From Bacteroidota bacterium (GTDB lineage: Bacteria; Bacteroidota; Bacteroidia; UKL13-3): a DNA stretch of 64,000 bases. A program made the translations under genes and the position numbers. How positions within the stretch are numbered: position 1 is the stretch's first letter; every line of letters begins with the position of its first letter. The notes beneath the pieces were generated by a model, which saw nothing but the letters and a program-made list of their open reading frames with translations, had not been told where the DNA came from and did not search any database. The stretch is taken from assembly GCA_027488905.1 (NCBI GenBank), contig JAIYAT010000003.1, forward strand, positions 1 to 64,000, in the 5' to 3' direction. Shown one piece after another: positions 1 through 64,000 of the stretch.

Positions 1-3000
1 ATTTCTGCGCCAAATACATTAAAAATTTGGTAGCTAAACTCCTTTCTATTGGATAATCTTAATTCAAACGCATCTTCAACTGGATTTGGAAACAAGCTAA
101 TTTCATCCTTTGCAAGTTCGTCTTCTCCACTTGCAGGACTTATGTTTACAATTAACATCAAAGTATCTCCATAGCAGCCGCCGCCTGTTTGTTCTTGGCA
201 GTATAAGGTATCGGTGCCCCAACTTTTTGTCCATGCTACTTCTACGTTGTTGCCTAGTTTGTTAATAGTTCCTAAACCTCGTTTTAACCACCAATTGTAT
301 TGATAGCCTGTGTTAGCGGTTACAGTATATGTTTCTCTATCTAATCTTTTAACACTGGTATCACCAATGATGGTATTGGGCTGTGGGTTTGGAATTAAAT
401 ACACAGTTTTGGTCATGCTGTCTTTGCAGCCGCCTGCACTCTCTAAATAGAGTTTTACATTAAAGTAATTTACTGTTCCAAAGGTGTAAGTATAATTTTC
501 AATTACATTACTGCCTGTGTTGCCATCGCCAAAATCCCAGCGGCGGGTAGTAATGTCTGGCACTGTGGTGGTATCACTAAAGGTAAAGAAATTATCACGT
601 GCGCATTGGATGCTAGCATTAACCGTAAAGCCTGCTTTGAGACTGCCGCCATTGCTAATTTGCACTACATTGGATTCGCTATTCTGGGTACCGCTAAATA
701 CCACTCGTTTATACCAAGTGCTGGTGGTCGGGAGGCCTGGGCTGTAATTCTGGCTTGTGTTCAAACCGCTAGCTGGTGAAAATGGCCCACTTGCACCACT
801 GGTAGATTGAAGCCAAAGGTAACTATACAAACCATTGCCACCACTTGGCAATTGGCCCAATAAAGCATTTGGTATTTGGCTGCCACATAAGAATTGGTTT
901 GAACCTATTAAGTTGTTTTTGATGCTGGAGTCTATAATTATAGGTTCTGGCAAATTAACTCGAGCGATAAAAAAATCAAATCCATTACCAGGTTTGAACT
1001 CAACTTGTGCGCCTGAGGTGGTAAGAAATGAATCTGATTGGGTGATACCAGAAATTGCAATTTGATAGCGAGAATATGCCTTTATGCCATAGATAATATC
1101 CCCATTGTTTCCGCCAAAATAGCTGCTGGTTTGGTGCGTTCCATTGCTTGAAAAAACACTATAAGTTCCATCGTAAACACCTGCTAAGTTTGGCTTGAGT
1201 GCATCAGGGGAACTGAAGCCAATTTTACTTACAGAAAATCCTCCCACAAAAACATATCCATCTGGTGAGGTAGTTATGTTTCTAGAAAAATCATTTTGAT
1301 CTCCGCCTATGTAGGTTGCCCAATTTAAGTTACCAGAAGTATCATAACAAAGTAACATTCCGTCTTGGAAAGAAGTACCATAAAGGGAAGTTCTATAAGC
1401 CCCAACTGTAGCAATGCTATCGGTAGATTGGGTTTCTCCTGCTATAAAAACGTTGCCTTTTGAATCTGTAGCAATCCCTTGTACCAAATCTGTTTTAAGT
1501 GAAGAGCCAAAAAAAGTAGCATATTTAAGTACACCAGTGCTACTGAAAATTGCATAAACTCCATCAGGCGTATTTAGAATATTTGTTTTTTTTGTGCCAT
1601 TAATGGTAGCAATTCCATCTGCAGAATAGGTATATCCACCAAAGTAGATATTTCCGCTAGCGTCTGTGGTAATCTTTGCCAACAAGTCGTTGCCAGCACC
1701 GCCATAATACGTTGCCCAAATAGGAGAACCTGTGCTCGTAAACCTTGCCAAGAAGAAATCATTTCCACCTGCATAAGTGGTTTTATGCCCATTAAATGTA
1801 AAGGAAAAATCAGTGGAGGAAGTAACACCAACTATGGTTATTTGATTGGTAATAGGATCAACTGCCACACTAGAAGCAGATTCGATAGCGGTTCCACCAA
1901 AATAAGTTCCCCATTTGTAAGTGCCACTAGAATCAAAGGTTGTTAGAAAGACATCGTTAGTATTAATTGATGAGATGGAAGTTTGAAAACTCCCTGTGGA
2001 GGCTATTCCACCAGATGAATTAGTATAGCCTACTAAAACTAGCTCTTGCTTATTGTTTATTTGCATTGCTGTTATTAAATCATTTCCAGTTCCGCCAAAG
2101 TAAGTGCCCCAAACTAATCTCCCTTGTTTATTAAACTTAACAATACAACCATCCTGACTATTGGTATAACTTGATAGATGCGCTCCTGCAGTTGCAATTC
2201 CAAATGTAGAAGTGGTAGAACCACATATATATACATTGCTATCGATATCGGTAACAAGATCAAAGTTTTGTTCACTGCCGCTACCACCCCAGTAAGTGCT
2301 CCAAACTACAGGGTCTATAATCAAAGTTTTGCTTGCATCATACTTTGGGATGTTAAATCCAAACAAGCCTTTGCCTTTTTCAAGGTACTTTACCGTTACA
2401 TTTTTGAGTCGCTTATTATTATTTGAAAGCAGGTAGCTTAAAGGTATTCTTTCGCTGATGGTTTCATTACCAATCGAGAATTTCAATTGCCCTTTTGAGT
2501 CAATGACAACTGGTGCCTCGGCTTGTGCTTCAAAAAGAATCTGCTGTGGATTTGCACCCGGATGTACTATAAAATTGTACTTAAAGACTTCAATTCCATT
2601 CTCTAATTTTTCTGTATAACATTCTAAGTCGATTCCTTTGTAAAGTTCTTTGTAAATTACTTTTTCAAATGCATTTACCTTATAACTCATTGCAGGATTT
2701 TCTTTTGAGTTATACCTAAATTCACCTTCCATTTTCCCAAGACTTGTTAGCTTTACATTTGGATTGGTTTGCTGAAAATTTAAATCTATCCGATGGACAA
2801 TATTGTTTTCGAACAACTCATAACTTAAGCCTTTATCTCTTAACTGAACCGAGAGATTCTTAAGTTGAAGGCTAAATTTTACCTCCCTATTGATTTGTCC
2901 GTGCTGGTCTTTTAGTTGACCCAGATTTTCCTTAAATCCTGCTGCAATTGGGGGCAAGCTACCTGCAAAAAGTAGATTGGTAAGTATTAGTCCTACCACA

Positions 3001-3026
3001 TTTAAAACAATAAATTTTATTTTCAT
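1..3026 (-). CDS. SBBP-repeat / PKD / T9SS-type surface protein (C-terminus cut by window edge)
   Basis: Partial gene; the frame stays open from the ATG at 3026 to position 1, about 1008 codons, and should end just outside. The N-terminus is a hydrophobic leader followed by a beta-rich region (GFKENLGQLKDQHGQ...) typical of the conserved N-terminal domain of Bacteroidota SBBP proteins. Then come about eight beta-propeller repeats of the WGTYFGG...GIAT..G type, an Ig-like stretch, a PKD domain (WDFGDGNTGS) and the beginning of a T9SS sorting domain (SLFPNP...NVFGAE at the left edge). It probably sits on the cell surface or is secreted by the type IX system; no enzymatic role is visible. The start lies 1 bp after the stop of the upstream paralogue, so the two are likely co-transcribed. 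The part from 118 to 932 is nearly identical to that paralogue. Confidence 0.88.
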   Translation of the reverse strand, partial: MKIKFIVLNVVGLILTNLLFAGSLPPIAAGFKENLGQLKDQHGQINREVKFSLQLKNLSVQLRDKGLSYELFENNIVHRIDLNFQQTNPNVKLTSLGKMEGEFRYNSKENPAMSYKVNAFEKVIYKELYKGIDLECYTEKLENGIEVFKYNFIVHPGANPQQILFEAQAEAPVVIDSKGQLKFSIGNETISERIPLSYLLSNNNKRLKNVTVKYLEKGKGLFGFNIPKYDASKTLIIDPVVWSTYWGGSGSEQNFDLVTDIDSNVYICGSTTSTFGIATAGAHLSSYTNSQDGCIVKFNKQGRLVWGTYFGGTGNDLITAMQINNKQELVLVGYTNSSGGIASTGSFQTSISSINTNDVFLTTFDSSGTYKWGTYFGGTAIESASSVAVDPITNQITIVGVTSSTDFSFTFNGHKTTYAGGNDFFLARFTSTGSPIWATYYGGAGNDLLAKITTDASGNIYFGGYTYSADGIATINGTKKTNILNTPDGVYAIFSSTGVLKYATFFGSSLKTDLVQGIATDSKGNVFIAGETQSTDSIATVGAYRTSLYGTSFQDGMLLCYDTSGNLNWATYIGGDQNDFSRNITTSPDGYVFVGGFSVSKIGFSSPDALKPNLAGVYDGTYSVFSSNGTHQTSSYFGGNNGDIIYGIKAYSRYQIAISGITQSDSFLTTSGAQVEFKPGNGFDFFIARVNLPEPIIIDSSIKNNLIGSNQFLCGSQIPNALLGQLPSGGNGLYSYLWLQSTSGASGPFSPASGLNTSQNYSPGLPTTSTWYKRVVFSGTQNSESNVVQISNGGSLKAGFTVNASIQCARDNFFTFSDTTTVPDITTRRWDFGDGNTGSNVIENYTYTFGTVNYFNVKLYLESAGGCKDSMTKTVYLIPNPQPNTIIGDTSVKRLDRETYTVTANTGYQYNWWLKRGLGTINKLGNNVEVAWTKSWGTDTLYCQEQTGGGCYGDTLMLIVNISPASGEDELAKDEISLFPNPVEDAFELRLSNRKEFSYQIFNVFGAE
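118..932 (-). repeat. Near-identical 815-bp block, copy 1 (pairs with 3272-4086)
   Basis: Aligns without any indel, at constant offset 3154, to 3272-4086. It encodes the Ig-like and PKD part of the protein, from DSSIKNNLIGSN to ISPASGEDEL. Only about a dozen residue differences are seen over some 270 residues. Outside the block both proteins diverge abruptly. Confidence 0.9.
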
Positions 3027-3027
3027 C

Positions 3028-5541
3028 TTAATTAATCTTTACAAATTTTGATTGATATGAATTGCCTTCCCCGTCTTTGATTCTTAACAAATAAGTTCCA
3101 TTGCTGATATGCCCAAGCAATAAATTTTCATTTGGTTTAATTTTGCCTGTTTGACATTCGATTCCCAACATATTTAGAATGCTATATTCAACTTCTTCTT
3201 GGCTTGGTAGTGCTACTTGAAAATATTCTTTCACTGGATTTGGAAAAATTGTTAAGCCATCTATTTTCAACTCGTCTTCTCCGCTTGCAGGACTGATGTT
3301 TACAATTAACATGAAAGTATCTCCATAGCAGCCGCCACTTGTTTGCTCTTGGCAGTAAAGGGTATCTGTGCCCCAACTTTTTGTCCATGCTACTTCTACG
3401 TTGTTGCCCATTTTGTTAATAGTTCCTAAACCTCGCTTTAACCACCAGTTGTATTGATAGCCTGTGTTGGCGGTTACAGTATAAGTTTCTCTATCTAATC
3501 TTTTAACACTGGTATCACCGATGATGGTATTTGGTTGTGGGTTTGGAATTAAATACACAGTTTTGGTCATGCTGTCTTTACAGCCGCCTGCGCTTTCTAG
3601 GTAGAGTTTTACATTGAAGTAATTGATCGTTCCAAACGTGTATGAATAATTTTCTATCAAATTGCTGCCTGTGTTGCCATCGCCAAAATCCCAGCGGCGG
3701 GTGGTAATGTCTGGCACTGTAGTGGTGTCTGTAAAGGTAAAGAAATTATCACGTGCGCATTGGATGCTAGCATTAACCGTAAAGACTGCTTTTAGGCTGC
3801 CACCATTGCTAATTTGCACTACATTGGATTCGCTGTTCTGGGTACCGCTAAATACCACTCGTTTGTACCAAGTGCTGGCAGTCGGGAGGCCTGGACTGTA
3901 ATTCTGGCTTGTGTTCAAACCGCTAGCTGGAGAAAACGGACCACTTGCGCTGCTGGTAGATTGAAGCCAAAGGTAACTATACAAACCATTGCCACCACTT
4001 GGCAATTGGCCAAGGAGGGCATTTGGCAATTGGCTGCCACATAAGAATTGGTTTGAACCTATTAAGTTGTTTTTGATGCTGGAGTCGACAGGTACTGAAG
4101 TTCCCGTTGAAAAATTAATAAAGAAAGCATCACTTGAGCCTCCAATGGCAGTTTGATGAGCGGCTGGAGAGGCAACAGAAGAGGAGGAAGTTGTATAACC
4201 ACCAGCAACTATTTGATTGTTGGCATTAAAAGAAACATCAAATAACTGTTCAAGTTGCGTTCCACCATAATATGACAACCAAAGCTTATTTCCTGCGGGA
4301 GAAAATGCGCCTATCACACCATCATTTCCACCGCCATAGGTTTGCTGAAAGGCATCGGTTGACACAGGCAAAGCAGTACTATTGGTATGACCTGCCGCAT
4401 AAACTTTTCCATCAGGACCAATTGTTACCCCAAAAAGGTAGTCGTTTTGAGCAGCCCCAACATAGGTGCCCCAAATTCGATTTCCGGCAGTATCAAATTT
4501 TATGAGGTAAGCATCAGAGCTACCACCTCCAAAAGTGCTTTGTTGTGCAGTTGGTGTGGCAATAGAATCGGCAGAATTGCCATAACCTACTAAATAAACA
4601 CTGCCAGCATTATCTGTGGCTATGGCATTAAAAAAATCAGTACCTGCCTCGGCGCCATAATAGGTGCCGTATTTTAACTGCCCATCTCCAGAAAATATAG
4701 TGAATATGGCGTCTGAAAGTGTGTTACCATGGACCGGCTTAAATGCTTTTGCAGTGGCAATTTCGGAAATTGAAAAACTATTTCCACCGATATAGAGATT
4801 TCCTGAGTTATCAGTACAAATTCTGGCTGCATAATCATTTAAGGGGCCGCCATAGTATGACAACCATTTGATGGCTCCATTGTTTGTGAATTTTGAGATA
4901 AAAATATCTGTTAATCCAGTTAGGGAATTTTTATGTACGTTGGTAAACTTGTTGCCAATAGAATCGCTGGTGGTTGTGCCAACCAAAATAATATCATCGG
5001 TTAGGGGATCAATTGTTATCCCATTAATTTCTTCACCATCTGCCCCTCCCAGGTAGGTGGCCCAAAGTAGTGTTCCATTGGAAGAGAACTTTGCTAAAAA
5101 AGCATCGAATGAGCCCAACAAATTTGTTTGATACGCACCAACCGTTGCAATGTTTGAGGTTGAATTGGTATAGCCACCTATCACCACATCTCCATTTTTA
5201 AACGTGGCTATGGCAGATACCCTTTCAAGTCCTGAGCCAGCAAAATAAGTTCCCCAAAGACGTGTTCCATTGGGAGAAAATTTTGCCAAAAAACCCTCTT
5301 GACTAGTGCCAATTCGAGTTTCTTGGTGAGCGCCAGGTGTTGCAATATTGTTGCTCGAACTTGTATAGCCGGCTATGTATATGGAACTATCTGGAGTGGT
5401 AGAAATGGCTGTAATTTGTTCAGATGAAGAACCACCATAATAAGACGCCCAATTCCTTGTTTGTGCATTTGAAATTAATGACAATAGAAACAAATAGGAA
5501 AATATTAAGGGTTTCAAGTGTTTGGTTTGGTTTGTAGCCAT
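3028..5541 (-). CDS. SBBP-repeat / PKD / T9SS sorting-domain secreted protein
   Basis: 837 residues. A signal peptide (about residues 1-27, ending SNAQ) is followed by nine or so propeller repeats of about 50 residues with the pattern WASYYGG..EQITAI...IAGYTSSS..IATPGA. Residues near 480-600 are Ig-like, then comes a PKD domain (RRWDFGDGNTGS) and a C-terminal T9SS domain (LTIFPNPVKEYF ... KFVKIN). Such proteins are exported by type IX secretion and are anchored or released at the cell surface; the ligand is unknown. It lacks the extra N-terminal domain of its downstream paralogue (start 3026), which begins 1 bp after this stop codon. The ATG at 5541 precedes the signal peptide directly, so the start is well supported. 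Confidence 0.9.
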   Translation of the reverse strand: MATNQTKHLKPLIFSYLFLLSLISNAQTRNWASYYGGSSSEQITAISTTPDSSIYIAGYTSSSNNIATPGAHQETRIGTSQEGFLAKFSPNGTRLWGTYFAGSGLERVSAIATFKNGDVVIGGYTNSTSNIATVGAYQTNLLGSFDAFLAKFSSNGTLLWATYLGGADGEEINGITIDPLTDDIILVGTTTSDSIGNKFTNVHKNSLTGLTDIFISKFTNNGAIKWLSYYGGPLNDYAARICTDNSGNLYIGGNSFSISEIATAKAFKPVHGNTLSDAIFTIFSGDGQLKYGTYYGAEAGTDFFNAIATDNAGSVYLVGYGNSADSIATPTAQQSTFGGGSSDAYLIKFDTAGNRIWGTYVGAAQNDYLFGVTIGPDGKVYAAGHTNSTALPVSTDAFQQTYGGGNDGVIGAFSPAGNKLWLSYYGGTQLEQLFDVSFNANNQIVAGGYTTSSSSVASPAAHQTAIGGSSDAFFINFSTGTSVPVDSSIKNNLIGSNQFLCGSQLPNALLGQLPSGGNGLYSYLWLQSTSSASGPFSPASGLNTSQNYSPGLPTASTWYKRVVFSGTQNSESNVVQISNGGSLKAVFTVNASIQCARDNFFTFTDTTTVPDITTRRWDFGDGNTGSNLIENYSYTFGTINYFNVKLYLESAGGCKDSMTKTVYLIPNPQPNTIIGDTSVKRLDRETYTVTANTGYQYNWWLKRGLGTINKMGNNVEVAWTKSWGTDTLYCQEQTSGGCYGDTFMLIVNISPASGEDELKIDGLTIFPNPVKEYFQVALPSQEEVEYSILNMLGIECQTGKIKPNENLLLGHISNGTYLLRIKDGEGNSYQSKFVKIN
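3272..4086 (-). repeat. Near-identical 815-bp block, copy 2 (pairs with 118-932)
   Basis: Second copy of the shared Ig-like/PKD segment. The boundaries are sharp: homology ends after GEDEL on the C-terminal side and before DSSIKNN on the N-terminal side. This fits recent gene conversion or exchange between tandem paralogues. Confidence 0.9.
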
Positions 5542-5666
5542 TTGATTTTTATTGAAATAAGTGACGAATTTACAAAACCAATTTCTAAATACTTTCCTAA
5601 TGTTAAAGCATAAAAACTACCAATCCAATATGGAGTGGCAGTTCCTGCTAAAATTAAATGCTTAAG

Positions 5667-5876
5667 TTACTTTTTTTGAACCGAGCAAGTATTCATCCCA
5701 ACTAAGGAATAAATGGGACAAAAGCTAATTAAGCTAGTTGCTAGTAAAATGCCACCTAAACCTAGGAGTACATAGCCTAAGGTACCTGCAACAGTTCCTG
5801 TAAAAAATAGTACTGAGAATAAAACAGCAGCAATGATGCGAATGATTTTGTCTGTTGAGCCTACGTTTGTTTTCAT
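5667..5876 (-). CDS. DUF2892 (YgaP-like) small membrane protein
   Basis: 69 residues from the ATG at 5876 (MKTNVGSTDKIIRIIAA). The longer frame starting at 5933 lacks homology-like sequence before this Met. Two hydrophobic helices (about residues 12-30 and 35-55) and a Cys-Pro motif (SFCPIYSLVGMNTC) match the DUF2892 inner-membrane family related to the membrane part of YgaP. The function in this family is poorly defined; a link with sulfur or redox stress is often proposed because of rhodanese partners. It lies 89 bp downstream of a Crp/Fnr regulator in the same orientation, a common pairing. Confidence 0.82.
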   Translation of the reverse strand: MKTNVGSTDKIIRIIAAVLFSVLFFTGTVAGTLGYVLLGLGGILLATSLISFCPIYSLVGMNTCSVQKK

Positions 5877-5965
5877 AATTAAATTATTAAGGTTATAAAT
5901 GATTTTAAACTTGTTGAACAAAGCTAAGGCCATTTTAACTAGTAAACGGTGACTAATATCACCAG

Positions 5966-6607
5966 CTATAATAATTCTATTTGGTACCCAATTTGAACCA
6001 GCTTTCCTTCCTCTTCTAACTTTCTAAGAACACGTGTAATCACTTCCCTAGCGGTGCCAAGTTCCATAGCAATTTGTTTGTGACTAATTTTTAGTCGGTT
6101 TGAACCTAAAAGCCTTGCCCGCTCTTTAAGGTAGGAAAACAAACGAGTATCTAACTTTTCGAATACAACTTGTTGGATGGTTTGAAGCAAATCTGAGTAA
6201 CGGAGGTAGTACTGTGCATAGAACAAGGCATTAAATTCGGGATATTGTTTAACCCATTCAAGTACTTTTTGAATAGGAAAAAGCAACACTTCACATTCAT
6301 CTTCGGTAACCGCAAAAATTTTACTGGGTTCATTTTTTAAACCTGCGGCAAATGTCATGATACAACTTTCTTCCTTCTGAATATAATAAAGGAGGAGTTC
6401 CTTGTCGTCACTGCTTATAAAAACCTTTAAAATTCCTGACACAACAAGTGGAATAAGCGAAACATATTGGGCTTCTTTAACCAAAACCGTACCTGCATCA
6501 AACTTTGCAAGCTGAGCATTGGCCAACATTTCTTGGCGCAGGTTAGGATTTAGGAAGTGAAATCCATTTAAAATACTTTCAATTGCTATACCTTGGTTTA
6601 CAGTCAT
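5966..6607 (-). CDS. Crp/Fnr family transcriptional regulator
   Basis: 213 residues: an N-terminal cyclic-nucleotide-binding-like beta-roll (about 20-135), a long dimerisation helix (about 135-160) and a C-terminal winged helix (about 165-213) with the recognition region HKQIAMELGTAREVITRVLR. There are no Fnr-type N-terminal cysteines, so it is not an obvious Fe-S oxygen sensor. It is of usual length for the family. It likely controls itself and the following DUF2892 gene. The ATG at 6607 has an AAGGA-like ribosome site shortly upstream and a TACATTTG box at 6625-6632. Confidence 0.9.
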   Translation of the reverse strand: MTVNQGIAIESILNGFHFLNPNLRQEMLANAQLAKFDAGTVLVKEAQYVSLIPLVVSGILKVFISSDDKELLLYYIQKEESCIMTFAAGLKNEPSKIFAVTEDECEVLLFPIQKVLEWVKQYPEFNALFYAQYYLRYSDLLQTIQQVVFEKLDTRLFSYLKERARLLGSNRLKISHKQIAMELGTAREVITRVLRKLEEEGKLVQIGYQIELL

Positions 6608-6624
6608 TTTTCCTTGATTCTACC

Positions 6625-6632
6625 CAAATGTA
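6625..6632 (-). promoter_or_regulatory. Candidate -7 box (TACATTTG) for the Crp/Fnr gene
   Basis: Exact match to the Bacteroidota -7 consensus TAnnTTTG on the minus strand, 17 bp before the ATG at 6607. No clear -33 TTTG is seen, so this is a motif-level call. Confidence 0.45.
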
Positions 6633-6653
6633 AAGAGAAATTTTCTAAAAAAC

Positions 6654-6684
6654 TTGTGTTAAATAAATGAAAATACTACTTTCG
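6654..6684 (+). promoter_or_regulatory. Candidate promoter of tRNA-Phe
   Basis: TTG at 6654-6656, a 20-bp spacer and TACTTTCG at 6677-6684, one base off the TAnnTTTG consensus. It lies 19 bp before the mature tRNA start, a sensible distance for a short 5' leader. Confidence 0.45.
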
Positions 6685-6703
6685 CCCTCCCTTCAAGGGA
6701 AAA

Positions 6704-6776
6704 GGTGCGGTAGCTCAGTCGGTAGAGCAGAAGACTGAAAATCTTCGTGTCGGGGGTTCGATTCCCTCCCACACCA
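6704..6776 (+). tRNA. tRNA-Phe (anticodon GAA)
   Basis: 73 nt cloverleaf drawn by hand. The acceptor 5' strand is GGTGCGG, the D arm GCTCAGTCGGTAGAGC, the anticodon stem GAAGA/TCTTC with loop CTGAAAA (anticodon GAA), the variable loop GTGTC, the T arm GGGGG-TTCGATT-CCCTC, the acceptor 3' strand CCACACC and the discriminator A. CCA is not encoded. Six of seven acceptor pairs are Watson-Crick; position 5 (C) faces A at position 68. The usual base at 68 would be G, giving a C-G pair. Confidence 0.95.
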
Positions 6777-6781
6777 CAAAT

Positions 6782-6816
6782 AACCCCTGTAAATCAAAAG
6801 TTTGCAGGGGTTTTTT
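6782..6816 (+). terminator. Rho-independent terminator of tRNA-Phe
   Basis: Inverted repeat AACCCCTGTAAA / TTTGCAGGGGTT (one G-T pair) with a short loop, followed by a T run. It starts 6 bp after the tRNA. Confidence 0.85.
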
Positions 6817-6855
6817 ATTAGCCTTGTATGAGCATCTATTATATTCTATACATAT

Positions 6856-7219
6856 GGTGGGAAGCTACCATACAAATGGTGCGAAGCTACTACCCAAATG
6901 GTGGGAAGCTACTCCATAAGAGGTGCGAAGCTACTACATAAGAGGTGCGAAGCTACTACACAAATGGTGGGAAGCTACTATACAAATGGTGGGAAGCTAC
7001 TACACAAATGGTGGGGAGCTACTACACAAATGGTGGGAAGCTACTACCCAAATGGTGCGAAGCTACTACCCAAATGGTGCGAAGCTACTACCCAAATGGT
7101 GCGAAGCTACTACCCAAATGGTGGGAAGCTACTCCATAAAAGGTGCGGAGCTACTCCATAAGAGGTGCGAAGCTACTACCCAAATGGTGGGAAGCTACTC
7201 CATAAAAGGTGGGGAGCTA
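6856..7219. repeat. Tandem array, 17 copies of a 22-bp unit
   Basis: Copies start every 22 bp exactly at 6856, 6878, 6900 and so on to 7208, with no indel. Each unit has a 13-bp core GGTGSGRAGCTAC and a 9-bp tail of a few classes: TACCCAAAT, TACACAAAT, TATACAAAT, TCCATAAGA, TCCATAAAA, TACATAAGA. The last copy is cut after the core. A degenerate tail (CTATACATAT) precedes copy 1. The array fills the gap between the tRNA-Phe terminator and the 3' end of the next gene (7239), which is convergent. No gene is called in 6817-7238; overlapping open frames here are by-products of the repeat. Confidence 0.97.
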
Positions 7220-7238
7220 GGAAGCGTAAATCATCACC

Positions 7239-7952
7239 TCAAAAACTCAATGCCCATTTATACTTAGGAGTGGCAATTACTGAAACACTCTTTTCACCTG
7301 CATAAATATTATAATTAACCTCTATCTTTCTTTCCTTTAATTGGTCTACTAGGTAGTGTAAGGTGTCTAACTCTCCCTTTCTGTGCACATCATCAAACAA
7401 TACCAAGAACTCATCGCCAGACTTTTTTTGAGCTAAAACTTTCACCAAATCAAATCTCGAAAAGTTAGCAGAACCTATTGGACCATCTACTACATATAAA
7501 TCATACTCTTGCAGGTTGGTAGTGGAAAAATCAAAAAGTTGATTTTTATGCCCAAAAACATCTGTTTCAATTAAATTTAAAACATTTATTTGACTCCTAT
7601 TTGATAAATTGAACTTTGAACTAAAGTGGTTTGCAAAATCTTTGTTCTGCTCAAAAATAGTGTGCTTGGTTTGCTTACTTTCAGGGTTAGATTCAATAAA
7701 AGTGCTAATAAACTTGGTGGATTCTCCTAGACCTAACTCCGCAATGCGCTCAAACTTATACTCTTGTAAAATCCTGCTTAACAAATAGAAAAAAGTATAA
7801 TTACCCGCCCAATTGCCAACAAAAAGAGATAATTCTCTAAGCTCTTTAAATCCTCTAATGCTATCATGAAACTTCTGACCCCAAATCTGCTCCTGAACAC
7901 TCAGCAGCAAGCTCTCTTGGTTCTTAAAAAACCGCTTTAATATTTTTATCAT
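7239..7952 (-). CDS. SAM-methyltransferase-like protein
   Basis: 237 residues from the ATG at 7952 (MIKILKRFF). An upstream TTG at 7967 would add five residues but overlaps a TAAGTTTG promoter-like box. The centre has a Rossmann-type motif I (AELGLGESTKF) after a hydrophobic strand, then acidic strand ends (DLYVVDGPIGS; LVLFDDVHRKGE) as in class I methyltransferases, particularly small ones found with polysaccharide or sugar-modification genes. The glycine motif is somewhat divergent, so the methyl-transfer activity is inferred. No signal peptide. It stands alone, ending 20 bp from the 22-bp tandem array. Confidence 0.6.
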   Translation of the reverse strand: MIKILKRFFKNQESLLLSVQEQIWGQKFHDSIRGFKELRELSLFVGNWAGNYTFFYLLSRILQEYKFERIAELGLGESTKFISTFIESNPESKQTKHTIFEQNKDFANHFSSKFNLSNRSQINVLNLIETDVFGHKNQLFDFSTTNLQEYDLYVVDGPIGSANFSRFDLVKVLAQKKSGDEFLVLFDDVHRKGELDTLHYLVDQLKERKIEVNYNIYAGEKSVSVIATPKYKWALSF

Positions 7953-7964
7953 CTCTAAAAAAAT

Positions 7965-7972
7965 CAAACTTA
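7965..7972 (-). promoter_or_regulatory. Candidate -7 box (TAAGTTTG)
   Basis: Exact TAnnTTTG on the minus strand, 12 bp before the ATG at 7952. It supports choosing that ATG over the upstream TTG that overlaps the box. Confidence 0.4.
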
Positions 7973-8029
7973 AACAAAGAAATCAAATTGACCAAAAGGG
8001 GTTCATTTAAAAATCAATCATTTAAATCC

Positions 8030-8037
8030 TACTTTTG
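8030..8037 (+). promoter_or_regulatory. Candidate -7 box (TACTTTTG)
   Basis: Exact TAnnTTTG, 30 bp before the ATG at 8068. A weak TTTA lies 20 bp further upstream at 8006-8009. Confidence 0.45.
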
Positions 8038-8067
8038 AGGTTGAAAAATGTCTAATCAATTAATCCT

Positions 8068-8658
8068 ATGTTAAAATACTTTAAATCTTACAGCACTTTA
8101 GTTTTAATCATTGCTGCTATGTCTTCAAGCTTATTTATAAGCAATTGCAGGAAAGCAGAAAACGACCCACAAGCAAGTTTTACAGTTTCTAATTTAACTC
8201 CAACCATTGACGAAGCGGTCACCTTTACAAACACCTCAACCAATGCACACCATGTTAAGTGGACTTTCCCTGATGGCACCACAGCTAGCAGCAATTCAGT
8301 TTCATACTCATTTTACCCAAATGGCATTTACACAGTAAAATTGGAAGCCTTTAATAAAAATGAAACTTACAGTGACTGGGTTCAACAAGACATTAGCGTA
8401 TGTATTTCTGGTAAAGCAGTTTTTTACATGGATAGTGCAAGCTTTAAATCTCCAGTGGATATTACCTTTAATGGTGCCTTTGCTGGTAGCCTAACCACCT
8501 ATACAAATGTGACACCTAACTGTGGCCAATCCGGTGCTGTAACTGTAGAAATTTGCCCAGGTACATATACGTATGAAGCAAAGGATGCAGACAATAAGGT
8601 TTGGAAAAACAGCGTGAGAATTACCGCAAACAATTGTTCTGCCATTAAACTTAACTAA
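8068..8658 (+). CDS. PKD-domain lipoprotein
   Basis: 196 residues. A hydrophobic leader ends in a lipobox-like FISNC (Cys27), predicting an exported lipoprotein. Residues about 35-110 form a PKD/Ig-like fold (QASFTVSN...VKWTFPDGTTASS...YPNGIYTVKLEAFN). The remaining part is beta-rich with four Cys residues (QDISVCISG, TPNCGQ, EICPG, NNCSAI) that could pair in the periplasm or outside. No enzyme motif is seen; a structural or binding role is likely. It is a monocistronic gene with its own promoter and a terminator shared with the convergent next gene. Confidence 0.75.
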   Translation: MLKYFKSYSTLVLIIAAMSSSLFISNCRKAENDPQASFTVSNLTPTIDEAVTFTNTSTNAHHVKWTFPDGTTASSNSVSYSFYPNGIYTVKLEAFNKNETYSDWVQQDISVCISGKAVFYMDSASFKSPVDITFNGAFAGSLTTYTNVTPNCGQSGAVTVEICPGTYTYEAKDADNKVWKNSVRITANNCSAIKLN

Positions 8659-8680
8659 ATCTTAAAAAAAAATACATAAA

Positions 8681-8714
8681 AAAAGCCTGCCTTTCTTTCG
8701 AAAGGCAGGCTTTT
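8681..8714. terminator. Bidirectional rho-independent terminator
   Basis: Perfect 15-bp stem AAAAGCCTGCCTTTC / GAAAGGCAGGCTTTT with loop TTTC, with A-run and T-run flanks. It lies between convergent genes ending at 8658 and 8724 and can serve both. Confidence 0.9.
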
Positions 8715-8723
8715 TATTATGAT

Positions 8724-9320
8724 TTAATATAAAGCTAATAGTATAGCGAAAACAAAAAACAGAAATATCACCTCTATAATTCCAAGAATTAAACCTGCAA
8801 TTGCAAAGCCACGGCCTCTTCTACTTCCGCCACTAGTTCTAGACAAACCAATAGCAGAAAAAACAATCGCAACAACACCGAAAAGAATAGGGGCGATAAA
8901 TAGTCCTATGATTGAAACTGAGAAACCAACAATTGAAATAACATCCCAATCTCCATTATTTAATCTTGAATAATGGTCGAAAGGTCTTTTTCTATTAGTT
9001 TCTGTAACTGTCTTTTTAGCCTCATCTTTAGTTGTAATATCCTTTTCATTTAAAATAGGGCTAGCTTCAATTGGTTTAGCAGGTGCAGCCACAAATGACT
9101 CTGCATTTTGCTTAACTAAAACTGGCTCACTTTTAACAGTAAAATTTTTAGTTTGTAGGTCAATTGGTCTAGGGCTAATTTGAATTGATTTAGGATTGTG
9201 CGTCTTAATTGCAACTTCCTTCTTAGGATCACTTTTAACCTTGTTTAAGTGCGCATAACGTTGATTACTGCAAGATGATAGAAGTACTAATACTCCCAAT
9301 AAGTAAATTAATTGTTTCAT
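8724..9320 (-). CDS. Lipoprotein with C-terminal DUF4190-like membrane hairpin
   Basis: 198 residues. The leader MKQLIYLLGVLVLLSSC has a lipobox with Cys17. A low-complexity Lys/Pro-rich linker (about 25-115) follows. The C-terminus has two long hydrophobic segments (about 128-155 and 172-198) separated by a GGSRRGRGFAIAG loop, the layout of the small DUF4190 membrane domain. A lipoprotein anchor plus two helices is unusual but seen in Bacteroidota. Function unknown. Monocistronic. Confidence 0.7.
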   Translation of the reverse strand: MKQLIYLLGVLVLLSSCSNQRYAHLNKVKSDPKKEVAIKTHNPKSIQISPRPIDLQTKNFTVKSEPVLVKQNAESFVAAPAKPIEASPILNEKDITTKDEAKKTVTETNRKRPFDHYSRLNNGDWDVISIVGFSVSIIGLFIAPILFGVVAIVFSAIGLSRTSGGSRRGRGFAIAGLILGIIEVIFLFFVFAILLALY

Positions 9321-9460
9321 TTATTTTGTGTTTTTTTTGTGAAATCAACTTTAGCAAACTTTTTTAAATTTTCAAAATTAAAAATTCATTAGTTGGTTTA
9401 TCAATTTGTTAAATTTATTGAGGCTTTTACTAGACATACTCTTTCTAACTTAATAACAAC

Positions 9461-10900
9461 CTATTCAATTATCATCTTTTTAACGTAGGATGCATTTCCT
9501 ACCTGTATTTTTAACATGTAAATTCCTTGGTTCAACCCTAAAACATTGAATTGAACGGCATCTGGAGCTGCGCCATCTTTAAATGTTTGGAATACTTTTA
9601 CAAGTTTGCCATCCATGCCATATAACTCAATAAAATCAATAGCAGCAGCTTCACTCGGTTTGATCCAAAACTCGTTTGAAGCAGGATTTGGATAAATAAG
9701 AAATTGGTTTTCTATAGGCTCATCAGCAATGGCCGTTGTTATTTGAACCTTTTTATAACTTTTAAGCAATGTAACACAAGCGGTATCATAAGTGGCAAAA
9801 TTGATAAGACCTCTAGTAAAATCATCATATCCATCATAAATCAGGGCTTCAATGGCTGCAGAATCTTGTAAGCAAAAACAATTTTTCTCTAAACCTAAAT
9901 TTAAATCAGAACCATTCTCAAGGTTGTAAACGGAATTAAAGCACAGCCTATTTTCTGTAAAGTTTTGAATAGTTTGGCCAGGTTCAAACATTCCTGAAAC
10001 TTTTACCCCAACTTGATTGGCATTAAAATCATTATTAACTATTACACAAGGGCCAGTAATATCTAGGCCAAGGTTATTTGCAATCATAATATTTCCTTCC
10101 AATGTGGTTTGATTAGCGCCTAAAACGGCTGTTCCATTTTGTTGGAGAATGCAGTTCTTTACCTCAAGTCCATAACAATTTTCAATAGCAACCTCAAGCC
10201 CACTAAAACTACAATTTTCTACCAATCCTCTACACTGCATAATGGCTGCGCGCCCACCAACAAATTGAGAGTTGCTAACCATTAATGGATTTGCTAAAGT
10301 TGTAAAACACACGCCATTGTTCTGGAAATTACAATTAGTAGCAGTTACCCCTCCAAAGCTAATCATGGCTGCCATGGCTGCGCCATTATTAAGAAAAGTG
10401 CAATTATTTAATTTAATGTTTCCAGCAAGGTTTATTGCATAATTATTATGTTTAAAAATGCAATTGTTAAATGAAAGAGTATCAAAATAAATTTTATCGC
10501 TACTAATTCCATTAAATGAATTGTTAAACTCAAAATTGGAGCCAAAAAATTGTCCACCTTGCTTTGATTTTATTTCTATTCCACGCCAAGTATAATCGGT
10601 TGTATTGAGTTCTGCCTCAAACTTTATTGGCATTGTGGAAGTTCCGTTTGCCACCATATTACCCCTCAGTTCAATGTATGACATTAAACCAGTATTATAT
10701 CCCTTAAACTGAACTTTTACTGTTACACCAGGTTCAATGGTTAAGGTATTGCCTGGAAAAACAACAATAGGGCCTGTTAGCAAATATGGACTATTAGCAG
10801 CTGTCCAAACGGTATTGGCAAAAATACCCCCACTAACCTGAGTTTGTGAATATGCAAGCTGTGTGAGGCTAATAAATAAAAGTATAAATAGTTTTTTCAT
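9461..10900 (-). CDS. Right-handed beta-helix protein with T9SS sorting domain
   Basis: 479 residues. Signal peptide to about residue 18 (LAYSQ), an N-terminal cap (GGIFANTVWTAANSPYLLTG), then a parallel beta-helix (about 50-370) with many short NC.F..N turns (NNCIFKHNN, KLNNCTFLNN, NCNFQNNG), and a T9SS domain (FLIYPNPASNEFWI ... YVKKMIIE). Such folds often bind or cleave polysaccharide, but no catalytic residues can be named. The sorting domain is closely similar to that of the next upstream giant gene, including VLGLNQGIYMLKI, so the two share a recent origin of that part. Confidence 0.85.
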   Translation of the reverse strand: MKKLFILLFISLTQLAYSQTQVSGGIFANTVWTAANSPYLLTGPIVVFPGNTLTIEPGVTVKVQFKGYNTGLMSYIELRGNMVANGTSTMPIKFEAELNTTDYTWRGIEIKSKQGGQFFGSNFEFNNSFNGISSDKIYFDTLSFNNCIFKHNNYAINLAGNIKLNNCTFLNNGAAMAAMISFGGVTATNCNFQNNGVCFTTLANPLMVSNSQFVGGRAAIMQCRGLVENCSFSGLEVAIENCYGLEVKNCILQQNGTAVLGANQTTLEGNIMIANNLGLDITGPCVIVNNDFNANQVGVKVSGMFEPGQTIQNFTENRLCFNSVYNLENGSDLNLGLEKNCFCLQDSAAIEALIYDGYDDFTRGLINFATYDTACVTLLKSYKKVQITTAIADEPIENQFLIYPNPASNEFWIKPSEAAAIDFIELYGMDGKLVKVFQTFKDGAAPDAVQFNVLGLNQGIYMLKIQVGNASYVKKMIIE

Positions 10901-10986
10901 AAAATTCTGATTGTGTTTAATAGACTCGCATATTAAAAAAGGTTGCTTGAGCCTTAATAAAATTCCTAAATTCTAAAGCCATAGTC

Positions 10987-13900
10987 CTAATTTAAGTTGA
11001 GCTTTCTTGCATAAACCTGACCACACATTTTAATATTCAGCACATACATTCCTTGGTTCAAGCCTAAGACATTTAATTTAAGTAATTCTGCCGTAGCTGC
11101 TGAAGTTAATGTGTCCCATGTTCTAACCAACCTTCCATCCAAACTATACAAAGCTATAAAATCAAAGCTTGTTGCTTTAGGTGCCTTAATCCAAACAAAT
11201 TCTGAAGCGGGATTAGGATAAATTAAGATGCTATTATTCTCAATTTCCTCTGCTTTTAGCACTCTTATGCCTAAATCGGTTTTAGTGCCATCCAAATCTT
11301 CCTGCCATAGTCTATAATAAAGCCTTGTATTTGCATTAAGTATGTCTTTGTCTATATGCTGGTAATTAGTCAAGGAGTTTGAATTTCCTTTACCCTTATA
11401 AAACGCAATTGGTTCAAACCGTACCCCATCAAATGACCTTTCTAAATAAAAGCCTTTGTTATTTTGTTCTGAACTTGTTTGCCATTTAACCAAAGCATCC
11501 ATATCGAAGGCTTGAACCTCAAACATATTCAAAACTACTGGCAATGGATGAGACAATGCCTCATCACATCCCATATAAGGCTTAAAGGGGTCGCGTGGCT
11601 GATAGTCTATGTCAAATCCAAAGCGGGATATTGGCAGGCCTGCCAAGGCAGTATCACCCAAAGAAGTTCCTGCCAAACGCAAATTCGATCCACTCACAAA
11701 TTGCACCGGTTTGCTTCTAGAATTTGAATTGGTATTTGTAGCAGCAGCAAAGGCTGCTAAGCTTGCATAATCAGTAGCGGAGGCATTTCCTACAAATCCA
11801 TTGTTTCCATTGGCAAACAAGAGGTTTCTATTCATGATGGGGTTTGAACCAGTCCATAAATAGGCAGCGTAATGTTTAGTACCAAGTGTACTAAAATTGG
11901 TAGATTCGTTTATAAAGATATTGTTGAATACAGAATCTTGTTGGTCTCCAATTATTGATAAGTAGGCAGCTGTATAATCGTTGCCGGTATTACTTACATT
12001 AATACCAGAAATTTTAACCGTATTAAAAAATATCTTATTGGCAGTTCCATCTTTAGTAATTCCATGATACAAAATATTACCCAAATTCGTACTTGGTAAA
12101 CTGATTTCATTATGATGCAATAGTATATTTGGACCCGAAACAAGGATGCCTCTTACTCTTGCTGCCGTATTGCCCAAGGGACCAATGCCAAAAACAAAAT
12201 TCCGAGAAACCTCTACACCATTTCCAATTATATGAATTCCAGAAGCCCCACCTGATGGAATACCATTGGTATAAATTAGCGCAACATGGTTGCCTGTAAC
12301 GAAACGTTGTCCTGCTCCAGCGCTGGCAGTAAAAATACCATACAAGAAATTGAAATTTGGATTAATTAAACTTGCATTGCTTGGAACATGGTAAAGCTGC
12401 TGTACTACATTGTTTCTGATAATAAAAGGGGTATTGCCAGAATGGTGAATGCCAGTTAATACTTTAGAATGATGTAAGAAGTATCGCAAATTTCTTATCG
12501 TATTATTTTCTAGCAACACATGCTGACCATTGTTTACTGTAAACTCTATTCCATACAAATCGCCATTGCAGGCCGAGCTAATACTTCCTGCGGTTTGGTC
12601 TGAACCAATAAAATTGTTTCTTACTATAAAATTGCCCGAACTGGCATTGAAGCGTATGCCATATAAGTTTAGGAGGCCTCCACCAACAGCCTGAATGGCT
12701 CCTATGCGGTTATTGATGAGTTGAACCGAATCTAATGCTGAACCGAAACTGCTGCCAATATTAATGGCGCTGAAGCCTGCCGTACCAACTGAATTGGTAT
12801 AATTAATTTGAATACTAGACAAGCCAGTGTCAGCACCAAGGATATTGTCTTGAATCAAAAACTTCCCATTTAAAACGCCAATCAAAGCATTATTTAAATC
12901 ATTAACTAAACCTGTAAACTGAATTCTTCTAAAGGTATTTTGCCTAACAATTATATCTAAACCTTGCAGATTCGTAAGTGAAAAAGTACCCGATGTACCA
13001 TCAAACATAGTTGGCTGCGCACCACCACAATTAGCCGCGGAGCCTCCAAAGAAATTATTAGCAATAAGCGCCCCATTGGCAGAATATCGAATAAATGAAA
13101 AGTTGCCTGCATGCGTATAGGTGAAGTTCTTATAAAAACTATTCCCAATTATGCTATAATTTTCATTGTCATTATCAATGAATATTCCAAAGTTATTGGG
13201 ACTAACAATCTCATTGTTAGAAATAATATTATTACTTGAAAAGGCTTGTGAAGGACCTGTAGTTGCATTAGCCGAAATACAAACCGAAGGCCGCAAGGAA
13301 GGGCTAAAGGCGCCAATTAAACAACTATCAATTATATTATTGTCATTTCCTGTGATCAATCGATTCCCAAATTTAACAATGCCATCATTATTTAAAAATG
13401 GGTCACTGTATAGATTGCAATTTCTAATTTGATTAAAGGAAGCATCATTTTCTATTATCACACAAGGGGCACCAACAGTGTTTGTTATCGTGATTTTTCT
13501 ACCCGCCTTACTTAACGTGTCTGAACCATTGATATTAACAAAGCTGCACCCATTTAGCTGAAAAACTGCAGGAGAACCAGAACCAGTAATACTTACTTGA
13601 ACCCCATTGGCTGGTCTTATACTTATGGTATTGGTGGCACTTGCACCTTGAATAAGGTTTGAAAATGTAAAAGGAAAAGACTCTGTAGGTGGGGAATAGG
13701 TGGTTTGGGTTAGCAAAAAAGTAACTGGAGCAGAAACACCTCTTTGATGCAAGTCAGTAACTGCTGCAGTTAAAGTAGTATAGTTGCCGCCAGTTCCAAC
13801 TCTATAAACACCCGCTAAAGGTGGTGCGACTATACTAAACCTAAAAGGGTTGGTGGGTGGCGTTAATAGACTGTCCATGCTCCCACTGTTAAAACCTAAT

Positions 13901-16900
13901 GAAGGTAATGCCGCATAATTACCTGCACTATCTGCTGCTACAAAGAAATAATAAATAGAATCGCCAACAATTGGTAAAGAAGTAAGCAAGGCATAATTTA
14001 ATGTAAACGTAAATGGCGAGGCATTGCTAGCAGATTCAACATACTTCCAGCCATTAAAGCTATTTTGGTTCAACCCGAAACCATTGCCTTCTGATTTCTT
14101 TTTAAAATATACACGAGGTCTTCTGCCGTTGGCAATGTTTATACCACTCATGGTATCAGTGATTATTAAAGATTGCAGAGTTCTTAACGGAATTGCACCA
14201 CTATTGGCAGCATTTTGGTGTGCCCCAAATACGGGTGGATTTACATCATATTCATTTTCATAACAACCTATGCGCGTAAGTGTAGTTGAGCGCATGGAAT
14301 CTAATAAATCTCGGTTGATTGCTGGAATAACCATACCCATGCGGAGTGCTCCACCCTTACTTGGCCTAAGATTACTATTGCTCACAAATAAGGGATTGCT
14401 TGAAATTGAATTGGCATTGCCACCCAGCACAGACCTTAATTCTGCTAGTGTATTAAAAGAACTCAAACCACTTGTTAACAATACACCATTAAGGCTATTT
14501 GCAAAATAATTATTGTGGTTAATCACTGCACCAGCAATTGGTAAGGTAGTAGAAACCCAAATAGCCGCGTTCCTGGAACCACTAATAGAATTCCCTATAC
14601 CATTGCTAAAGACATTGTTTCTAATTTCTAAACCAGTAAACGGGCCATTACCAAATATTTGCATCGCACCTGAACCATTGGCCCCATTGCCAAAACTTGA
14701 ACCACCAGAAAGATGCACGGAATTGTAAACTACTTTAATATTTGTACCGCCCTCAATTCTAATTCCAAAGGTGTTAAAAATATTTCCAAAGCCATTGCCA
14801 CTGGTTGAAGAAATAATACGCGAAATACTATTGTTATAAATTGAATCATTGTTTACACCAATGCCAGAAGAAATTGAAATTCCGTAACAACCGGTGCTGT
14901 TGTTATTGGCACTTTCTATGTTATGGATAATGTTACTTTTGATACTTGAATTAGTTACATACTCCCCAATTGTTATACCGCTCACAATTTGAACAAACTG
15001 TGTAAAAAAATTAATAATGGAATTTTTATTTACAACCGCTTTATCAACCCCTTCGATATAAATACCTGTTCCTGCCAAGTTTAAATTAAAACTATCTGTA
15101 CTAAAACGATTGTTTTCAATCAACAAATTGCTAATGGGCGAAGTGGCTGAACCAATGGCTAAGAGTCCAGATACGCCAAAATATAAATTACAGTTTCTAA
15201 TGGTAATTCTGTCTGCTCCAGCAGCCTTAACAATGGCTTGTGGACCAATACCTGTTCTAGCGCCAATGATTACAATTTGGGTGGTACCTATATTTCCACC
15301 TTTAAGGTTTAGGTTTTTAAATTCTACATTCTTTACGCCGTCATTTGTATTGTTAGATTGGATAAACACTACGCTTTGCGCATTGTTGTGTGTATTTCGC
15401 AAACTCACATTTCTGCTGTTAGAATTAGCATTTGAGCCATCAAAGGTAAAGCCAATTACGCCATCTCTAACAACAAACAAGGCTGAATCGGATGCGCCAA
15501 AAATAAGCGAACTTACACCTGTGGCAGGTTTGATAAGTAAGGTGTTTGTGGCCGACATTCCCATAGATGCCCTAAGTGACAATGGAAAGGTTTCTAAGCC
15601 ACCAAAGGTGGGTGTTGTATAAATTGCATTGGTGAGTAATAAAGTTACTGGCCCTGTTTGTACACTAGCCTCAAATCTTCTTAAGGCCGCAGTGAGTGAA
15701 TTAAAATTACCGCCATTGCCCACAGTAAAAGTACCTGAAAGCGTATCGAAAACAGGGAAGAAACTAATTTGACCTGTTGCGGGGAAATTACTAGCCGCAA
15801 GGGTAGTTGATAATGGATTGCCAGCCAATGTTACAAAACCAGCTCCTACATTGCTATTGCTATCTTCTGCAGTTGCAAAAAACTCTATGGTATCGCCAGG
15901 CAACAAAGCACTTTGAAGCAAGGCATAGTTTATTTGAAAGTTAAAAGGCGATACAGAATCTGTGGTTAATACAAACTTCCAGCCTCCATTTGCATTTGTA
16001 TTGGCAACAAAGGCATTGGCATCTGTTTTCTTTTTAAAGTAAAGACGCGGTCTACTAGATGTTGTGCCTTTAATACCAAATCTATCTGAAGCAAAAACCC
16101 TTACTTGCGGAGCAGCTTGATAAGGTGAAACACCTCTTAAGGGTAAATAAGAAATAGCTGGTTTAATCAAATCGGAAGGCAAAAATGCACCTTCATAACA
16201 GCCAACATCTGGGAATTTAGTAGAACGCATTAAACCCTCAATATCTCTTATCACCATGATAGGAGTATCAATTAAATTGGCACCAGACTCTATTTGAGTG
16301 GGAACACTTGTATTGGGTGCTAAATTGAATGGCTGAAACAACGCTTGTTGAAATACAACATCTTCAAAATAACTTTCAGACTCTCTTGGTGACAACCTGC
16401 TTTTGAGTTGTGAAAGGGTACTATCTTTAATTGAGGCATCAAAGAAAATAGCAAATCTTCCTGGTGTTCCTTCTGCATAAAATAGGTTATGGTTTGAACC
16501 TATTCTGTAAGTAGCCAAATTGCTACCTTCTCTATAATAGGCTGCATTAAAGCCATTGAGGGTTGCCAATGATTTATTGATAAAAACATTGTTTCGAGTT
16601 TCTACTTGCGAGAATATACCTGCACGCAAGCAATAAGAAACTAGGTTTCCAGAATTCTGAGCATTGAAGTAAACAGTGTTATGGTAGATTCGACTAACAT
16701 TACTGGCATTTGAGTTATTAATATAAATGCCATAAATATTGCCAACAATTGGACTATAATACGTTTCAAAATCATTTATAAGGTTATTGCTAATGTTCAC
16801 ATTTAGGGCGCCTGATCCAATTTCTATCCCTGTCAGGGTAACGTTAATTGAATCGGATCTAAACCCATAAATCTTGTTTCGGGAAATGTTTACTTGTGCG

Positions 16901-18453
16901 TTGCTATTGTTGTATTCAATGGCTTTTACTGTGCCTAATTTAGTTCTAAGATTATAAAAGGTATTGTTTTCTATCACTTTTACTCCTGTATTAGCTGTAC
17001 CAGTAATTGGCTTTAAATATCCAAGCACTGAGCCATTTACCAAATTACTAAGGTCAAAGATTTCATTACCCACAACACTATCTGCTTGATTTGAGTTTTG
17101 GTTATTGAAAATGGCAATATGCTGTCCGTTTAGGCAGGTACTGCCATAAATCCTATTGTTAAAAACCCTTCCAATGCCTTGCGAACCAAACAGGTTAATA
17201 GCATAAAAACTATTATTGCTATAGTTGCCATAAATTTCATTTCTAATGATGGAAGAATATTTATTTTGCGCGCAGGTTAACTGTATGCCTGTAAAAATTC
17301 CTCCTGAAGTTCCTTGGTAGCGGTTATTCCCAATCCTATTGGCAGAAATAATTAGTGTTTCATTGGCAATTGCATCAATCCCATTAAATGTTGCATTCAA
17401 CGACAAACCATTGACGATAAAATTACTATCAATAAGTAATCTTACATACGAACTACCAATAAATATTCCGTTATTAGTGCCTGTGGAAGAGGTATCTGAA
17501 ATTGTATTTGCTCTTACACTAGCACTTATAAAGTATTGCAAATATATTCCATTTAAAGTATTAGAAAAACTGGTTCCACCGCCAGAAATATTATTGCCTT
17601 CAATGAGCAAGTTGTTTTGAAAATGGGCTATTATACCAGATGCAGTAGAAGTATTGTTTGACCCAAAACGTTTAATAATATTTCCATTATTTTCCCTGCC
17701 TATGGTATTGCCTTGATCATATAAAAAAGGGAAAGAAGGGAATATGAATATCCCACTAAAATAGATACCAATTTGCGCATTGGTAATGATGTTTCCTTCT
17801 AGGGTATTAAAAGAGTGAGCATCTGAAATAAGCGTATAGGGAATAGATGAGAAATTTGAAGACACATGATTGGCGGCGTATATACCTGTTGGGGTCATGA
17901 AAGAACTTCGCCTAAAAGTAACTTCGCAATCTTTAAGAGTGTTGTATTGGCAACCATCCACAGGATTTACACCATTTCTTTTTACCAGCATAATGCCATA
18001 CTCATACTGGGTGGTACTTGTTGCATTGGTATTAGCTTCATTAAAAACAAGATTCTCTAGTGTTACATAATCCACACCAATTAACCTAAACATAGCATCC
18101 ATTCCGCCAGTTCCAGCGCCAGAGGTAAATACTGGTTTTGCACCAGCAGTCAAACTCTTACGAATGACTAAAGGATTTGAAGCACTTAAGCTTGCATTTA
18201 AGGTGGCCGAACCTAAACTCAAGCCAGCATTTGGAAGCGTTTCTGTATGTCCGTTTGCAATTTCTATAATGGCTCCACCAGTTGCCACACCATTAAGATT
18301 TAATGCGGAAACTGCAGCATTTAAGGTTGGATAATCGCAACCCGTTGTACAAACCGTTTTGCTTCCTGAAATAGGTTGTGCAAGGACAATTGTAAAAGAA
18401 AACAAGAAGTAAAAAGTAAATAAAAAACTTACTTTAAATGGTTTAGGAAACAT
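10987..18453 (-). CDS. Giant three-block beta-helix protein with T9SS sorting domain
   Basis: 2488 residues in one frame. A signal peptide (ending VLAQ) is followed by three large parallel beta-helix blocks, each opening with a similar cap: CTTGCDYPTLNAAVSALN, VGNGGNFNSLTAALRRFE and VGTGGNYTTLTAAVTDLH. The blocks are joined by two Ig-like linkers that share the signature RPR(L/V)YFKKK and an INYALL/LNYALL strand. The C-terminus has a fibronectin-like region (KWQTSSEQNNKGFYLERSFD) and a T9SS domain (ILIYPNPASEFVWI). It is likely an extracellular adhesin or polymer-binding protein exported by type IX secretion. It lies 86 bp upstream of the smaller beta-helix gene. Confidence 0.88.
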   Translation of the reverse strand: MFPKPFKVSFLFTFYFLFSFTIVLAQPISGSKTVCTTGCDYPTLNAAVSALNLNGVATGGAIIEIANGHTETLPNAGLSLGSATLNASLSASNPLVIRKSLTAGAKPVFTSGAGTGGMDAMFRLIGVDYVTLENLVFNEANTNATSTTQYEYGIMLVKRNGVNPVDGCQYNTLKDCEVTFRRSSFMTPTGIYAANHVSSNFSSIPYTLISDAHSFNTLEGNIITNAQIGIYFSGIFIFPSFPFLYDQGNTIGRENNGNIIKRFGSNNTSTASGIIAHFQNNLLIEGNNISGGGTSFSNTLNGIYLQYFISASVRANTISDTSSTGTNNGIFIGSSYVRLLIDSNFIVNGLSLNATFNGIDAIANETLIISANRIGNNRYQGTSGGIFTGIQLTCAQNKYSSIIRNEIYGNYSNNSFYAINLFGSQGIGRVFNNRIYGSTCLNGQHIAIFNNQNSNQADSVVGNEIFDLSNLVNGSVLGYLKPITGTANTGVKVIENNTFYNLRTKLGTVKAIEYNNSNAQVNISRNKIYGFRSDSINVTLTGIEIGSGALNVNISNNLINDFETYYSPIVGNIYGIYINNSNASNVSRIYHNTVYFNAQNSGNLVSYCLRAGIFSQVETRNNVFINKSLATLNGFNAAYYREGSNLATYRIGSNHNLFYAEGTPGRFAIFFDASIKDSTLSQLKSRLSPRESESYFEDVVFQQALFQPFNLAPNTSVPTQIESGANLIDTPIMVIRDIEGLMRSTKFPDVGCYEGAFLPSDLIKPAISYLPLRGVSPYQAAPQVRVFASDRFGIKGTTSSRPRLYFKKKTDANAFVANTNANGGWKFVLTTDSVSPFNFQINYALLQSALLPGDTIEFFATAEDSNSNVGAGFVTLAGNPLSTTLAASNFPATGQISFFPVFDTLSGTFTVGNGGNFNSLTAALRRFEASVQTGPVTLLLTNAIYTTPTFGGLETFPLSLRASMGMSATNTLLIKPATGVSSLIFGASDSALFVVRDGVIGFTFDGSNANSNSRNVSLRNTHNNAQSVVFIQSNNTNDGVKNVEFKNLNLKGGNIGTTQIVIIGARTGIGPQAIVKAAGADRITIRNCNLYFGVSGLLAIGSATSPISNLLIENNRFSTDSFNLNLAGTGIYIEGVDKAVVNKNSIINFFTQFVQIVSGITIGEYVTNSSIKSNIIHNIESANNNSTGCYGISISSGIGVNNDSIYNNSISRIISSTSGNGFGNIFNTFGIRIEGGTNIKVVYNSVHLSGGSSFGNGANGSGAMQIFGNGPFTGLEIRNNVFSNGIGNSISGSRNAAIWVSTTLPIAGAVINHNNYFANSLNGVLLTSGLSSFNTLAELRSVLGGNANSISSNPLFVSNSNLRPSKGGALRMGMVIPAINRDLLDSMRSTTLTRIGCYENEYDVNPPVFGAHQNAANSGAIPLRTLQSLIITDTMSGINIANGRRPRVYFKKKSEGNGFGLNQNSFNGWKYVESASNASPFTFTLNYALLTSLPIVGDSIYYFFVAADSAGNYAALPSLGFNSGSMDSLLTPPTNPFRFSIVAPPLAGVYRVGTGGNYTTLTAAVTDLHQRGVSAPVTFLLTQTTYSPPTESFPFTFSNLIQGASATNTISIRPANGVQVSITGSGSPAVFQLNGCSFVNINGSDTLSKAGRKITITNTVGAPCVIIENDASFNQIRNCNLYSDPFLNNDGIVKFGNRLITGNDNNIIDSCLIGAFSPSLRPSVCISANATTGPSQAFSSNNIISNNEIVSPNNFGIFIDNDNENYSIIGNSFYKNFTYTHAGNFSFIRYSANGALIANNFFGGSAANCGGAQPTMFDGTSGTFSLTNLQGLDIIVRQNTFRRIQFTGLVNDLNNALIGVLNGKFLIQDNILGADTGLSSIQINYTNSVGTAGFSAINIGSSFGSALDSVQLINNRIGAIQAVGGGLLNLYGIRFNASSGNFIVRNNFIGSDQTAGSISSACNGDLYGIEFTVNNGQHVLLENNTIRNLRYFLHHSKVLTGIHHSGNTPFIIRNNVVQQLYHVPSNASLINPNFNFLYGIFTASAGAGQRFVTGNHVALIYTNGIPSGGASGIHIIGNGVEVSRNFVFGIGPLGNTAARVRGILVSGPNILLHHNEISLPSTNLGNILYHGITKDGTANKIFFNTVKISGINVSNTGNDYTAAYLSIIGDQQDSVFNNIFINESTNFSTLGTKHYAAYLWTGSNPIMNRNLLFANGNNGFVGNASATDYASLAAFAAATNTNSNSRSKPVQFVSGSNLRLAGTSLGDTALAGLPISRFGFDIDYQPRDPFKPYMGCDEALSHPLPVVLNMFEVQAFDMDALVKWQTSSEQNNKGFYLERSFDGVRFEPIAFYKGKGNSNSLTNYQHIDKDILNANTRLYYRLWQEDLDGTKTDLGIRVLKAEEIENNSILIYPNPASEFVWIKAPKATSFDFIALYSLDGRLVRTWDTLTSAATAELLKLNVLGLNQGMYVLNIKMCGQVYARKLNLN

Positions 18454-18524
18454 ATTACGGCTATTTTATGTGTTACAAAGAAAGTCTGTTTAAGCTTAAA
18501 ATAATGTTAAATTGCCCCTTTATT

Positions 18525-19025
18525 ATGAATAACAACGATATACTTAGACGACTTCGCTATACGTTCAGAATCTCTGATACGGCAATGACTGAGCATTTTT
18601 TAAAAGGTGGAAACGAAGTTAACATAGAACAAATCACAAATTGGTTAAAGAAAGACGAGGAAGCTGGATTTATTCCACTTTATGATGTTCAACTTGCAGC
18701 ATTTTTAAATGGGTTTATCATTAAAAATAGAGGTGAAAAAGGAAGTGAAGTTCCAAAACCTGAAAAAAGTTTAAACAACAACTTAATCTTTAGAAAACTA
18801 AGAATTGCTTTGAACCTAAAAGATGAAGACATTCTTGAAATTCTTTTGTTGGCTGATTTTCGGTTCAGCAAAAGCGAACTGGCTGCACTTTTTAGAAACC
18901 CAGAACATGAAAAATTCAGGGTTTGCAAGGACCAAATTCTAAGGAATTTTTTAATGGGATTACAAATTCAGAAAACGGGTAGAAAACCTGGCGATCCGCC
19001 CCCTGTTTCGCAAATCCCCAAATAG
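18525..19025 (+). CDS. DUF1456 (YehS-like) protein
   Basis: 166 residues from the ATG at 18525 (MNNNDILRRLRYTFRI); the frame opens 57 bp earlier but that extension does not look like the family. Two copies of a helical module are visible: NNDILRRLRYTF...ITNWLKKDEEAGF and NNLIFRKLRIALNL...LAALFRNPEHEKF. This internal duplication defines DUF1456, a widespread cytoplasmic family of unknown function. It is divergent from the giant beta-helix gene and convergent with the GNAT gene that follows. Confidence 0.9.
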   Translation: MNNNDILRRLRYTFRISDTAMTEHFLKGGNEVNIEQITNWLKKDEEAGFIPLYDVQLAAFLNGFIIKNRGEKGSEVPKPEKSLNNNLIFRKLRIALNLKDEDILEILLLADFRFSKSELAALFRNPEHEKFRVCKDQILRNFLMGLQIQKTGRKPGDPPPVSQIPK

Positions 19026-19041
19026 CATTTCAAGTGCTATG

Positions 19042-19542
19042 CTAAAGCAATTCTTTGAGCATCCAAACATTACAAGAAAAATGCCCTGTATTGCCCAAAG
19101 CCTTATCCAACCTTTGATATCCAAATTTCTCGTATAAATGCACTGCAGCTTCCATTTCTGGAAAAGACTCTAAGTAAATATGTGTATATCCGTTTTCTTT
19201 GGCAAGCGCTTCACATTTTTCCATCAGCACATTGCCAAAACCATTGCCCTGAATTTCTGGAGATAAAAAGAACCTTACCAATTCTGCATAATGGGTAGGC
19301 AAACCATTGCTAGGGTAAATGCCACAACCACCTACCACTTGGTCATTTACTTCTAAAACTAGATAGGCAGAGCCTGGCGTTTGAAACAGGTTAAATAAAT
19401 TATCCGTTGTAGGGTCAGAATGCGCAGTGCCTGCTGTAGGCAATCCCAATGCTTCAATATTTTCTCTGATGATTCTAGCCAGAATAAAATTATCAGTAGG
19501 CCTAATCGACCTAAATTCATACATCAAATCAAAACCTGCCAT
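19042..19542 (-). CDS. GNAT family N-acetyltransferase
   Basis: 166 residues. The acetyl-CoA binding motif A is seen as LSPEIQGNGFGNVLMEKCEALAKENG-type sequence (Q-x-x-G-x-G), followed by the motif B strand and helix (HIYLESFPEMEAAVHLYEKFGY). Substrate unknown. Met7 (MYEFRSIRPTDNF) is an equally likely start, since GNAT proteins typically begin close to the RxxRPxD strand. The gene starts 6 bp after the stop of the dCMP deaminase, suggesting one transcript with it and the P-loop kinase. Confidence 0.87.
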   Translation of the reverse strand: MAGFDLMYEFRSIRPTDNFILARIIRENIEALGLPTAGTAHSDPTTDNLFNLFQTPGSAYLVLEVNDQVVGGCGIYPSNGLPTHYAELVRFFLSPEIQGNGFGNVLMEKCEALAKENGYTHIYLESFPEMEAAVHLYEKFGYQRLDKALGNTGHFSCNVWMLKELL

Positions 19543-19548
19543 TACTTA

Positions 19549-20052
19549 TTATTTATGTTTTTCATAAGATTGCACCTCATCGTGAAAGAACTCTAAACTT
19601 ACCCCAGCATTGCTTAGCATTTCTTCGCTCTCGGTGCCTGCGTGGTATTTTCTTTCGCATACCACCCTTTTTATCCCACAATTAATAATTAGCATAGCAC
19701 AAACACGGCAAGGCGTCATTCTGCAATATAAAGTTGCGCCTTCTAAAGCCACGCCATTTTTAGCCGCCTGACAAATGGCATTTTGTTCGGCATGTACGGT
19801 ACGAACGCAATGTTCTGTAATGCTGCCATCTTCATGGAGAACCTTTTTCATTTGATGCCCAACTTCATCGCAATGCGGAAGCCCAATGGGAGAACCAACA
19901 TAACCTGTAACCAATAATTGATTATCTCTTGCGATTACGCAACCGCTTCTTCCCCTACCGCAAGTGGCGCGTTTACTTATCGCCTCCATAACTTCCATAA
20001 AGTATTGGTCCCAAGTTGGGCGCACATAGTGCTCTGTATTTGTTATACTCAT
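19549..20052 (-). CDS. Deoxycytidylate (dCMP) deaminase family protein
   Basis: 167 residues. The zinc and catalytic site is present: HAE (His87, Glu89) and PCRVC (Cys115, Cys118). The extended loop with GYVGSPIGLPHCDEVGH between strands is characteristic of dCMP deaminases (ComEB type) rather than cytidine deaminases. These enzymes turn dCMP into dUMP in the cytoplasm, feeding thymidylate synthesis. The start overlaps the stop of the upstream kinase by 4 bp (ATGA), indicating translational coupling. Confidence 0.92.
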   Translation of the reverse strand: MSITNTEHYVRPTWDQYFMEVMEAISKRATCGRGRSGCVIARDNQLLVTGYVGSPIGLPHCDEVGHQMKKVLHEDGSITEHCVRTVHAEQNAICQAAKNGVALEGATLYCRMTPCRVCAMLIINCGIKRVVCERKYHAGTESEEMLSNAGVSLEFFHDEVQSYEKHK

Positions 20053-20603
20053 GATGGTAAACTTAAGGCTTTGTCAATTTGTAAATACAATTCATCAAAG
20101 GTTCCATTATTGGTAAAATGAACATCTGCCAGCGCCATACAAGCTGATAGGTTTTGCTTGTTGGGGTCGGAAGCGGTAAGTTCTCTCTCTTCGTTTTCTA
20201 CAAAGGTTTCAAAAGAAACCTTATCTGTTTCAGAACCTCTTAATAGAATTCTATCGTATCTAATTTGTCTATCTGTATCTACAGAAAATAAACTAAAATT
20301 ACCTTTGGCGCGCAGGGCCTCAATTTCTCCGAGGGTTCTAATGCTTTCTATAATGCAGTTTTGGTTTGTTGCAATGGCTTGTTTGTGCAGGGCTTCTGCA
20401 ATATAACTTGGACCATAAGTTGCGCGTAGGCCATTGGCTGTGGTAACCATGTTGTCTCTATTAATTTCAAGCCCTTGGGCCTGCATAACTTCTATGAGGT
20501 AACCCCTTACAGAAAAATGTTTGAACCCATATTTTTCTACCAGATAATCTACAATAGTGCCTTTGCCAGCGCCAAGGGTACCCGTAATTCCAATGATTTT
20601 CAA
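20049..20603 (-). CDS. P-loop nucleotide kinase (dephospho-CoA kinase / dNMP kinase-like)
   Basis: 184 residues with a Walker A GTLGAGKGT at residues 8-16 and a lid-like basic segment (DRQIRYDRILLRGSETD). The fold resembles dephospho-CoA kinases and phage-type dNMP kinases. Coupling to a dCMP deaminase favours a nucleotide-metabolism role, but the substrate cannot be read from the sequence. No in-frame ATG exists upstream; the start is a TTG at 20603, placing the first beta-strand (KIIGITG) at the correct distance from the N-terminus. Confidence 0.78.
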   Translation of the reverse strand: MKIIGITGTLGAGKGTIVDYLVEKYGFKHFSVRGYLIEVMQAQGLEINRDNMVTTANGLRATYGPSYIAEALHKQAIATNQNCIIESIRTLGEIEALRAKGNFSLFSVDTDRQIRYDRILLRGSETDKVSFETFVENEERELTASDPNKQNLSACMALADVHFTNNGTFDELYLQIDKALSLPS

Positions 20604-20702
20604 TTTAATAGTATTATTTGGACAGCAAATTACGAAAATGTAGTTACTCTTATCTACTAATTTTTTAGGCGTTTAGCATAAAGCTATGCTACACAGTTCT
20701 AA

Positions 20703-23189
20703 TTACTTCAATAGCTTTTTCATACAATTAATAATTTTTTCTTGGTTTCGGTTTGAACCTATCTCACCATGAAATGCATTTAAGGTGATGATCTGCATTC
20801 CGCCATCGAACAATGGCTTCCAGCCAAGCTCCTGGTATTGAGGTGATGTTAAACTTCTGCCTGCAAGAAAATAAAGACAATGTGCTTGAGATGGATGTGG
20901 CTTTATATGAACCAAGGCCGTATTAATTTTTTGATAATACAACAAGGTTGCCTCTGAGGGACGGGTGCTTTTTATAATTTTTACACCAAGAGTATGATTG
21001 AAAAAATTCTTTATCCAATTTGAAGCATATATAATAGGAAAAGCTGGGTCATTGTTTTTAACTGCTTTATAAAAAAGTGTTTTTAACCTATTGGTACGAT
21101 TTAAAATTGGTTCAGACCTAAAATAATAAATAGTATCTAGCATAATTACTTGCTTAATTGACGGCGTAATGTTTGCTATCGAATACGCAATAAAACCTGA
21201 AAAACTATATCCAAACAAGCAATTTATTTTTAATTTCTTAGCCTGTTCGGCAATATTCATTATCGCATTTTCATAGTTAAAATTAGTATCAAATATATTT
21301 ACAGTTAACTCAAAAATCTGATAACTTTCTTTTAACCAAGAATTGTAATAACGCTGCCTAGCATTATCCTCGAAGACACCGATAAATAGGATGGCTTGTT
21401 TAAAATAGGGTTGACCAGAAATCTTCTTAATGTTAAAACATGTATTATCATTCAATTTTAATTTTTCTTCAACTAATAATCTTAAACTATGAACATTCCC
21501 AGCTTCTAGAAACTCATTTAAAGTCATAGACACCTTGAAATTTACTTCAATATGATTAAGGCAAATTAGCGCTGCCATTGAATCACCACCTAAATCAATA
21601 GAAAAATGATGAAGGTTTTGAATGCGACTAACTGGAATGGTTAAAACTTCTCCAATAATCCCTTTCAGCGTTTCAATAAGAGTGTTACTATCAAGGGATG
21701 ATAGCAAATCTAGGGGAGGAAAATCATTAAATTGATTTATAAGTAATGCCTCAATAGCTTCTTTATCGCGTTTACCAGAATGTGTTAACGGAAATTTAGG
21801 GAGATAAACAGCTTTTGAAGGAATATAATTTAAAGGCAAATTTGCTGCTATACAATTATAGATCTCCTTACTAGAAAAAGCAGAATTACCAGTATAGGCA
21901 AGCAATAGTTTAGGAATTTGGTCAAATAAACAAATGCATGCAAAAGCATTGTCAACTCCTGGCAAGGCCTCAACAACTTTTTCCAAAACAAAAAAGTTGA
22001 TTTTGGCTCCATTTAATTTTTCCTCTTGGTGAACTCTTCCTTGGTAGAACAGATAACCTTCTTCATTAAAATATCCGAAATCACCAGTTTTATAAAGTAT
22101 CAATTCGTGTTCTGTGCCAAATACATTTTCTGTTTCTGCCTTTTTTGAAAAGTATTGATTCGTTATATGTTTTGAACTCACATAGATTTCACCACTGCTA
22201 TTTGGTTCGAGCACCTTTCCATTTTCATCTCTAATACTTACAAGTTTATCTGCAACTGGTTTTCCTAAAGTAAAAACAGGTAAAGCCAATCTATTTTCTG
22301 TATTAATAAGTTGCCTTGCAATAGTTCTTGTTTCAGTGGTAGCATAAGCCACTTCCATTTGACATGTGGATGGAAACAACTCAAAGAATAAATTTACATC
22401 CTTCTCTAGATGTGCCTCTCCAGAAATACAGAGCACTTTTAAAGAACCAAGTGATTTGTAAGGGAATTTGAGTTTGGTTAAAGCCCTAAACGTACTTACA
22501 GAAATGGAGGCATGTGTTACATTCTCTTTTTTCCAAAAATTGGGAAGTCCACCCAGTCCAAGCAACTTAAGCGGATATACTGCAAGTTTAGCGCCACTGC
22601 TAAAGGCAGTGAAAATGCAGGCTAAGGAGGCACTAAATGAGAATGAAAAAATGAAATCAAAACAATCCCCAAAACCTAAATTGCCAGTAACTACTTGTCG
22701 ATTGGTATCGGCAGTAATTGTTTCTAAGGTATGAATTACTAATTTGGGACTTCCAGTTGAACCACTTGTATAAAATGCACAAAGGAAATTGTTTAAGGAA
22801 TAATTTAAAGGTGTAAAAGGAAGGTTGTTTTCATTTATAACCTTTATAGCAATTTCGTTTATAGCGTTTAACTCATTGTAAGAATCTACAATCCAAAGTT
22901 CTGGTAAAACAATATCTTCAATGCTCAATAAGAAATCATTTTCTGGTGTAATAGAAAGGTAATAATTGCCAGAAATTACAACAGCAAGAATGCTATAAAT
23001 ATGCTCAATTGGGTCTTCATTTTTTATTCCGATAAATTGATTAAAAACACCTTTTTGTTGAAGGTAGGAAGCTCGACTTTGAACTTCTTTTTTTAAATGC
23101 GCATAGGTTATTGAAGTATCCTTATAAACAAGTGCTATTGCATTTGGTAGCTGTTCGAAATTATATAATATCCTTTCAATTAGATGCAT
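20703..23189 (-). CDS. Free-standing adenylation - carrier - thioesterase (A-T-TE) synthetase
   Basis: 828 residues. The adenylation domain (about 1-485) has A3 YTSGSTGSPK (140-149), A5 AYATTE (281-286), A7 YKTGD (366-370), an odd A8 (GRVHQEEKLNGAKINF) and A10 THSGKRDK with the catalytic Lys473. A carrier domain follows with the phosphopantetheine Ser537 (DLGGDS), then a thioesterase of alpha/beta fold (about 595-828) with nucleophile Ser662 (GYSFSG), an Asp in MLDT and a His in NAFHGE. There is no condensation domain. By hand alignment of A4 (FSASLACIFTAF) the Asp235 that grips the amino group in amino-acid-activating domains is Ser, so a non-amino carboxylic acid substrate is inferred. It overlaps the GNAT-like gene by 14 bp. 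Confidence 0.85.
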   Translation of the reverse strand: MHLIERILYNFEQLPNAIALVYKDTSITYAHLKKEVQSRASYLQQKGVFNQFIGIKNEDPIEHIYSILAVVISGNYYLSITPENDFLLSIEDIVLPELWIVDSYNELNAINEIAIKVINENNLPFTPLNYSLNNFLCAFYTSGSTGSPKLVIHTLETITADTNRQVVTGNLGFGDCFDFIFSFSFSASLACIFTAFSSGAKLAVYPLKLLGLGGLPNFWKKENVTHASISVSTFRALTKLKFPYKSLGSLKVLCISGEAHLEKDVNLFFELFPSTCQMEVAYATTETRTIARQLINTENRLALPVFTLGKPVADKLVSIRDENGKVLEPNSSGEIYVSSKHITNQYFSKKAETENVFGTEHELILYKTGDFGYFNEEGYLFYQGRVHQEEKLNGAKINFFVLEKVVEALPGVDNAFACICLFDQIPKLLLAYTGNSAFSSKEIYNCIAANLPLNYIPSKAVYLPKFPLTHSGKRDKEAIEALLINQFNDFPPLDLLSSLDSNTLIETLKGIIGEVLTIPVSRIQNLHHFSIDLGGDSMAALICLNHIEVNFKVSMTLNEFLEAGNVHSLRLLVEEKLKLNDNTCFNIKKISGQPYFKQAILFIGVFEDNARQRYYNSWLKESYQIFELTVNIFDTNFNYENAIMNIAEQAKKLKINCLFGYSFSGFIAYSIANITPSIKQVIMLDTIYYFRSEPILNRTNRLKTLFYKAVKNNDPAFPIIYASNWIKNFFNHTLGVKIIKSTRPSEATLLYYQKINTALVHIKPHPSQAHCLYFLAGRSLTSPQYQELGWKPLFDGGMQIITLNAFHGEIGSNRNQEKIINCMKKLLK

Positions 23190-23919
23190 ACAAATGATAG
23201 GTCTTGCTATCTACAAATCCGCAGCTTAGCATATTCTTATTGCTTTGAGAATTGGCATAAGTCCATGTCTCAATTTCTTTAATAGCAGGGTTTGAAAGCA
23301 ATTGATTTACCCTAAACTTTATTCCATCTTTATGGTAGTTTTTAGCGCGATACATTGGCAATACTGCACCACCTGCTAAAAGTCCTTTTTCATTATTAAT
23401 ATACTTAATAATTACTCCTACAGCAATATCATTGTCTTTCATTATAAAAAGTTTGATGCTACTATGCAAAAGTAATTGCTTAAAGTTATTGATTACCTCA
23501 TTTAGGTTTTTATCTTTAGCTTCAAAGCTTGTTAAATAAGTTTCTGTGAAAATGTCAATATTGTTTTCATTCACCAATTCAAAAGTAGTAGGACCAATAT
23601 CATCAAGTAAATTTAAGGTTGGTAAAGTTTGTTTGATAAAGGAATTCTCAATCTTGAAACCTGCTTGAAGTAAATTTTCTTCAAGTAAAGGTGAAAGTAC
23701 TTTGAATTTTGTTACCCCATGGCTTCTATAAAAATCATGAATAATTTTGAGTTCATTTTCAGAATAAGAAGCCATACTTATTTTAAATGAATAATTAAAA
23801 TAATCTAGGCCATAAAAGCAAAAAGCATGTAAGGAATCTTGGTTCAAAAATTGGATACCTTTTTGCACAGTTTGGTAAGACTTCAACCTGAGTAAATCAT
23901 ACTGGCATATCAATTCCAT
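23176..23919 (-). CDS. GNAT-like acyltransferase, partner of the A-T-TE synthetase
   Basis: 247 residues. The C-terminal half (about 110-247) resembles a GNAT domain: FELVNENNIDIF start, a central strand with GVIIKYINNEKGLLAGGAVLPMYRAKNYHKDGIKF-like sequence where the acetyl-CoA loop should be, and NSQSNKNMLSCGF as motif B. The pyrophosphate loop is atypical (RAKNYHKDG instead of RxxGxG). The N-terminal half may be a second, degenerate GNAT fold. It overlaps the next gene by 14 bp, so the two products are almost certainly made together; it may modify the substrate or product of the synthetase. Substrate unknown. Confidence 0.6.
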   Translation of the reverse strand: MELICQYDLLRLKSYQTVQKGIQFLNQDSLHAFCFYGLDYFNYSFKISMASYSENELKIIHDFYRSHGVTKFKVLSPLLEENLLQAGFKIENSFIKQTLPTLNLLDDIGPTTFELVNENNIDIFTETYLTSFEAKDKNLNEVINNFKQLLLHSSIKLFIMKDNDIAVGVIIKYINNEKGLLAGGAVLPMYRAKNYHKDGIKFRVNQLLSNPAIKEIETWTYANSQSNKNMLSCGFVDSKTYHLYASN

Positions 23920-24113
23920 AGGTTCTTGAGACTTGCTTTTAATATAGATTCAAGGATATAAAAATTAACATCGAATTAAAAGCAGATTTAAAAACTATTT
24001 AGTGCTTAGGTTCAAACCGATAAGAAAAAGCCCAAATTTATTTTGGACTATTTGTTAATTTATAGAGCCAATTTGATGGTTAACCTAGGTTGAAGATAGA
24101 TTTACAAAATAAA

Positions 24114-26051
24114 TTAAAGTGGCAAGGAGAGGGTAAAAGTTGTGCCTTTACCTAATTCACTTTTGGCGGTTAAACGTCCCTTTAAGGTTTCTGTAAAATC
24201 TCTGGATAATAAGATGCCTAAGCCAGTGCCAGTTTCTCCCTTAGTGCCTGGTGTGCTTAATATTCTGGAACCTTCATTTAGGATATTTTGTAATACCTCA
24301 TTTGTCATGCCTACACCATTGTCAGTAATTTCAATTTCAAGCAAGCTGTCTGCAGGATTCTCCTTAACACTAAAATCTATCCAACTGTTTTCAGGAGAAA
24401 ATTTGATGGCATTGCTTAATAGGTTTCTAATTACCACAGTTAATAATGCTTCATCTGTATTTATACAAAAATCTCTTTCACAAATAAAGTTTACGTGAAG
24501 GTTTTTATTAGTCACCTGAGGCATTAATTGACTTAACACCTCTTTAGAAAGATTACAAATATTAATATCACTAACCCTAGCGCTTATGCCTTTTTCCATT
24601 CCAGCGCGCGCCCAATTGAGCAGATTATCAAGCATTACATTAAGTCCGGCTAATGAGTTACTTACTTTATTGCTATAGGTTATTAATTCTTCATTTGTGA
24701 TATCCTTTTCTTGAAACATTTCCAGTAAGCTCGTTAAGATACCCAAAGGTCCTCTTAAATCGTGTGCAACTATAGAAAATAGCTTATTCTTCTGTTGGTT
24801 AAGTTCTTCTAATCTAGATTTTTGAGCTTCTATTTCGGCATTCCTTATGCTTAGTTTTTCATTATATCTTCTAGAAACAATAAGTAATGCAAGTATTAAA
24901 ATTATCAATAGCGTAAAAATACCTAACAAAAACAAACTCTGAGTTCTTTGCTCTTCCAAATGAATCACTTTGTAGGCATTATCTTCTATAAAATAACGGT
25001 CGGCATTTTTAGCTACTAACTGCGCATGCAATTTATCGTGGTCTGCTGAAACGACTCCATAAAATTCATCATAATAGTCTAGTGCTTCCTTATGTTTGCC
25101 TGTGGTTTGTGCCAACTTTCCTAATCTAAAACGCATTTCAAAATCAAAATCGGTTCTAAACCCAACATCATCCTCTCCAACCCTTTTCAATTCAATAATG
25201 GCGGTATCCAAAAATGCTTTGGCTTGCACAGGCCTGTTATTGGCAATTTCAATGTCGGCTAAAAAAAACAAAGCATGAATAGCACTTCCCATTTCTCCAT
25301 TTGCAGTTGAGTGATAATAATCTTTAAGCAGGAGCTCCTTTGCCTCTTTATGCCTTCCTTTTTTTAAAAGTACTACTGCTAAATTTCCAGAAATAATTCC
25401 TTGCCAAACTTCACTTGTAAGTAATTTTGCTCTTTTTAATCCTGTTAAAAAATATAATTCGGCAGAGTCATATTTGAGTGCATTAAAAAAATATAAACCA
25501 AAGGAGTTAGCATTAATCACAGCATACAACTTTCCGCTTTTGTTTAGATTTTCAAAGCCATGTTTAGAAACAATCTGTTCTACTTCAAGGTGGGCCATTA
25601 AGCCATCCCCTATTTTACCAGTTGAAATCAAATGGTGTGCAAGTTCTAAATCAAATCGTATTAGTTCATTTATTCTAGGGCTACCTATTAAAGTTTGCCG
25701 AGCAGCATTTAATTGTGTTTGATAGGCAACAGAATCCTTCCTGTTATTTGCAATTACAATTCCAAGTAAATCTAGCATGTAACGATGTTTCTCAAACTTG
25801 GGGTGTTCATCAAAAAACTGCTGTAATGCTTCTTGACAGCGCATGGCTTCGCGTAATGGAAGTCTTGATTTGGAAACCAGAATAACAAAATCATCTAAAA
25901 AGTTAAGCAAATCTTGCTCTTTAGTATCCTGCCCTAATTCTTCAAAAAATCTTGGATTAACTTTATAATCAGGTTCAGAAAACTGAGCAGAGCTATTATA
26001 CGCCAATGTTATAAAAACAACTGCTAAAAAATATCTTTTTAAAATATTCAT
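24114..26051 (-). CDS. TPR-containing sensor histidine kinase
   Basis: 645 residues. Signal peptide (to about 22, NSSAQ), a periplasmic TPR region (about 40-360), one transmembrane helix (SLFLLGIFTLLIILILALLI), a coiled coil, a HisKA box (FSIVAHDLRGPLG) and an HATPase domain (N box [14 protein letters not shown] boxes DNGVGM and GTGLGILLSR). It autophosphorylates on the His of the HDLRGP motif and should signal to an unlinked response regulator, as none is adjacent. A TAACTTTG box lies just upstream. Confidence 0.92.
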   Translation of the reverse strand: MNILKRYFLAVVFITLAYNSSAQFSEPDYKVNPRFFEELGQDTKEQDLLNFLDDFVILVSKSRLPLREAMRCQEALQQFFDEHPKFEKHRYMLDLLGIVIANNRKDSVAYQTQLNAARQTLIGSPRINELIRFDLELAHHLISTGKIGDGLMAHLEVEQIVSKHGFENLNKSGKLYAVINANSFGLYFFNALKYDSAELYFLTGLKRAKLLTSEVWQGIISGNLAVVLLKKGRHKEAKELLLKDYYHSTANGEMGSAIHALFFLADIEIANNRPVQAKAFLDTAIIELKRVGEDDVGFRTDFDFEMRFRLGKLAQTTGKHKEALDYYDEFYGVVSADHDKLHAQLVAKNADRYFIEDNAYKVIHLEEQRTQSLFLLGIFTLLIILILALLIVSRRYNEKLSIRNAEIEAQKSRLEELNQQKNKLFSIVAHDLRGPLGILTSLLEMFQEKDITNEELITYSNKVSNSLAGLNVMLDNLLNWARAGMEKGISARVSDINICNLSKEVLSQLMPQVTNKNLHVNFICERDFCINTDEALLTVVIRNLLSNAIKFSPENSWIDFSVKENPADSLLEIEITDNGVGMTNEVLQNILNEGSRILSTPGTKGETGTGLGILLSRDFTETLKGRLTAKSELGKGTTFTLSLPL

Positions 26052-26063
26052 ACTTTAGGTAAT

Positions 26064-26071
26064 CAAAGTTA
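26064..26071 (-). promoter_or_regulatory. Candidate -7 box (TAACTTTG)
   Basis: Exact TAnnTTTG on the minus strand, 12 bp before the histidine kinase ATG at 26051. No clear -33 element. Confidence 0.4.
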
Positions 26072-26183
26072 GAATATTCAAAATCTATATTTGAATGATT
26101 TTTTTCAACAAGAAAGGGGAAATTGCAAAGAAATTAGCATTTGAAGCATTTGCTTAAACCAAGTTATAGAACTACTTTAAATA

Positions 26184-26217
26184 AAAAGGGCAATTAGAAT
26201 TAACTAATTGCCCTTTT
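26184..26217 (-). terminator. Rho-independent terminator of the T9SS binding-protein gene
   Basis: Perfect 14-bp stem AAAAGGGCAATTAG / CTAATTGCCCTTTT around a 6-nt loop, 21 bp after the stop at 26238. It has a T-rich tail on the minus strand. Confidence 0.88.
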
Positions 26218-26237
26218 ATATCATCTAAAAATTTAAA

Positions 26238-28079
26238 TTATTCTTTGATAATTTTCTTGAAAGTATCTACACCATTGATAGTAGCTTTAACAGTATATAA
26301 ACCATTTGGCAAATTAGCAATATCAATACTTACATCATTGGTATTTGGTAATGTTGTTAATACAACTTGACCTAAAGTATTGTAAATAACAACACTTTGA
26401 ATATCTTTTATGGTATTAATAGTTAATGATTTGCTTGCAGGATTTGGATAAACACCAATTAATTCTTGCTCAATAGCAGCCATCCCTATAGCAGGTTTTT
26501 TGCTAAACAAAACATTATCGATGTATGCGATAGAAGTACCAGCAGGTGAACTTGCGAAAATAAGTTGTGCAATATTTGATCTAGTTGTTAGGCCTACAAA
26601 ATTAGAGATTGGCACTGATACATGATTCCATCCGTTAAGAGTAGGAGTAATAGTAAGTTCGTGCTCCTTATCATCACCGCCACCAATAGTTCCATCAGCA
26701 CCAGCATCAACTAATTTGAATCTAAAGCTTGTAGAATTAGGTGTCCACACATCAAATTCAAATGAATCCATTAGAGAGACGTTAATTGGTTTAGCAACCA
26801 TCTCAATACCTACAAAATCTAAGGCTGTATATTTTTTAATATCGTCTGATCCAATTTTGATGTCTGTTAGTGTAGCAGCAGACCAGCCTGTTCTCCAAGT
26901 ATCTACAGTTACATTTGTATAAGCGTTACTAAACAATGAAATAACATCTTTAGCCAATTTGGTAGGAGCTGGTGCAGAAACTGTTGGTTCAAGCACAACT
27001 GAAGCTTTAGAAAACATAATATTATCCAAATAAACAATAGAAGTACCTGCGGGTGCACTTGAAAAAATAAGTTGTGCAATATTTGATTTGGTTGTAAGGC
27101 CTGTAAAATTAGCGATTGGCACCGACACATGATTCCAACCATTCAATGTAGGAGTAATGGTAAGTTCATGTTCTTTGTCATCCCCACCACCAATTTTTCC
27201 ATCAGCACCTGCATCAACCAATTTGAATCTAAAAGTAGTTGAATTTGGAGACCAAACGTCAAGTTCAAATAAATCCATAGCGCTTATGTTAATTTGACTA
27301 GCAATCATTTCGATTCCAACAAAATCTAAAGCAGAATATTTTTTAATATCGTCTGAACCAATTTTTACATCCGTAAGTGTAGCAGCAGACCAGCCTGTTC
27401 TCCAAGTATCAATAGCCACGTTGGTGTAGGCATTGCTGAACAATGAAATCACATCAGAAGCTGGTTTAGTAGGTGCAGTTGCACCAACAGTTGGTTCAGG
27501 TAAGGTAGTGCCAGCACTAAAAGTAATATTATCGAAATAAGAAACAGTAGTATCAGTTCTATCTGCAGCACCAGAATAAAAATCCAGGAATACCACAATT
27601 TGGGTAATGTTTGATGCTTCTGGCGTACCAATTTTTGATGTGAAATCAAATGTTAATTCTTCCCATTGATTGATTTTGGTATTAGCAACTTTGATCTCCT
27701 GGATAGCTGAATTATCATTTTTTGCGAATTTAATTCCAACGTCGCTAATTTTACTTTTATAAACCATCATCTTAACAATAGCGTTTGAGGCAGTTAAAGT
27801 AAAAGTACCAATATCTGGAGTTGCTCCTTTAGCGGACTCACAGCCTGCCCAAGGCTTACCACCTGGTAATGCAGTAAATTTTGCAACACTACTTGAGGTG
27901 TTTGGTGCTGCAGAACTAGGATTGTTAACAATTTGTAATGATGGATTTGAAGCATTTTCAAAAGTTGTCCATGTCCAAGTTGCGCCTTGTCCGCCTGTCT
28001 CAAAATTAATTGGTGCATTTTGAGAAAATCCAATACTTGCCATAAGTATGAATAGACTAGTAGTAACGATTTTTTTCAT
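26238..28079 (-). CDS. T9SS-secreted carbohydrate-binding-type protein with duplicated module
   Basis: 613 residues. Signal peptide (to about 19), an N-terminal jelly-roll-like domain (about 22-190), two near-identical modules of about 165 residues (about 203-358 and 371-527) and a T9SS domain (VYPNPASKSLTI ... KKIIKE). Each module opens with PTKPASDVISLFSNAYTN or a close variant. The same signature (PTRPAADVKSLFSDAYTN) opens the C-terminal module of the lipoprotein at 40282-41691 in the glucan operon, so this protein probably binds the same glucan and is displayed or released outside the cell. It has no catalytic signature. It is transcribed away from the Nudix-fold regulator across a palindrome. 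Confidence 0.82.
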   Translation of the reverse strand: MKKIVTTSLFILMASIGFSQNAPINFETGGQGATWTWTTFENASNPSLQIVNNPSSAAPNTSSSVAKFTALPGGKPWAGCESAKGATPDIGTFTLTASNAIVKMMVYKSKISDVGIKFAKNDNSAIQEIKVANTKINQWEELTFDFTSKIGTPEASNITQIVVFLDFYSGAADRTDTTVSYFDNITFSAGTTLPEPTVGATAPTKPASDVISLFSNAYTNVAIDTWRTGWSAATLTDVKIGSDDIKKYSALDFVGIEMIASQINISAMDLFELDVWSPNSTTFRFKLVDAGADGKIGGGDDKEHELTITPTLNGWNHVSVPIANFTGLTTKSNIAQLIFSSAPAGTSIVYLDNIMFSKASVVLEPTVSAPAPTKLAKDVISLFSNAYTNVTVDTWRTGWSAATLTDIKIGSDDIKKYTALDFVGIEMVAKPINVSLMDSFEFDVWTPNSTSFRFKLVDAGADGTIGGGDDKEHELTITPTLNGWNHVSVPISNFVGLTTRSNIAQLIFASSPAGTSIAYIDNVLFSKKPAIGMAAIEQELIGVYPNPASKSLTINTIKDIQSVVIYNTLGQVVLTTLPNTNDVSIDIANLPNGLYTVKATINGVDTFKKIIKE

Positions 28080-28132
28080 ATCTGAAGTTATTTTTAAATT
28101 AATAATGCAAGTTAAGTAAAAATGCTTAAAGT

Positions 28133-28155
28133 TAAAAATACTATAAGTACTTTTA
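28133..28155. promoter_or_regulatory. 23-bp palindrome, candidate operator of the NrtR/AraR-like regulator
   Basis: Arms TAAAAATACT and AGTACTTTTA around ATA pair at 9 of 10 positions. A third half-site, AAGTAAAAATGCTT, lies in direct orientation at about 28114-28127, giving the half-site AAGTWAAAAnTRCT. It lies between the divergent T9SS binding protein (start 28079) and the regulator (start 28185). Length and symmetry fit the 21-23 bp operators known for Nudix-related regulators. Confidence 0.6.
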
Positions 28156-28175
28156 CTTTAAAACAAAAACGCCCC

Positions 28176-28183
28176 TAAATTTG
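28176..28183 (+). promoter_or_regulatory. Candidate -7 box (TAAATTTG), near-leaderless regulator mRNA
   Basis: Exact TAnnTTTG ending 1 bp before the ATG at 28185 (a second ATG follows at 28188). If used, the transcript would have almost no leader. The -33 region is only T-rich and overlaps the end of the palindrome. Confidence 0.35.
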
Positions 28184-28184
28184 C

Positions 28185-28913
28185 ATGATGAAAGGTCCAA
28201 ATCCGTATTATATTTCTGAGTATAAATTACCCCTTAACGAATACTTTAATTTCGGCTTATCTGTTGATTGTGTGATATTTGGTTACCAAGAAGGTGAAAT
28301 AAAAGTTTTGTTGGTACAAAGAAGTTTGGAGCCATTTAAAGGTCACTGGGCCTTAATTGGAGATCTTGTAGAGCCTGAACAAAACTTATGTGATGCTGCT
28401 AATAACGTGTTGGAAAAGCTCACAGGATTAAAAAACATTTACATGAAACAGTTTTTTGCTTTTGGAAATGTTGATAGACACCCGTTGGACCGAGTTGTAA
28501 CAATAGGTTACTTTTCATTAGTAAATAGTTTGAACCATAATCCTTTTGCGTCTTCTTGGGCAAAGTCAGCTAAATGGTTTAACATTAATGATTTACCTGA
28601 ATTAGCATTTGACCATTATAATATTTTAGTTAAGGGAATTGAGACCTTAAAAAATGAGGTTAGGCATAAACCAACAGGTTTTGAATTACTACCCCTAAAA
28701 TTTACGTTGTTGGAGCTCCAAACATTATATGAAGCTTTATTAGGATGTAAGTTTGATAAGTCGAACTTTAGAAAAAAAATTCTGGAGATGAATATTTTAA
28801 AACCACTTAATGAGACCAAAGAAAATGTGTCTCATAGGCCAGCAAAGCTCTTTGAATTTGATATCAAGAGGTATAAAATATTAGAAGAGGAAGGCTTTGC
28901 ATTTCAACTTTAA
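28185..28913 (+). CDS. Nudix-fold transcriptional regulator (NrtR/AraR-like)
   Basis: 242 residues. The N-terminal half is a Nudix fold (DCVIFGYQEGEIKVLLVQRS...GHWALIGDLVEPEQNL). In the Nudix box the catalytic REUxEE core is replaced (ANNVLEKLTGL), so hydrolysis is not expected. The C-terminal half is a winged helix (LLPLKFTLLELQTLYEALLG...KSNFRKKILEM). This is the layout of NrtR and, in Bacteroidota, of AraR-type sugar regulators that use the dead Nudix domain as an effector sensor. Position next to the glucan locus suggests it senses a glucan-derived sugar or sugar phosphate. It overlaps convergently by 4 bp the 3' end of the operon. Confidence 0.85.
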   Translation: MMKGPNPYYISEYKLPLNEYFNFGLSVDCVIFGYQEGEIKVLLVQRSLEPFKGHWALIGDLVEPEQNLCDAANNVLEKLTGLKNIYMKQFFAFGNVDRHPLDRVVTIGYFSLVNSLNHNPFASSWAKSAKWFNINDLPELAFDHYNILVKGIETLKNEVRHKPTGFELLPLKFTLLELQTLYEALLGCKFDKSNFRKKILEMNILKPLNETKENVSHRPAKLFEFDIKRYKILEEEGFAFQL

Positions 28914-29845
28914 CTACTACTATTTTTATCTACCACCAATTTAGGTGTTCTATCTGCTTTAAAAATACCCCAATGCTTTTCTGGTTCCATGGGGTCTGAT
29001 GAGCCTTTCCAATTCTCATCAAATGCTTCAAAAAAACAGGTTAAAACATTATTTTTTTCAGACCAGTCCATCAGGTCCTCATAATAAATTTTCTGATTTT
29101 CTTCATTTACGTGCTCAGTATTTATTCCTCTTCCGTGCGAATTGGTGGCCCATCCAGCCTCTGTAATTGCCACTGGTACTCCAGGATATTGATTAACTAC
29201 TAGATCATAATTCGCAATTGAAAACTCAACAGATTCATGTATGTGTTTATATTCCCAAACAGGATAGGTATGGATTGAAATAAAATCAATATGGCTTACG
29301 AGTGGCTTAAGGTAATTTAGCCATGGAACATAATTCTCACAAAAAGTGATGGGTTGCTTAATATTTTGCTTCACTTTCTTTGCAAATTCAATCACACGGT
29401 CTACAGGTACAAAATGGTCTGTCCAATCAACACAAGCTTCATTGCCTAATGAAACAGAAAATATAATTTCAGGATATTGATTAGACCAATCTATAAGGCG
29501 CTGAATAATTTTGTTGTTGGCTACTACATTCTCCTCAAGCTGTTTTTCATCATAAACTCCGCCATTCCAAGGACAACCATGATTATTCATTTCGGCCACA
29601 ATGTAAGCCCCAAGCATTATTTTAAAGTCTAATTTTTCGTTTTGAATAACTTTGATAACGGTTAATGCATGCTCATCACAATCATACAAACGAAGGTAAT
29701 TCCAATGAGGCTTAAGAAGCAGCAAATCTTCCTTAATCTCTTCATAGGAAGGAGTGATTCCTCCTGGTTGCTGTCCATCTCTAAAACCTGAATAACAAAT
29801 AGCTTTAGCAAATGGTAAGTTAAATTGCTGAAAAAAATTAGTCAT
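28910..29845 (-). CDS. Cytoplasmic GH17 family protein (third GH17 of the operon end)
   Basis: 311 residues from the ATG at 29845, which shares one base with the previous stop (TAATG). A longer frame begins inside the preceding gene. It is a clan-A (beta/alpha)8 barrel with the GH17 pattern: GFRDGQQPGG near the start, proton donor Glu136 in SLGNEAC, strand IHTYPVWEY, nucleophile Glu229 in ITEAGWAT. No signal peptide, so cytoplasmic. GH17 members hydrolyse beta-1,3-glucan or transfer beta-1,3-glucosyl units; which one applies cannot be told. It is more like the lipoprotein GH17 (34671-35927) in motifs (GWAT, FFEAFDE) than like its direct neighbour. Confidence 0.85.
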   Translation of the reverse strand: MTNFFQQFNLPFAKAICYSGFRDGQQPGGITPSYEEIKEDLLLLKPHWNYLRLYDCDEHALTVIKVIQNEKLDFKIMLGAYIVAEMNNHGCPWNGGVYDEKQLEENVVANNKIIQRLIDWSNQYPEIIFSVSLGNEACVDWTDHFVPVDRVIEFAKKVKQNIKQPITFCENYVPWLNYLKPLVSHIDFISIHTYPVWEYKHIHESVEFSIANYDLVVNQYPGVPVAITEAGWATNSHGRGINTEHVNEENQKIYYEDLMDWSEKNNVLTCFFEAFDENWKGSSDPMEPEKHWGIFKADRTPKLVVDKNSSS

Positions 29846-30780
29846 TAATATTTTATCTTTTCGTTTTTGTCCCAAAGTCCCCAATAAGCTCCAACATCTC
29901 CTTCTGGACCTACTTTCCAAGACTCATCAAAAGAAGCAAAATAGAAATTCTCTATCCTATTGGCATTACACCAGTTCTGGCAATCTATAAAATATCTCAT
30001 GGCATTTTCATTGGTAGCAATTGATGCTTTAAATGCACCACCTTCGCTTGGCCATCCAGTTTCTGTGATGATAACACGCTTACCTTGTCCGGCATGTTTT
30101 GCAGATTCAAACATACTCTTCATGTGTTCAAAAGAATATTCAATTGGGCATCCTTCCCAATACGGATAGCAATTAGTTAAAATAACATCGCAAATTTCCG
30201 TAATTCTTGGCCTATGCGAAAACTCATAATAAGCATCTACATAACCAACAGGAATATGAGGTATGGCATCTTTAACTCTTTGGATATAGGTCAATAGTTG
30301 CTCTTCGGTTAAATCTTTTCTGTACATCACTTCATTTCCTACAGCCGCAACATCCACCAATCCTTCCTTTGCCATGGCTATTAAACTTTCAATTTCTCTT
30401 TCATTTAATTCCATATCATCTCCTAACCATGCGCCAACAAGCGTTTTCATTCCATGCTTTTTTGCCACTCTTGGCACATGTTCATTGCCTTCAATGCAAG
30501 AAAACGAGCGAACCCATTTTGCATATGGTTTTAAAATATTAATGCGTCTTTCTACTTGCGATTCAGTAATAATTGAACCTGGTTTTTGGCCATCCTCATA
30601 AATGCTAAAACAAATGCCATGCATACCCAATTGAAGTGTTTTGTGCCATAAACTTCTTAAATCTTCGACTGCAAGTTCTGAATAATTGATCCAATTTACT
30701 TCTTGTGCACTTTCTTGTTGAAAATGAGAATAGTGCTCTTTGTTTTCTGCATTAAAGAAATGACCTTCTCTGTATGACAT
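29845..30780 (-). CDS. Cytoplasmic GH17 family protein
   Basis: 311 residues, no signal peptide. GH17 barrel motifs: CFSIYEDGQKPGS, donor Glu150 in AAVGNEVM, YPYWEG, nucleophile Glu240 in IITETGWPS, and a C-terminal FDESWKV...WGLWDKNEK. It is clearly paralogous to the GH17 domain fused to the transporter encoded just upstream, matching almost motif for motif to the last residues (KIKY versus KFKYKK). It probably acts on imported beta-glucan oligosaccharides by hydrolysis or transglycosylation. The start is 10 bp after the fusion gene's stop. Confidence 0.87.
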   Translation of the reverse strand: MSYREGHFFNAENKEHYSHFQQESAQEVNWINYSELAVEDLRSLWHKTLQLGMHGICFSIYEDGQKPGSIITESQVERRINILKPYAKWVRSFSCIEGNEHVPRVAKKHGMKTLVGAWLGDDMELNEREIESLIAMAKEGLVDVAAVGNEVMYRKDLTEEQLLTYIQRVKDAIPHIPVGYVDAYYEFSHRPRITEICDVILTNCYPYWEGCPIEYSFEHMKSMFESAKHAGQGKRVIITETGWPSEGGAFKASIATNENAMRYFIDCQNWCNANRIENFYFASFDESWKVGPEGDVGAYWGLWDKNEKIKY

Positions 30781-30790
30781 ATTATATAGA

Positions 30791-33139
30791 TTATTTTTTA
30801 TACTTGAACTTTTCGTTTTTATCCCATAAGCCCCATGAGGTTCCTAAATTTCCTTCTTGAACAACTTTCCAAGATTCATCAAATGAAGAGAAATGAAAAA
30901 GCTCTAGGTTATTATTGTTTGCCCATTGTTGTGAAATGAGAAAATATTTCATTGCATTTATTCTTGAAGGTATTGCACTTTCAAAGGTTTCTCCCAAACT
31001 TGGCCATCCTGTTTCTGTTACAATTATCCTTTTACCATTGCTGATTGCTTTTGTGACTTCAAGCATATTCGTAAGATATGACACAGAGTAATCAATAGCG
31101 GCACCTTCCCAAAAAGGATAAAAATTACATAAAATCAAGTCGCATACCTCTACCAGTTTAGGCCTTTCTATAAATTGATAATAGGCATCTACATAGCCCA
31201 CTTCAATATGACTAGGAATGGCTTTCTTCACTCTATTTATGTAATCAATCAATTCGGTTTCTGAAATTTCTCCTCTATGCAATACTTCATTACCAACAGC
31301 TGCAATGTTAACCAATCCTGCATTTGCAAGTTTAATCAAAGCATTAATTTCTTTTTCGTTTCTTTCTTTATCATTGCTGATCCAAGCGCCAACAATCGAT
31401 TTAATTCCTTTAGTGTGGGCAATTTCTGGTATCAATTCATTTCCTTCAGTAGCTGAAAAAGTCCTGATCCATTTTGTATGTGGAGCAATAATATCTATTC
31501 TTCTTCTAATTTGTTCTGCTGATAAAATATCGCCAATTTTTTGACCTTCAACATACGCGCTAAAACACAATCCACTCAAACCGGTATTAAATTGTTCAGA
31601 AAACAGGATTTCAATTTCTGTCTCTGTTTTTTTACTGTAATCGGTTCCAATAATTTTATTCAAATTGCTATTTTGAAGTAATGCACTTAATTTTCCTGAT
31701 AGGTAGCTAGAAGATTGTTTCATTAAAGGTGCTTTTCTTTTATCAAGAAGATTTCTTACTTCTAAGGCTTTGGCCTCATCAATATCATAATCTTTCATTG
31801 CCCATAATGCAGTTAATGTTCCTAATATAGGTATGCCTACAAAGAAAACCCTTAACCAAAACATTGTTTCATCTGTTTGTGTGGGGGCATTTGATTGAAA
31901 ACTGACCAATGAAAGAATTAAGCCGCTTATCAAGCCAGCCACAGCTGTTCCAAACTTTACCATCCACCAATAAATAGCACCTAAGCTACCTTCTCTTCGT
32001 TTACCCGTATTCAACTCATCAATATCAATCACATCAGATGTCATAGACATCATTAAGGTAAACAAACTACCAATCCCAAAAGAAAAGAAAGGTAAGGCAA
32101 AAAGAAAAAGATAAGGCTTACCAGGTACAAATAGTAAAAAGAGTAAAATGTAACCTACAATTGAAATGCTTTGAGAAAGTAAAAATGCTTTCTTCTTTCC
32201 CATTACTTTAGACATTCTAGCAACAATAGGAATCACTAAAACCGTTGTTATAATTGCTCCGATACTCCCAAACAAAGTAGGCCATAATCCAAAACCATCT
32301 TCATTGCCCTTAAATAAATAGTATTTAATAATAAAGTAAGAAAAGCCTGCAGTTGTTTGAAAAGCATTAAATATTAAAAAAGTAGCTATACAAATTTTTC
32401 TGAAAGGCTTAATTTCTATTGATGCTTTTAGCCCTTCTTTAATTTCTCCAAAACTATTTAGAATTCCTTTAAAATCGATAGGGCTATAGTTTTCGTTTAA
32501 AGTAGATTTACTAGGAATAAAAAATGCTGGAATAGCTGCTAAAATAGAACAGCCAATGGCAACATAAACCGACAAAGTTCTGACCGCAACATCACTAGAG
32601 GGAAACAATGATTTATCAGCCATAATTACCCAAAACCACGGTGCAATAACCCAAGCTAATTGACCAATGAGTTGAGAAGTAGCCATGATGTTTGTTCGCT
32701 CATGAAAATCATCACTCATTTCATAACCCATGGCCACATAAGGAATGCTAAAAATGGTAAGTCCAGAATAAAAAATCAAAGAAATTCCTAAAAAGAAGAT
32801 AAAATTATAGGTAACTCCGTTTTCACCGTAAAGTTGCCACATTAATGCGAATGAAATTCCTAAAATTATGGCACCTGTTAATACATATTGTCTTCTTCTT
32901 CCCCACTTCGATTTTGTATTATCACTTACATAACCCATAATGAGGTCAAATAAAGCATCATAAAACTTTGGAATAAAATAAGTTAATCCAAGTAACAAAC
33001 CGCTAAAACCTAGCTTTTCTACCAGAACAACGGTGAAAATTCCAATCATTGCAGGAAACATTTGATTGGCAAGCATGCCGAGACCAAAAGCAACTTTTTG
33101 CCCTATTGGAACTTTGTGTGATAAATTGTGATTGGACAT
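30791..33139 (-). CDS. GPH/MFS sugar transporter fused to a C-terminal GH17 domain
   Basis: 782 residues in one frame. Residues about 1-455 are a 12-helix GPH-family (MelB-like) sugar:cation symporter: GLGMLANQMFPAM, PKFYDALFDLIMGYVSDNTK, WGRRRQYVL, and KRREGSLGAIYWW in the central loop region. A linker of about 60 residues leads to a complete GH17 domain (517-782) with CFSAYVEGQK, donor Glu618 (VGNEVL), nucleophile Glu709 (VTETGWPS) and the WGLWDKNEKF end. With an even number of helices both ends of the carrier face the cytoplasm, so the enzyme domain should sit at the exit of the transporter. It likely imports laminari-oligosaccharides and processes them on arrival. The GH17 part is a paralogue of the next gene. 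Confidence 0.88.
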   Translation of the reverse strand: MSNHNLSHKVPIGQKVAFGLGMLANQMFPAMIGIFTVVLVEKLGFSGLLLGLTYFIPKFYDALFDLIMGYVSDNTKSKWGRRRQYVLTGAIILGISFALMWQLYGENGVTYNFIFFLGISLIFYSGLTIFSIPYVAMGYEMSDDFHERTNIMATSQLIGQLAWVIAPWFWVIMADKSLFPSSDVAVRTLSVYVAIGCSILAAIPAFFIPSKSTLNENYSPIDFKGILNSFGEIKEGLKASIEIKPFRKICIATFLIFNAFQTTAGFSYFIIKYYLFKGNEDGFGLWPTLFGSIGAIITTVLVIPIVARMSKVMGKKKAFLLSQSISIVGYILLFLLFVPGKPYLFLFALPFFSFGIGSLFTLMMSMTSDVIDIDELNTGKRREGSLGAIYWWMVKFGTAVAGLISGLILSLVSFQSNAPTQTDETMFWLRVFFVGIPILGTLTALWAMKDYDIDEAKALEVRNLLDKRKAPLMKQSSSYLSGKLSALLQNSNLNKIIGTDYSKKTETEIEILFSEQFNTGLSGLCFSAYVEGQKIGDILSAEQIRRRIDIIAPHTKWIRTFSATEGNELIPEIAHTKGIKSIVGAWISNDKERNEKEINALIKLANAGLVNIAAVGNEVLHRGEISETELIDYINRVKKAIPSHIEVGYVDAYYQFIERPKLVEVCDLILCNFYPFWEGAAIDYSVSYLTNMLEVTKAISNGKRIIVTETGWPSLGETFESAIPSRINAMKYFLISQQWANNNNLELFHFSSFDESWKVVQEGNLGTSWGLWDKNEKFKYKK

Positions 33140-33145
33140 ACCTAT

Positions 33146-34654
33146 TTATTGTTTAATAACGATTGTTTGTAATGCTTTTGAATCTATAGTAATTTGTTTT
33201 ACTTCCGTTTTTAAATTGACTGAAATACTGAATTTATCATCAGTTGGATTAAACAAAGCAATAACAATGCTTCCATCTGGATTTTGAACAGCAGTAGCCA
33301 TCACCTCCTTGTGATTTATTTCGCAACCAATTTTAACTGCCCCTGGTCGCATAAATTTGCTAAAATGAGCCATTACATAATATAATGGAGTAAAGTAAAC
33401 CTCATCTTTATCTGGATTTACAATAACAGGAGCAACACACCAATTTTTAAACCAATTTGGCCCTCCTTGTGTATCTAAAACCATATTCCAATCAATCCAA
33501 CCATCCACATAATTATTCAAACAGCCAATGATATCCGTAGCATATCTATTAACTGGCGCATATTTGGGATGCAAATGACGGTCTTTTTCACTGGCCCAAT
33601 CCCATCCCCAATCCGTGGCTTCTTTTTGCCAATACCATTTGTCATCTTTCCATTTTGGCACTTCTGAATCTACACAGCCTTCTGTTTCTATCAGGTACTT
33701 TTCAGGAGCCTTTTTATGCGCATATTGCAGTGCATCTGGAAAATAATCATAGGTGCTTTCATACCAATGAATGGCAACGCCAGCAAAATACTTCGAAGAT
33801 TTCTCATCCCTGTACATTTCATCTACCCATTCTTTTAATCCAGCTCTGTTTTGATCGTAACCAAAAATATTTAGGTCACCCCATCCATCCTTCTCCAATT
33901 TTGGACCTAAATAATCTTGCACAAAATCAGTCATTTCTTTGGGTGAAAATAAGGTGCTTTCCCAATTATTGCCATTTCCATGTGGCTCATTAATTACCGT
34001 AATACCCCAAACATTAATGCCTTCTTTCTTATAGGCAGAAAGATATTTTGAAAAGTAAAGCGCAAAAGCATCATTAAACTCAGGTAATAATTTACCACCA
34101 ACAAAACTTTTATTGTCTTTCATCCAGGGCGGTGCAGTCCATGGTGAGGCGATGATTTTAAAGCCTTCTTTCGAGATTTTTTGTGCGTCTAGTATCATTG
34201 GGATTAAATCATCTTTATCATTTTCAATTGAAAAATGCTTTAACTCCAAATCATTCTCTACTTTAGCATAGGTATAATTGCTTAAAGAAAAATCACAGGA
34301 TGCAATATGTGTTCTGGTTAAAGAATAACGTGCACCTTCATCACTAAAATAGGCATCCAATATTTTCTTTCTATTTGCTGGACTCAGTTTATTTAATAAA
34401 AAAGCTGACGCTTCAGTAAACGAACCGCCAAATCCTGTAATTTTTTGAAATTGCTTTTCAGGATTGACTTGTATTGTTAATGATTTATCGGCAGGTTTAA
34501 AATCTTGAATTAAGGTTAAAGCATTTCCTTCTTCGGAGGTTTCATATACATCAATCGTCATTTCTTTTCCTTTTGAACATTGAATAAAAAACAAACAAAT
34601 CAATATTATTGATATGAAATTAAAACAATAGAAATGTAGTTTATTATTCTTCAT
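33146..34654 (-). CDS. GH30 family glycoside hydrolase, lipoprotein
   Basis: 502 residues. The leader ends in a lipobox FIQC (Cys26). The GH30 barrel is evident: GFGGSFTEASAF, SPWTAPPWMK, proton donor Glu223 (VINEPHG), nucleophile Glu325 (ETEGC), and a C-terminal beta-sandwich flanking the barrel. Close relatives are beta-1,6-glucanases and glucosylceramidase-like enzymes. In a laminarin locus a role in removing beta-1,6 branches is the most natural inference. It acts in the periplasm or on the cell surface. Spaced 6 bp from the transporter fusion. Confidence 0.9.
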   Translation of the reverse strand: MKNNKLHFYCFNFISIILICLFFIQCSKGKEMTIDVYETSEEGNALTLIQDFKPADKSLTIQVNPEKQFQKITGFGGSFTEASAFLLNKLSPANRKKILDAYFSDEGARYSLTRTHIASCDFSLSNYTYAKVENDLELKHFSIENDKDDLIPMILDAQKISKEGFKIIASPWTAPPWMKDNKSFVGGKLLPEFNDAFALYFSKYLSAYKKEGINVWGITVINEPHGNGNNWESTLFSPKEMTDFVQDYLGPKLEKDGWGDLNIFGYDQNRAGLKEWVDEMYRDEKSSKYFAGVAIHWYESTYDYFPDALQYAHKKAPEKYLIETEGCVDSEVPKWKDDKWYWQKEATDWGWDWASEKDRHLHPKYAPVNRYATDIIGCLNNYVDGWIDWNMVLDTQGGPNWFKNWCVAPVIVNPDKDEVYFTPLYYVMAHFSKFMRPGAVKIGCEINHKEVMATAVQNPDGSIVIALFNPTDDKFSISVNLKTEVKQITIDSKALQTIVIKQ

Positions 34655-34670
34655 GATTTAATTTTTCTCC

Positions 34671-35927
34671 CTATGGCAGTTCAATGGTATGAAGTAAATC
34701 TTCTTTTCTGCCCTTGTATGTCTTTTCAATTGGTCTACCATCTCTTGTCAAGTTTTTAAATACGCCTTGATCCAACATTTCCCATAAAGCAAACTTTGCT
34801 TTGCCCTCAATAGTAAATAATCCAAAATGATTTTCAGACCCATTGGGATTTTTAGCGTCCTTCCACTTTTCATCAAAAGCTTCAAAATAGAAGCATGTAA
34901 TTTTCTCTTTATTTGTCCATTCCCTTACCAATTGGTAATACCTAGCTGATTTATATTCATCACAAGCTTTCGACCCCTCCTTACCATATAATCCATCAGA
35001 TTGAGTTGCCCAGCCTGTTTCGCCAATATGAATTGGCTTATCCACTCCAATCGATTGCATATAACTAAAAACATTAGAATACTGTTCTTTAGCATAGTTT
35101 AATGAGCGTATCATCAACGAGTCAATTTTTTCCTCTTTACTTAGGCCCTTTTCACTTGGCTTCAATCCCCAAAAAACAGGATTATAATGCGTATCGTGCA
35201 TGGGATAAGTATGAATAGAGATATAATCTACAGCTTGAAACAATTTCTTTAAATCAGTAACATGATACGTGGAGTCACCACCACCCCAAGAAGCGAAGTT
35301 GTCAGAGGAGGTAATCCATAAATCTTTGGGCAATCCATTTTCATCTTTTAACTGTTGTAAATGATTTACCCATTTTAAGATAATATTTGGCGATACATAA
35401 TAACTAGTTGCCCACTTCACCATCGCTTCGTTGCCTACAGCTATTACCTTTATAATTTCAGGATATTGATTTGCTAACTTTACGGCTCTAGCGATTTCCT
35501 CAGCATTGGCCTTTTCATTTTCCCTTTCATGTTTGGGTTTAATATTAGTCCAAGCATTTTCACAATCTATCCACGCACCAAGCATCACATACATTTCAAA
35601 AGTTGGATCGTCTATTTTCAACTCAGAGATTGCCTGCAATAGATTATTTATCTCTGCATATTTAGTATTGTATGTGCGCAAAATTTTAACTCCCATAGCA
35701 CTAATGAGTTTCATATCCTCTTTTAGTTGAGATAAGGTAGGTTGCGAATCCCGCGAATTGGCGCGATAACCACCATAGCAAATTGCCAAATAATTGGAAT
35801 CACCTAAAATCTGAGCAGCAGTTTTATTCGTCTCCAAATACTTTGTTTCATTTGAATTGTTCTGGAAGTCACAAGAGGTAAAAACAATAGAAATTAACAA
35901 ACAATAAATTAAACTAAGCTTTGGCAT
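34671..35927 (-). CDS. GH17 family glycoside hydrolase, lipoprotein
   Basis: 418 residues. Lipobox FTSC with Cys19. Motifs of GH17: ICYGGYRANSRDSQP, donor Glu167 (AVGNEAM), SIHTYPMHD, nucleophile Glu303 (IGETGWAT), FEAFDEKW. It differs from the three cytoplasmic GH17 domains by its export signal and about 100 extra residues. It likely cuts beta-1,3-glucan chains outside the inner membrane. It starts 4 bp after the phosphorylase gene stops, so is co-translated within the operon. Confidence 0.9.
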   Translation of the reverse strand: MPKLSLIYCLLISIVFTSCDFQNNSNETKYLETNKTAAQILGDSNYLAICYGGYRANSRDSQPTLSQLKEDMKLISAMGVKILRTYNTKYAEINNLLQAISELKIDDPTFEMYVMLGAWIDCENAWTNIKPKHERENEKANAEEIARAVKLANQYPEIIKVIAVGNEAMVKWATSYYVSPNIILKWVNHLQQLKDENGLPKDLWITSSDNFASWGGGDSTYHVTDLKKLFQAVDYISIHTYPMHDTHYNPVFWGLKPSEKGLSKEEKIDSLMIRSLNYAKEQYSNVFSYMQSIGVDKPIHIGETGWATQSDGLYGKEGSKACDEYKSARYYQLVREWTNKEKITCFYFEAFDEKWKDAKNPNGSENHFGLFTIEGKAKFALWEMLDQGVFKNLTRDGRPIEKTYKGRKEDLLHTIELP

Positions 35928-35931
35928 GCTG

Positions 35932-38900
35932 TTACTTTAAAATAGACCCTTTAACATATACAATAATTTGAACTATTTCACCGGTTCTACTAAATATAAG
36001 TGTACTTGTTTCTTTATCTAAGTAATGTGAAGGCTGTTTGGATAATGAACCATCCCTCTTTTCAATTTCCAGATAATTTTCATCAGATAAGTTATAAATA
36101 ACAGGCACTTGACAAACAGTAAAACAAAGAGAACCTAAAATAGGTGCTAGCGTTTTATGTTCGTTGTTAATTGTAACATAATTAAACGTGCGTTCTTGGG
36201 TGGTAAACTCGTCTTTTCGCAATAAACATGGGTTAAAATACAAACAACCATTTGCAACAAAAACACCCAACTCACCAAATCTACTTAGAATATCTTCTTT
36301 TACCTGACCCGTCATACCAGGTTGTTGCGCGCCTTTATTTGCCGGAGTATGCGAGTAGGGATCTGTTGGGAAAGCACCATATAGTGAAGGTGATTTATGT
36401 ACACCAATGCCTGCATTGATTTCGTAATAATGTTCTAAAAGTTTACCTATTAATTCTGGTGATTCATTAGTTTCTATAGCCAATAAACATACTTCTTGAA
36501 CAGACAATTGAAGTTTAGAAACCATATGCCAATAAATAGAGCCAAGGCCCTCGTACCCATAAAATGTTCCTGAGCGACCAGTAAAGGACTTGTGATCAAA
36601 CACAGTCTCAAAAATCTCTAAAAGAATCTGCTTTTCATTAAGAATTAGTTGACCATATTTCACTGCATCTAGTTTTTCTATAGCATTATCCAAATCCGAT
36701 GCATTTTTAAAATTGCCATTAAAATGATATTCACCTTTAACATCTTGCTCAACAAGAGATTTATCTCCTGAAGCAAGCATTAAGTTAATAAGCTTCGATT
36801 GTTCAATTAACTTTTTAGGTATATTATTTTTATCTAGAAATTTAGGGAGATTCTTATTAGGATAAAGTAAATAACTATACTGATCTGGACGAAAGAGTGC
36901 ACTATGTTTCATGCTGTCCAATAAACTCACTGCTTCTTTAGGAGATAAATAGCCAGAGCTTAGCACAGCAACTTGTCCTTCAAGCATTTCATTAAGATAA
37001 GCAATAGCGACTTCATTATCGTTTTGAAAACTCATCAAATTATAAGAATGATACATATTATCATCGCGCTTATTTGCATTGATGGTATGTTCAGTAAACT
37101 CAATACTCAATTTAACAAATGCTTTTAATCTTCTGTATGAAATTGTTCTTTTCTCTCCCCAAAAAGTTTGTTTGTAAATAATACTTCTATATTCACTACC
37201 CGCTTCACCTAAGCTATCAAGTATTAACTTGCGTTGCTCATTGTTAATCTCACCCTTTAATAAAGGCGCATTTTCTTCTAAGGTTGAATGAATCTTTTTA
37301 AAGAAAATAATCAATTCATTAGAAAGTGCAACACGCTCTTCATTTGTTTGCTCAATTAGCTTTTCAAAAAATACGAGGAACCTTCTCAGGTAACAAAGTG
37401 TTACCACCGAAACGCCATTTCCAACAAGTGCATTATTGGCATCATTCCATTCTGGTCTTTGGGTATTCATCCAAATCCCCCCACCAGGTATAAAATTAGA
37501 TAGTTTTGATAAAATACTAGCCAGTATCTTTTCTATAAAGTTTACATTATATATTTTATCGTTTTGAGCCAACAAAAGAGTTGCATCAGAGCCTAAAATC
37601 TCTCTGCTTTTTCTGATCTTCGCATCCAACTCCTCATCAAACTCAATGGTGTCTTTTGCATTTTTAACAATCTCTTTATAATTCTTTATTTTGTATGGAA
37701 CATTGGCATATACAAAAAGTTCTTCACTAAATTGACTGCTCAGTTGCCCTGGAAAGTACTTCTCATTAATTTCCAATAATTTTAGCAAATAAATGATCTG
37801 ATGGTCACCCCAATAGCCAATGTAAGACCAAGGATTATCAGGTTCAACCGTTTCCCAGTCAAAGCCACCCTTTGTTAAACGATAGGGGTTATATCCTTCA
37901 AAGGTGGTTGCATTTAAAAACTTATGAACCATGCCTTTGGTAAAAGAAGGAAAGGATATCGACAAGGCCTCCCAATTTTGAAAAATATCCCGCCAGTTTC
38001 CTTCGTAATCTAATATTTTTGAATGATCTACTGCGCTCCGCGTATTGATAGAAAACTTATTCCAAGGCCTGCTTGGATCGCCGTGCCTTCTGCTAAACTT
38101 CAACGGAAGGTATTCAATACAAAGTCGCTTAAAATCTTTATCGTTAGTTTGCGTATATATTTTCTCCAACTCAAAAACAGTGAATGTTTCCTCCAAGCCT
38201 TCTAATAAGTCCTTGTGGTTCTCATATACTGATTTGTTTGCAGCTGCAACAGATTTAATTAAATCCCATTTCTCAATTTGGTAGTTAAAATCAAAAATAC
38301 CTCCCCGCATGATATTGAAAAGGGTATTTGAAAAATGCCTTGTATCTCTATAAACATCATTGGATAATTGAATGCCGTCAGAGGATGCATTCAATTCCAT
38401 TAGGCGTTTTGAACCAAGCTCAATATCATCTGTTACTTGCTTTTCTAGATTTTGATTGTTTTTAATTTCACTAATTAGGTTTACCACATTGGCCTGAGTT
38501 TGATTTACATCTGCTACTATAAGCCATTGCTTTTTACTTCTTAGTGCTAGCGTAATTTTCTTATTTATAAAATAAGCACCTCGTTCTGCCTTTACATCAA
38601 TTTCTTGTGTTAATGGAAGTCCTTTTCTAAATTCATTGAGTTGCAAAGATGAAACTAAGTACAATGGATTATCGAACCCAAGTGACCATGCAATATTAGC
38701 CATTAGCGCTTCACTTGGTTCAGCCTTATCTACTATAATGGCACTCAACGCAAAAATACCCATGCCAGCGCTCGGGTCCAATTCATTGCGTTTGTATGCG
38801 TCCACAAGAATACTAGTTGAGTTTTGCAAATCACTGCCCACCCCATCTGGCATAATGTTTTGTATACCATCTAGGATATTAATAGTTAGTTCTTCGTTAC

Positions 38901-39384
38901 CATCATTTATCAATGAAGATTTACGCACAAAACCATAGATGTTACTAGAGTTCCATTCGTACCTAAATGTTAGTTCAAAGTTGTGATTAATCTCCTCGAA
39001 AATAATTTTATTTCCGAAAACACTTTTATATAGATTACGAGTTGTGTTGAACAAGATAGTATTGCGTTCAGAAAATGGCTCCCAAATAAAGGTTTGGTCA
39101 TTGTGAATAATCTGAAATATTGACTTAGAACCAGTAGTATCGTAAGACTCCGTAATCTTATCTGCAGTATAATATGGGAATAGCGCATGTTCGGCATTTT
39201 TACGACCAGCAGAAAGTCCACCATTACTCGATATAAACATCCAATGGTGAGAGTCACTTACAATACTCATAAAAAACGGACGCATTGCATCATGATTAGA
39301 AATACAAAAGAAGTTTTCGCCTTCTATTTTCAGTCTTTTTATTCCTACTAAAGATTCTTCTATCATTTGATTTTGAACTGACAT
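35932..39384 (-). CDS. GH149-like beta-1,3-oligoglucan phosphorylase
   Basis: 1150 residues, no signal peptide. Length and pattern match the large inverting phosphorylases related to GH94: an N-terminal beta-sandwich (FFCISNHDAMRPFFMS), then an (alpha/alpha)6 barrel with RRHGDPSRPWNKFSI, DYEGNWRDIFQNWEAL, GYWGDHQIIYLL, PEWNDANNALVG and a GRSGTFYGYEGLGSIYW region. GH149 enzymes (about 1100 residues) phosphorolyse beta-1,3-glucan oligomers to glucose 1-phosphate in the cytoplasm; GH161 is the alternative assignment. In this operon it would consume oligosaccharides brought in by the transporter fusion and save one ATP per glucose. Confidence 0.82.
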   Translation of the reverse strand: MSVQNQMIEESLVGIKRLKIEGENFFCISNHDAMRPFFMSIVSDSHHWMFISSNGGLSAGRKNAEHALFPYYTADKITESYDTTGSKSIFQIIHNDQTFIWEPFSERNTILFNTTRNLYKSVFGNKIIFEEINHNFELTFRYEWNSSNIYGFVRKSSLINDGNEELTINILDGIQNIMPDGVGSDLQNSTSILVDAYKRNELDPSAGMGIFALSAIIVDKAEPSEALMANIAWSLGFDNPLYLVSSLQLNEFRKGLPLTQEIDVKAERGAYFINKKITLALRSKKQWLIVADVNQTQANVVNLISEIKNNQNLEKQVTDDIELGSKRLMELNASSDGIQLSNDVYRDTRHFSNTLFNIMRGGIFDFNYQIEKWDLIKSVAAANKSVYENHKDLLEGLEETFTVFELEKIYTQTNDKDFKRLCIEYLPLKFSRRHGDPSRPWNKFSINTRSAVDHSKILDYEGNWRDIFQNWEALSISFPSFTKGMVHKFLNATTFEGYNPYRLTKGGFDWETVEPDNPWSYIGYWGDHQIIYLLKLLEINEKYFPGQLSSQFSEELFVYANVPYKIKNYKEIVKNAKDTIEFDEELDAKIRKSREILGSDATLLLAQNDKIYNVNFIEKILASILSKLSNFIPGGGIWMNTQRPEWNDANNALVGNGVSVVTLCYLRRFLVFFEKLIEQTNEERVALSNELIIFFKKIHSTLEENAPLLKGEINNEQRKLILDSLGEAGSEYRSIIYKQTFWGEKRTISYRRLKAFVKLSIEFTEHTINANKRDDNMYHSYNLMSFQNDNEVAIAYLNEMLEGQVAVLSSGYLSPKEAVSLLDSMKHSALFRPDQYSYLLYPNKNLPKFLDKNNIPKKLIEQSKLINLMLASGDKSLVEQDVKGEYHFNGNFKNASDLDNAIEKLDAVKYGQLILNEKQILLEIFETVFDHKSFTGRSGTFYGYEGLGSIYWHMVSKLQLSVQEVCLLAIETNESPELIGKLLEHYYEINAGIGVHKSPSLYGAFPTDPYSHTPANKGAQQPGMTGQVKEDILSRFGELGVFVANGCLYFNPCLLRKDEFTTQERTFNYVTINNEHKTLAPILGSLCFTVCQVPVIYNLSDENYLEIEKRDGSLSKQPSHYLDKETSTLIFSRTGEIVQIIVYVKGSILK

Positions 39385-39436
39385 TATGATTATCTATTCC
39401 TTTTTCTAATTATAAAAACTAATATCTATTAACTTT

Positions 39437-40261
39437 CTATTTCTCTTTATAAGCCCTAACATAATCAATAGTCATAGAACCTGGAAACGGTGTACTTGCA
39501 TTAGGCGGACCAACAAAGCTTCCACCAACCGCAATGTTCATGATGATAAAAAATGGCTGATTAAATACCCACTCACCTGGCACTTCAGCAGGTGTAATTC
39601 TTTTATATAGGTAGTTGTTTACAAAAAAATCAATTTTGCTTTCATTCCATTCAACAGCATATATATTAAAGTCATTATCAAATCTGTCATTCGCGAGTGC
39701 AAATGGAGTAGTAATGGCTTGTCCACCAGAATAACCAGGACCATGAATAGAACCATAAGTAATGTTAGAAAATTTACCCTTTTGTTCCATGATATCAATC
39801 TCTCCGCATTGCGGCCAGCTAACTGCAGTGATATTATTTCCCAACATCCAAAATGCTGGCCAAATGCCAGAACCAGTTGGTGTTTTAATGCGCGCCTCAA
39901 TCTTACCAAATTGTTGGGTAAATAAGCCTTGTGTTTTTACACGCGCAGAGGTGTAACTTCCATTACTATTTTTAAGTGCGGTTATAACAAGATTACCTTT
40001 GCCATCCAAAGATACATTTCTTGGATTGTTAGTATAGCTTTGTAGCTCGTTATTTCCCCAACCGTTTTGACCTGTGCCCAAATCATAGGTCCATTTTGCA
40101 GCATCAGGTGCAGCAGCAGAATCCCCTTCAAACTCATCGCTCCAAACCAATTCAAAATTTCTTTCTGGTAGCGTCTGTATTGGTTCAACCTTACAGCTAG
40201 CAACAACTATGGCTATAATTGCCATTAGCATTATTTTATTTGAATGTTTCATTAATTTCAT
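39437..40261 (-). CDS. GH16 laminarinase-type endo-beta-1,3-glucanase, lipoprotein
   Basis: 274 residues (Met4 is an alternative start). Lipobox VASC, Cys23. Jelly-roll GH16 domain with the catalytic GEIDIME motif (Glu154, Asp156, Glu159), LVWSDEFEGD at the N-terminus, WPAFWMLG, and the C-terminal FFIIMNIAVGG and IDYVRAY strands. This is the arrangement of GH16_3 laminarinases, which cut internal beta-1,3 bonds. As a lipoprotein it probably acts at the outer membrane and makes the first cuts in the polymer. Confidence 0.93.
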   Translation of the reverse strand: MKLMKHSNKIMLMAIIAIVVASCKVEPIQTLPERNFELVWSDEFEGDSAAAPDAAKWTYDLGTGQNGWGNNELQSYTNNPRNVSLDGKGNLVITALKNSNGSYTSARVKTQGLFTQQFGKIEARIKTPTGSGIWPAFWMLGNNITAVSWPQCGEIDIMEQKGKFSNITYGSIHGPGYSGGQAITTPFALANDRFDNDFNIYAVEWNESKIDFFVNNYLYKRITPAEVPGEWVFNQPFFIIMNIAVGGSFVGPPNASTPFPGSMTIDYVRAYKEK

Positions 40262-40281
40262 CTTTAAAAATTACTTAGTTA

Positions 40282-41691
40282 TTATTTGTAGAAATAAATA
40301 TTGTCTAGAATAAAATTCGGACCGCCTGTAACAATAATAGCCCCTAAGTTACCTTTCTGATTTAAAATAGCGCCATTAAGTGGAATATCAAAAGACTTCC
40401 AAGCTCCCGTTTGAAATCCTGTTAAATTTGTTCTAACATCTTTATCATCTCCCATTGGATTGCCGGTATTCACATCCGTTTCAATGGTTTTGTTCGACCC
40501 TATATCTCTAATTTGAATTCCAATCGTAGTAGCAGCATTTTCAACATAAGCATCTATGTGCAAAAAGCCTAAACCTGAAGCATCCACTGGGTTTTCGGTG
40601 AACATAATTCCTGTATAATTATTATTACTATACTGCGCAACTTTTCCTGTGCTGGTTGTTAATATTTCAGTTATAGTGGTAGAGCCACCAAAATTAGGAG
40701 TAAAATTACTTTCAGTTGCATTGGTATAAGCATCGCTAAATAACGATTTTACATCCGCTGCTGGTCTAGTTGGTATTGGTGAACCTACCAAATCTCCTTT
40801 ACAATCGATTGTGAGTTTTCCTTTAACAGAAACACCATTTATACTTGCAGTAATATCTGCAGTTCCTATAGCCAAAGCAGTTACCACCCCAACATCATTG
40901 ACAGTAGCAACTGTAGGATTAGAACTGGTAAATTTATAATAAGCAGGAGTAGAGATTACACTTACATCTTGGCCGTTTACAAGATTATAAATATGGCTTA
41001 ATCCTGTAAGGTTTATGGTCGAACCAATAAATGCCTTAACCGAACTTGTTTGCCCATTTAAAATGCTAGAGGTTGGTTTACCTACCGTACCCAGTTTTTC
41101 AAATTTTATTTCATCAAACCAAAGGGTATAACCAGTACCAATTGTAGCTTGAGGGCCAGCGGCAAACCAAAAAACGCCTCTTTCATTTACTAGTTTTGAG
41201 GGGTCGGGGATTGGAATGATAACCTTAGACCAATTAGTTCCAACATTAACATTTTGGATGGTTACTCGGTATTTATCACCTAGATAGTCGATCCCATATC
41301 CCACATCACTAAGTTTTGCACCTGTAGATCCTTTAACATAAAAAGTGAGTGCGTCAAAACCACTAAGGTTTCTGCCTGCACCATCAATTCTAAAAATAGC
41401 ACCAGCATAAGTTCCTGTTGGATCTGTATTATTAGGCACATCTATTCTTACAGAAGCATTACTGTTATACCCCTCTTTCATATCTACCGAAAACACATCT
41501 GGTTTTGCATCGGCAAAGGGGAAATAAAAATTAGAGCCTAAACCAATAAAGTCATCTGTAAAAATATCTCCATTAGCAGAAAATGAAGGCAGTACCGCAT
41601 CATCAGACAATTTTCGTTCGCACCCTACTTCAAAAAATAGAATGGTAGATAACAGACTTATAAGTATTGTTTTTTTATTTAAAGTATTCAT
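40282..41691 (-). CDS. Surface glycan-binding-type lipoprotein with Ig-like (BIG2) domain
   Basis: 469 residues. Lipobox EVGC (Cys24). Three parts: a jelly-roll carbohydrate-binding-like domain (about 40-200, ending WFDEIKFEKL), a BIG2 bacterial Ig-like domain (about 215-297, SSNPTVATVNDVGVVTALA), and a second binding-like module (about 308-469) opening with PTRPAADVKSLFSDAYTN. The last module is shared with the T9SS protein at 26238-28079. It has no catalytic residues. It probably takes the place of a SusE/SusF-type glycan-binding protein, holding beta-glucan at the surface for the operon's enzymes. Confidence 0.82.
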   Translation of the reverse strand: MNTLNKKTILISLLSTILFFEVGCERKLSDDAVLPSFSANGDIFTDDFIGLGSNFYFPFADAKPDVFSVDMKEGYNSNASVRIDVPNNTDPTGTYAGAIFRIDGAGRNLSGFDALTFYVKGSTGAKLSDVGYGIDYLGDKYRVTIQNVNVGTNWSKVIIPIPDPSKLVNERGVFWFAAGPQATIGTGYTLWFDEIKFEKLGTVGKPTSSILNGQTSSVKAFIGSTINLTGLSHIYNLVNGQDVSVISTPAYYKFTSSNPTVATVNDVGVVTALAIGTADITASINGVSVKGKLTIDCKGDLVGSPIPTRPAADVKSLFSDAYTNATESNFTPNFGGSTTITEILTTSTGKVAQYSNNNYTGIMFTENPVDASGLGFLHIDAYVENAATTIGIQIRDIGSNKTIETDVNTGNPMGDDKDVRTNLTGFQTGAWKSFDIPLNGAILNQKGNLGAIIVTGGPNFILDNIYFYK

Positions 41692-41723
41692 CGTTTTCTT
41701 TATTTAATAAGTTCTGAATTTTA

Positions 41724-44700
41724 TTAATTATTGATATTTACTTGGAAGTAGATTCGGAATTCCCACTCATTTCCGTTAGGGAATCCAATGGCATTTGGAT
41801 CAGGAACGAATTGCCCAAGGCTATTCATCTTCATGATTGGTGAGTACCTATTAGAGTATCTATCAAGCGTACGATAGGTTCCTCTAAAACCAAGTTTAGT
41901 TCCTGGCATAAAAAACCAGTCTGGTTTTCCTATTTCTAAAGACCAGTCACCAATAAGTTGAAGTGGGAAAGTTTGGTTAAAATCTCTATGATAATCAAAA
42001 GGACCCCAATCATCAATTCTAGCAATAGTCATTAATTTCATTCTTTTATAAATGGTTCTAATGTCAACGCCATATCTATTAACGGTTCTTGCGTCACTTC
42101 CATTGGCCTGACCATTTCCAAAATAAATGTTACCAATGATACCAAATTGAGGATTAATTTTTGAAACCACTCTGGTGTTAACTTCCCAAAGGTCTTGGGC
42201 AGGTGCCGAACCAGGAAAAACAAATGTTGTACGGCCATTTCCGAGGATACCAATAGCAGCGTCTTGCACAGTTGGAAGGTGACGATAAACAAATCCAGCA
42301 CTCATTGCAAATTTGGCATCTTCCATCCTGTCATTATCCCATTCATACATCCAAGTGGCAGGAGTTGGATCAAAGGTAAGCAAAAGCTCTCCAGCTACTG
42401 TTTCTCTATTTCCCCTTACAGAAAAAGGATCATCCAATATATTTCTTGGGCGAGCAGGAGCAGCGAAATTTGGTCCTATTGGTCCTACTAAAGGTTTCTG
42501 ATATAAAAAATTTGGTGCAAATTGAAATTTACCAATGTTGTAAGTAAATCCAGTAAGTGCATTATACATGTTGCCACTTCCAATATCTTTTAGTGCCCAT
42601 CCAGTAAATGTTTTTGTTTGATCCACGCCTCCGTTAGCAACCAAGCCCATATAAGAAGCAAGACCATACCACCTCACAGCTCCTGTAGAATAGGTGAGTT
42701 TTACTTTTCCTCCGAAATTATCTGTGTTTTTTATTTTATCTACATACACAACATCGTTTTCAATCATTTGAAAATCTCTTCCGTTGAGCGGCTGTCCGCC
42801 CCAAATTCCACCTAAATCAAAGGTGAGTTTTTCCATTTTTTTGCCTACCACAAAAGTCAATCTTCTTGTTTTTGGCACTGGAACCGCAAATGAACTCTGC
42901 AAATTGGTTCGTTGAACAATATCCTCATGAAAAATACCCGTTACGTCTAAACCAGCCACTTTTTTACTATACTTTACTAAAAATGCAGGGTTTGCTCCCC
43001 ACCATAATTCTGGTCCAAATGCCACTTTTAGGCCTTTAAATTTTCTTTTCGCTTCCAGTTCAAAACCAAAAGGGGCGCCACCATTATATATGTCAATATT
43101 AGGCCCATAGTTTGCTTCAGGATATAGGCTAAAAAAATCTCCTTCATAACCCCAATGGTAATGGCCTGTTCTGTAAAAGCCTGTTAATTTAAAGTCCTTA
43201 TCATCCCAACTATAGCTAACTCGATATAACTGCACCCTATTATTTGAGTTAATTTGTTGTGGTCCGCTTGGCGTTGTAACAGTTATTGGCCTTCCTCTAT
43301 TTTCATAAAATATTTCATCAATAGGTTTAGAAGCTACATTACCCAGAACGTTAAGCTGAACATTTGCTTTCATATTAGGTGCAGGTCTAGCTGTTACGCC
43401 AATATTAAAGGACTGCATATGGTCAAACCCTTGGCCACTTGGATAGGTTGTTGTGTTTGATGGATTAGAGGCTGCAGGGGTTGTGATAAGACTACCACCT
43501 GTTTGGAAGCTTGTGAAATTAGCTTGCAGATTACTTAAATATAATTTGCCTTTGTCTTTTGACTCCAAAACTGCTTTATCACCTCTTGCTTTTAAAGCAA
43601 AGTCGGCATTAGAAACAGTATTGAAGAAAGAATTCATTGCGCTAGGATTGCCATTATAAGGATTAAATTTATGGACATATTGCAAAGCATAATAAGCTGC
43701 TCTTGGATAAAGCTCATAATTACCTCGTTCGTTTGTTTGTCCTTTGGCGCATATTCCAAACCACTCCTCATTCATATTATTTTCACCTTTGGCAAAATCA
43801 TTGGAATAACCGCCATTCGACCAGGATGCAGTTGCATCATGTTCATCTAAGTTTAAGGTTTGACCTGTTTTCCACCATCCATCGCTAAATTGAAAGGTAA
43901 AGCCACCCAAGCTATTTCCGCTATTTCCCATTCCCTCCGCATTCTCATATATTCCTTTCCAATTACTCACCAACACCTTTGCCTGATATTCTTGATCTTC
44001 TTGATTAGCTATAGTATTATAGGCATCTGCACCAAATTCAGTCAAAACAATAGGCATATCTAATTCCTTCTTAACACGGTCAAACAAATCAGTAAAAGTT
44101 GCACCGCGGTATACATTTATACCAAGTATATCAACGTCCTTACATTCCTTTGCAATGATTTCAGCAAACAATAAATCTCCATTACAGATAGCAATTGGAT
44201 GATTCTTGTCGATTTGCTTTAATTCCTTTGCAGCATCGTTAAAGAGTTTATAAAGATGATAGGCATCCTTTGTAGAATTACGGTCAGCAAATGGAATATT
44301 TTCAGTTTCTGCTCCTCGCCAAAAAAGACCATAGTTGTTCTCATTTCCTAATAAAAAAATTAAAACACCCGGCGTTTCTTTGTATTGGGATACCATTTCT
44401 TTTGTTTCATTGAGCAAAATCTCACGAACCAATGGATTTGAATAATCCGTAATAGCTTCCCATTTTCCTTTAACAGTTAACCCATATCGACCAAAAGAGT
44501 GGTTTAACATGGTGTAAATACCATATTTTTCATAAATATATTTAATCCACTTCGCCGGAACTCCAGTATATTGCCTGATAACATTTACACCCATATTTTT
44601 TAATAAGGCCATTTCATTATCTAAAGCAGCAATTATTACCTCATCAGGTTGCTTCCATAGACTATAGTTATAGTTTGTACCTATTGGAAAATAATCCCAG

Positions 44701-44843
44701 TTCATTCCATTGATGAATGTCTCTTTCCCATTTACAGAAAGTTTAAAGCCACTATTAGATTTTGTAACAAGCACTTTATCACTTTGCGCAAAAGTTAGTG
44801 CAGGTATTAGAAACAAGAGGCATTGAAGTAAGAGTTTTTTCAT
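41724..44843 (-). CDS. Glycoside hydrolase fused to a predicted outer-membrane beta-barrel
   Basis: 1039 residues in one frame, first gene of the operon. Signal peptide 1-20 (LTFAQ). Residues about 25-395 form a clan-A TIM barrel like GH2/GH5-type glycosidases, with a probable donor Glu168 (LLGNENN) and nucleophile Glu269 (VLTEFGA). Residues about 430-1039 are a run of alternating polar/aromatic strands with turns, e.g. VAFGPELWWGANPAFLVKYS, GGKVKLTYSTGAVRWYGLAS and the final WEFRIYFQVNINN, the look of an outer-membrane beta-barrel. So the catalytic domain appears tethered to a pore or barrel in the outer membrane. No TonB box, plug domain or SusD partner is seen. The exact GH family is not certain. 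Confidence 0.78.
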   Translation of the reverse strand: MKKLLLQCLLFLIPALTFAQSDKVLVTKSNSGFKLSVNGKETFINGMNWDYFPIGTNYNYSLWKQPDEVIIAALDNEMALLKNMGVNVIRQYTGVPAKWIKYIYEKYGIYTMLNHSFGRYGLTVKGKWEAITDYSNPLVREILLNETKEMVSQYKETPGVLIFLLGNENNYGLFWRGAETENIPFADRNSTKDAYHLYKLFNDAAKELKQIDKNHPIAICNGDLLFAEIIAKECKDVDILGINVYRGATFTDLFDRVKKELDMPIVLTEFGADAYNTIANQEDQEYQAKVLVSNWKGIYENAEGMGNSGNSLGGFTFQFSDGWWKTGQTLNLDEHDATASWSNGGYSNDFAKGENNMNEEWFGICAKGQTNERGNYELYPRAAYYALQYVHKFNPYNGNPSAMNSFFNTVSNADFALKARGDKAVLESKDKGKLYLSNLQANFTSFQTGGSLITTPAASNPSNTTTYPSGQGFDHMQSFNIGVTARPAPNMKANVQLNVLGNVASKPIDEIFYENRGRPITVTTPSGPQQINSNNRVQLYRVSYSWDDKDFKLTGFYRTGHYHWGYEGDFFSLYPEANYGPNIDIYNGGAPFGFELEAKRKFKGLKVAFGPELWWGANPAFLVKYSKKVAGLDVTGIFHEDIVQRTNLQSSFAVPVPKTRRLTFVVGKKMEKLTFDLGGIWGGQPLNGRDFQMIENDVVYVDKIKNTDNFGGKVKLTYSTGAVRWYGLASYMGLVANGGVDQTKTFTGWALKDIGSGNMYNALTGFTYNIGKFQFAPNFLYQKPLVGPIGPNFAAPARPRNILDDPFSVRGNRETVAGELLLTFDPTPATWMYEWDNDRMEDAKFAMSAGFVYRHLPTVQDAAIGILGNGRTTFVFPGSAPAQDLWEVNTRVVSKINPQFGIIGNIYFGNGQANGSDARTVNRYGVDIRTIYKRMKLMTIARIDDWGPFDYHRDFNQTFPLQLIGDWSLEIGKPDWFFMPGTKLGFRGTYRTLDRYSNRYSPIMKMNSLGQFVPDPNAIGFPNGNEWEFRIYFQVNINN

Positions 44844-44946
44844 ATTATATCTATTTTGTTTGTTCTTAAACTTTGATTTTAAATTTGCGTTTTTGTGTAC
44901 TTGTGAACGGTTATGAAGTTGAATCTGTCTTATGATTTTTTAATAA

Positions 44947-44967
44947 TGGTTAAGTTTACCATAACCA
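44947..44967. promoter_or_regulatory. Nested inverted repeats upstream of the glucan operon
   Basis: TGGTTAA-G-TTTACCA (44947-44961) is a palindrome with one mismatch, and TGGTTA also pairs with TAACCA at 44962-44967. It overlaps a near-consensus -7 box at 44965-44972. It differs from the palindrome at 28133, so any bound regulator is probably another one. Confidence 0.35.
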
Positions 44968-45044
44968 AGGTAGTAAAAAATTAAATTACAATGAAATTTT
45001 TTATCTTTTAAAAAAAATTACCACAAAAGCCCAATTGAAAAACC

Positions 45045-45062
45045 ACCTTCCAATCAGAAGGT
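45045..45062 (-). terminator. Weak terminator-like hairpin
   Basis: ACCTTC-CAATCA-GAAGGT with GGTTTTTC following on the minus strand. It could end minus-strand transcripts coming from the SPFH/Arc-like operon. The stem is short (6 bp). Confidence 0.35.
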
Positions 45063-45178
45063 AGCTTACTTTCTAGACATATGAAAGTCTCCATAAAACC
45101 AATATTTATGCAAAGCATTTTGTATTATGTTGCTAAAATAAACTAAACTCATTTATTCAAAATTTAGATTTTGTAAAA

Positions 45179-45304
45179 ATGACAGTATTAAATGGTAAAG
45201 CAATGGTTAATACAATTAGAAAAACGGGGCGACTATTGTTTAAAGTTGTTAAGGCAGTCGAAAAACCCAAAAAAGCGTTAGCGGTTATCGCTCTAAAATT
45301 ATAA
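45179..45304 (+). CDS. Candidate 41-residue basic small protein
   Basis: ATG at 45179, TAA at 45302-45304. The product starts MTVLNGKAMVNTIRK and is rich in Lys and Val/Leu with few acidic residues, forming a likely amphipathic basic helix. TAGATTTT, one base off the -7 consensus, lies a few bases upstream. Its codons have more G+C than the surrounding intergenic DNA. No family is recognised. It is the only plus-strand gene candidate between 29 and 51.9 kb, and it could also be chance. Confidence 0.4.
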   Translation: MTVLNGKAMVNTIRKTGRLLFKVVKAVEKPKKALAVIALKL

Positions 45305-45373
45305 CATTATTGAAAAAAATACGAGTACTTTACTACTAAAAGAATTATCCAAAAACTGATTTTGTGAAAGTTG

Positions 45374-45538
45374 TTACTTTTGCTTAGGAAATCGTTTTGC
45401 CTCCTTAAGTGCTTTGTTTAACATCCATTCAATTTGCCCATGCGTACTGCGAAATTCATCACCAGCCCACTTTTCTATGGCCTCCATCATTTCTTTTTGG
45501 AGTCGCAAGGCAAAAGGTTTTTTTTCTTTCTCAGACAT
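45374..45538 (-). CDS. Arc-like ribbon-helix-helix DNA-binding protein
   Basis: 54 residues: MSEKEKKPFALRLQKEMMEA..., with the short beta-strand KPFALRLQ followed by two helices (EMMEAIEKWAGDEF and THGQIEWMLNKALKEA), the Arc/MetJ ribbon-helix-helix fold. It starts 7 bp after the SPFH gene stops. SPFH protein plus small Arc-like repressor is a recurring pair. It is likely a dimeric repressor of the operon; the perfect palindrome at 46401-46421 is the obvious operator. Confidence 0.85.
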   Translation of the reverse strand: MSEKEKKPFALRLQKEMMEAIEKWAGDEFRSTHGQIEWMLNKALKEAKRFPKQK

Positions 45539-45545
45539 GCAAAGA

Positions 45546-46400
45546 TTATTGATGCAAAGTTCCGGTATTGATAACTGGATTAGCTGACTTATCTGAGCAA
45601 AGTACCACCATTAAATTACTCACCATGGCAGCCTTTTTATCATCGTCCAATTCTATAATTTTCTTTTGAGAAAGGGAATTTAAGGCTAATTCAACCATAC
45701 CAACAGCCCCTTCCACAATTTTGGTTCGAGCCGCAACAATTGCTGTAGCTTGTTGGCGTTGCAACATAGCACCTGCTATTTCTTGCGCATAGGCCAGATT
45801 GCTAATACGTGCTTCCATTACTTCAATTCCAGCAATTGCAAGTCGCTCTGTAAGTTCTTTCATTAATTCTTCATGCACTTCATTGTTTCCAGAACGCAAA
45901 GAAATTTCCTCCTGGGCATCGTCAAAATTATCGTAAGGGTAAGTACCAGCTAACTTGCGAATGGCAGCTTCACTTTGAATTTTAACAAAACTCTCGTAAT
46001 CATTAACCTCAAATGCCGCCTTAAAGGCATCTGAAACACGCCAAACCAAAACAATTCCTATCATAATTGGATTTCCTAATTTATCGTTGACTTTGATGGG
46101 CTGCGAATCTAAATTACGCGCTCTCAACGAAATCTTTGTTTTAGTCATAAATGGGTTCACCCAAAAAAAACCATTTTCTCTAGATGTTCCTTTATACTCT
46201 CCAAAGAAAACCATGTTAGTGGCTTCATTTGGATTATTGATAAAGAACCCTGCTGTTAAGGTTAAGGAAACTATTAAAACAACAGATGAAATAATGTAAA
46301 CATGCTGCAGAATCCCATAAACAGAGGCAGCCATAGCTAATAAAAGAATTATCAAAGTTAGAAGTCCTTTAGAAGCAGTCAATTCATTTTCTTTTTTCAT
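45546..46400 (-). CDS. SPFH/Band 7 domain membrane protein
   Basis: 284 residues. Two N-terminal hydrophobic helices (about 14-32 and 35-52), then an SPFH domain (about 55-230: [75 protein letters not shown]) and a helical tail with [21 protein letters not shown]. These proteins form ring-like membrane assemblies. The role here is unknown; the co-encoded Arc-like repressor suggests a stress-type or substrate-induced operon. The palindrome ends exactly at the base next to the start codon. Confidence 0.92.
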
Positions 46401-46421
46401 GTGATATCAATTTGATATCAC
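46401..46421. promoter_or_regulatory. Perfect 21-bp palindromic operator of the SPFH/Arc-like operon
   Basis: GTGATATCAA-T-TTGATATCAC, all 10 pairs matching. It begins one base upstream of the SPFH start codon and ends in the -7 box. A further partial half-site (GGTATCAT) follows at 46425-46432. Proposed target of the Arc-like protein encoded in the same operon. Confidence 0.75.
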
Positions 46422-46428
46422 AAAGGTA
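46421..46428 (-). promoter_or_regulatory. -7 box (TACCTTTG) of the SPFH operon
   Basis: Exact TAnnTTTG on the minus strand, sharing one base with the palindrome. Repressor binding would cover the transcription start. Confidence 0.55.
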
Positions 46429-46501
46429 TCATAAAAAAATCAATTTGCTAACAAATTTCATCAGTTCTAAAAAATGAAATTACAGTTAGAATCTCACTTA
46501 G

Positions 46502-46585
46502 CTACGACTTTCGCTCTTCAAGTGTTCCATCGGCATGTTTTGCAAATCTCCCTTTACTTTTTGGATGCACCATATCTAGCCTTGC
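46502..46585 (-). pseudogene. C-terminal remnant of a second pirin gene
   Basis: 27 codons plus stop encode ARLDMVHPKSKGRFAKHADG followed by TLEERKS, the same 27 residues that end the intact pirin gene (50635-51762). About 13 codons including the stop differ, and every difference is synonymous. Just upstream VFNEA may match FND in the intact protein, with the stretch between missing. No start or other part of the gene is present. Confidence 0.85.
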
Positions 46586-46603
46586 AGCAGCTTCATTAAA
46601 AAC

Positions 46604-46643
46604 AAAAAAGCTGTCTCAAAAGTAAATTTGAGACAGCTTTTTT
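46604..46643 (-). terminator. Strong rho-independent terminator of the LruC gene
   Basis: Perfect 17-bp stem AAAAAAGCTGTCTCAAA / TTTGAGACAGCTTTTTT around a 6-nt loop, 17 bp after the stop at 46661, followed by a T-rich minus-strand tail. Confidence 0.92.
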
Positions 46644-46660
46644 TAGATCTAAACTATTAA

Positions 46661-49600
46661 CTATCGATTCATTAACTTGATACTGTTTCTGTTTCCATCT
46701 TGGTTTAAAAACCAATTAATACTTGATGCTCCTCCTGAAGTAGCCCAATCTATAAAATTTAAATAGGCTTCACTAATGTCTGTTTTCTCGGTGGCGAAAG
46801 GAATTGAACTATCTACATTGATTCCCCATGGTAGGTTATCGGCTGTTTTAAAGTATTTACCAGTAGATGGATTGGTTCTGTCTTGATTTTGTCCAAAATA
46901 AGTAAGGTTCATTTTACTTGTTGGGATTCTGTCGGCAAGATGAATTTCTTTTCCTCTGTCTTGACCCGCTATCAAATATGGATTGAATAGTCCTGTATTG
47001 AATGCGCTATAGTTTAAGGTTCCTCCTGATGGTGCAACACCATCGGATAAAAATTTCACTAAAATAATAGTTGTATCAGTTCCAGAGTCTGGTGAACCCG
47101 GATATACATTTACAAAGCTGAATCCAGTTTGAGTTTGTAATAACTTGTAGGCATCATCAAAAACTAGGATGTTAGCACCTGCTGTCTGTCCAGCTTCTGT
47201 GCCATTGCTGTTTAATGAAATCCATGTGGCTCCTGAAGCTTTTGAACCTATAACACTAGTTATTTTATCTTTACTGATTCCATCCAATTGAAATGCAAAT
47301 CCGTTGTGCAAAGAACCACCAATGGCTCTTGTAACAAATGTGAAACGGATTTCAACAATATTGTTATCGGCATTTGTGATGGTGTTAAATTTATAATCAA
47401 CTACTAAATCATTAAAGTCATAATCACCTTTACCTGGCCATAAGTCTTCATACATTAGAGTACCGAAACTGGCTGCCGGGTAGTTGTTGTTGAATGCCTT
47501 GTATTGGTCATTTGGGTATTGATCATCTGCATCAGCTACACCATCATTATCAGCATCTGGTTGCAAAGTAGTAGCAGATATGGTATATTTTGTTAAAGTA
47601 GAATATAAAATAGTAGCGCCCGAAGAATTGTATTCATAAATACTAAAGTGATAAGTTGTACCTGCAGTTAAGTTAGTGATGGTTGCTGATTGTCCATCGC
47701 CGTTGTATACTACAAAACCATCTAATGCATCACCAGAACCAAAAGCTGCATTAGCTGCATAGCTTGTATTGTTGGTTGGATTGGTAGAAGATGCTGAGCC
47801 ACTTTTTGCTACAATAATACGATTAGCACCATTTCCTTTGGTAAATGCAAATGTAATGGCAGTTTGAGAAATTGAAGTATACACTGCTGCTGTTGAACCT
47901 ATGGTTGGTGCAACTACGTTCGGAGTAACCGTAAGTGTTCCAGTAGCATTTACACTGCCACAACCTCCAGTTAATGGAATAGAATAACCGAAAGTTCCAT
48001 CGGCTGTTGGTGTTCCGCTGATGGTTATTGTATTTGATGCCCAAGCTGCTGTAACCCCAGCAGGTAAACCTGTAGCTGTTCCAATACCTGTTGCACCTGT
48101 TGTAGGAATAGTGATATCTGTTAATGCCGTATTGGTATACAATGTCGGGGTAGATGAAGGACTTCCTACTGTTTTTGTGGCTGTTACTGTAATAGTTCCT
48201 GTTGCATTTACTGAACCACAACCACCCAACAATGGAATACTGTAATTATATATCCCTGCAGCAGAAGGTGTTCCAAAAATAGTGATCGTATTGTTGTTCA
48301 AAGAAGCAGCTACTCCTGCTGGAAGCCCATTAGCTCCTATTGTTCCTGCATTTGCAATTCCTGTTGCACCTGTTGTTGTATGGGTAATATTTGTAAGCGC
48401 TGTGTTGATACACACTATTGGGGTTGATGAAGCGGTTGTAACAGTGTTGTTTGAAGAAACGGTAACTGCCAAAGTTTGTGCAGCACTTGTTCCACCTGAA
48501 TTGGTCGCCCTTACGGTAACGTTTCCATTTTGTCCTGATGCACTTACTGTTACTGTAATAGAATTTGTTCCTGTTCCTGCGGTGATTGACCAACCTGTTG
48601 GAACTGTCCATGTATAACTTGTTGCAGTGGTAACTGCTGCGATGCTATATGTTTGTGATGCAAGTCCAGCACATTGTGCGGCTGTTCCTGAAATCGTTCC
48701 CGGTGTAGCAGGCGTAGCTGGATTAACAGTAATAGTTCCTATTGCATTCGCTGAACCACAACCCCCTGATAATGGAATACTGTAATTATATATCCCAGCA
48801 GCAGAAGGTGTTCCATAAATGGTGATCGTATTATTGTTCCAAGAAGCAGCTACTCCTGCTGGAAGCCCATTAGCTCCTGTTGTTCCAGCATTTGCAATTC
48901 CTGTTGCACCTGTTGTTGTATGGGTAATATTTGTAAGCGCTGTATTGATGCTCAATGTCGGGGTAGATGAAGGACTTCCTGCAGTTCTTGCGGCTGTTAC
49001 TGTAATCGTCCCTGTAGCTGTAGCACTTCCACAACCATTGGGCGTAATGGTATAATTGAAAATTCCTGATGCGGTTGGAGTTCCGCTAATGGAAATTGTG
49101 TTTGAAGCAAAACTTGCTGTAACCCCCGCAGGTAAACCCGTAGAGGAGCTTATACCCGTTACATTTGTTGTTGCGTGGGTAATGGTTGTCATTGCATTAT
49201 TAATACAAAGAGAAGGTGCACTGGAAGCACCTCCTACTGTTCTTGTAGGGCAGGCTGGTGTCCAAACAACATTATTCCAAGAAACATCATCGCTGTTAAA
49301 TCTATCGCCCACACCAAATCCATAGCTACCCGTAGGATTAACTGAATTAGTCACATTAATTCTTAATGTTCCGTTAATCATTACCTGTATTGAGCTTCCA
49401 ACTACAGTTACCTTTAATGATGTTACACCCCCTCCCCCTGGAATAGCGTAGCTTGCTAAATCACCTGCTGATGATAATGGGCTGTTTAAAGTGTTTAATT
49501 TTAATCTAACTATGTAATTTCCAGAACTCCAAATATCACGATGATACGTTACAGCATAAAAACTGCTGGCGCTGGTATATCTGAAAATAATTGCTCCTTT

Positions 49601-49879
49601 ACGCTCGTTATCCCAATTAGTAGTCATTGCACCACAATCGAAAGTGAAATCGTTGGTTGAGCCATCTCGGATAATAGCATTAAAAGAATTTCCAAGAATA
49701 GTTCCATTTTGGCTTATTGAGTTTCCTGTTCCATTAAATTTGTCAATACCAACAACTGTATAGCCGGTAGGCGCTGCAAAAGCGCTAATTGCTACTAACA
49801 TGAACAAAACGATTAAAGAAGCCACTTGCTTGAACTTCTGTAAACTTTTCGTTTTTGAATTTGTATTGATATTTTTCAT
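46661..49879 (-). CDS. LruC-domain secreted protein with repeated Ig-like domains
   Basis: 1072 residues. Signal peptide to about residue 35 (AISAFAA), a LamG-like N-terminal domain (about 38-210), then about six Ig-like repeats of around 85 residues with G-L-P-A-G-V-x-A-x-W/F and TATGTITVT motifs, a fibronectin-like domain, a calcium-type DADNDGVADADDQYPND stretch, and a C-terminal LruC domain (YEDLWPGKGDYDFNDLVVDY ... FNTGLFNPYLI). LruC domains are found in surface proteins of Bacteroidota and Leptospira; the function is unknown. There is no T9SS tail. The DNA of two repeats (from 48231 and 48771, 540 bp apart) is almost identical. A small lipoprotein gene precedes it. Confidence 0.87.
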   Translation of the reverse strand: MKNINTNSKTKSLQKFKQVASLIVLFMLVAISAFAAPTGYTVVGIDKFNGTGNSISQNGTILGNSFNAIIRDGSTNDFTFDCGAMTTNWDNERKGAIIFRYTSASSFYAVTYHRDIWSSGNYIVRLKLNTLNSPLSSAGDLASYAIPGGGGVTSLKVTVVGSSIQVMINGTLRINVTNSVNPTGSYGFGVGDRFNSDDVSWNNVVWTPACPTRTVGGASSAPSLCINNAMTTITHATTNVTGISSSTGLPAGVTASFASNTISISGTPTASGIFNYTITPNGCGSATATGTITVTAARTAGSPSSTPTLSINTALTNITHTTTGATGIANAGTTGANGLPAGVAASWNNNTITIYGTPSAAGIYNYSIPLSGGCGSANAIGTITVNPATPATPGTISGTAAQCAGLASQTYSIAAVTTATSYTWTVPTGWSITAGTGTNSITVTVSASGQNGNVTVRATNSGGTSAAQTLAVTVSSNNTVTTASSTPIVCINTALTNITHTTTGATGIANAGTIGANGLPAGVAASLNNNTITIFGTPSAAGIYNYSIPLLGGCGSVNATGTITVTATKTVGSPSSTPTLYTNTALTDITIPTTGATGIGTATGLPAGVTAAWASNTITISGTPTADGTFGYSIPLTGGCGSVNATGTLTVTPNVVAPTIGSTAAVYTSISQTAITFAFTKGNGANRIIVAKSGSASSTNPTNNTSYAANAAFGSGDALDGFVVYNGDGQSATITNLTAGTTYHFSIYEYNSSGATILYSTLTKYTISATTLQPDADNDGVADADDQYPNDQYKAFNNNYPAASFGTLMYEDLWPGKGDYDFNDLVVDYKFNTITNADNNIVEIRFTFVTRAIGGSLHNGFAFQLDGISKDKITSVIGSKASGATWISLNSNGTEAGQTAGANILVFDDAYKLLQTQTGFSFVNVYPGSPDSGTDTTIILVKFLSDGVAPSGGTLNYSAFNTGLFNPYLIAGQDRGKEIHLADRIPTSKMNLTYFGQNQDRTNPSTGKYFKTADNLPWGINVDSSIPFATEKTDISEAYLNFIDWATSGGASSINWFLNQDGNRNSIKLMNR

Positions 49880-49986
49880 ATAATTTATTTACAATTTTTA
49901 TAAACTAGTGGTTTTTTCTTTTTTGCAACTTCTCTTGCATTTAGATAAATCAGGTTTAATGTCCTTAATAAATTTTTGAAGTATTT

Positions 49987-50388
49987 TTAATTAAAGGTAA
50001 GCTCTACTTTTCCACTTTTTGTGTCATAAGTCTTTTGCATGCCGCCAAAAACTACATTCAACTTTTCATAACGAGCAGGTACCTCTAAAGTTAAATCCAC
50101 ACTTTCTTTTACTTTTTGAAGCTTTGTGAATAAAACGGTTCCATCTGTTGCTTCAACTTTTAAAACAGCTACTCTTGCATCTCCTACAATACCGTTAGCG
50201 GTAAATTTAATGGTTCTGCTGGTACTCCATTTAAAATTTTCTGGAGCTTTCACTTCTGAAGTATTCTTTGCAATTACTTTTTCAGTGGTTTTGTTTTGTT
50301 CAAATTTATCAACAAGGTCTTTTTTGCAACTTGGCAATACTATTACACTTGTAAGAATCAGAATCAATAGATTACGTAAATTTTTCAT
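49987..50388 (-). CDS. Small lipoprotein preceding the LruC gene
   Basis: 133 residues from the ATG at 50388 (MKNLRNLLIL); an upstream in-frame ATG at 50406 adds six residues. Lipobox LPSC with Cys21. The mature part is one small beta-domain (FKWSTSRTIKFTANGIVGDARVAVLKVEATDG...). No family name can be assigned, but such lipoproteins commonly accompany LruC-domain proteins. It lies 107 bp upstream of the LruC gene in the same direction and may share its transcript. Confidence 0.72.
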   Translation of the reverse strand: MKNLRNLLILILTSVIVLPSCKKDLVDKFEQNKTTEKVIAKNTSEVKAPENFKWSTSRTIKFTANGIVGDARVAVLKVEATDGTVLFTKLQKVKESVDLTLEVPARYEKLNVVFGGMQKTYDTKSGKVELTFN

Positions 50389-50634
50389 TGTTATTAAATT
50401 TTTCATCTAAATAACAATTGACAGGCCAACTTCTATATTTCTTATATGTATTTGATATTCAATTATATAAATTTATAGCGCATGCAAAAAACACATCAAA
50501 TTGTCCCAGAACGGACTGAAATTCCCAGAACGAGAATTGCCCTGAACAGTTTAAATTTACGGTAATTTGAGGGAGAGGCGTAGCGTTAATTTCGCAATTC
50601 ACTTTGAAAGGCTGGGAATCTAGGTTGAAAGCAA

Positions 50635-51762
50635 TTAAGATTTTCTTTCCTCTAAGGTACCATCGGCATGTTTTGCAAATCTACCTTTACTTTTTGGATG
50701 CACCATATCTAAGCGAGCCCAAGGCCAGCCCCCAAACTGGGTTTGATGGTAATCGTTAAATGCCTGTTGTATTTCTTCTTTTGTGTTCATTACAAAAGGT
50801 CCATACTGCATTACTTGCTCTCCTATAGGTTTCCCTTGTAATAATAAAATACTTGCATTTCCTTTGGTCGCCTTAATTTCAATTGGAACAGTTGGCATTA
50901 CCTTAATAGATTTATAATTGCCTATCTGAACTCCATCAATGTCCAAGGATTCTCCCTCATAAAAGTATAAATTTCTATTGATATCCTTGCTGGCAGATGG
51001 CAGAGTTATACTCGCACCTTCTTCCAATTTTATTATCCAAATGGCTACTTCATTTGCAGCATTGGAAGCCCAAGAATTTGGTGGCGCCTGAAGTGCAATA
51101 TGCTTTCCGAAATTACCTGCAATTACTTCAACCTTTACAGTTTTACCATTGTTACTTTTTAGCACAACATTTGGAATTTTCTCTGACCAAAACATTTTAA
51201 AATGAGGATCAACCATTTTATTTCTTGCGGGTAGGTTCAGCCAGATTTGAAAAAGCTCCAAAGGATTTTCTTTTTCTTGACTTAACAAGGGAAACATTTC
51301 TGAATGTTGCACCCCTTTTCCAGCTGTCATCCATTGCACATCTCCATTGCCATATCTTCCAGCAGCCCCTAAGCTATCTGCATGGTCCACTAAACCTTTT
51401 CTAACAATAGTTACTGTTTCAAAACCTCTATGCGGGTGACCTGGAAAACCAGGAACTTGTCGGCCATGATACATCCTAAAACCATCTTTCACTATAAAAT
51501 CATCCCCTAAACTTCTCCCAGATAAACTGGCAGCCGGGCCCATCGCTGCATTTCCTTTTGGGAAATTATCTTCATGATGCACACAAAAGAGAAATGGGTC
51601 GGCAGTTTCCCACTGAAAACCCATTGGTTGAATTTGTATTATTGGATTTGATTTCCCCATTTCCTTTTTAATTTTAGCTGCAATATTCTCTAATGGATTA
51701 GTAAACATTGCACCAACACCTAATGACATTCTAGAAATAAAATTCCTTCTATGTAATCCCAT
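50635..51762 (-). CDS. Pirin family protein with Tat-like leader
   Basis: 375 residues. An N-terminal twin-arginine leader (LHRRNFISRMSLGVGAMF) precedes a pirin bicupin: HPHRGFETVTIV and the metal-site region GDVQWMTAGKGVQHSEMFP in the N-cupin, and a C-cupin ending in PFVMNTKEEIQQAFNDY. Pirins bind iron or another metal; some oxidise quercetin. Cytoplasmic pirins are usually shorter (about 230-300 residues) and lack such a leader, so export by Tat is inferred. A near-copy of its last 27 codons lies 4.1 kb downstream as a remnant. It is divergent from the hybrid kinase gene. Confidence 0.9.
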   Translation of the reverse strand: MGLHRRNFISRMSLGVGAMFTNPLENIAAKIKKEMGKSNPIIQIQPMGFQWETADPFLFCVHHEDNFPKGNAAMGPAASLSGRSLGDDFIVKDGFRMYHGRQVPGFPGHPHRGFETVTIVRKGLVDHADSLGAAGRYGNGDVQWMTAGKGVQHSEMFPLLSQEKENPLELFQIWLNLPARNKMVDPHFKMFWSEKIPNVVLKSNNGKTVKVEVIAGNFGKHIALQAPPNSWASNAANEVAIWIIKLEEGASITLPSASKDINRNLYFYEGESLDIDGVQIGNYKSIKVMPTVPIEIKATKGNASILLLQGKPIGEQVMQYGPFVMNTKEEIQQAFNDYHQTQFGGWPWARLDMVHPKSKGRFAKHADGTLEERKS

Positions 51763-51897
51763 TATCTAACTTATTTATTGAAGTAATATACAAAATTTTA
51801 ATTCCAAATGTTTCATTCTGGGGAATTTTGACTCTTTTTGAGAAAAAAATATTTTAATTAAACCCTTTTCTTGTTGATTTTGTTTACTTTAAAATTT

Positions 51898-51914
51898 AGT
51901 ACGAATTTTGTACT
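51898..51914. promoter_or_regulatory. Inverted repeat overlapping the hybrid kinase promoter
   Basis: AGTACGAA-T-TTTGTACT, 7 of 8 pairs matching, overlaps the candidate -33 TTTG at 51907-51910 in the divergent region between pirin and kinase genes. Possible operator. Confidence 0.4.
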
Positions 51915-51936
51915 TCCTTAGAATTTTATATGTTTG
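51907..51936 (+). promoter_or_regulatory. Candidate promoter of the hybrid histidine kinase
   Basis: TTTG (51907-51910), 18-bp spacer, TATGTTTG (51929-51936), both exact. The ATG is at 51945, so the leader would be only a few bases. Confidence 0.55.
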
Positions 51937-51944
51937 AGTAACCT

Positions 51945-53696
51945 ATGAAAAGTACACCAAATCAACCCACAGATAATTCTGAACAAAGAAAGTTTGAAAA
52001 ATTAACAGAACTTCAAGATTTGTTAATGAGCCTTGCAATGGAATTTATTAACATGCCCATTAACCAATTTGAAGTCTCAGTAAACGAAACGCTTCAAAAA
52101 ATTGGAAAATTTGCAAATTCTGATAGAGCCTATATTTTCAAGTATGAATGGGAAAATGGTACATGTACCAATACGTTTGAATGGTGCGAAAATGATATAA
52201 TTCCTCAAATTGAAGAATTGAAAGATGTTCCACTAGAAGGAATAGAGGATTGGACATCTGCACACAAAGAGGGAAATGTAATGTATATCCCTGATGTATT
52301 AGCACTTAAAAAGGATTCTACCTTAAGGCAAATTCTTGAACCACAAGAAATTAAAAGTTTAATTACTATTCCGATGATGCAAGAAAATACTTGTATCGGA
52401 TTTGTTGGCTTCGACTCGGTGGCAAATTACAATCAATATACCGAGAAAGAAATTACACTTTTGAAACTCTTTGCTCAAATGTTAGTAAACATTGAGGAAA
52501 GAATCCAACTTCTAAAAAACCTAATTATAGAAAAGGAAAAAGCAATTGAAGCAAATAGAGCAAAATCTGAATTTCTTACAGTAATGAGTCATGAAATTAG
52601 AACACCTCTAAATGGTGTAATTGGTTTTAATGAGTTATTACTTGTTACTCCGCTAAACGAAACGCAAAAACAGTTTGTTAATAATGCAGTTCACTCAGGT
52701 AAGATACTCTTAGATATTGTTAATGACATTCTCGACTTATCTAAAATAGAGGCCAATAAACTAGAATTAGAAATCATTGAAACCAATATTGAATCCTTAG
52801 TTAAAGAAACATTAGAAATTACTAAACTTCAAGCAGCGGAAAAGAAATTAAAACTATTCTTTCTAACTTCTCCAAATATGCCTAGTAAGGCGTTTGTTGA
52901 CCCAATCCGACTTAAACAAATTCTCTTGAACCTACTTAGCAATGCCATTAAATTCACAGAAAAAGGAGAGGTAGAAGTATCCATTAGGTTTGATCCAATA
53001 GATAATAAAATTGGAAAATTTAAATTTTCAGTTAGAGACACAGGTATTGGTATTAAGGAAGTACAACAAGCAAGACTTTTTAAAGCATTTACACAAGCAG
53101 ACACTTCAACCACCAGAAAATTTGGAGGAACTGGGCTAGGATTAACCATTTCAAATCTCCTCGCTGAAAAAATGGGAGGAGGAATCTCATTAATCAGTTC
53201 ACCAGAGGTAGGTTCAACCTTCTCCTTTGATATTGAAACAAATTATTTAGAACAAATCTCAAATGAAGTTTTAGGTGAAAATCAGGAAAAAAATAACCTT
53301 GAAATTCAAACTAAAACAAATCCAATTCCAAGAATTGTTGTAGCAGAAGATATTGATTTAAATATGGTTTTAATTAAAGCGGTATTGATTAATATTTATC
53401 CTAATGCTATCCTAATTGAGGCCAAAAATGGAGAAGAGGTACTAGAATATATTAAACAAAATTCTGTAGATGTTATACTTATGGATGTTCATATGCCAAT
53501 TATGGATGGAATAGATGCTACTTTACTAATTAGGGATTTTCAGAAAAATTTAAACTATAGAACGCCCATTATTGCCCTAACTGCAGGTGCATTAAAAGAA
53601 ATAAAAGAAAAATGTTTTGATGCTGGGATGGACAACTTTCTAACCAAACCTGTTGATGCAAATACATTAAAGCAAGTTTTGTCAGAATATTTGTAG
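51945..53696 (+). CDS. GAF hybrid histidine kinase with receiver domain
   Basis: 583 residues, no signal peptide or membrane helix. GAF domain (about 35-190: [20 protein letters not shown] ... [19 protein letters not shown]), HisKA ([21 protein letters not shown]), HATPase ([28 protein letters not shown]) and a C-terminal receiver ([12 protein letters not shown] ... [14 protein letters not shown] with the acceptor Asp; ALTAGA; KPVDA). A cytoplasmic sensor whose phosphate goes to its own receiver domain. The partner is not encoded beside it. Confidence 0.93.
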
Positions 53697-53710
53697 TGCG
53701 CATTTGAATG

Positions 53711-53740
53711 TTTGGGATTATAAAATAAACCTTATTTTCG
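53711..53740 (+). promoter_or_regulatory. Candidate promoter of the Fe-S membrane protein
   Basis: TTTG (53711-53714), 18-bp spacer, TATTTTCG (53733-53740; one base off consensus), 18 bp before the ATG at 53759. Confidence 0.45.
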
Positions 53741-53758
53741 TTGCAAAGACGCTAATGT

Positions 53759-55069
53759 ATGAGCCAAATATTGTTCCTTATAATTGCAGGTATTGCTATT
53801 TACTTTTTTACCAAGAACCTTGGAAAAATTAGAAGAAACATTCTTTTAGGAAAAGACATTGATTTATCAGACAATAAGCCACTGCGATGGAAAACCATGC
53901 TGAGAGTTGCATTTGGTCAAAGCAAAATGGCAGTTCGCCCAGTACCATTTATTTTACACCTAATTGTTTATGTTGGTTTTGTACTTATCAATATTGAAGT
54001 TGTTGAAATTCTCATTGACGGTATTTTTGGAACCCACAGAGTTCTATCTTTTTTAGGTCCAGTTTATGATTTAGCAATAGGATTCTTTGAAATTTTAGCA
54101 TTTGGTGTTTTAGTGGCTTGTGTTGTTTTTCTAACCAGAAGGTATGTTGTAAAAATTGCAAGGTTTCAAAGTCAAGAATTAAAAGGATTTGCTAACCAAG
54201 ATGCCGCTACCATTTTGTTCATAGAAATCATTTTGATGGCTGCCTTATTAAAAATGAATGCGGCAGATCAAATTTTACAAGCTCGTGGAGAAGAACATTA
54301 TTTGAAAGCCGGCGCTTTCCCCATCAGTTCATGGCTAATTGTTCCATTATTTAACGGTTTGAACCTAAGCAATGCAACCCTCATTTTTGCTGAACGTGCT
54401 GCTTGGTGGTTTCATATCATTGGCATTTTTGCCTTTATGAATTACCTTCCTTTCTCTAAGCATTTTCATATCATTATGGCTTTCCCCAATACTTGGTACT
54501 CTAACCTAAAAGCAAAAGGTGAGTTCAATAATATGGCAAGCGTAACGCAAGAAGTAAAGTTAATGCTCGACCCAAGCGCAGCAGTTCCAGAAGGCTACCA
54601 ACCCCCAACCAGTTTTGGTGTAAAAGATGTTACAGACCTAACCTGGAAAAACTTAATGGATGCCTATACCTGCACAGAATGTGGAAGATGTAGTAGCGTT
54701 TGCCCACAAAACCAAACGGGTAAGCTATTGTCTCCACGCAAAATTATGATGGATACGCGTGATAGGTTAGAAGAAGTGGGTAAAAACATAGACGCCAATA
54801 AAGGCACCTTTGTTGATGATAATAAAAATCTACATAGTTACATTTCCGAAGAAGAACTTTGGGCTTGTAATACCTGTAATGCATGTGTAGAAGCTTGTCC
54901 AATTAACATTAATCCAATGGAAATTATCGTAGAAATGCGACGTTATAAAGTAATGGAACAAAGTTCTGCACCCAATTCTATTAATAGCATGTTTTCTAAC
55001 ATGGAAAATAACCAAGCCCCTTGGCAGTTTAGCCCAATGGATAGAGCAAATTGGACACAAGAAGCTTAG
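53759..55069 (+). CDS. Membrane-bound 4Fe-4S electron-transfer protein (HdrC/NarI-like)
   Basis: 436 residues. An N-terminal anchor helix, then four further helices (about 60-255) of the nitrate-reductase gamma-like type with several membrane His residues, and a cytoplasmic ferredoxin-like domain with two CxxCxxCxxxCP clusters (CTECGRCSSVCPQN and CNTCNACVEACPIN). This layout suits passing electrons between quinone and a soluble partner. In other Bacteroidota such genes are usually followed by an HdrB-like cysteine-rich subunit; here a convergent methyltransferase gene follows and overlaps by 4 bp. Confidence 0.85.
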   Translation: MSQILFLIIAGIAIYFFTKNLGKIRRNILLGKDIDLSDNKPLRWKTMLRVAFGQSKMAVRPVPFILHLIVYVGFVLINIEVVEILIDGIFGTHRVLSFLGPVYDLAIGFFEILAFGVLVACVVFLTRRYVVKIARFQSQELKGFANQDAATILFIEIILMAALLKMNAADQILQARGEEHYLKAGAFPISSWLIVPLFNGLNLSNATLIFAERAAWWFHIIGIFAFMNYLPFSKHFHIIMAFPNTWYSNLKAKGEFNNMASVTQEVKLMLDPSAAVPEGYQPPTSFGVKDVTDLTWKNLMDAYTCTECGRCSSVCPQNQTGKLLSPRKIMMDTRDRLEEVGKNIDANKGTFVDDNKNLHSYISEEELWACNTCNACVEACPININPMEIIVEMRRYKVMEQSSAPNSINSMFSNMENNQAPWQFSPMDRANWTQEA

Positions 55070-56103
55070 GCTTTAATTGCCCAACGCAATTTAGCGGACC
55101 TTGCCCTTGGATTACCACCAACTTCTTTTGCCGATGGCCTAATGGGATCTGGAGCTACAGCGCTATATATGCCTTGTCGGAAAAAGGTTTGAAATGCCTT
55201 TTTTACTCTTCGGTCTTCACCTGAATGAAAGGATAGAATAGCAACTCTTCCGCCAGAAACTAATGCGTCGGGTAGTTTTCCTAAAAACGAATCAAGCACG
55301 CCAAACTCATTATTGACAGCTATTCGCAAAGCTTGAAAACTCCTGGTACATGATTTTTTAACTGACTCAGGTTCTATAAAATCAAGTGCTTCTTTAATGA
55401 CGTTTTTTAATTGATGGGTAGTTTCAATGCGCATACCTTTTTTCAGTTGTAAGATAATTGCCTCCGAAATTTCTTGAGCATATGGTTCATCAGCGTTTTC
55501 TATGAGTATTTGTTCCAACTCATCTTTCGAAAGCGTTTGTAAAAAGGCCGCAGCCGATTTTCCACTTTTAGGATTCAATCGTAAATCCAAAGGGCCATCT
55601 ATCTTTAAGGAAAAACCTCGTTCGGGGTTGTCAATTTGCATGGATGAAACACCTAAATCAGCCAAGACAAAATCCAATAAACCTGCTTCCTGAACAATTA
55701 AATCAATATGGGCAAAATTCAACTTACGAGGAAGAAATATGTCTGGTCCATACCCAAGAGCAGCAAGTCGGTCGGTGGTTTTGGGCAACTCAAAAGGATC
55801 AACATCAGTAGCATATAATTTGCCGTTTGGCGAAAGAAGCTTCAACATCTCCAAACTATGGCCTCCATACCCCAAGGTCGCATCAAGCCCAACTTGCCCA
55901 GGCTTTATTTGCAATACATCCAATATTTCTTGAACACAGATGGAGCGGTGCATTCCAGCTGGGGTGGCTCCTTTTTCTTTTATTCTTTCTATATCATCAG
56001 CATACTTTTCTGGCTGTAATTCTTTATATTTCTCTTTAAACACTTTTGGATGTGTCCCTTTATACCTTAGCCTTCGTTGGGGTTTTGGATCAATGTTTTC
56101 CAT
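55066..56103 (-). CDS. rsmH: RsmH-type 16S rRNA (cytosine-N4) methyltransferase
   Basis: 345 residues. The MraW/RsmH core starts at MHRSICVQEILDVL with SAM motif I GLDATLGYGGHS, then NFAHID, ADLGVSSMQID, RGFS, LDLRLN, RSFQALRIAVNNE and SFHSGEDRRVK. It methylates N4 of C1402 in 16S rRNA. About 53 extra N-terminal residues (RRLRYKGTHPKVFKEKYKEL...) mark a subgroup that may differ from the classical enzyme. It does not stand in a dcw (cell-wall/division) cluster: the neighbours are an Fe-S protein and a T9SS protein, so a second RsmH may exist elsewhere. Symbol given for the family. Confidence 0.85.
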   Translation of the reverse strand: MENIDPKPQRRLRYKGTHPKVFKEKYKELQPEKYADDIERIKEKGATPAGMHRSICVQEILDVLQIKPGQVGLDATLGYGGHSLEMLKLLSPNGKLYATDVDPFELPKTTDRLAALGYGPDIFLPRKLNFAHIDLIVQEAGLLDFVLADLGVSSMQIDNPERGFSLKIDGPLDLRLNPKSGKSAAAFLQTLSKDELEQILIENADEPYAQEISEAIILQLKKGMRIETTHQLKNVIKEALDFIEPESVKKSCTRSFQALRIAVNNEFGVLDSFLGKLPDALVSGGRVAILSFHSGEDRRVKKAFQTFFRQGIYSAVAPDPIRPSAKEVGGNPRARSAKLRWAIKA

Positions 56104-56240
56104 TGGACAAAACTACTATTCTAAAATTAAGTTGGAGGAAAAAATAAATCTAAGTTGTCATTTAGAAAAGGAGTTTTTGTGTGCTAATAGCTAATTATAA
56201 CTGGCTTTATAAAGTTAGTTTGATTTTAAACCAAAAAGAA

Positions 56241-57584
56241 TTAGTACTTAGCCAATTTCTTGCTAACTAATTGCCCGTTTTCTCCAGTAAGATTAATGAT
56301 ATAAATACCTTCCTTAAATGTACTCAAATCAATATCAATTTGGTTCGAACCAAAATCCTGCTGAAAAAGTTGCTTACCTGCTATTGTGTTAATTGAAACA
56401 CACTTTATAGAAAAACTACTATTAATTGAAAATTTACCCTGATTTGGATTAGGAAATATTTCCACGGTTTCAACTTTCAAATTTTTAGTTATCCCGGTTG
56501 ACCCTTTTCTTGCTCTAAATGCACTTGCTGAAATACAATTCTCAAAGTTGCGCATCAAATCAAAATATTGCCCATCCTCAAAACTCAGGACCTTATTGCT
56601 TGCTACCTCTCCTGTAATCAAAGAAACACCTACAATTGCATTTCCTCTATTAAAATAATAAGTCATAGTGCCTGGATCAATAGCAGAACCCCCATTCAAA
56701 GTATAACCTCCCTGCATCAAAGACCTAGGAGAAATAGTGGTTACAATTCCTGTTTTGGGGTCAATTCTACCCAACTTGATAGTAGTAGAATCTAAAACCT
56801 GAATGGGATTAAGCGAGTCAATTGGATTTTTCTGGTATGAAAAATAATTCTGCCTAATCAATCCATATAGGGCAGTATCTGCACAACTATATGTAAAATT
56901 ATCAAAGTTTATTCCATCTGTTATTTGAATTGGAACACTGCTAAAAATAGAGCCGTCGTAAATATCCAACCCAACCAATCTTGCACCTGTAGAGTAGTAA
57001 TACACCATTTGGTAAGGGTCTATTGCACTACCTGCCAAAGCAAAACCAAACCCTACCGAAATTGGAGAAATTTGCGTTATAAGTCCTGTCTGTGTATTTG
57101 CCTTTGCCAAAAACACCTGACCAACATAACTCAGTGTTGCAGGATCATACACATTTCTTCTAGCCAAACCATACATTGTGCTATCGGCATTGTTAAACCT
57201 AAAATTATCAAAGTAGCTAGCAGCAATGGGGTTGTTTAATGGAACGCTATTGCTTAGTATTCCTGTAGCTAGATTTAAGGTATTTATATTGTTTGAACCA
57301 ATAAAAATAAATGAATTACTATAGGGGTTCAACGCTGCGCCAGTAAGATTAACAGGCATCGTATAGGTATTTGATCCAAAATTATAAACAAATCCTACCG
57401 AAGGATCTGTTACACCCAATCGAACAGTAGCCGAATCAAATTGCTCATAAGTAATAGTTGAGTCTGTAGGATTAACTACAATGGAATAGTAATTTTTTCT
57501 AACAATCCCAAATAGGTTATCGCTTATTTGGGCCTGCAATTGAAGGGTTACAAACAATAAAATTAATACTAAAATTTTCTTCAT
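56241..57584 (-). CDS. Beta-propeller-like T9SS secreted protein
   Basis: 447 residues. Signal peptide (to about 18, LQLQAQ), then about six blade-like repeats with the pattern (Y/F)GL.R.N.(Y/F)...LG..D...G and AA/GSAIDP...YY, and a T9SS domain (VEIFPNPNQGKFSI ... LVSKKLAKY). No catalytic motif. It is likely a secreted or surface-anchored protein of unknown ligand. It stands alone, upstream of RsmH and downstream of the LytTR regulator, all on the minus strand. Confidence 0.78.
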   Translation of the reverse strand: MKKILVLILLFVTLQLQAQISDNLFGIVRKNYYSIVVNPTDSTITYEQFDSATVRLGVTDPSVGFVYNFGSNTYTMPVNLTGAALNPYSNSFIFIGSNNINTLNLATGILSNSVPLNNPIAASYFDNFRFNNADSTMYGLARRNVYDPATLSYVGQVFLAKANTQTGLITQISPISVGFGFALAGSAIDPYQMVYYYSTGARLVGLDIYDGSIFSSVPIQITDGINFDNFTYSCADTALYGLIRQNYFSYQKNPIDSLNPIQVLDSTTIKLGRIDPKTGIVTTISPRSLMQGGYTLNGGSAIDPGTMTYYFNRGNAIVGVSLITGEVASNKVLSFEDGQYFDLMRNFENCISASAFRARKGSTGITKNLKVETVEIFPNPNQGKFSINSSFSIKCVSINTIAGKQLFQQDFGSNQIDIDLSTFKEGIYIINLTGENGQLVSKKLAKY

Positions 57585-57659
57585 GGCTATTAAATTTACT
57601 CTGATAACAAACGTTTTTCTAAATAGTTCAAATAAATAAAAAGCAATCTTCTAATTTAG

Positions 57660-58400
57660 TTAGCTCAAACGCCTCAACAATTCTTCAGATTTTTCTGATG
57701 ACAAAGCTACCTCAAACTTAGAATGCAAGATAAGGTAGCCTCCATTTGATTTGATATAATCGGTTACAAAATTCAAATTAACAAGATAAGACTTATGGCA
57801 GCGCATGAAATTTGGCAAATGCTCTAATACATCTTCATAATATTTCAAACTCTTGCTAGAGGTTATAATTGTATCATCATGCAAATAAATCTGGGTATAC
57901 GCTCCATCGGCTTTCATAAACAATATCGAATTTGTTTCTATAAACTTAATTGCATTAACCGTACTTATGGCAATTTTAGACAGTGTAGATTGGAATAGGT
58001 TTTCCTTTAACATGCTAAAAGAACTTAAATCTTGCTTCTTTTGTTTAAAGCGTAGAATGGTATCCTCTAGTTCGTTTACGGCAATTGGCTTTAACAAGTA
58101 ATCAATGGCAGATAACTTAAATGCCTGTATAGCGTACTGATTATAGGCAGTTGTAAAAATGATAGAAAAGTTAATCTCTTGTTCATCAAAAAAATCAAGC
58201 AGCTCCAGGCCACTATGGCCTGGCATTTCAATATCTAAAAAAACCAAATCAGGTTTGTGCTTTCGTATAGCTTTTACCCCATCTGGCAAATCCTCGCACA
58301 ATTCAACTACTTGAACATCTAAAGACAATTCGTCTATCATCCCTTTGAGTAAAGTGCGTGCCCTTTTTTCGTCGTCTATAACTATTGCTTTATAAATCAT
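57660..58400 (-). CDS. LytTR family response regulator
   Basis: 246 residues. Receiver domain (1-120) with acidic pocket IDDEKRA, acceptor Asp56 (FLDIEMPG), the switch Thr and Lys (TTAYNQYA; LLKPIA), and a C-terminal LytTR DNA-binding domain (about 140-246: FIETNSILFMKADGAYTQIYL...FMRCHKSYLVNL). The ATG directly follows the stop of the propeller kinase gene (58401), so the pair is translationally coupled and forms one two-component system. Confidence 0.93.
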   Translation of the reverse strand: MIYKAIVIDDEKRARTLLKGMIDELSLDVQVVELCEDLPDGVKAIRKHKPDLVFLDIEMPGHSGLELLDFFDEQEINFSIIFTTAYNQYAIQAFKLSAIDYLLKPIAVNELEDTILRFKQKKQDLSSFSMLKENLFQSTLSKIAISTVNAIKFIETNSILFMKADGAYTQIYLHDDTIITSSKSLKYYEDVLEHLPNFMRCHKSYLVNLNFVTDYIKSNGGYLILHSKFEVALSSEKSEELLRRLS

Positions 58401-61283
58401 TTAATATATTGGTATTTGAAGTACTACGCGTGTGCCAATTGCCTCTCCTACTTCATTTTGTTTGTCAATTATTTCAATACCCAATTTGTTCAAGCTATCC
58501 TTGTTAAGAATAGCCAAGCGAGTTTCGTTTGCTTTGTTGGCAAAAGATTGGTGTTGCCCAGCCTTATATTGATTAAGCAATGCAGAACGTTGTCTGCCAA
58601 TTCCATTGTCGTCAATTACAACTTCCAAAAAGCCTTGCCCCTTTAAGCTAAAGGTTAAATGAAGTACCCTTTCAGTTTTTATATGCAGTAATCCATGCTT
58701 AATGGCATTTTCTACATACGGTTGAATCAGCATTGGCGGAACCTTATATAAATCAACATCAATCTCTGGAGCCACTTCTATCGAGTAATTTAAATTATCT
58801 TCAAAGCGCATTTTCTCTAACGAAAGATACAATTGCAATCCTTCAATTTCTTCGCCTATTCGCAAATACTCCTTTTCAGACATTTCTAGAATTAAACGCG
58901 TTAACTTAGAAAATTTAGATAAGTAAGTACTGGCATTTTTCTTGTCATTTACAAAAATATAGGATTGAATAGTGTTCAAAGCGTTATAAAAAAAATGCGG
59001 ATTCATTTGAGATTTTATAGAGGTAAGCACCGATTTGTTGAGCTCATTTTCTAATGCCATTTTCTCGGTAGTCAGTTTGTTCTTATGCATCAATAAGTTT
59101 ATCTGCCAGCGGTAATAGGAAAATAAAATAAAACCTAAAATACAAACTAGTAAGGCAATAAACCACCAATGCAACCAAAATGGTTTATTAATCACAAATC
59201 GAATTTTGGCATGATCTATAACAGTACCATTGACTTTAAATCTAATGTTATAGTCTCCTGGTGATAAAGAAGCAAATTCAATGCTACGACTTTTAGGAAT
59301 AAGCGGTACCCATTCCTCATTATTAATAGAATATGCAACTTTACCTATGTTTGAACCGATATAATCGAGTAGTGAAAAATGAATCACAATGTTGTTCTGA
59401 GTATTACTTAAACTAAACTCTTTTCTTAAACTATGCACTACATTGTTTATGCTAACTTTATGCAAAACAAAGTCACTAGGAGTAAACAAGGGTATTGATT
59501 TAGAGATTGGACTTATGATTAAACCGTTTTGTGTAAGCACCAATGCTTTGTTTTCATCTAATAAGATATCACTCATCTCATTGTAATTAAACTTAAGCAT
59601 TAACTCTCCTAAACTCTTGCTTGGCTCATCCACATCTATTAAACGCGCTTTCTGTTCGCCAATAATACATAGTCGTTTGCCAAACAATTTTATACGCTTT
59701 ATATCAGATATGCCAATGCTTGGTAAATCATTTAACTTGTTAATAAGTTTGTCTTCCTTGAGCAAGAAAAGCTCACCATTAGGAAGGTGCAAAAATAACG
59801 AGGGGCCGTTGCCAATTAGCTTACTCCCATAAATGCGCATTCCCGCCAACAAAACTTCACTTTGTCGGTTTAAAGTTCTCTTGTATAATCCATTGTTGGT
59901 TGCAAAATAAATTGCCTTATTCTTAACGTCATAAGCTACAGACTTCGCTCTAATATCCCTAATTATATAGGAAATTGTTGGTGTTTCTTTGTAGGCATAA
60001 AATAGCGAATCCCAAATAGAAACCTGCGCTGCTGCTGCGCTTGGTGAAAGAAATATACCTGCGTGTCCGCTGGCCGCAAATGCATAGTATTTATCATCCA
60101 ATTTAACAATATCTTTAATAGCAGAATTAGTAAACTTAACCTTACTCAAATCCGATTTAGGATAAAAAGTGGTGCCCAAGGAGGATACAAATAAGTTATG
60201 ATTTTGGTTATCTAAATACGCATAATATGCAGCAGAATTTCCTTTGTTCTGATGAAGCATTTTAATCTTATTTCCTTGCTTATTAAGGTTCAACCATTCA
60301 TCCTTCTTTGTAAAAATATGATACCCAGATTTGGCAGGTAAAATTACAGAAGGCTCATAAGGTGCTAAGGAAAAAAATTGTGTGTTCAAATTAGGCACTA
60401 CAAGTATCCCTTTATTTGTTGTTCCAATCCAAAGATGATGATGTTTGTCTTTAAAAATACAAGAAACACTATATTCAGGAAACAAAGTCAACATTCTGTT
60501 ATGCTCATATACTTTAGCACCAGCAGCAGAAAGTACCCATTTCTGTTTGTTGAACTGAACTAACCCTTGCAAAAACTCGAAATCGTCAACATGTTTTCTA
60601 AGTAGGTTGCCTTGAACCGAAAGCTCATAATACTGTTTATTTTCATTGTGCTTTGAAATAATAAACAAAGAGGAGTCTGCTGGATAAAGTTGATGTACCT
60701 GCTCGTTCTCAGGCAGTTTAAATGGCAATTCTTCAATTGTTAAATTTGGGTTGATCCTAAAAACCGATTTGTCACCGATAAGAAAAAAGTAACTTTTATT
60801 TGAACCAGAATGCTTTGCAGATTTACAAGGAAAGGGGATGGTTTTTATTAGTTCAAGTGTTATTAAATCAAATACATCAATTCCATTTTGTTGCGTTACA
60901 AAAAGGTGCTTTTGGGTCAAACCAAAAGGAAAAAACCCTAAAGGTTTATTTTGCTTTAAAGCTACTAGGCTGCCATCTTCAACATAATAGCAAAATCCAT
61001 CAAAATTTTGATACCATATCCTTCCGCTTTCCTCTTCGATCAAAATATTGCTTCCAGCTTTTGAAGTTTGCCTGGCACTTTGATAAGAAATAAAGTTAAT
61101 ACCATCATATCGGAATAACCCTTCGTCTGTTGCTATCCAAATAAAGCCAAGTTTATCTTGCTTGATGCTATAAACAGCATTTGAGGGTAAGCCTTTTGCA
61201 ATGTCTAAAGTTATAGCATAAGGCTGTTGAGCCCAAACTAAGTTGCTTATAAGCGCAAGAATATTGAATAAGAAAAACCTCAA
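58401..61283 (-). CDS. Two-component-regulator propeller / LytS-type sensor kinase
   Basis: 960 residues. Signal peptide (to about 19, NLVWAQ), a large periplasmic beta-propeller with reg_prop repeats (LPSNAVYSIKQDKLGFIWIATDEGLFRYDG; KHHHLWIGTTNKGILVV), a YYY-like Ig domain, one transmembrane helix (WWFIALLVCILGFILFSYYR), a His_kinase domain with MNPHFFYNALNTIQSY and an HATPase domain (DDNGIGRQRS). It starts with TTG at 61283; no ATG is in frame before an upstream stop. It senses an outside or periplasmic signal and phosphorylates the adjacent LytTR regulator. Confidence 0.92.
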   Translation of the reverse strand: MRFFLFNILALISNLVWAQQPYAITLDIAKGLPSNAVYSIKQDKLGFIWIATDEGLFRYDGINFISYQSARQTSKAGSNILIEEESGRIWYQNFDGFCYYVEDGSLVALKQNKPLGFFPFGLTQKHLFVTQQNGIDVFDLITLELIKTIPFPCKSAKHSGSNKSYFFLIGDKSVFRINPNLTIEELPFKLPENEQVHQLYPADSSLFIISKHNENKQYYELSVQGNLLRKHVDDFEFLQGLVQFNKQKWVLSAAGAKVYEHNRMLTLFPEYSVSCIFKDKHHHLWIGTTNKGILVVPNLNTQFFSLAPYEPSVILPAKSGYHIFTKKDEWLNLNKQGNKIKMLHQNKGNSAAYYAYLDNQNHNLFVSSLGTTFYPKSDLSKVKFTNSAIKDIVKLDDKYYAFAASGHAGIFLSPSAAAAQVSIWDSLFYAYKETPTISYIIRDIRAKSVAYDVKNKAIYFATNNGLYKRTLNRQSEVLLAGMRIYGSKLIGNGPSLFLHLPNGELFLLKEDKLINKLNDLPSIGISDIKRIKLFGKRLCIIGEQKARLIDVDEPSKSLGELMLKFNYNEMSDILLDENKALVLTQNGLIISPISKSIPLFTPSDFVLHKVSINNVVHSLRKEFSLSNTQNNIVIHFSLLDYIGSNIGKVAYSINNEEWVPLIPKSRSIEFASLSPGDYNIRFKVNGTVIDHAKIRFVINKPFWLHWWFIALLVCILGFILFSYYRWQINLLMHKNKLTTEKMALENELNKSVLTSIKSQMNPHFFYNALNTIQSYIFVNDKKNASTYLSKFSKLTRLILEMSEKEYLRIGEEIEGLQLYLSLEKMRFEDNLNYSIEVAPEIDVDLYKVPPMLIQPYVENAIKHGLLHIKTERVLHLTFSLKGQGFLEVVIDDNGIGRQRSALLNQYKAGQHQSFANKANETRLAILNKDSLNKLGIEIIDKQNEVGEAIGTRVVLQIPIY

Positions 61284-61527
61284 GATAGTTGTATTAGGTT
61301 CAAAGATAAAAATTAAAGGAGCTAATAATAGTTCATTTTATGAAACCCGCTTTATACCACATTAAAAACTATTAGCAGTTTATGTAGCACTATTTATATG
61401 TAAAAACATCCCAAAAAAAGCTTTATAAATCCGAAAGGGCATTTCATGTTTTCTATTTAGGTTTTCATGAAACGGGTAATTTATTCACTTTTTAGAACAG
61501 CATTTTTGCCTCATAATATTTCAGAAC

Positions 61528-64000
61528 ATGAAAAAAATAATAACTTTATTAGCATTCATTGGTATTGCTATTTTATTAAATGCCCAGATACCGCAAAACG
61601 GTTTAATCAATCGCTTCACCTTCGACAATACAGTAATGGGTACTGTCGGTTCAAACAGTATTACTAGCATATTACCCATTTATGGGGCAAATAGAAATAA
61701 TGAACCTTCTAAAGCCTTAAATATAAATAGTGCTAATAATGCAACCAATAGTGCTGGCATAACTGGTTTACCCACAGGTAATAATGCAAGAACTATTGCA
61801 TTTTGGTTTAAAAGTAATGCCTCATCTATTCATTCATTTTTTAACTATGGCCCATCAAATGCGGGTTTTGCCTTGGCCTACGACCCTGGTTCATCAAGAA
61901 TTATTGTATCAAACGGTATTACAGAATTTCCTATTACCAGAAACTATAGTACCAACTGGACACATTTAGCTGTTACAACAAATAATGGAACACTATCTAT
62001 TTATATTAATGGCGTTTTAAGTGCTACAACTACTTTAAACTTTAATGTTCCTGTTAACCCAACTAGTAGAATTGGCTTTTCACCATTTGCTGCCTACTAC
62101 GGAAGTTTTATGATGGATGATTTAATAATTTATAACCGCGCCCTTAATTTAAGTGAGATTAACCAAATTAGAAACGGCAATTGCTTCGCAATGCCTATTA
62201 ATACTACACCTATTGGAAACTTAACCATTTGCGAAGGGCAAAGTGTTAACTTAACTGTAACTGGAAATAAAACTATAAAATGGTTTAATACCCTAAATGG
62301 AACTACTCCTTTTGATACGGGAAATTCAATAACAACCCCCGTGCTAAATAGAGATACCATTTTCTATGCACTAAGTGATTCTCTTGGATGCACCTCGGAA
62401 AGAACAGCAATTGCTATTACGGTTATTCCATTAGTTAACCCTATCACCCCCACAATACTAACAGATACTAATTCACACTACTGCATTGGAAATAGGGTTT
62501 GGCTTGAAGCATCTGCCACAAATGGTTTAGTTAGATGGTACAACTTACCTGTAGGCGGAAATATACTAGATACAGGAAGATTATTTTTAACGCCAACATT
62601 AAATGAAAATGCAACTTATTATGTAGAAAACTCAACCAAATGCGGCGCGCAAAGTGTATCTCCTAGGTTACCAATTTTATTAAAGGTGAATGGCAATGGA
62701 GATTTAATAAATAGCACACCAAACTATTTAATGTTTGCTTGTAGTAATTTTACAAATTCAACGCAACTTAAGGTAAGTAGCACCTCTAATGATATAGCTT
62801 GGCGTTGGAGTGGCCCCATCTTTGCAACGGGTAAAGAAATTACGACTCCCTCTGGAATTACAAGAGACACCACCTTCTGGGCCATAGCCAAACAAGCTGG
62901 TAGTTGCACTGCTACCTTGCCATTAAGAATAAAATCTTATGGTTATCTTGCAACAGCTCCTAGCAATCAAACTCAAATCAATACAACACCTATTTGCCCT
63001 GGAGACACCATAACTTTAAAGGCAACATCTTTGGATCTTGTACCTTTAATTTGGCGAAACTCTTTTGGAGGAATTGTTGGTAGTGGGGATTCAATCAGAA
63101 TTCCAAATTCTAAAGATGGTAAATTCACAGTTAGACGTGGAGATGGCTGGTGTGCTTCAAACAGCACTAATGTTAACATAGCTACAACAGCTACACCACT
63201 CGGAATCATTACCTATAGCAACGATACCATTAAAACAACAAACACCTTTGATAGCTATAAACTCTTTAGAAACGGAGTAGAAGTAGCTTCAGGTAATACC
63301 GGCAGTTTCGCAGTACCAGTATCTTGCGGTGAGTACAGAGCAACCTTTACCAATACCGCTAATACATGTGGTTCATTTTCCGCACTCGTTAGAAGAACTC
63401 AAATTCCTGCAGGACCTGGAGCGCTATGTTATTACTACGACTTTCAAGGCTTTAATGGTTTACAATTCCCAGCGTTAATGTCATGGGCGTTAAATGGAAC
63501 TCCTGCAGAACCCTCTATGCCTATTAATCAGACTGGGGTTACCACAACTTCCAACTGGATATGCCCTGCAAGTGGAACTTTAAATGTGCGTATTAAAAGT
63601 GCTAATGGCTGTTATTATAATGCTAGCTTTTTGGTTCAAAATATTACTAATATTTACAACCAATTAGCTGGAGGTTTCCAAGGAGTAGACTCTTTAACAA
63701 CCTGCACCATTCTTTCAAACATATTAAATGTGAGCCTTCCCGCCTCTATTAATATATCTACACCGAGTTTAGTTTGTAATGGTAGCACAGCACAATTTAC
63801 AGGTAATATAACTGTACCAGGAAATATTGTTTGGTATGATAAAGCAACTGGTGGTAGTCCAATAAATACAGGTAATAATTTTACAACTGCCCCTTTAGAC
63901 ACCCTTTATTCAGTTTATGCTGCAAGAAATTACATGGGTTGCGAAAGCCAAAGATTAGCAAGAACCGCCAATGTTCAAGGAAAAATTAATGCTAAAATTA
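61528..64000 (+). CDS. Secreted LamG / Ig-like repeat protein (C-terminus cut by window edge)
   Basis: Partial; the frame is open from the ATG at 61528 to the window end, 824 codons. Signal peptide (AILLNAQ), a concanavalin/LamG-like domain (about 20-215: ARTIAFWFKSNASS ... MMDDLIIYNRALNLSEI), then a series of Ig-like repeats of about 75 residues with paired Cys and motifs such as ICEGQSVNLT, VRWYNLPVGG and ICPGDTITLKA. This layout is common in large T9SS-exported surface proteins; a sorting domain would lie beyond the edge. Start supported by the directly following signal peptide. Confidence 0.85.
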   Translation, partial: MKKIITLLAFIGIAILLNAQIPQNGLINRFTFDNTVMGTVGSNSITSILPIYGANRNNEPSKALNINSANNATNSAGITGLPTGNNARTIAFWFKSNASSIHSFFNYGPSNAGFALAYDPGSSRIIVSNGITEFPITRNYSTNWTHLAVTTNNGTLSIYINGVLSATTTLNFNVPVNPTSRIGFSPFAAYYGSFMMDDLIIYNRALNLSEINQIRNGNCFAMPINTTPIGNLTICEGQSVNLTVTGNKTIKWFNTLNGTTPFDTGNSITTPVLNRDTIFYALSDSLGCTSERTAIAITVIPLVNPITPTILTDTNSHYCIGNRVWLEASATNGLVRWYNLPVGGNILDTGRLFLTPTLNENATYYVENSTKCGAQSVSPRLPILLKVNGNGDLINSTPNYLMFACSNFTNSTQLKVSSTSNDIAWRWSGPIFATGKEITTPSGITRDTTFWAIAKQAGSCTATLPLRIKSYGYLATAPSNQTQINTTPICPGDTITLKATSLDLVPLIWRNSFGGIVGSGDSIRIPNSKDGKFTVRRGDGWCASNSTNVNIATTATPLGIITYSNDTIKTTNTFDSYKLFRNGVEVASGNTGSFAVPVSCGEYRATFTNTANTCGSFSALVRRTQIPAGPGALCYYYDFQGFNGLQFPALMSWALNGTPAEPSMPINQTGVTTTSNWICPASGTLNVRIKSANGCYYNASFLVQNITNIYNQLAGGFQGVDSLTTCTILSNILNVSLPASINISTPSLVCNGSTAQFTGNITVPGNIVWYDKATGGSPINTGNNFTTAPLDTLYSVYAARNYMGCESQRLARTANVQGKINAKI

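Follow-up and report, generated by a model that had tools for sequence, protein, structure and literature searches.

The question raised by this locus is what a Bacteroidota cell does with a glycosidase built into the same polypeptide as an outer-membrane barrel, and on which side of the membrane the enzyme then works. Within the window, by which we mean the whole stretch of 64,000 nucleotides that was analysed, an open reading frame of 1039 amino acids with an ATG start occupies positions 41724-44843 of the reverse strand, on which every feature given below also lies, and its C-terminal end reads EWEFRIYFQVNINN. Residues 1-20 (44784-44843) form a type I signal peptide without a lipobox cysteine, read directly from the sequence and in keeping with the N-termini of relatives; the single lipobox flagged among 86 fusion rows belongs to a locus other than this one and is probably spurious. 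There follow a GH158-like TIM barrel of clan GH-A (residues 21-396; 43656-44783), a junction (residues 397-433; 43545-43655) in which two helices of the glycosidase are followed by a roughly six-residue hinge (428-433), and a predicted 24-strand outer-membrane barrel (residues 434-1039 and the stop codon; 41724-43544).

The identity of the enzyme is drawn from Pfam, PDB sequence matching, fold and invariance. It matches Pfam Glyco_hydro_2_C (E 1.5e-5), and its best PDB sequence match is the solved GH158(Pro) structure 9oro (E 2e-6), which also matches its fold with Z 25.7 over 279 residues, members of GH5 and GH2 being tied with 9oro in fold score. The first-pass annotation had proposed a signal peptide and a clan-A TIM barrel with Glu168 and Glu269 as the catalytic pair, and this description holds: the two residues, respectively the predicted acid/base (codon 44340-44342) and nucleophile (codon 44037-44039), stand after strands 4 and 7 of the TIM barrel, align with the glutamates of the LGNE and TEFG motifs of 9oro, and are invariant in all 66 aligned fusions. 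To judge from its neighbouring genes, the enzyme probably cuts beta-glucan.

No Pfam or NCBIfam family and no PDB sequence matched residues 431-1039, and a PDB search with a profile of the barrel gave no match. AlphaFold predicts this region to be all-beta, with 24 long strands, both in the full-length protein (pLDDT 75.5, pTM 0.56) and in residues 397-1039 alone (pLDDT 77.6, pTM 0.76), the strand number being our own count from the models, and the structural neighbours of the shorter model are outer-membrane barrels. A soluble array of beta-sandwiches across residues 430-1039 is ruled out by the two models and these neighbours, and the earlier proposal of an outer-membrane barrel in the C-terminal 600 residues or so is borne out. 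The usher pores PapC and FimD align from first strand to last (7lhh, Z 14.4, rmsd 4.7, 367 residues); ushers, AlgE and others differ by no more than 1 in Z-score and are treated as tied, and TonB-dependent receptors are among the top Foldseek matches. The amphipathic periodicity noted in the first pass is evident on average, with a mean lipophilic in-strand alternation of 0.70 against 0.36 in shuffles of the same strands, but is weak strand by strand, only 5 of the 24 falling below p 0.05 and two more standing at 0.050. Median loop length is 26 after odd strands and 2 after even ones (Mann-Whitney p 2.8e-4, on strands derived from the model). With its even strand number, long outer loops and short inner turns, the region is predicted to be a closed outer-membrane barrel; its outer loops match its strands in conservation (0.756 versus 0.717), and four of them score 0.88-0.94.

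A chance or strain-specific joining of the two domains is ruled out by their distribution. The barrel occurs in 33 of the 395 Bacteroidota genomes searched and is fused in frame to the enzyme in all 33, one fusion (G204) being divided between two contigs by a contig end, and the architecture is retained in 80 of the 80 best loci, a biased list. Fusion is conserved across the phylum, and the barrel is obligately fused. Our literature search for such a fusion or for a laminarin locus without SusCD covered titles and abstract openings, with few subscription journals and no preprints, and among these no fusion of a glycosidase to an outer-membrane barrel was described. Of 145 conserved positions, only three (residues 83, 385 and 422) distinguish the fused from the free forms of the enzyme, so that no dedicated contact between enzyme and barrel is evident, and a fusion-specific interface was rejected on this comparison. 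Two loops modelled with low confidence (169-183 and 320-349) show conservation in free enzymes too and are therefore more likely to be active-site loops than an interface.

Judging by the neighbouring genes, the fusion would belong to an operon for beta-glucan degradation and uptake. Directly after it comes a lipoprotein consisting of a CBM-like module, a Big_2 domain and a second CBM-like module (40282-41691), and the acidic residues behind its lipid cysteine (CERKLSDD) suggest a cell-surface location. Next are a GH16 lipoprotein, likely a surface endo-beta-glucanase (39437-40261); a cytoplasmic GH149 beta-1,3-glucan phosphorylase in which no signal peptide is seen (35932-39384; 1744 bits to NCBIfam NF058639, whose cut-off is 1150); a GH17-type lipoprotein, slightly below the Pfam cut-off and likely periplasmic, having no acidic export signal (34671-35927); a likely periplasmic GH30 lipoprotein (33146-34654) whose best NCBIfam match, below cut-off, is an endo-1,6-beta-glucanase; an inner-membrane GPH/MFS_2 symporter fused to GH17 (30791-33139); and two GH17 enzymes, one with no signal peptide seen (29845-30780) and one (28910-29920) whose true start is unsure, since the TTG listed for it overlaps the preceding gene. 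The symporter is the second transporter-enzyme fusion of the operon, and its kind is already published in an account of Formosa (PMC6246565).

The first-pass annotation saw no SusD partner for the barrel, which does, however, have a partner of another kind. Under a 600-base rule the gene after the fusion encodes the CBM lipoprotein in 72 of 78 loci, and relaxing the rule to admit starts that overlap or lie farther away brings in the remaining six, which makes 78 of 78 checkable loci; GH16 comes next in 65 of 66. The full-length lipoprotein is present in 10 of 10 fusion genomes as against none of four that lack the barrel, and in G144 about 10 kb separate it from the fusion, which it does not adjoin. 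Big_2 is found in 20 of 23 of these partners, weak matches of their CBM modules to CBM_11, CBM_4_9 or CBM30 occur in only some of the 23, and a PDB profile search returned mostly Ig-like domains. The content of the operon also bears on whether the pore might work in the opposite direction, as a PgaA- or AlgE-type exporter or modifying pore whose enzyme trims a self-made glucan on its way out. The close structural neighbours include AlgE, and a periplasmic hydrolase beside the pore is typical of exopolysaccharide export, but we regard this as very improbable, given that no glucan synthase is found among the annotated operon genes, that the encoded functions (GH149, GPH symporter, GH16, GH17 and GH30) are degradative or serve import, and that the fusion is replaced by SusC-SusD in relatives.

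An importing pore of Bacteroidota would ordinarily be a SusC, and the absence of SusC features, to which the first-pass annotation had drawn attention, is largely upheld. Pfam and NCBIfam scans of the fusion recognise no plug domain, the glycosidase occupying the N-terminus, and profile scans find no SusD near the gene, the sole PF07980 match of the genome lying on a different contig. No obvious conserved TonB box appears in the N-termini of 17 relatives, compared by eye and not by formal test. The protein could still be a divergent SusC in which the glycosidase has taken the place of the plug and TonB pulls on the N-terminus; TonB-dependent receptors are among the barrel's top Foldseek matches, and the 28 Plug matches in the genome indicate that TonB machinery is probably present. 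We nonetheless consider this decidedly unlikely, because, besides the lack of a recognised plug and of an obvious conserved box in the 17 N-termini, the mature N-terminus reaches the first strand of the enzyme within a few residues, the barrel has 24 strands and not 22, and a TIM barrel is wider than the lumen of such a barrel.

Across the phylum, SusD (PF07980) lies within 20 kb of the fusion in 3 of 26 fusion genomes and in none of the other 23, and four of the 26 have no match anywhere; this count leaves out G204 and the window genome, PF07980 misses some SusD families, and some contigs end less than 20 kb from the gene. SusC and SusD adjoin the fusion in G053, G103 and G226, all of one family, which shows that both systems can coexist, and at one further locus (L075) a SusC is close by on the opposite strand. 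A sequence search for SusC/SusD within 8 kb either side, with seeds from one locus, found them at 1 of 46 loci. Around these 46, we scanned 60 of the 71 unlabelled open reading frames of at least 550 amino acids, the other 11 being omitted for size or as obvious housekeeping genes, and considered the best 25 of 103 families, so that a lone TonB-dependent receptor might escape notice. The most telling comparison comes from within one genus (g55). Two genomes (G022 and G112) have the order fusion-CBM-GH16-GH149-GH17-MFS-GH17; G104 has SusC-SusD-GH16-free enzyme-GH149, and G123 has SusC-SusD-GH16-GH149-GH17-MFS, its free enzyme being encoded at another place on the same contig. In G104 and G123 the free enzyme is a lipoprotein without a barrel, and no barrel remnant is left in these two or in G242, while G119 retains a remnant of 53 residues. 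In a tree of a smaller set, rooted on a long-branched free enzyme, the free forms from G104, G123 and G119 nest within the fusions (an 11-row clade with support 100/99). This swap between fusion and SusC-SusD is the strongest functional evidence for the role of the fusion, which apparently stands in place of the usual SusC/SusD pair as the gate through which algal or fungal glucan is imported.

The first-pass annotation had left two readings, an enzyme-gated porin and an outward-facing tethered enzyme, and the former fits better. Strand parity, read from the loop lengths, has strand 1 begin in the periplasm; combined with the end-to-end match to ushers and the six-residue hinge, this would put the enzyme on the periplasmic side, most likely at the pore exit. 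Its placement rests on topology, the full-length model having a pTM of 0.56. Were the enzyme outside, the barrel would be mainly an anchor and the linker would run back through the pore, as in the type Va autotransporter EstA, whose 12-strand barrel has a linker helix through its lumen. Here there are 24 strands, and the helix at the junction belongs to the enzyme: the last helix before the hinge is also present in stand-alone enzymes, and confidence in the junction is 83-89 (pLDDT, residues 401-420) when the enzyme is modelled and 46-66 (residues 397-426) when it is not, so that these helices are not predicted in the lumen and the threaded-linker model is weakened. The hinge that remains, about six residues after the last enzyme helix, is not long enough to span a membrane barrel, and a mere anchor has no need of 24 strands and conserved loops. 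For an outward-facing enzyme it can be said that the wide pore could hold a linker and the conserved outer loops could dock it. Five lipobox-bearing free enzymes, two of which are distant, carry acidic residues after the lipid cysteine (mean 1.8), a pattern closer to that of surface lipoproteins, and GH158 enzymes of SusCD loci, BuGH158 among them, are predicted to lie at the surface (PMC7157763); both points also argue for an enzyme outside. Weighing both sides, we find the outward-facing arrangement unlikely and proceed with the enzyme at the periplasmic exit.

We think it probable that the fusion serves a beta-glucan uptake operon as its outer-membrane port, equivalent in function to SusCD and built from other parts. 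At the surface, the CBM/Big_2 lipoprotein would capture glucan and the GH16 lipoprotein would cut it into oligosaccharides. These would enter the large barrel, where unusually conserved, aromatic-rich outer loops may choose among them and probably constrict the pore, and on emerging into the periplasm they would be cut again by the hinge-tethered GH158-like glycosidase, which would prevent back-flow. GH17 and GH30 enzymes would trim them further, the GH17-fused GPH symporter would carry the products across the inner membrane, and GH149 would phosphorolyse them. The earlier suggestion that the porin feeds its own products inward is thus kept as regards import and altered as regards order, since the surface GH16 more likely cuts first and the fused enzyme acts on arrival. 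Import has good support in this scheme, and the position of the enzyme at the exit is likely. That the pore dispenses with TonB energy, and that exit-side hydrolysis drives uptake, is its least certain part. A TonB-independent importer, in which cleavage by the attached glucanase at the exit of a plug-less 24-strand pore, and not proton-motive force, makes uptake one-way, is a proposal we hold tentatively, at somewhat short of an even chance.

Glycan loci of Bacteroidota are usually recognised by SusC-SusD as their hallmark, and loci based on the fusion are therefore easily overlooked or classed as 'GH2'. Beta-1,3-glucan is a major storage carbohydrate of algae. If our reading is true, a gene common in freshwater, soil and marine Bacteroidota is an outer-membrane gate for this glucan. 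If uptake is moreover TonB-independent as tentatively proposed, the barrel and its CBM lipoprotein would be a third route for polysaccharide fragments in the phylum, beside SusCD and simple porins, and the GPH-GH17 fusion would set the same exit-side trap at the inner membrane as at the outer. One-way import of large oligosaccharides without TonB, by an enzyme at the pore exit, would become testable, and the within-genus swap offers a ready comparison of both solutions.

Each part of the fusion has analogues among known systems. The enzyme has the clan GH-A fold and catalytic glutamate pair of the GH158 endo-beta-1,3-glucanases (BuGH158, 6pal; GH158(Pro), 9oro), but with about 22% identity over the fold, and only the window enzyme is fused to a barrel; its free homologues are closer to it than to 9oro. 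The PapC and FimD ushers have a 24-strand barrel that aligns with this one end to end and an N-terminal domain on the periplasmic side of the pore, in the place of the glycosidase. Identity is only about 10%, and the window protein has no loop-inserted plug or C-terminal domains; a Pfam scan finds no usher domain, the protein stops at its last strand, and no pilus chaperone or subunit genes occur among the window proteins scanned. The sugar porins VhChiP (a chitoporin), ScrY and AlgE, also among the structural matches, are barrels that pass saccharides, but they have 16 to 18 strands and no fused hydrolase.

As a transporter and CAZyme in one chain, transport by the barrel being predicted, the fusion may be compared with the MFS-GH17 protein FbGH17b (FORMB_24740) of Formosa, which the account of its laminarin locus (PMC6246565) presents as a transporter and laminarin-degrading enzyme in one polypeptide. 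A homologue of that architecture is encoded in the window operon at 30791-33139; FbGH17b is an inner-membrane symporter with a C-terminal enzyme (PMC6246565), whereas the window fusion is an outer-membrane barrel with an N-terminal one. A laminarin locus of Muricauda has a gene set (GH2, GH16, GH149, GH17, GH30 and MFS) like that of the window operon, and the passages describing it mention no barrel (PMC13188888). Since the window enzyme scores as Glyco_hydro_2_C, the upstream 'GH2 beta-glycosidase' of those passages is probably a fusion of this kind. The closest functional parallel is with the SusCD systems of Bacteroides levan, dextran and beta-1,3-glucan loci, which likewise combine an outer-membrane barrel, a surface glycan-binding lipoprotein and a surface endo-glycanase in one locus. 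The fusion differs from them in having neither plug nor adjacent SusD, in its 24 predicted strands, in its covalently attached N-terminal enzyme and in its CBM/Big_2-type partner lipoprotein, yet in sister genomes it is SusC-SusD that fills the same place in the operon.

The protein encoded at 41724-44843 (-), 1039 residues long, begins with a signal peptide (residues 1-20) followed by a TIM-barrel glycosidase (residues 21-396) with a weak Pfam match to Glyco_hydro_2_C. A GH158(Pro) entry in the PDB matches the glycosidase by sequence (E 2e-6), aligning E168 and E269 with the glutamates of its motifs, and 66 of 66 aligned relatives have both residues. The same entry is recovered by fold (Z 25.7, rmsd 3.0, 279 residues), but the folds of GH5 and GH2 come within 1 of that score, which we count as a tie, and 'GH158-like' is therefore the safe name. 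Residues 431-1039 have no match in Pfam or NCBIfam scans of curated families, nor among PDB sequences. In AlphaFold models built with a 66-row alignment we counted 24 long strands, both in the full-length protein (pLDDT 75.5, pTM 0.56) and when residues 397-1039 were modelled alone (pLDDT 77.6, pTM 0.76), and Foldseek matches this region to TonB-dependent receptors, porins and ushers. This bears out the first-pass annotation, which had proposed a closed outer-membrane barrel behind the glycosidase; neither model shows the soluble beta-sandwich array named there as the refuting outcome. The alignment to the usher pores PapC and FimD runs the length of the barrel, first strand to last (7lhh: Z 14.4, rmsd 4.7, 367 residues); AlgE and other porins come within 1 of that Z, over fewer residues. 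On sequence alone the signal is modest: strand alternation is 0.70, compared with 0.36 when residues are shuffled within strands, and 5 of the 24 strands fall below 0.05 individually.

At 0.733 the barrel falls little short of the enzyme (0.759) in conservation, and its outer loops (0.756) are as well conserved as its strands (0.717). Values of 0.88 to 0.94 are found in four of the outer loops; across the outer loops, 16 positions occupied by an aromatic residue or histidine are at least 97% invariant. Such conservation is unlike that of a mere anchor and fits a selective route for sugar or a docking surface. The protein is matched in 41 of 296 Bacteroidota genomes: 28, the window genome among them, at full or nearly full length, four with enzyme but no barrel, one in pieces and eight distant. 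A barrel profile applied to 395 genomes found a full-length barrel in 33 (one cut by a contig end), always with the enzyme in the same frame (33/33), besides one broken copy and one remnant. At least 587 stretches of a species collection match, including Flavobacterium, Chryseobacterium, Chitinophagaceae, Saprospiraceae, Cyclobacteriaceae, Bacteroidales and a Kapaibacterium; both parts share one frame in 80 of the best 80, a list biased towards full-length copies. At one locus (L118, G235:C53:1-12000) the fusion is broken: enzyme and barrel start lie in separate frames, the remaining barrel is missing, and a transposase-like ORF, recognised by eye, follows at 3337-4176.

Downstream of the fusion in the window are a CBM/Big_2 lipoprotein (40282-41691 (-)), a GH16 lipoprotein, a GH149 beta-1,3-glucan phosphorylase scoring far above its NCBIfam cut-off, a GH17-type lipoprotein, GH30, a GPH symporter-GH17 and two more GH17. 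Under a 600-base rule the CBM lipoprotein comes next in 72 of 78 loci, and it also follows in the other six (in five its listed start overlaps the fusion, in one it lies 729 bases on); GH16 follows in 65 of 66. Acidic residues after the lipid cysteine, a surface-export signal according to PMC5080379, average 2.74 in CBM (62 of 95 with a recognised lipobox), 1.91 in GH16 (70/81), 0.41 in GH17 (37/43) and 0.71 in GH30 (21/38); by that signal CBM and GH16 are predicted to be surface proteins, and GH17 and GH30 periplasmic ones. Many relatives carry Y_Y_Y, Reg_prop and LuxR-type regulator domains upstream (25, 18 and 16 of 60 ORFs scanned), and a conserved regulator of ~940 aa combining Reg_prop, Y_Y_Y and a LuxR-type helix-turn-helix, directly upstream of the fusion at L039, L044, L048, L055 and other loci, is probably the operon's sensor; none adjoins the fusion gene in the window. 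Close by on the upstream side is a 1072-aa protein with PKD_6 and DUF4842 (46661-49879 (-)). Near the other end of the glucan operon, a protein at 26238-28079 (-) that carries a type IX secretion tail and matches CBM_11 below threshold is possibly a secreted glucan binder; in a 2488-aa protein at 10987-18453 (-) such a tail is the sole Pfam match.

The most telling result on the relation to SusC-SusD is a swap within one genus (g55). Two of its genomes, G022 and G112, have the order fusion-CBM-GH16-GH149-GH17-MFS-GH17; G104 has SusC-SusD-GH16-free enzyme-GH149, the free enzyme being a stand-alone homologue of the glycosidase, and G123 has SusC-SusD-GH16-GH149-GH17-MFS, its free enzyme lying elsewhere on that contig in a separate cluster. 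No barrel remains in G104, G123 or G242. Since the fusion clade encloses the free enzymes found in G104, G123 and G119 (11 rows, 100/99; 6 rows, 99/98), the barrel was lost in these genomes, and in G119 its deletion is caught midway: directly after the enzyme stop codon 53 barrel residues are left, with GH149 immediately next (L117:3468-3626, G119:C314). A full-length CBM lipoprotein is present in 10 of 10 fusion genomes against 0 of 4 barrel-less ones, though these are related genomes and not ten independent events. SusD (PF07980) lies within 20 kb of the fusion in 3 of 26 fusion genomes (G053, G103 and G226, all one family), so the two systems can coexist; PF07980 is absent genome-wide from four of the 26, and its one match in the window genome is on a contig other than the fusion's. 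In the three, SusC-SusD adjoins the fusion (L120, L119 and L145), with extra CBM-like lipoproteins between at L120 and L145.

Outer-membrane proteins as a rule turn their long loops outward and keep both barrel ends in the periplasm. In the modelled strands, gaps are long after odd strands (median 26) and short after even ones (median 2; p 2.8e-4), and judged by this topology a glycosidase preceding strand 1 would most likely sit on the periplasmic, exit side. A threaded linker of the EstA type would escape this strand-parity argument but is less likely: the helices before the hinge also occur in stand-alone homologues without a barrel, they are confident when modelled with the enzyme (pLDDT 83-89, residues 401-420) but not without it (pLDDT 46-66, residues 397-426), and about six residues are left over for the hinge.

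The best-supported reading makes the fusion an outer-membrane importer that takes up fragments of beta-1,3-glucan, has its own surface lipoprotein and occupies the place taken by SusC-SusD in sister genomes. The fused enzyme, most likely at the pore exit, would cut each arriving oligosaccharide; that hydrolysis might take the place of TonB energy is the boldest step we infer. The locus type, GH158-like enzymes, ushers, sugar porins and the inner-membrane symporter-GH17 fusion are already known, and there is a real chance that the importer mechanism is new. We found no description of a glycosidase-outer-membrane-barrel fusion in the literature searched; in a Muricauda locus (PMC13188888) the gene at this place is named GH2, and its product is probably the same protein. 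The window's GPH/MFS_2 symporter with a C-terminal GH17 domain (30791-33139 (-)) has the FbGH17b architecture of Formosa, and among MFS ORFs with 400 aa or more in fusion loci, 3 of 28 are likewise fused, in addition to L117 and the window. For the Formosa fusion, the authors of PMC6246565 proposed a coupling of transport and hydrolysis. If both readings are true, an enzyme would stand at the exit of a transporter in each of the two membranes.
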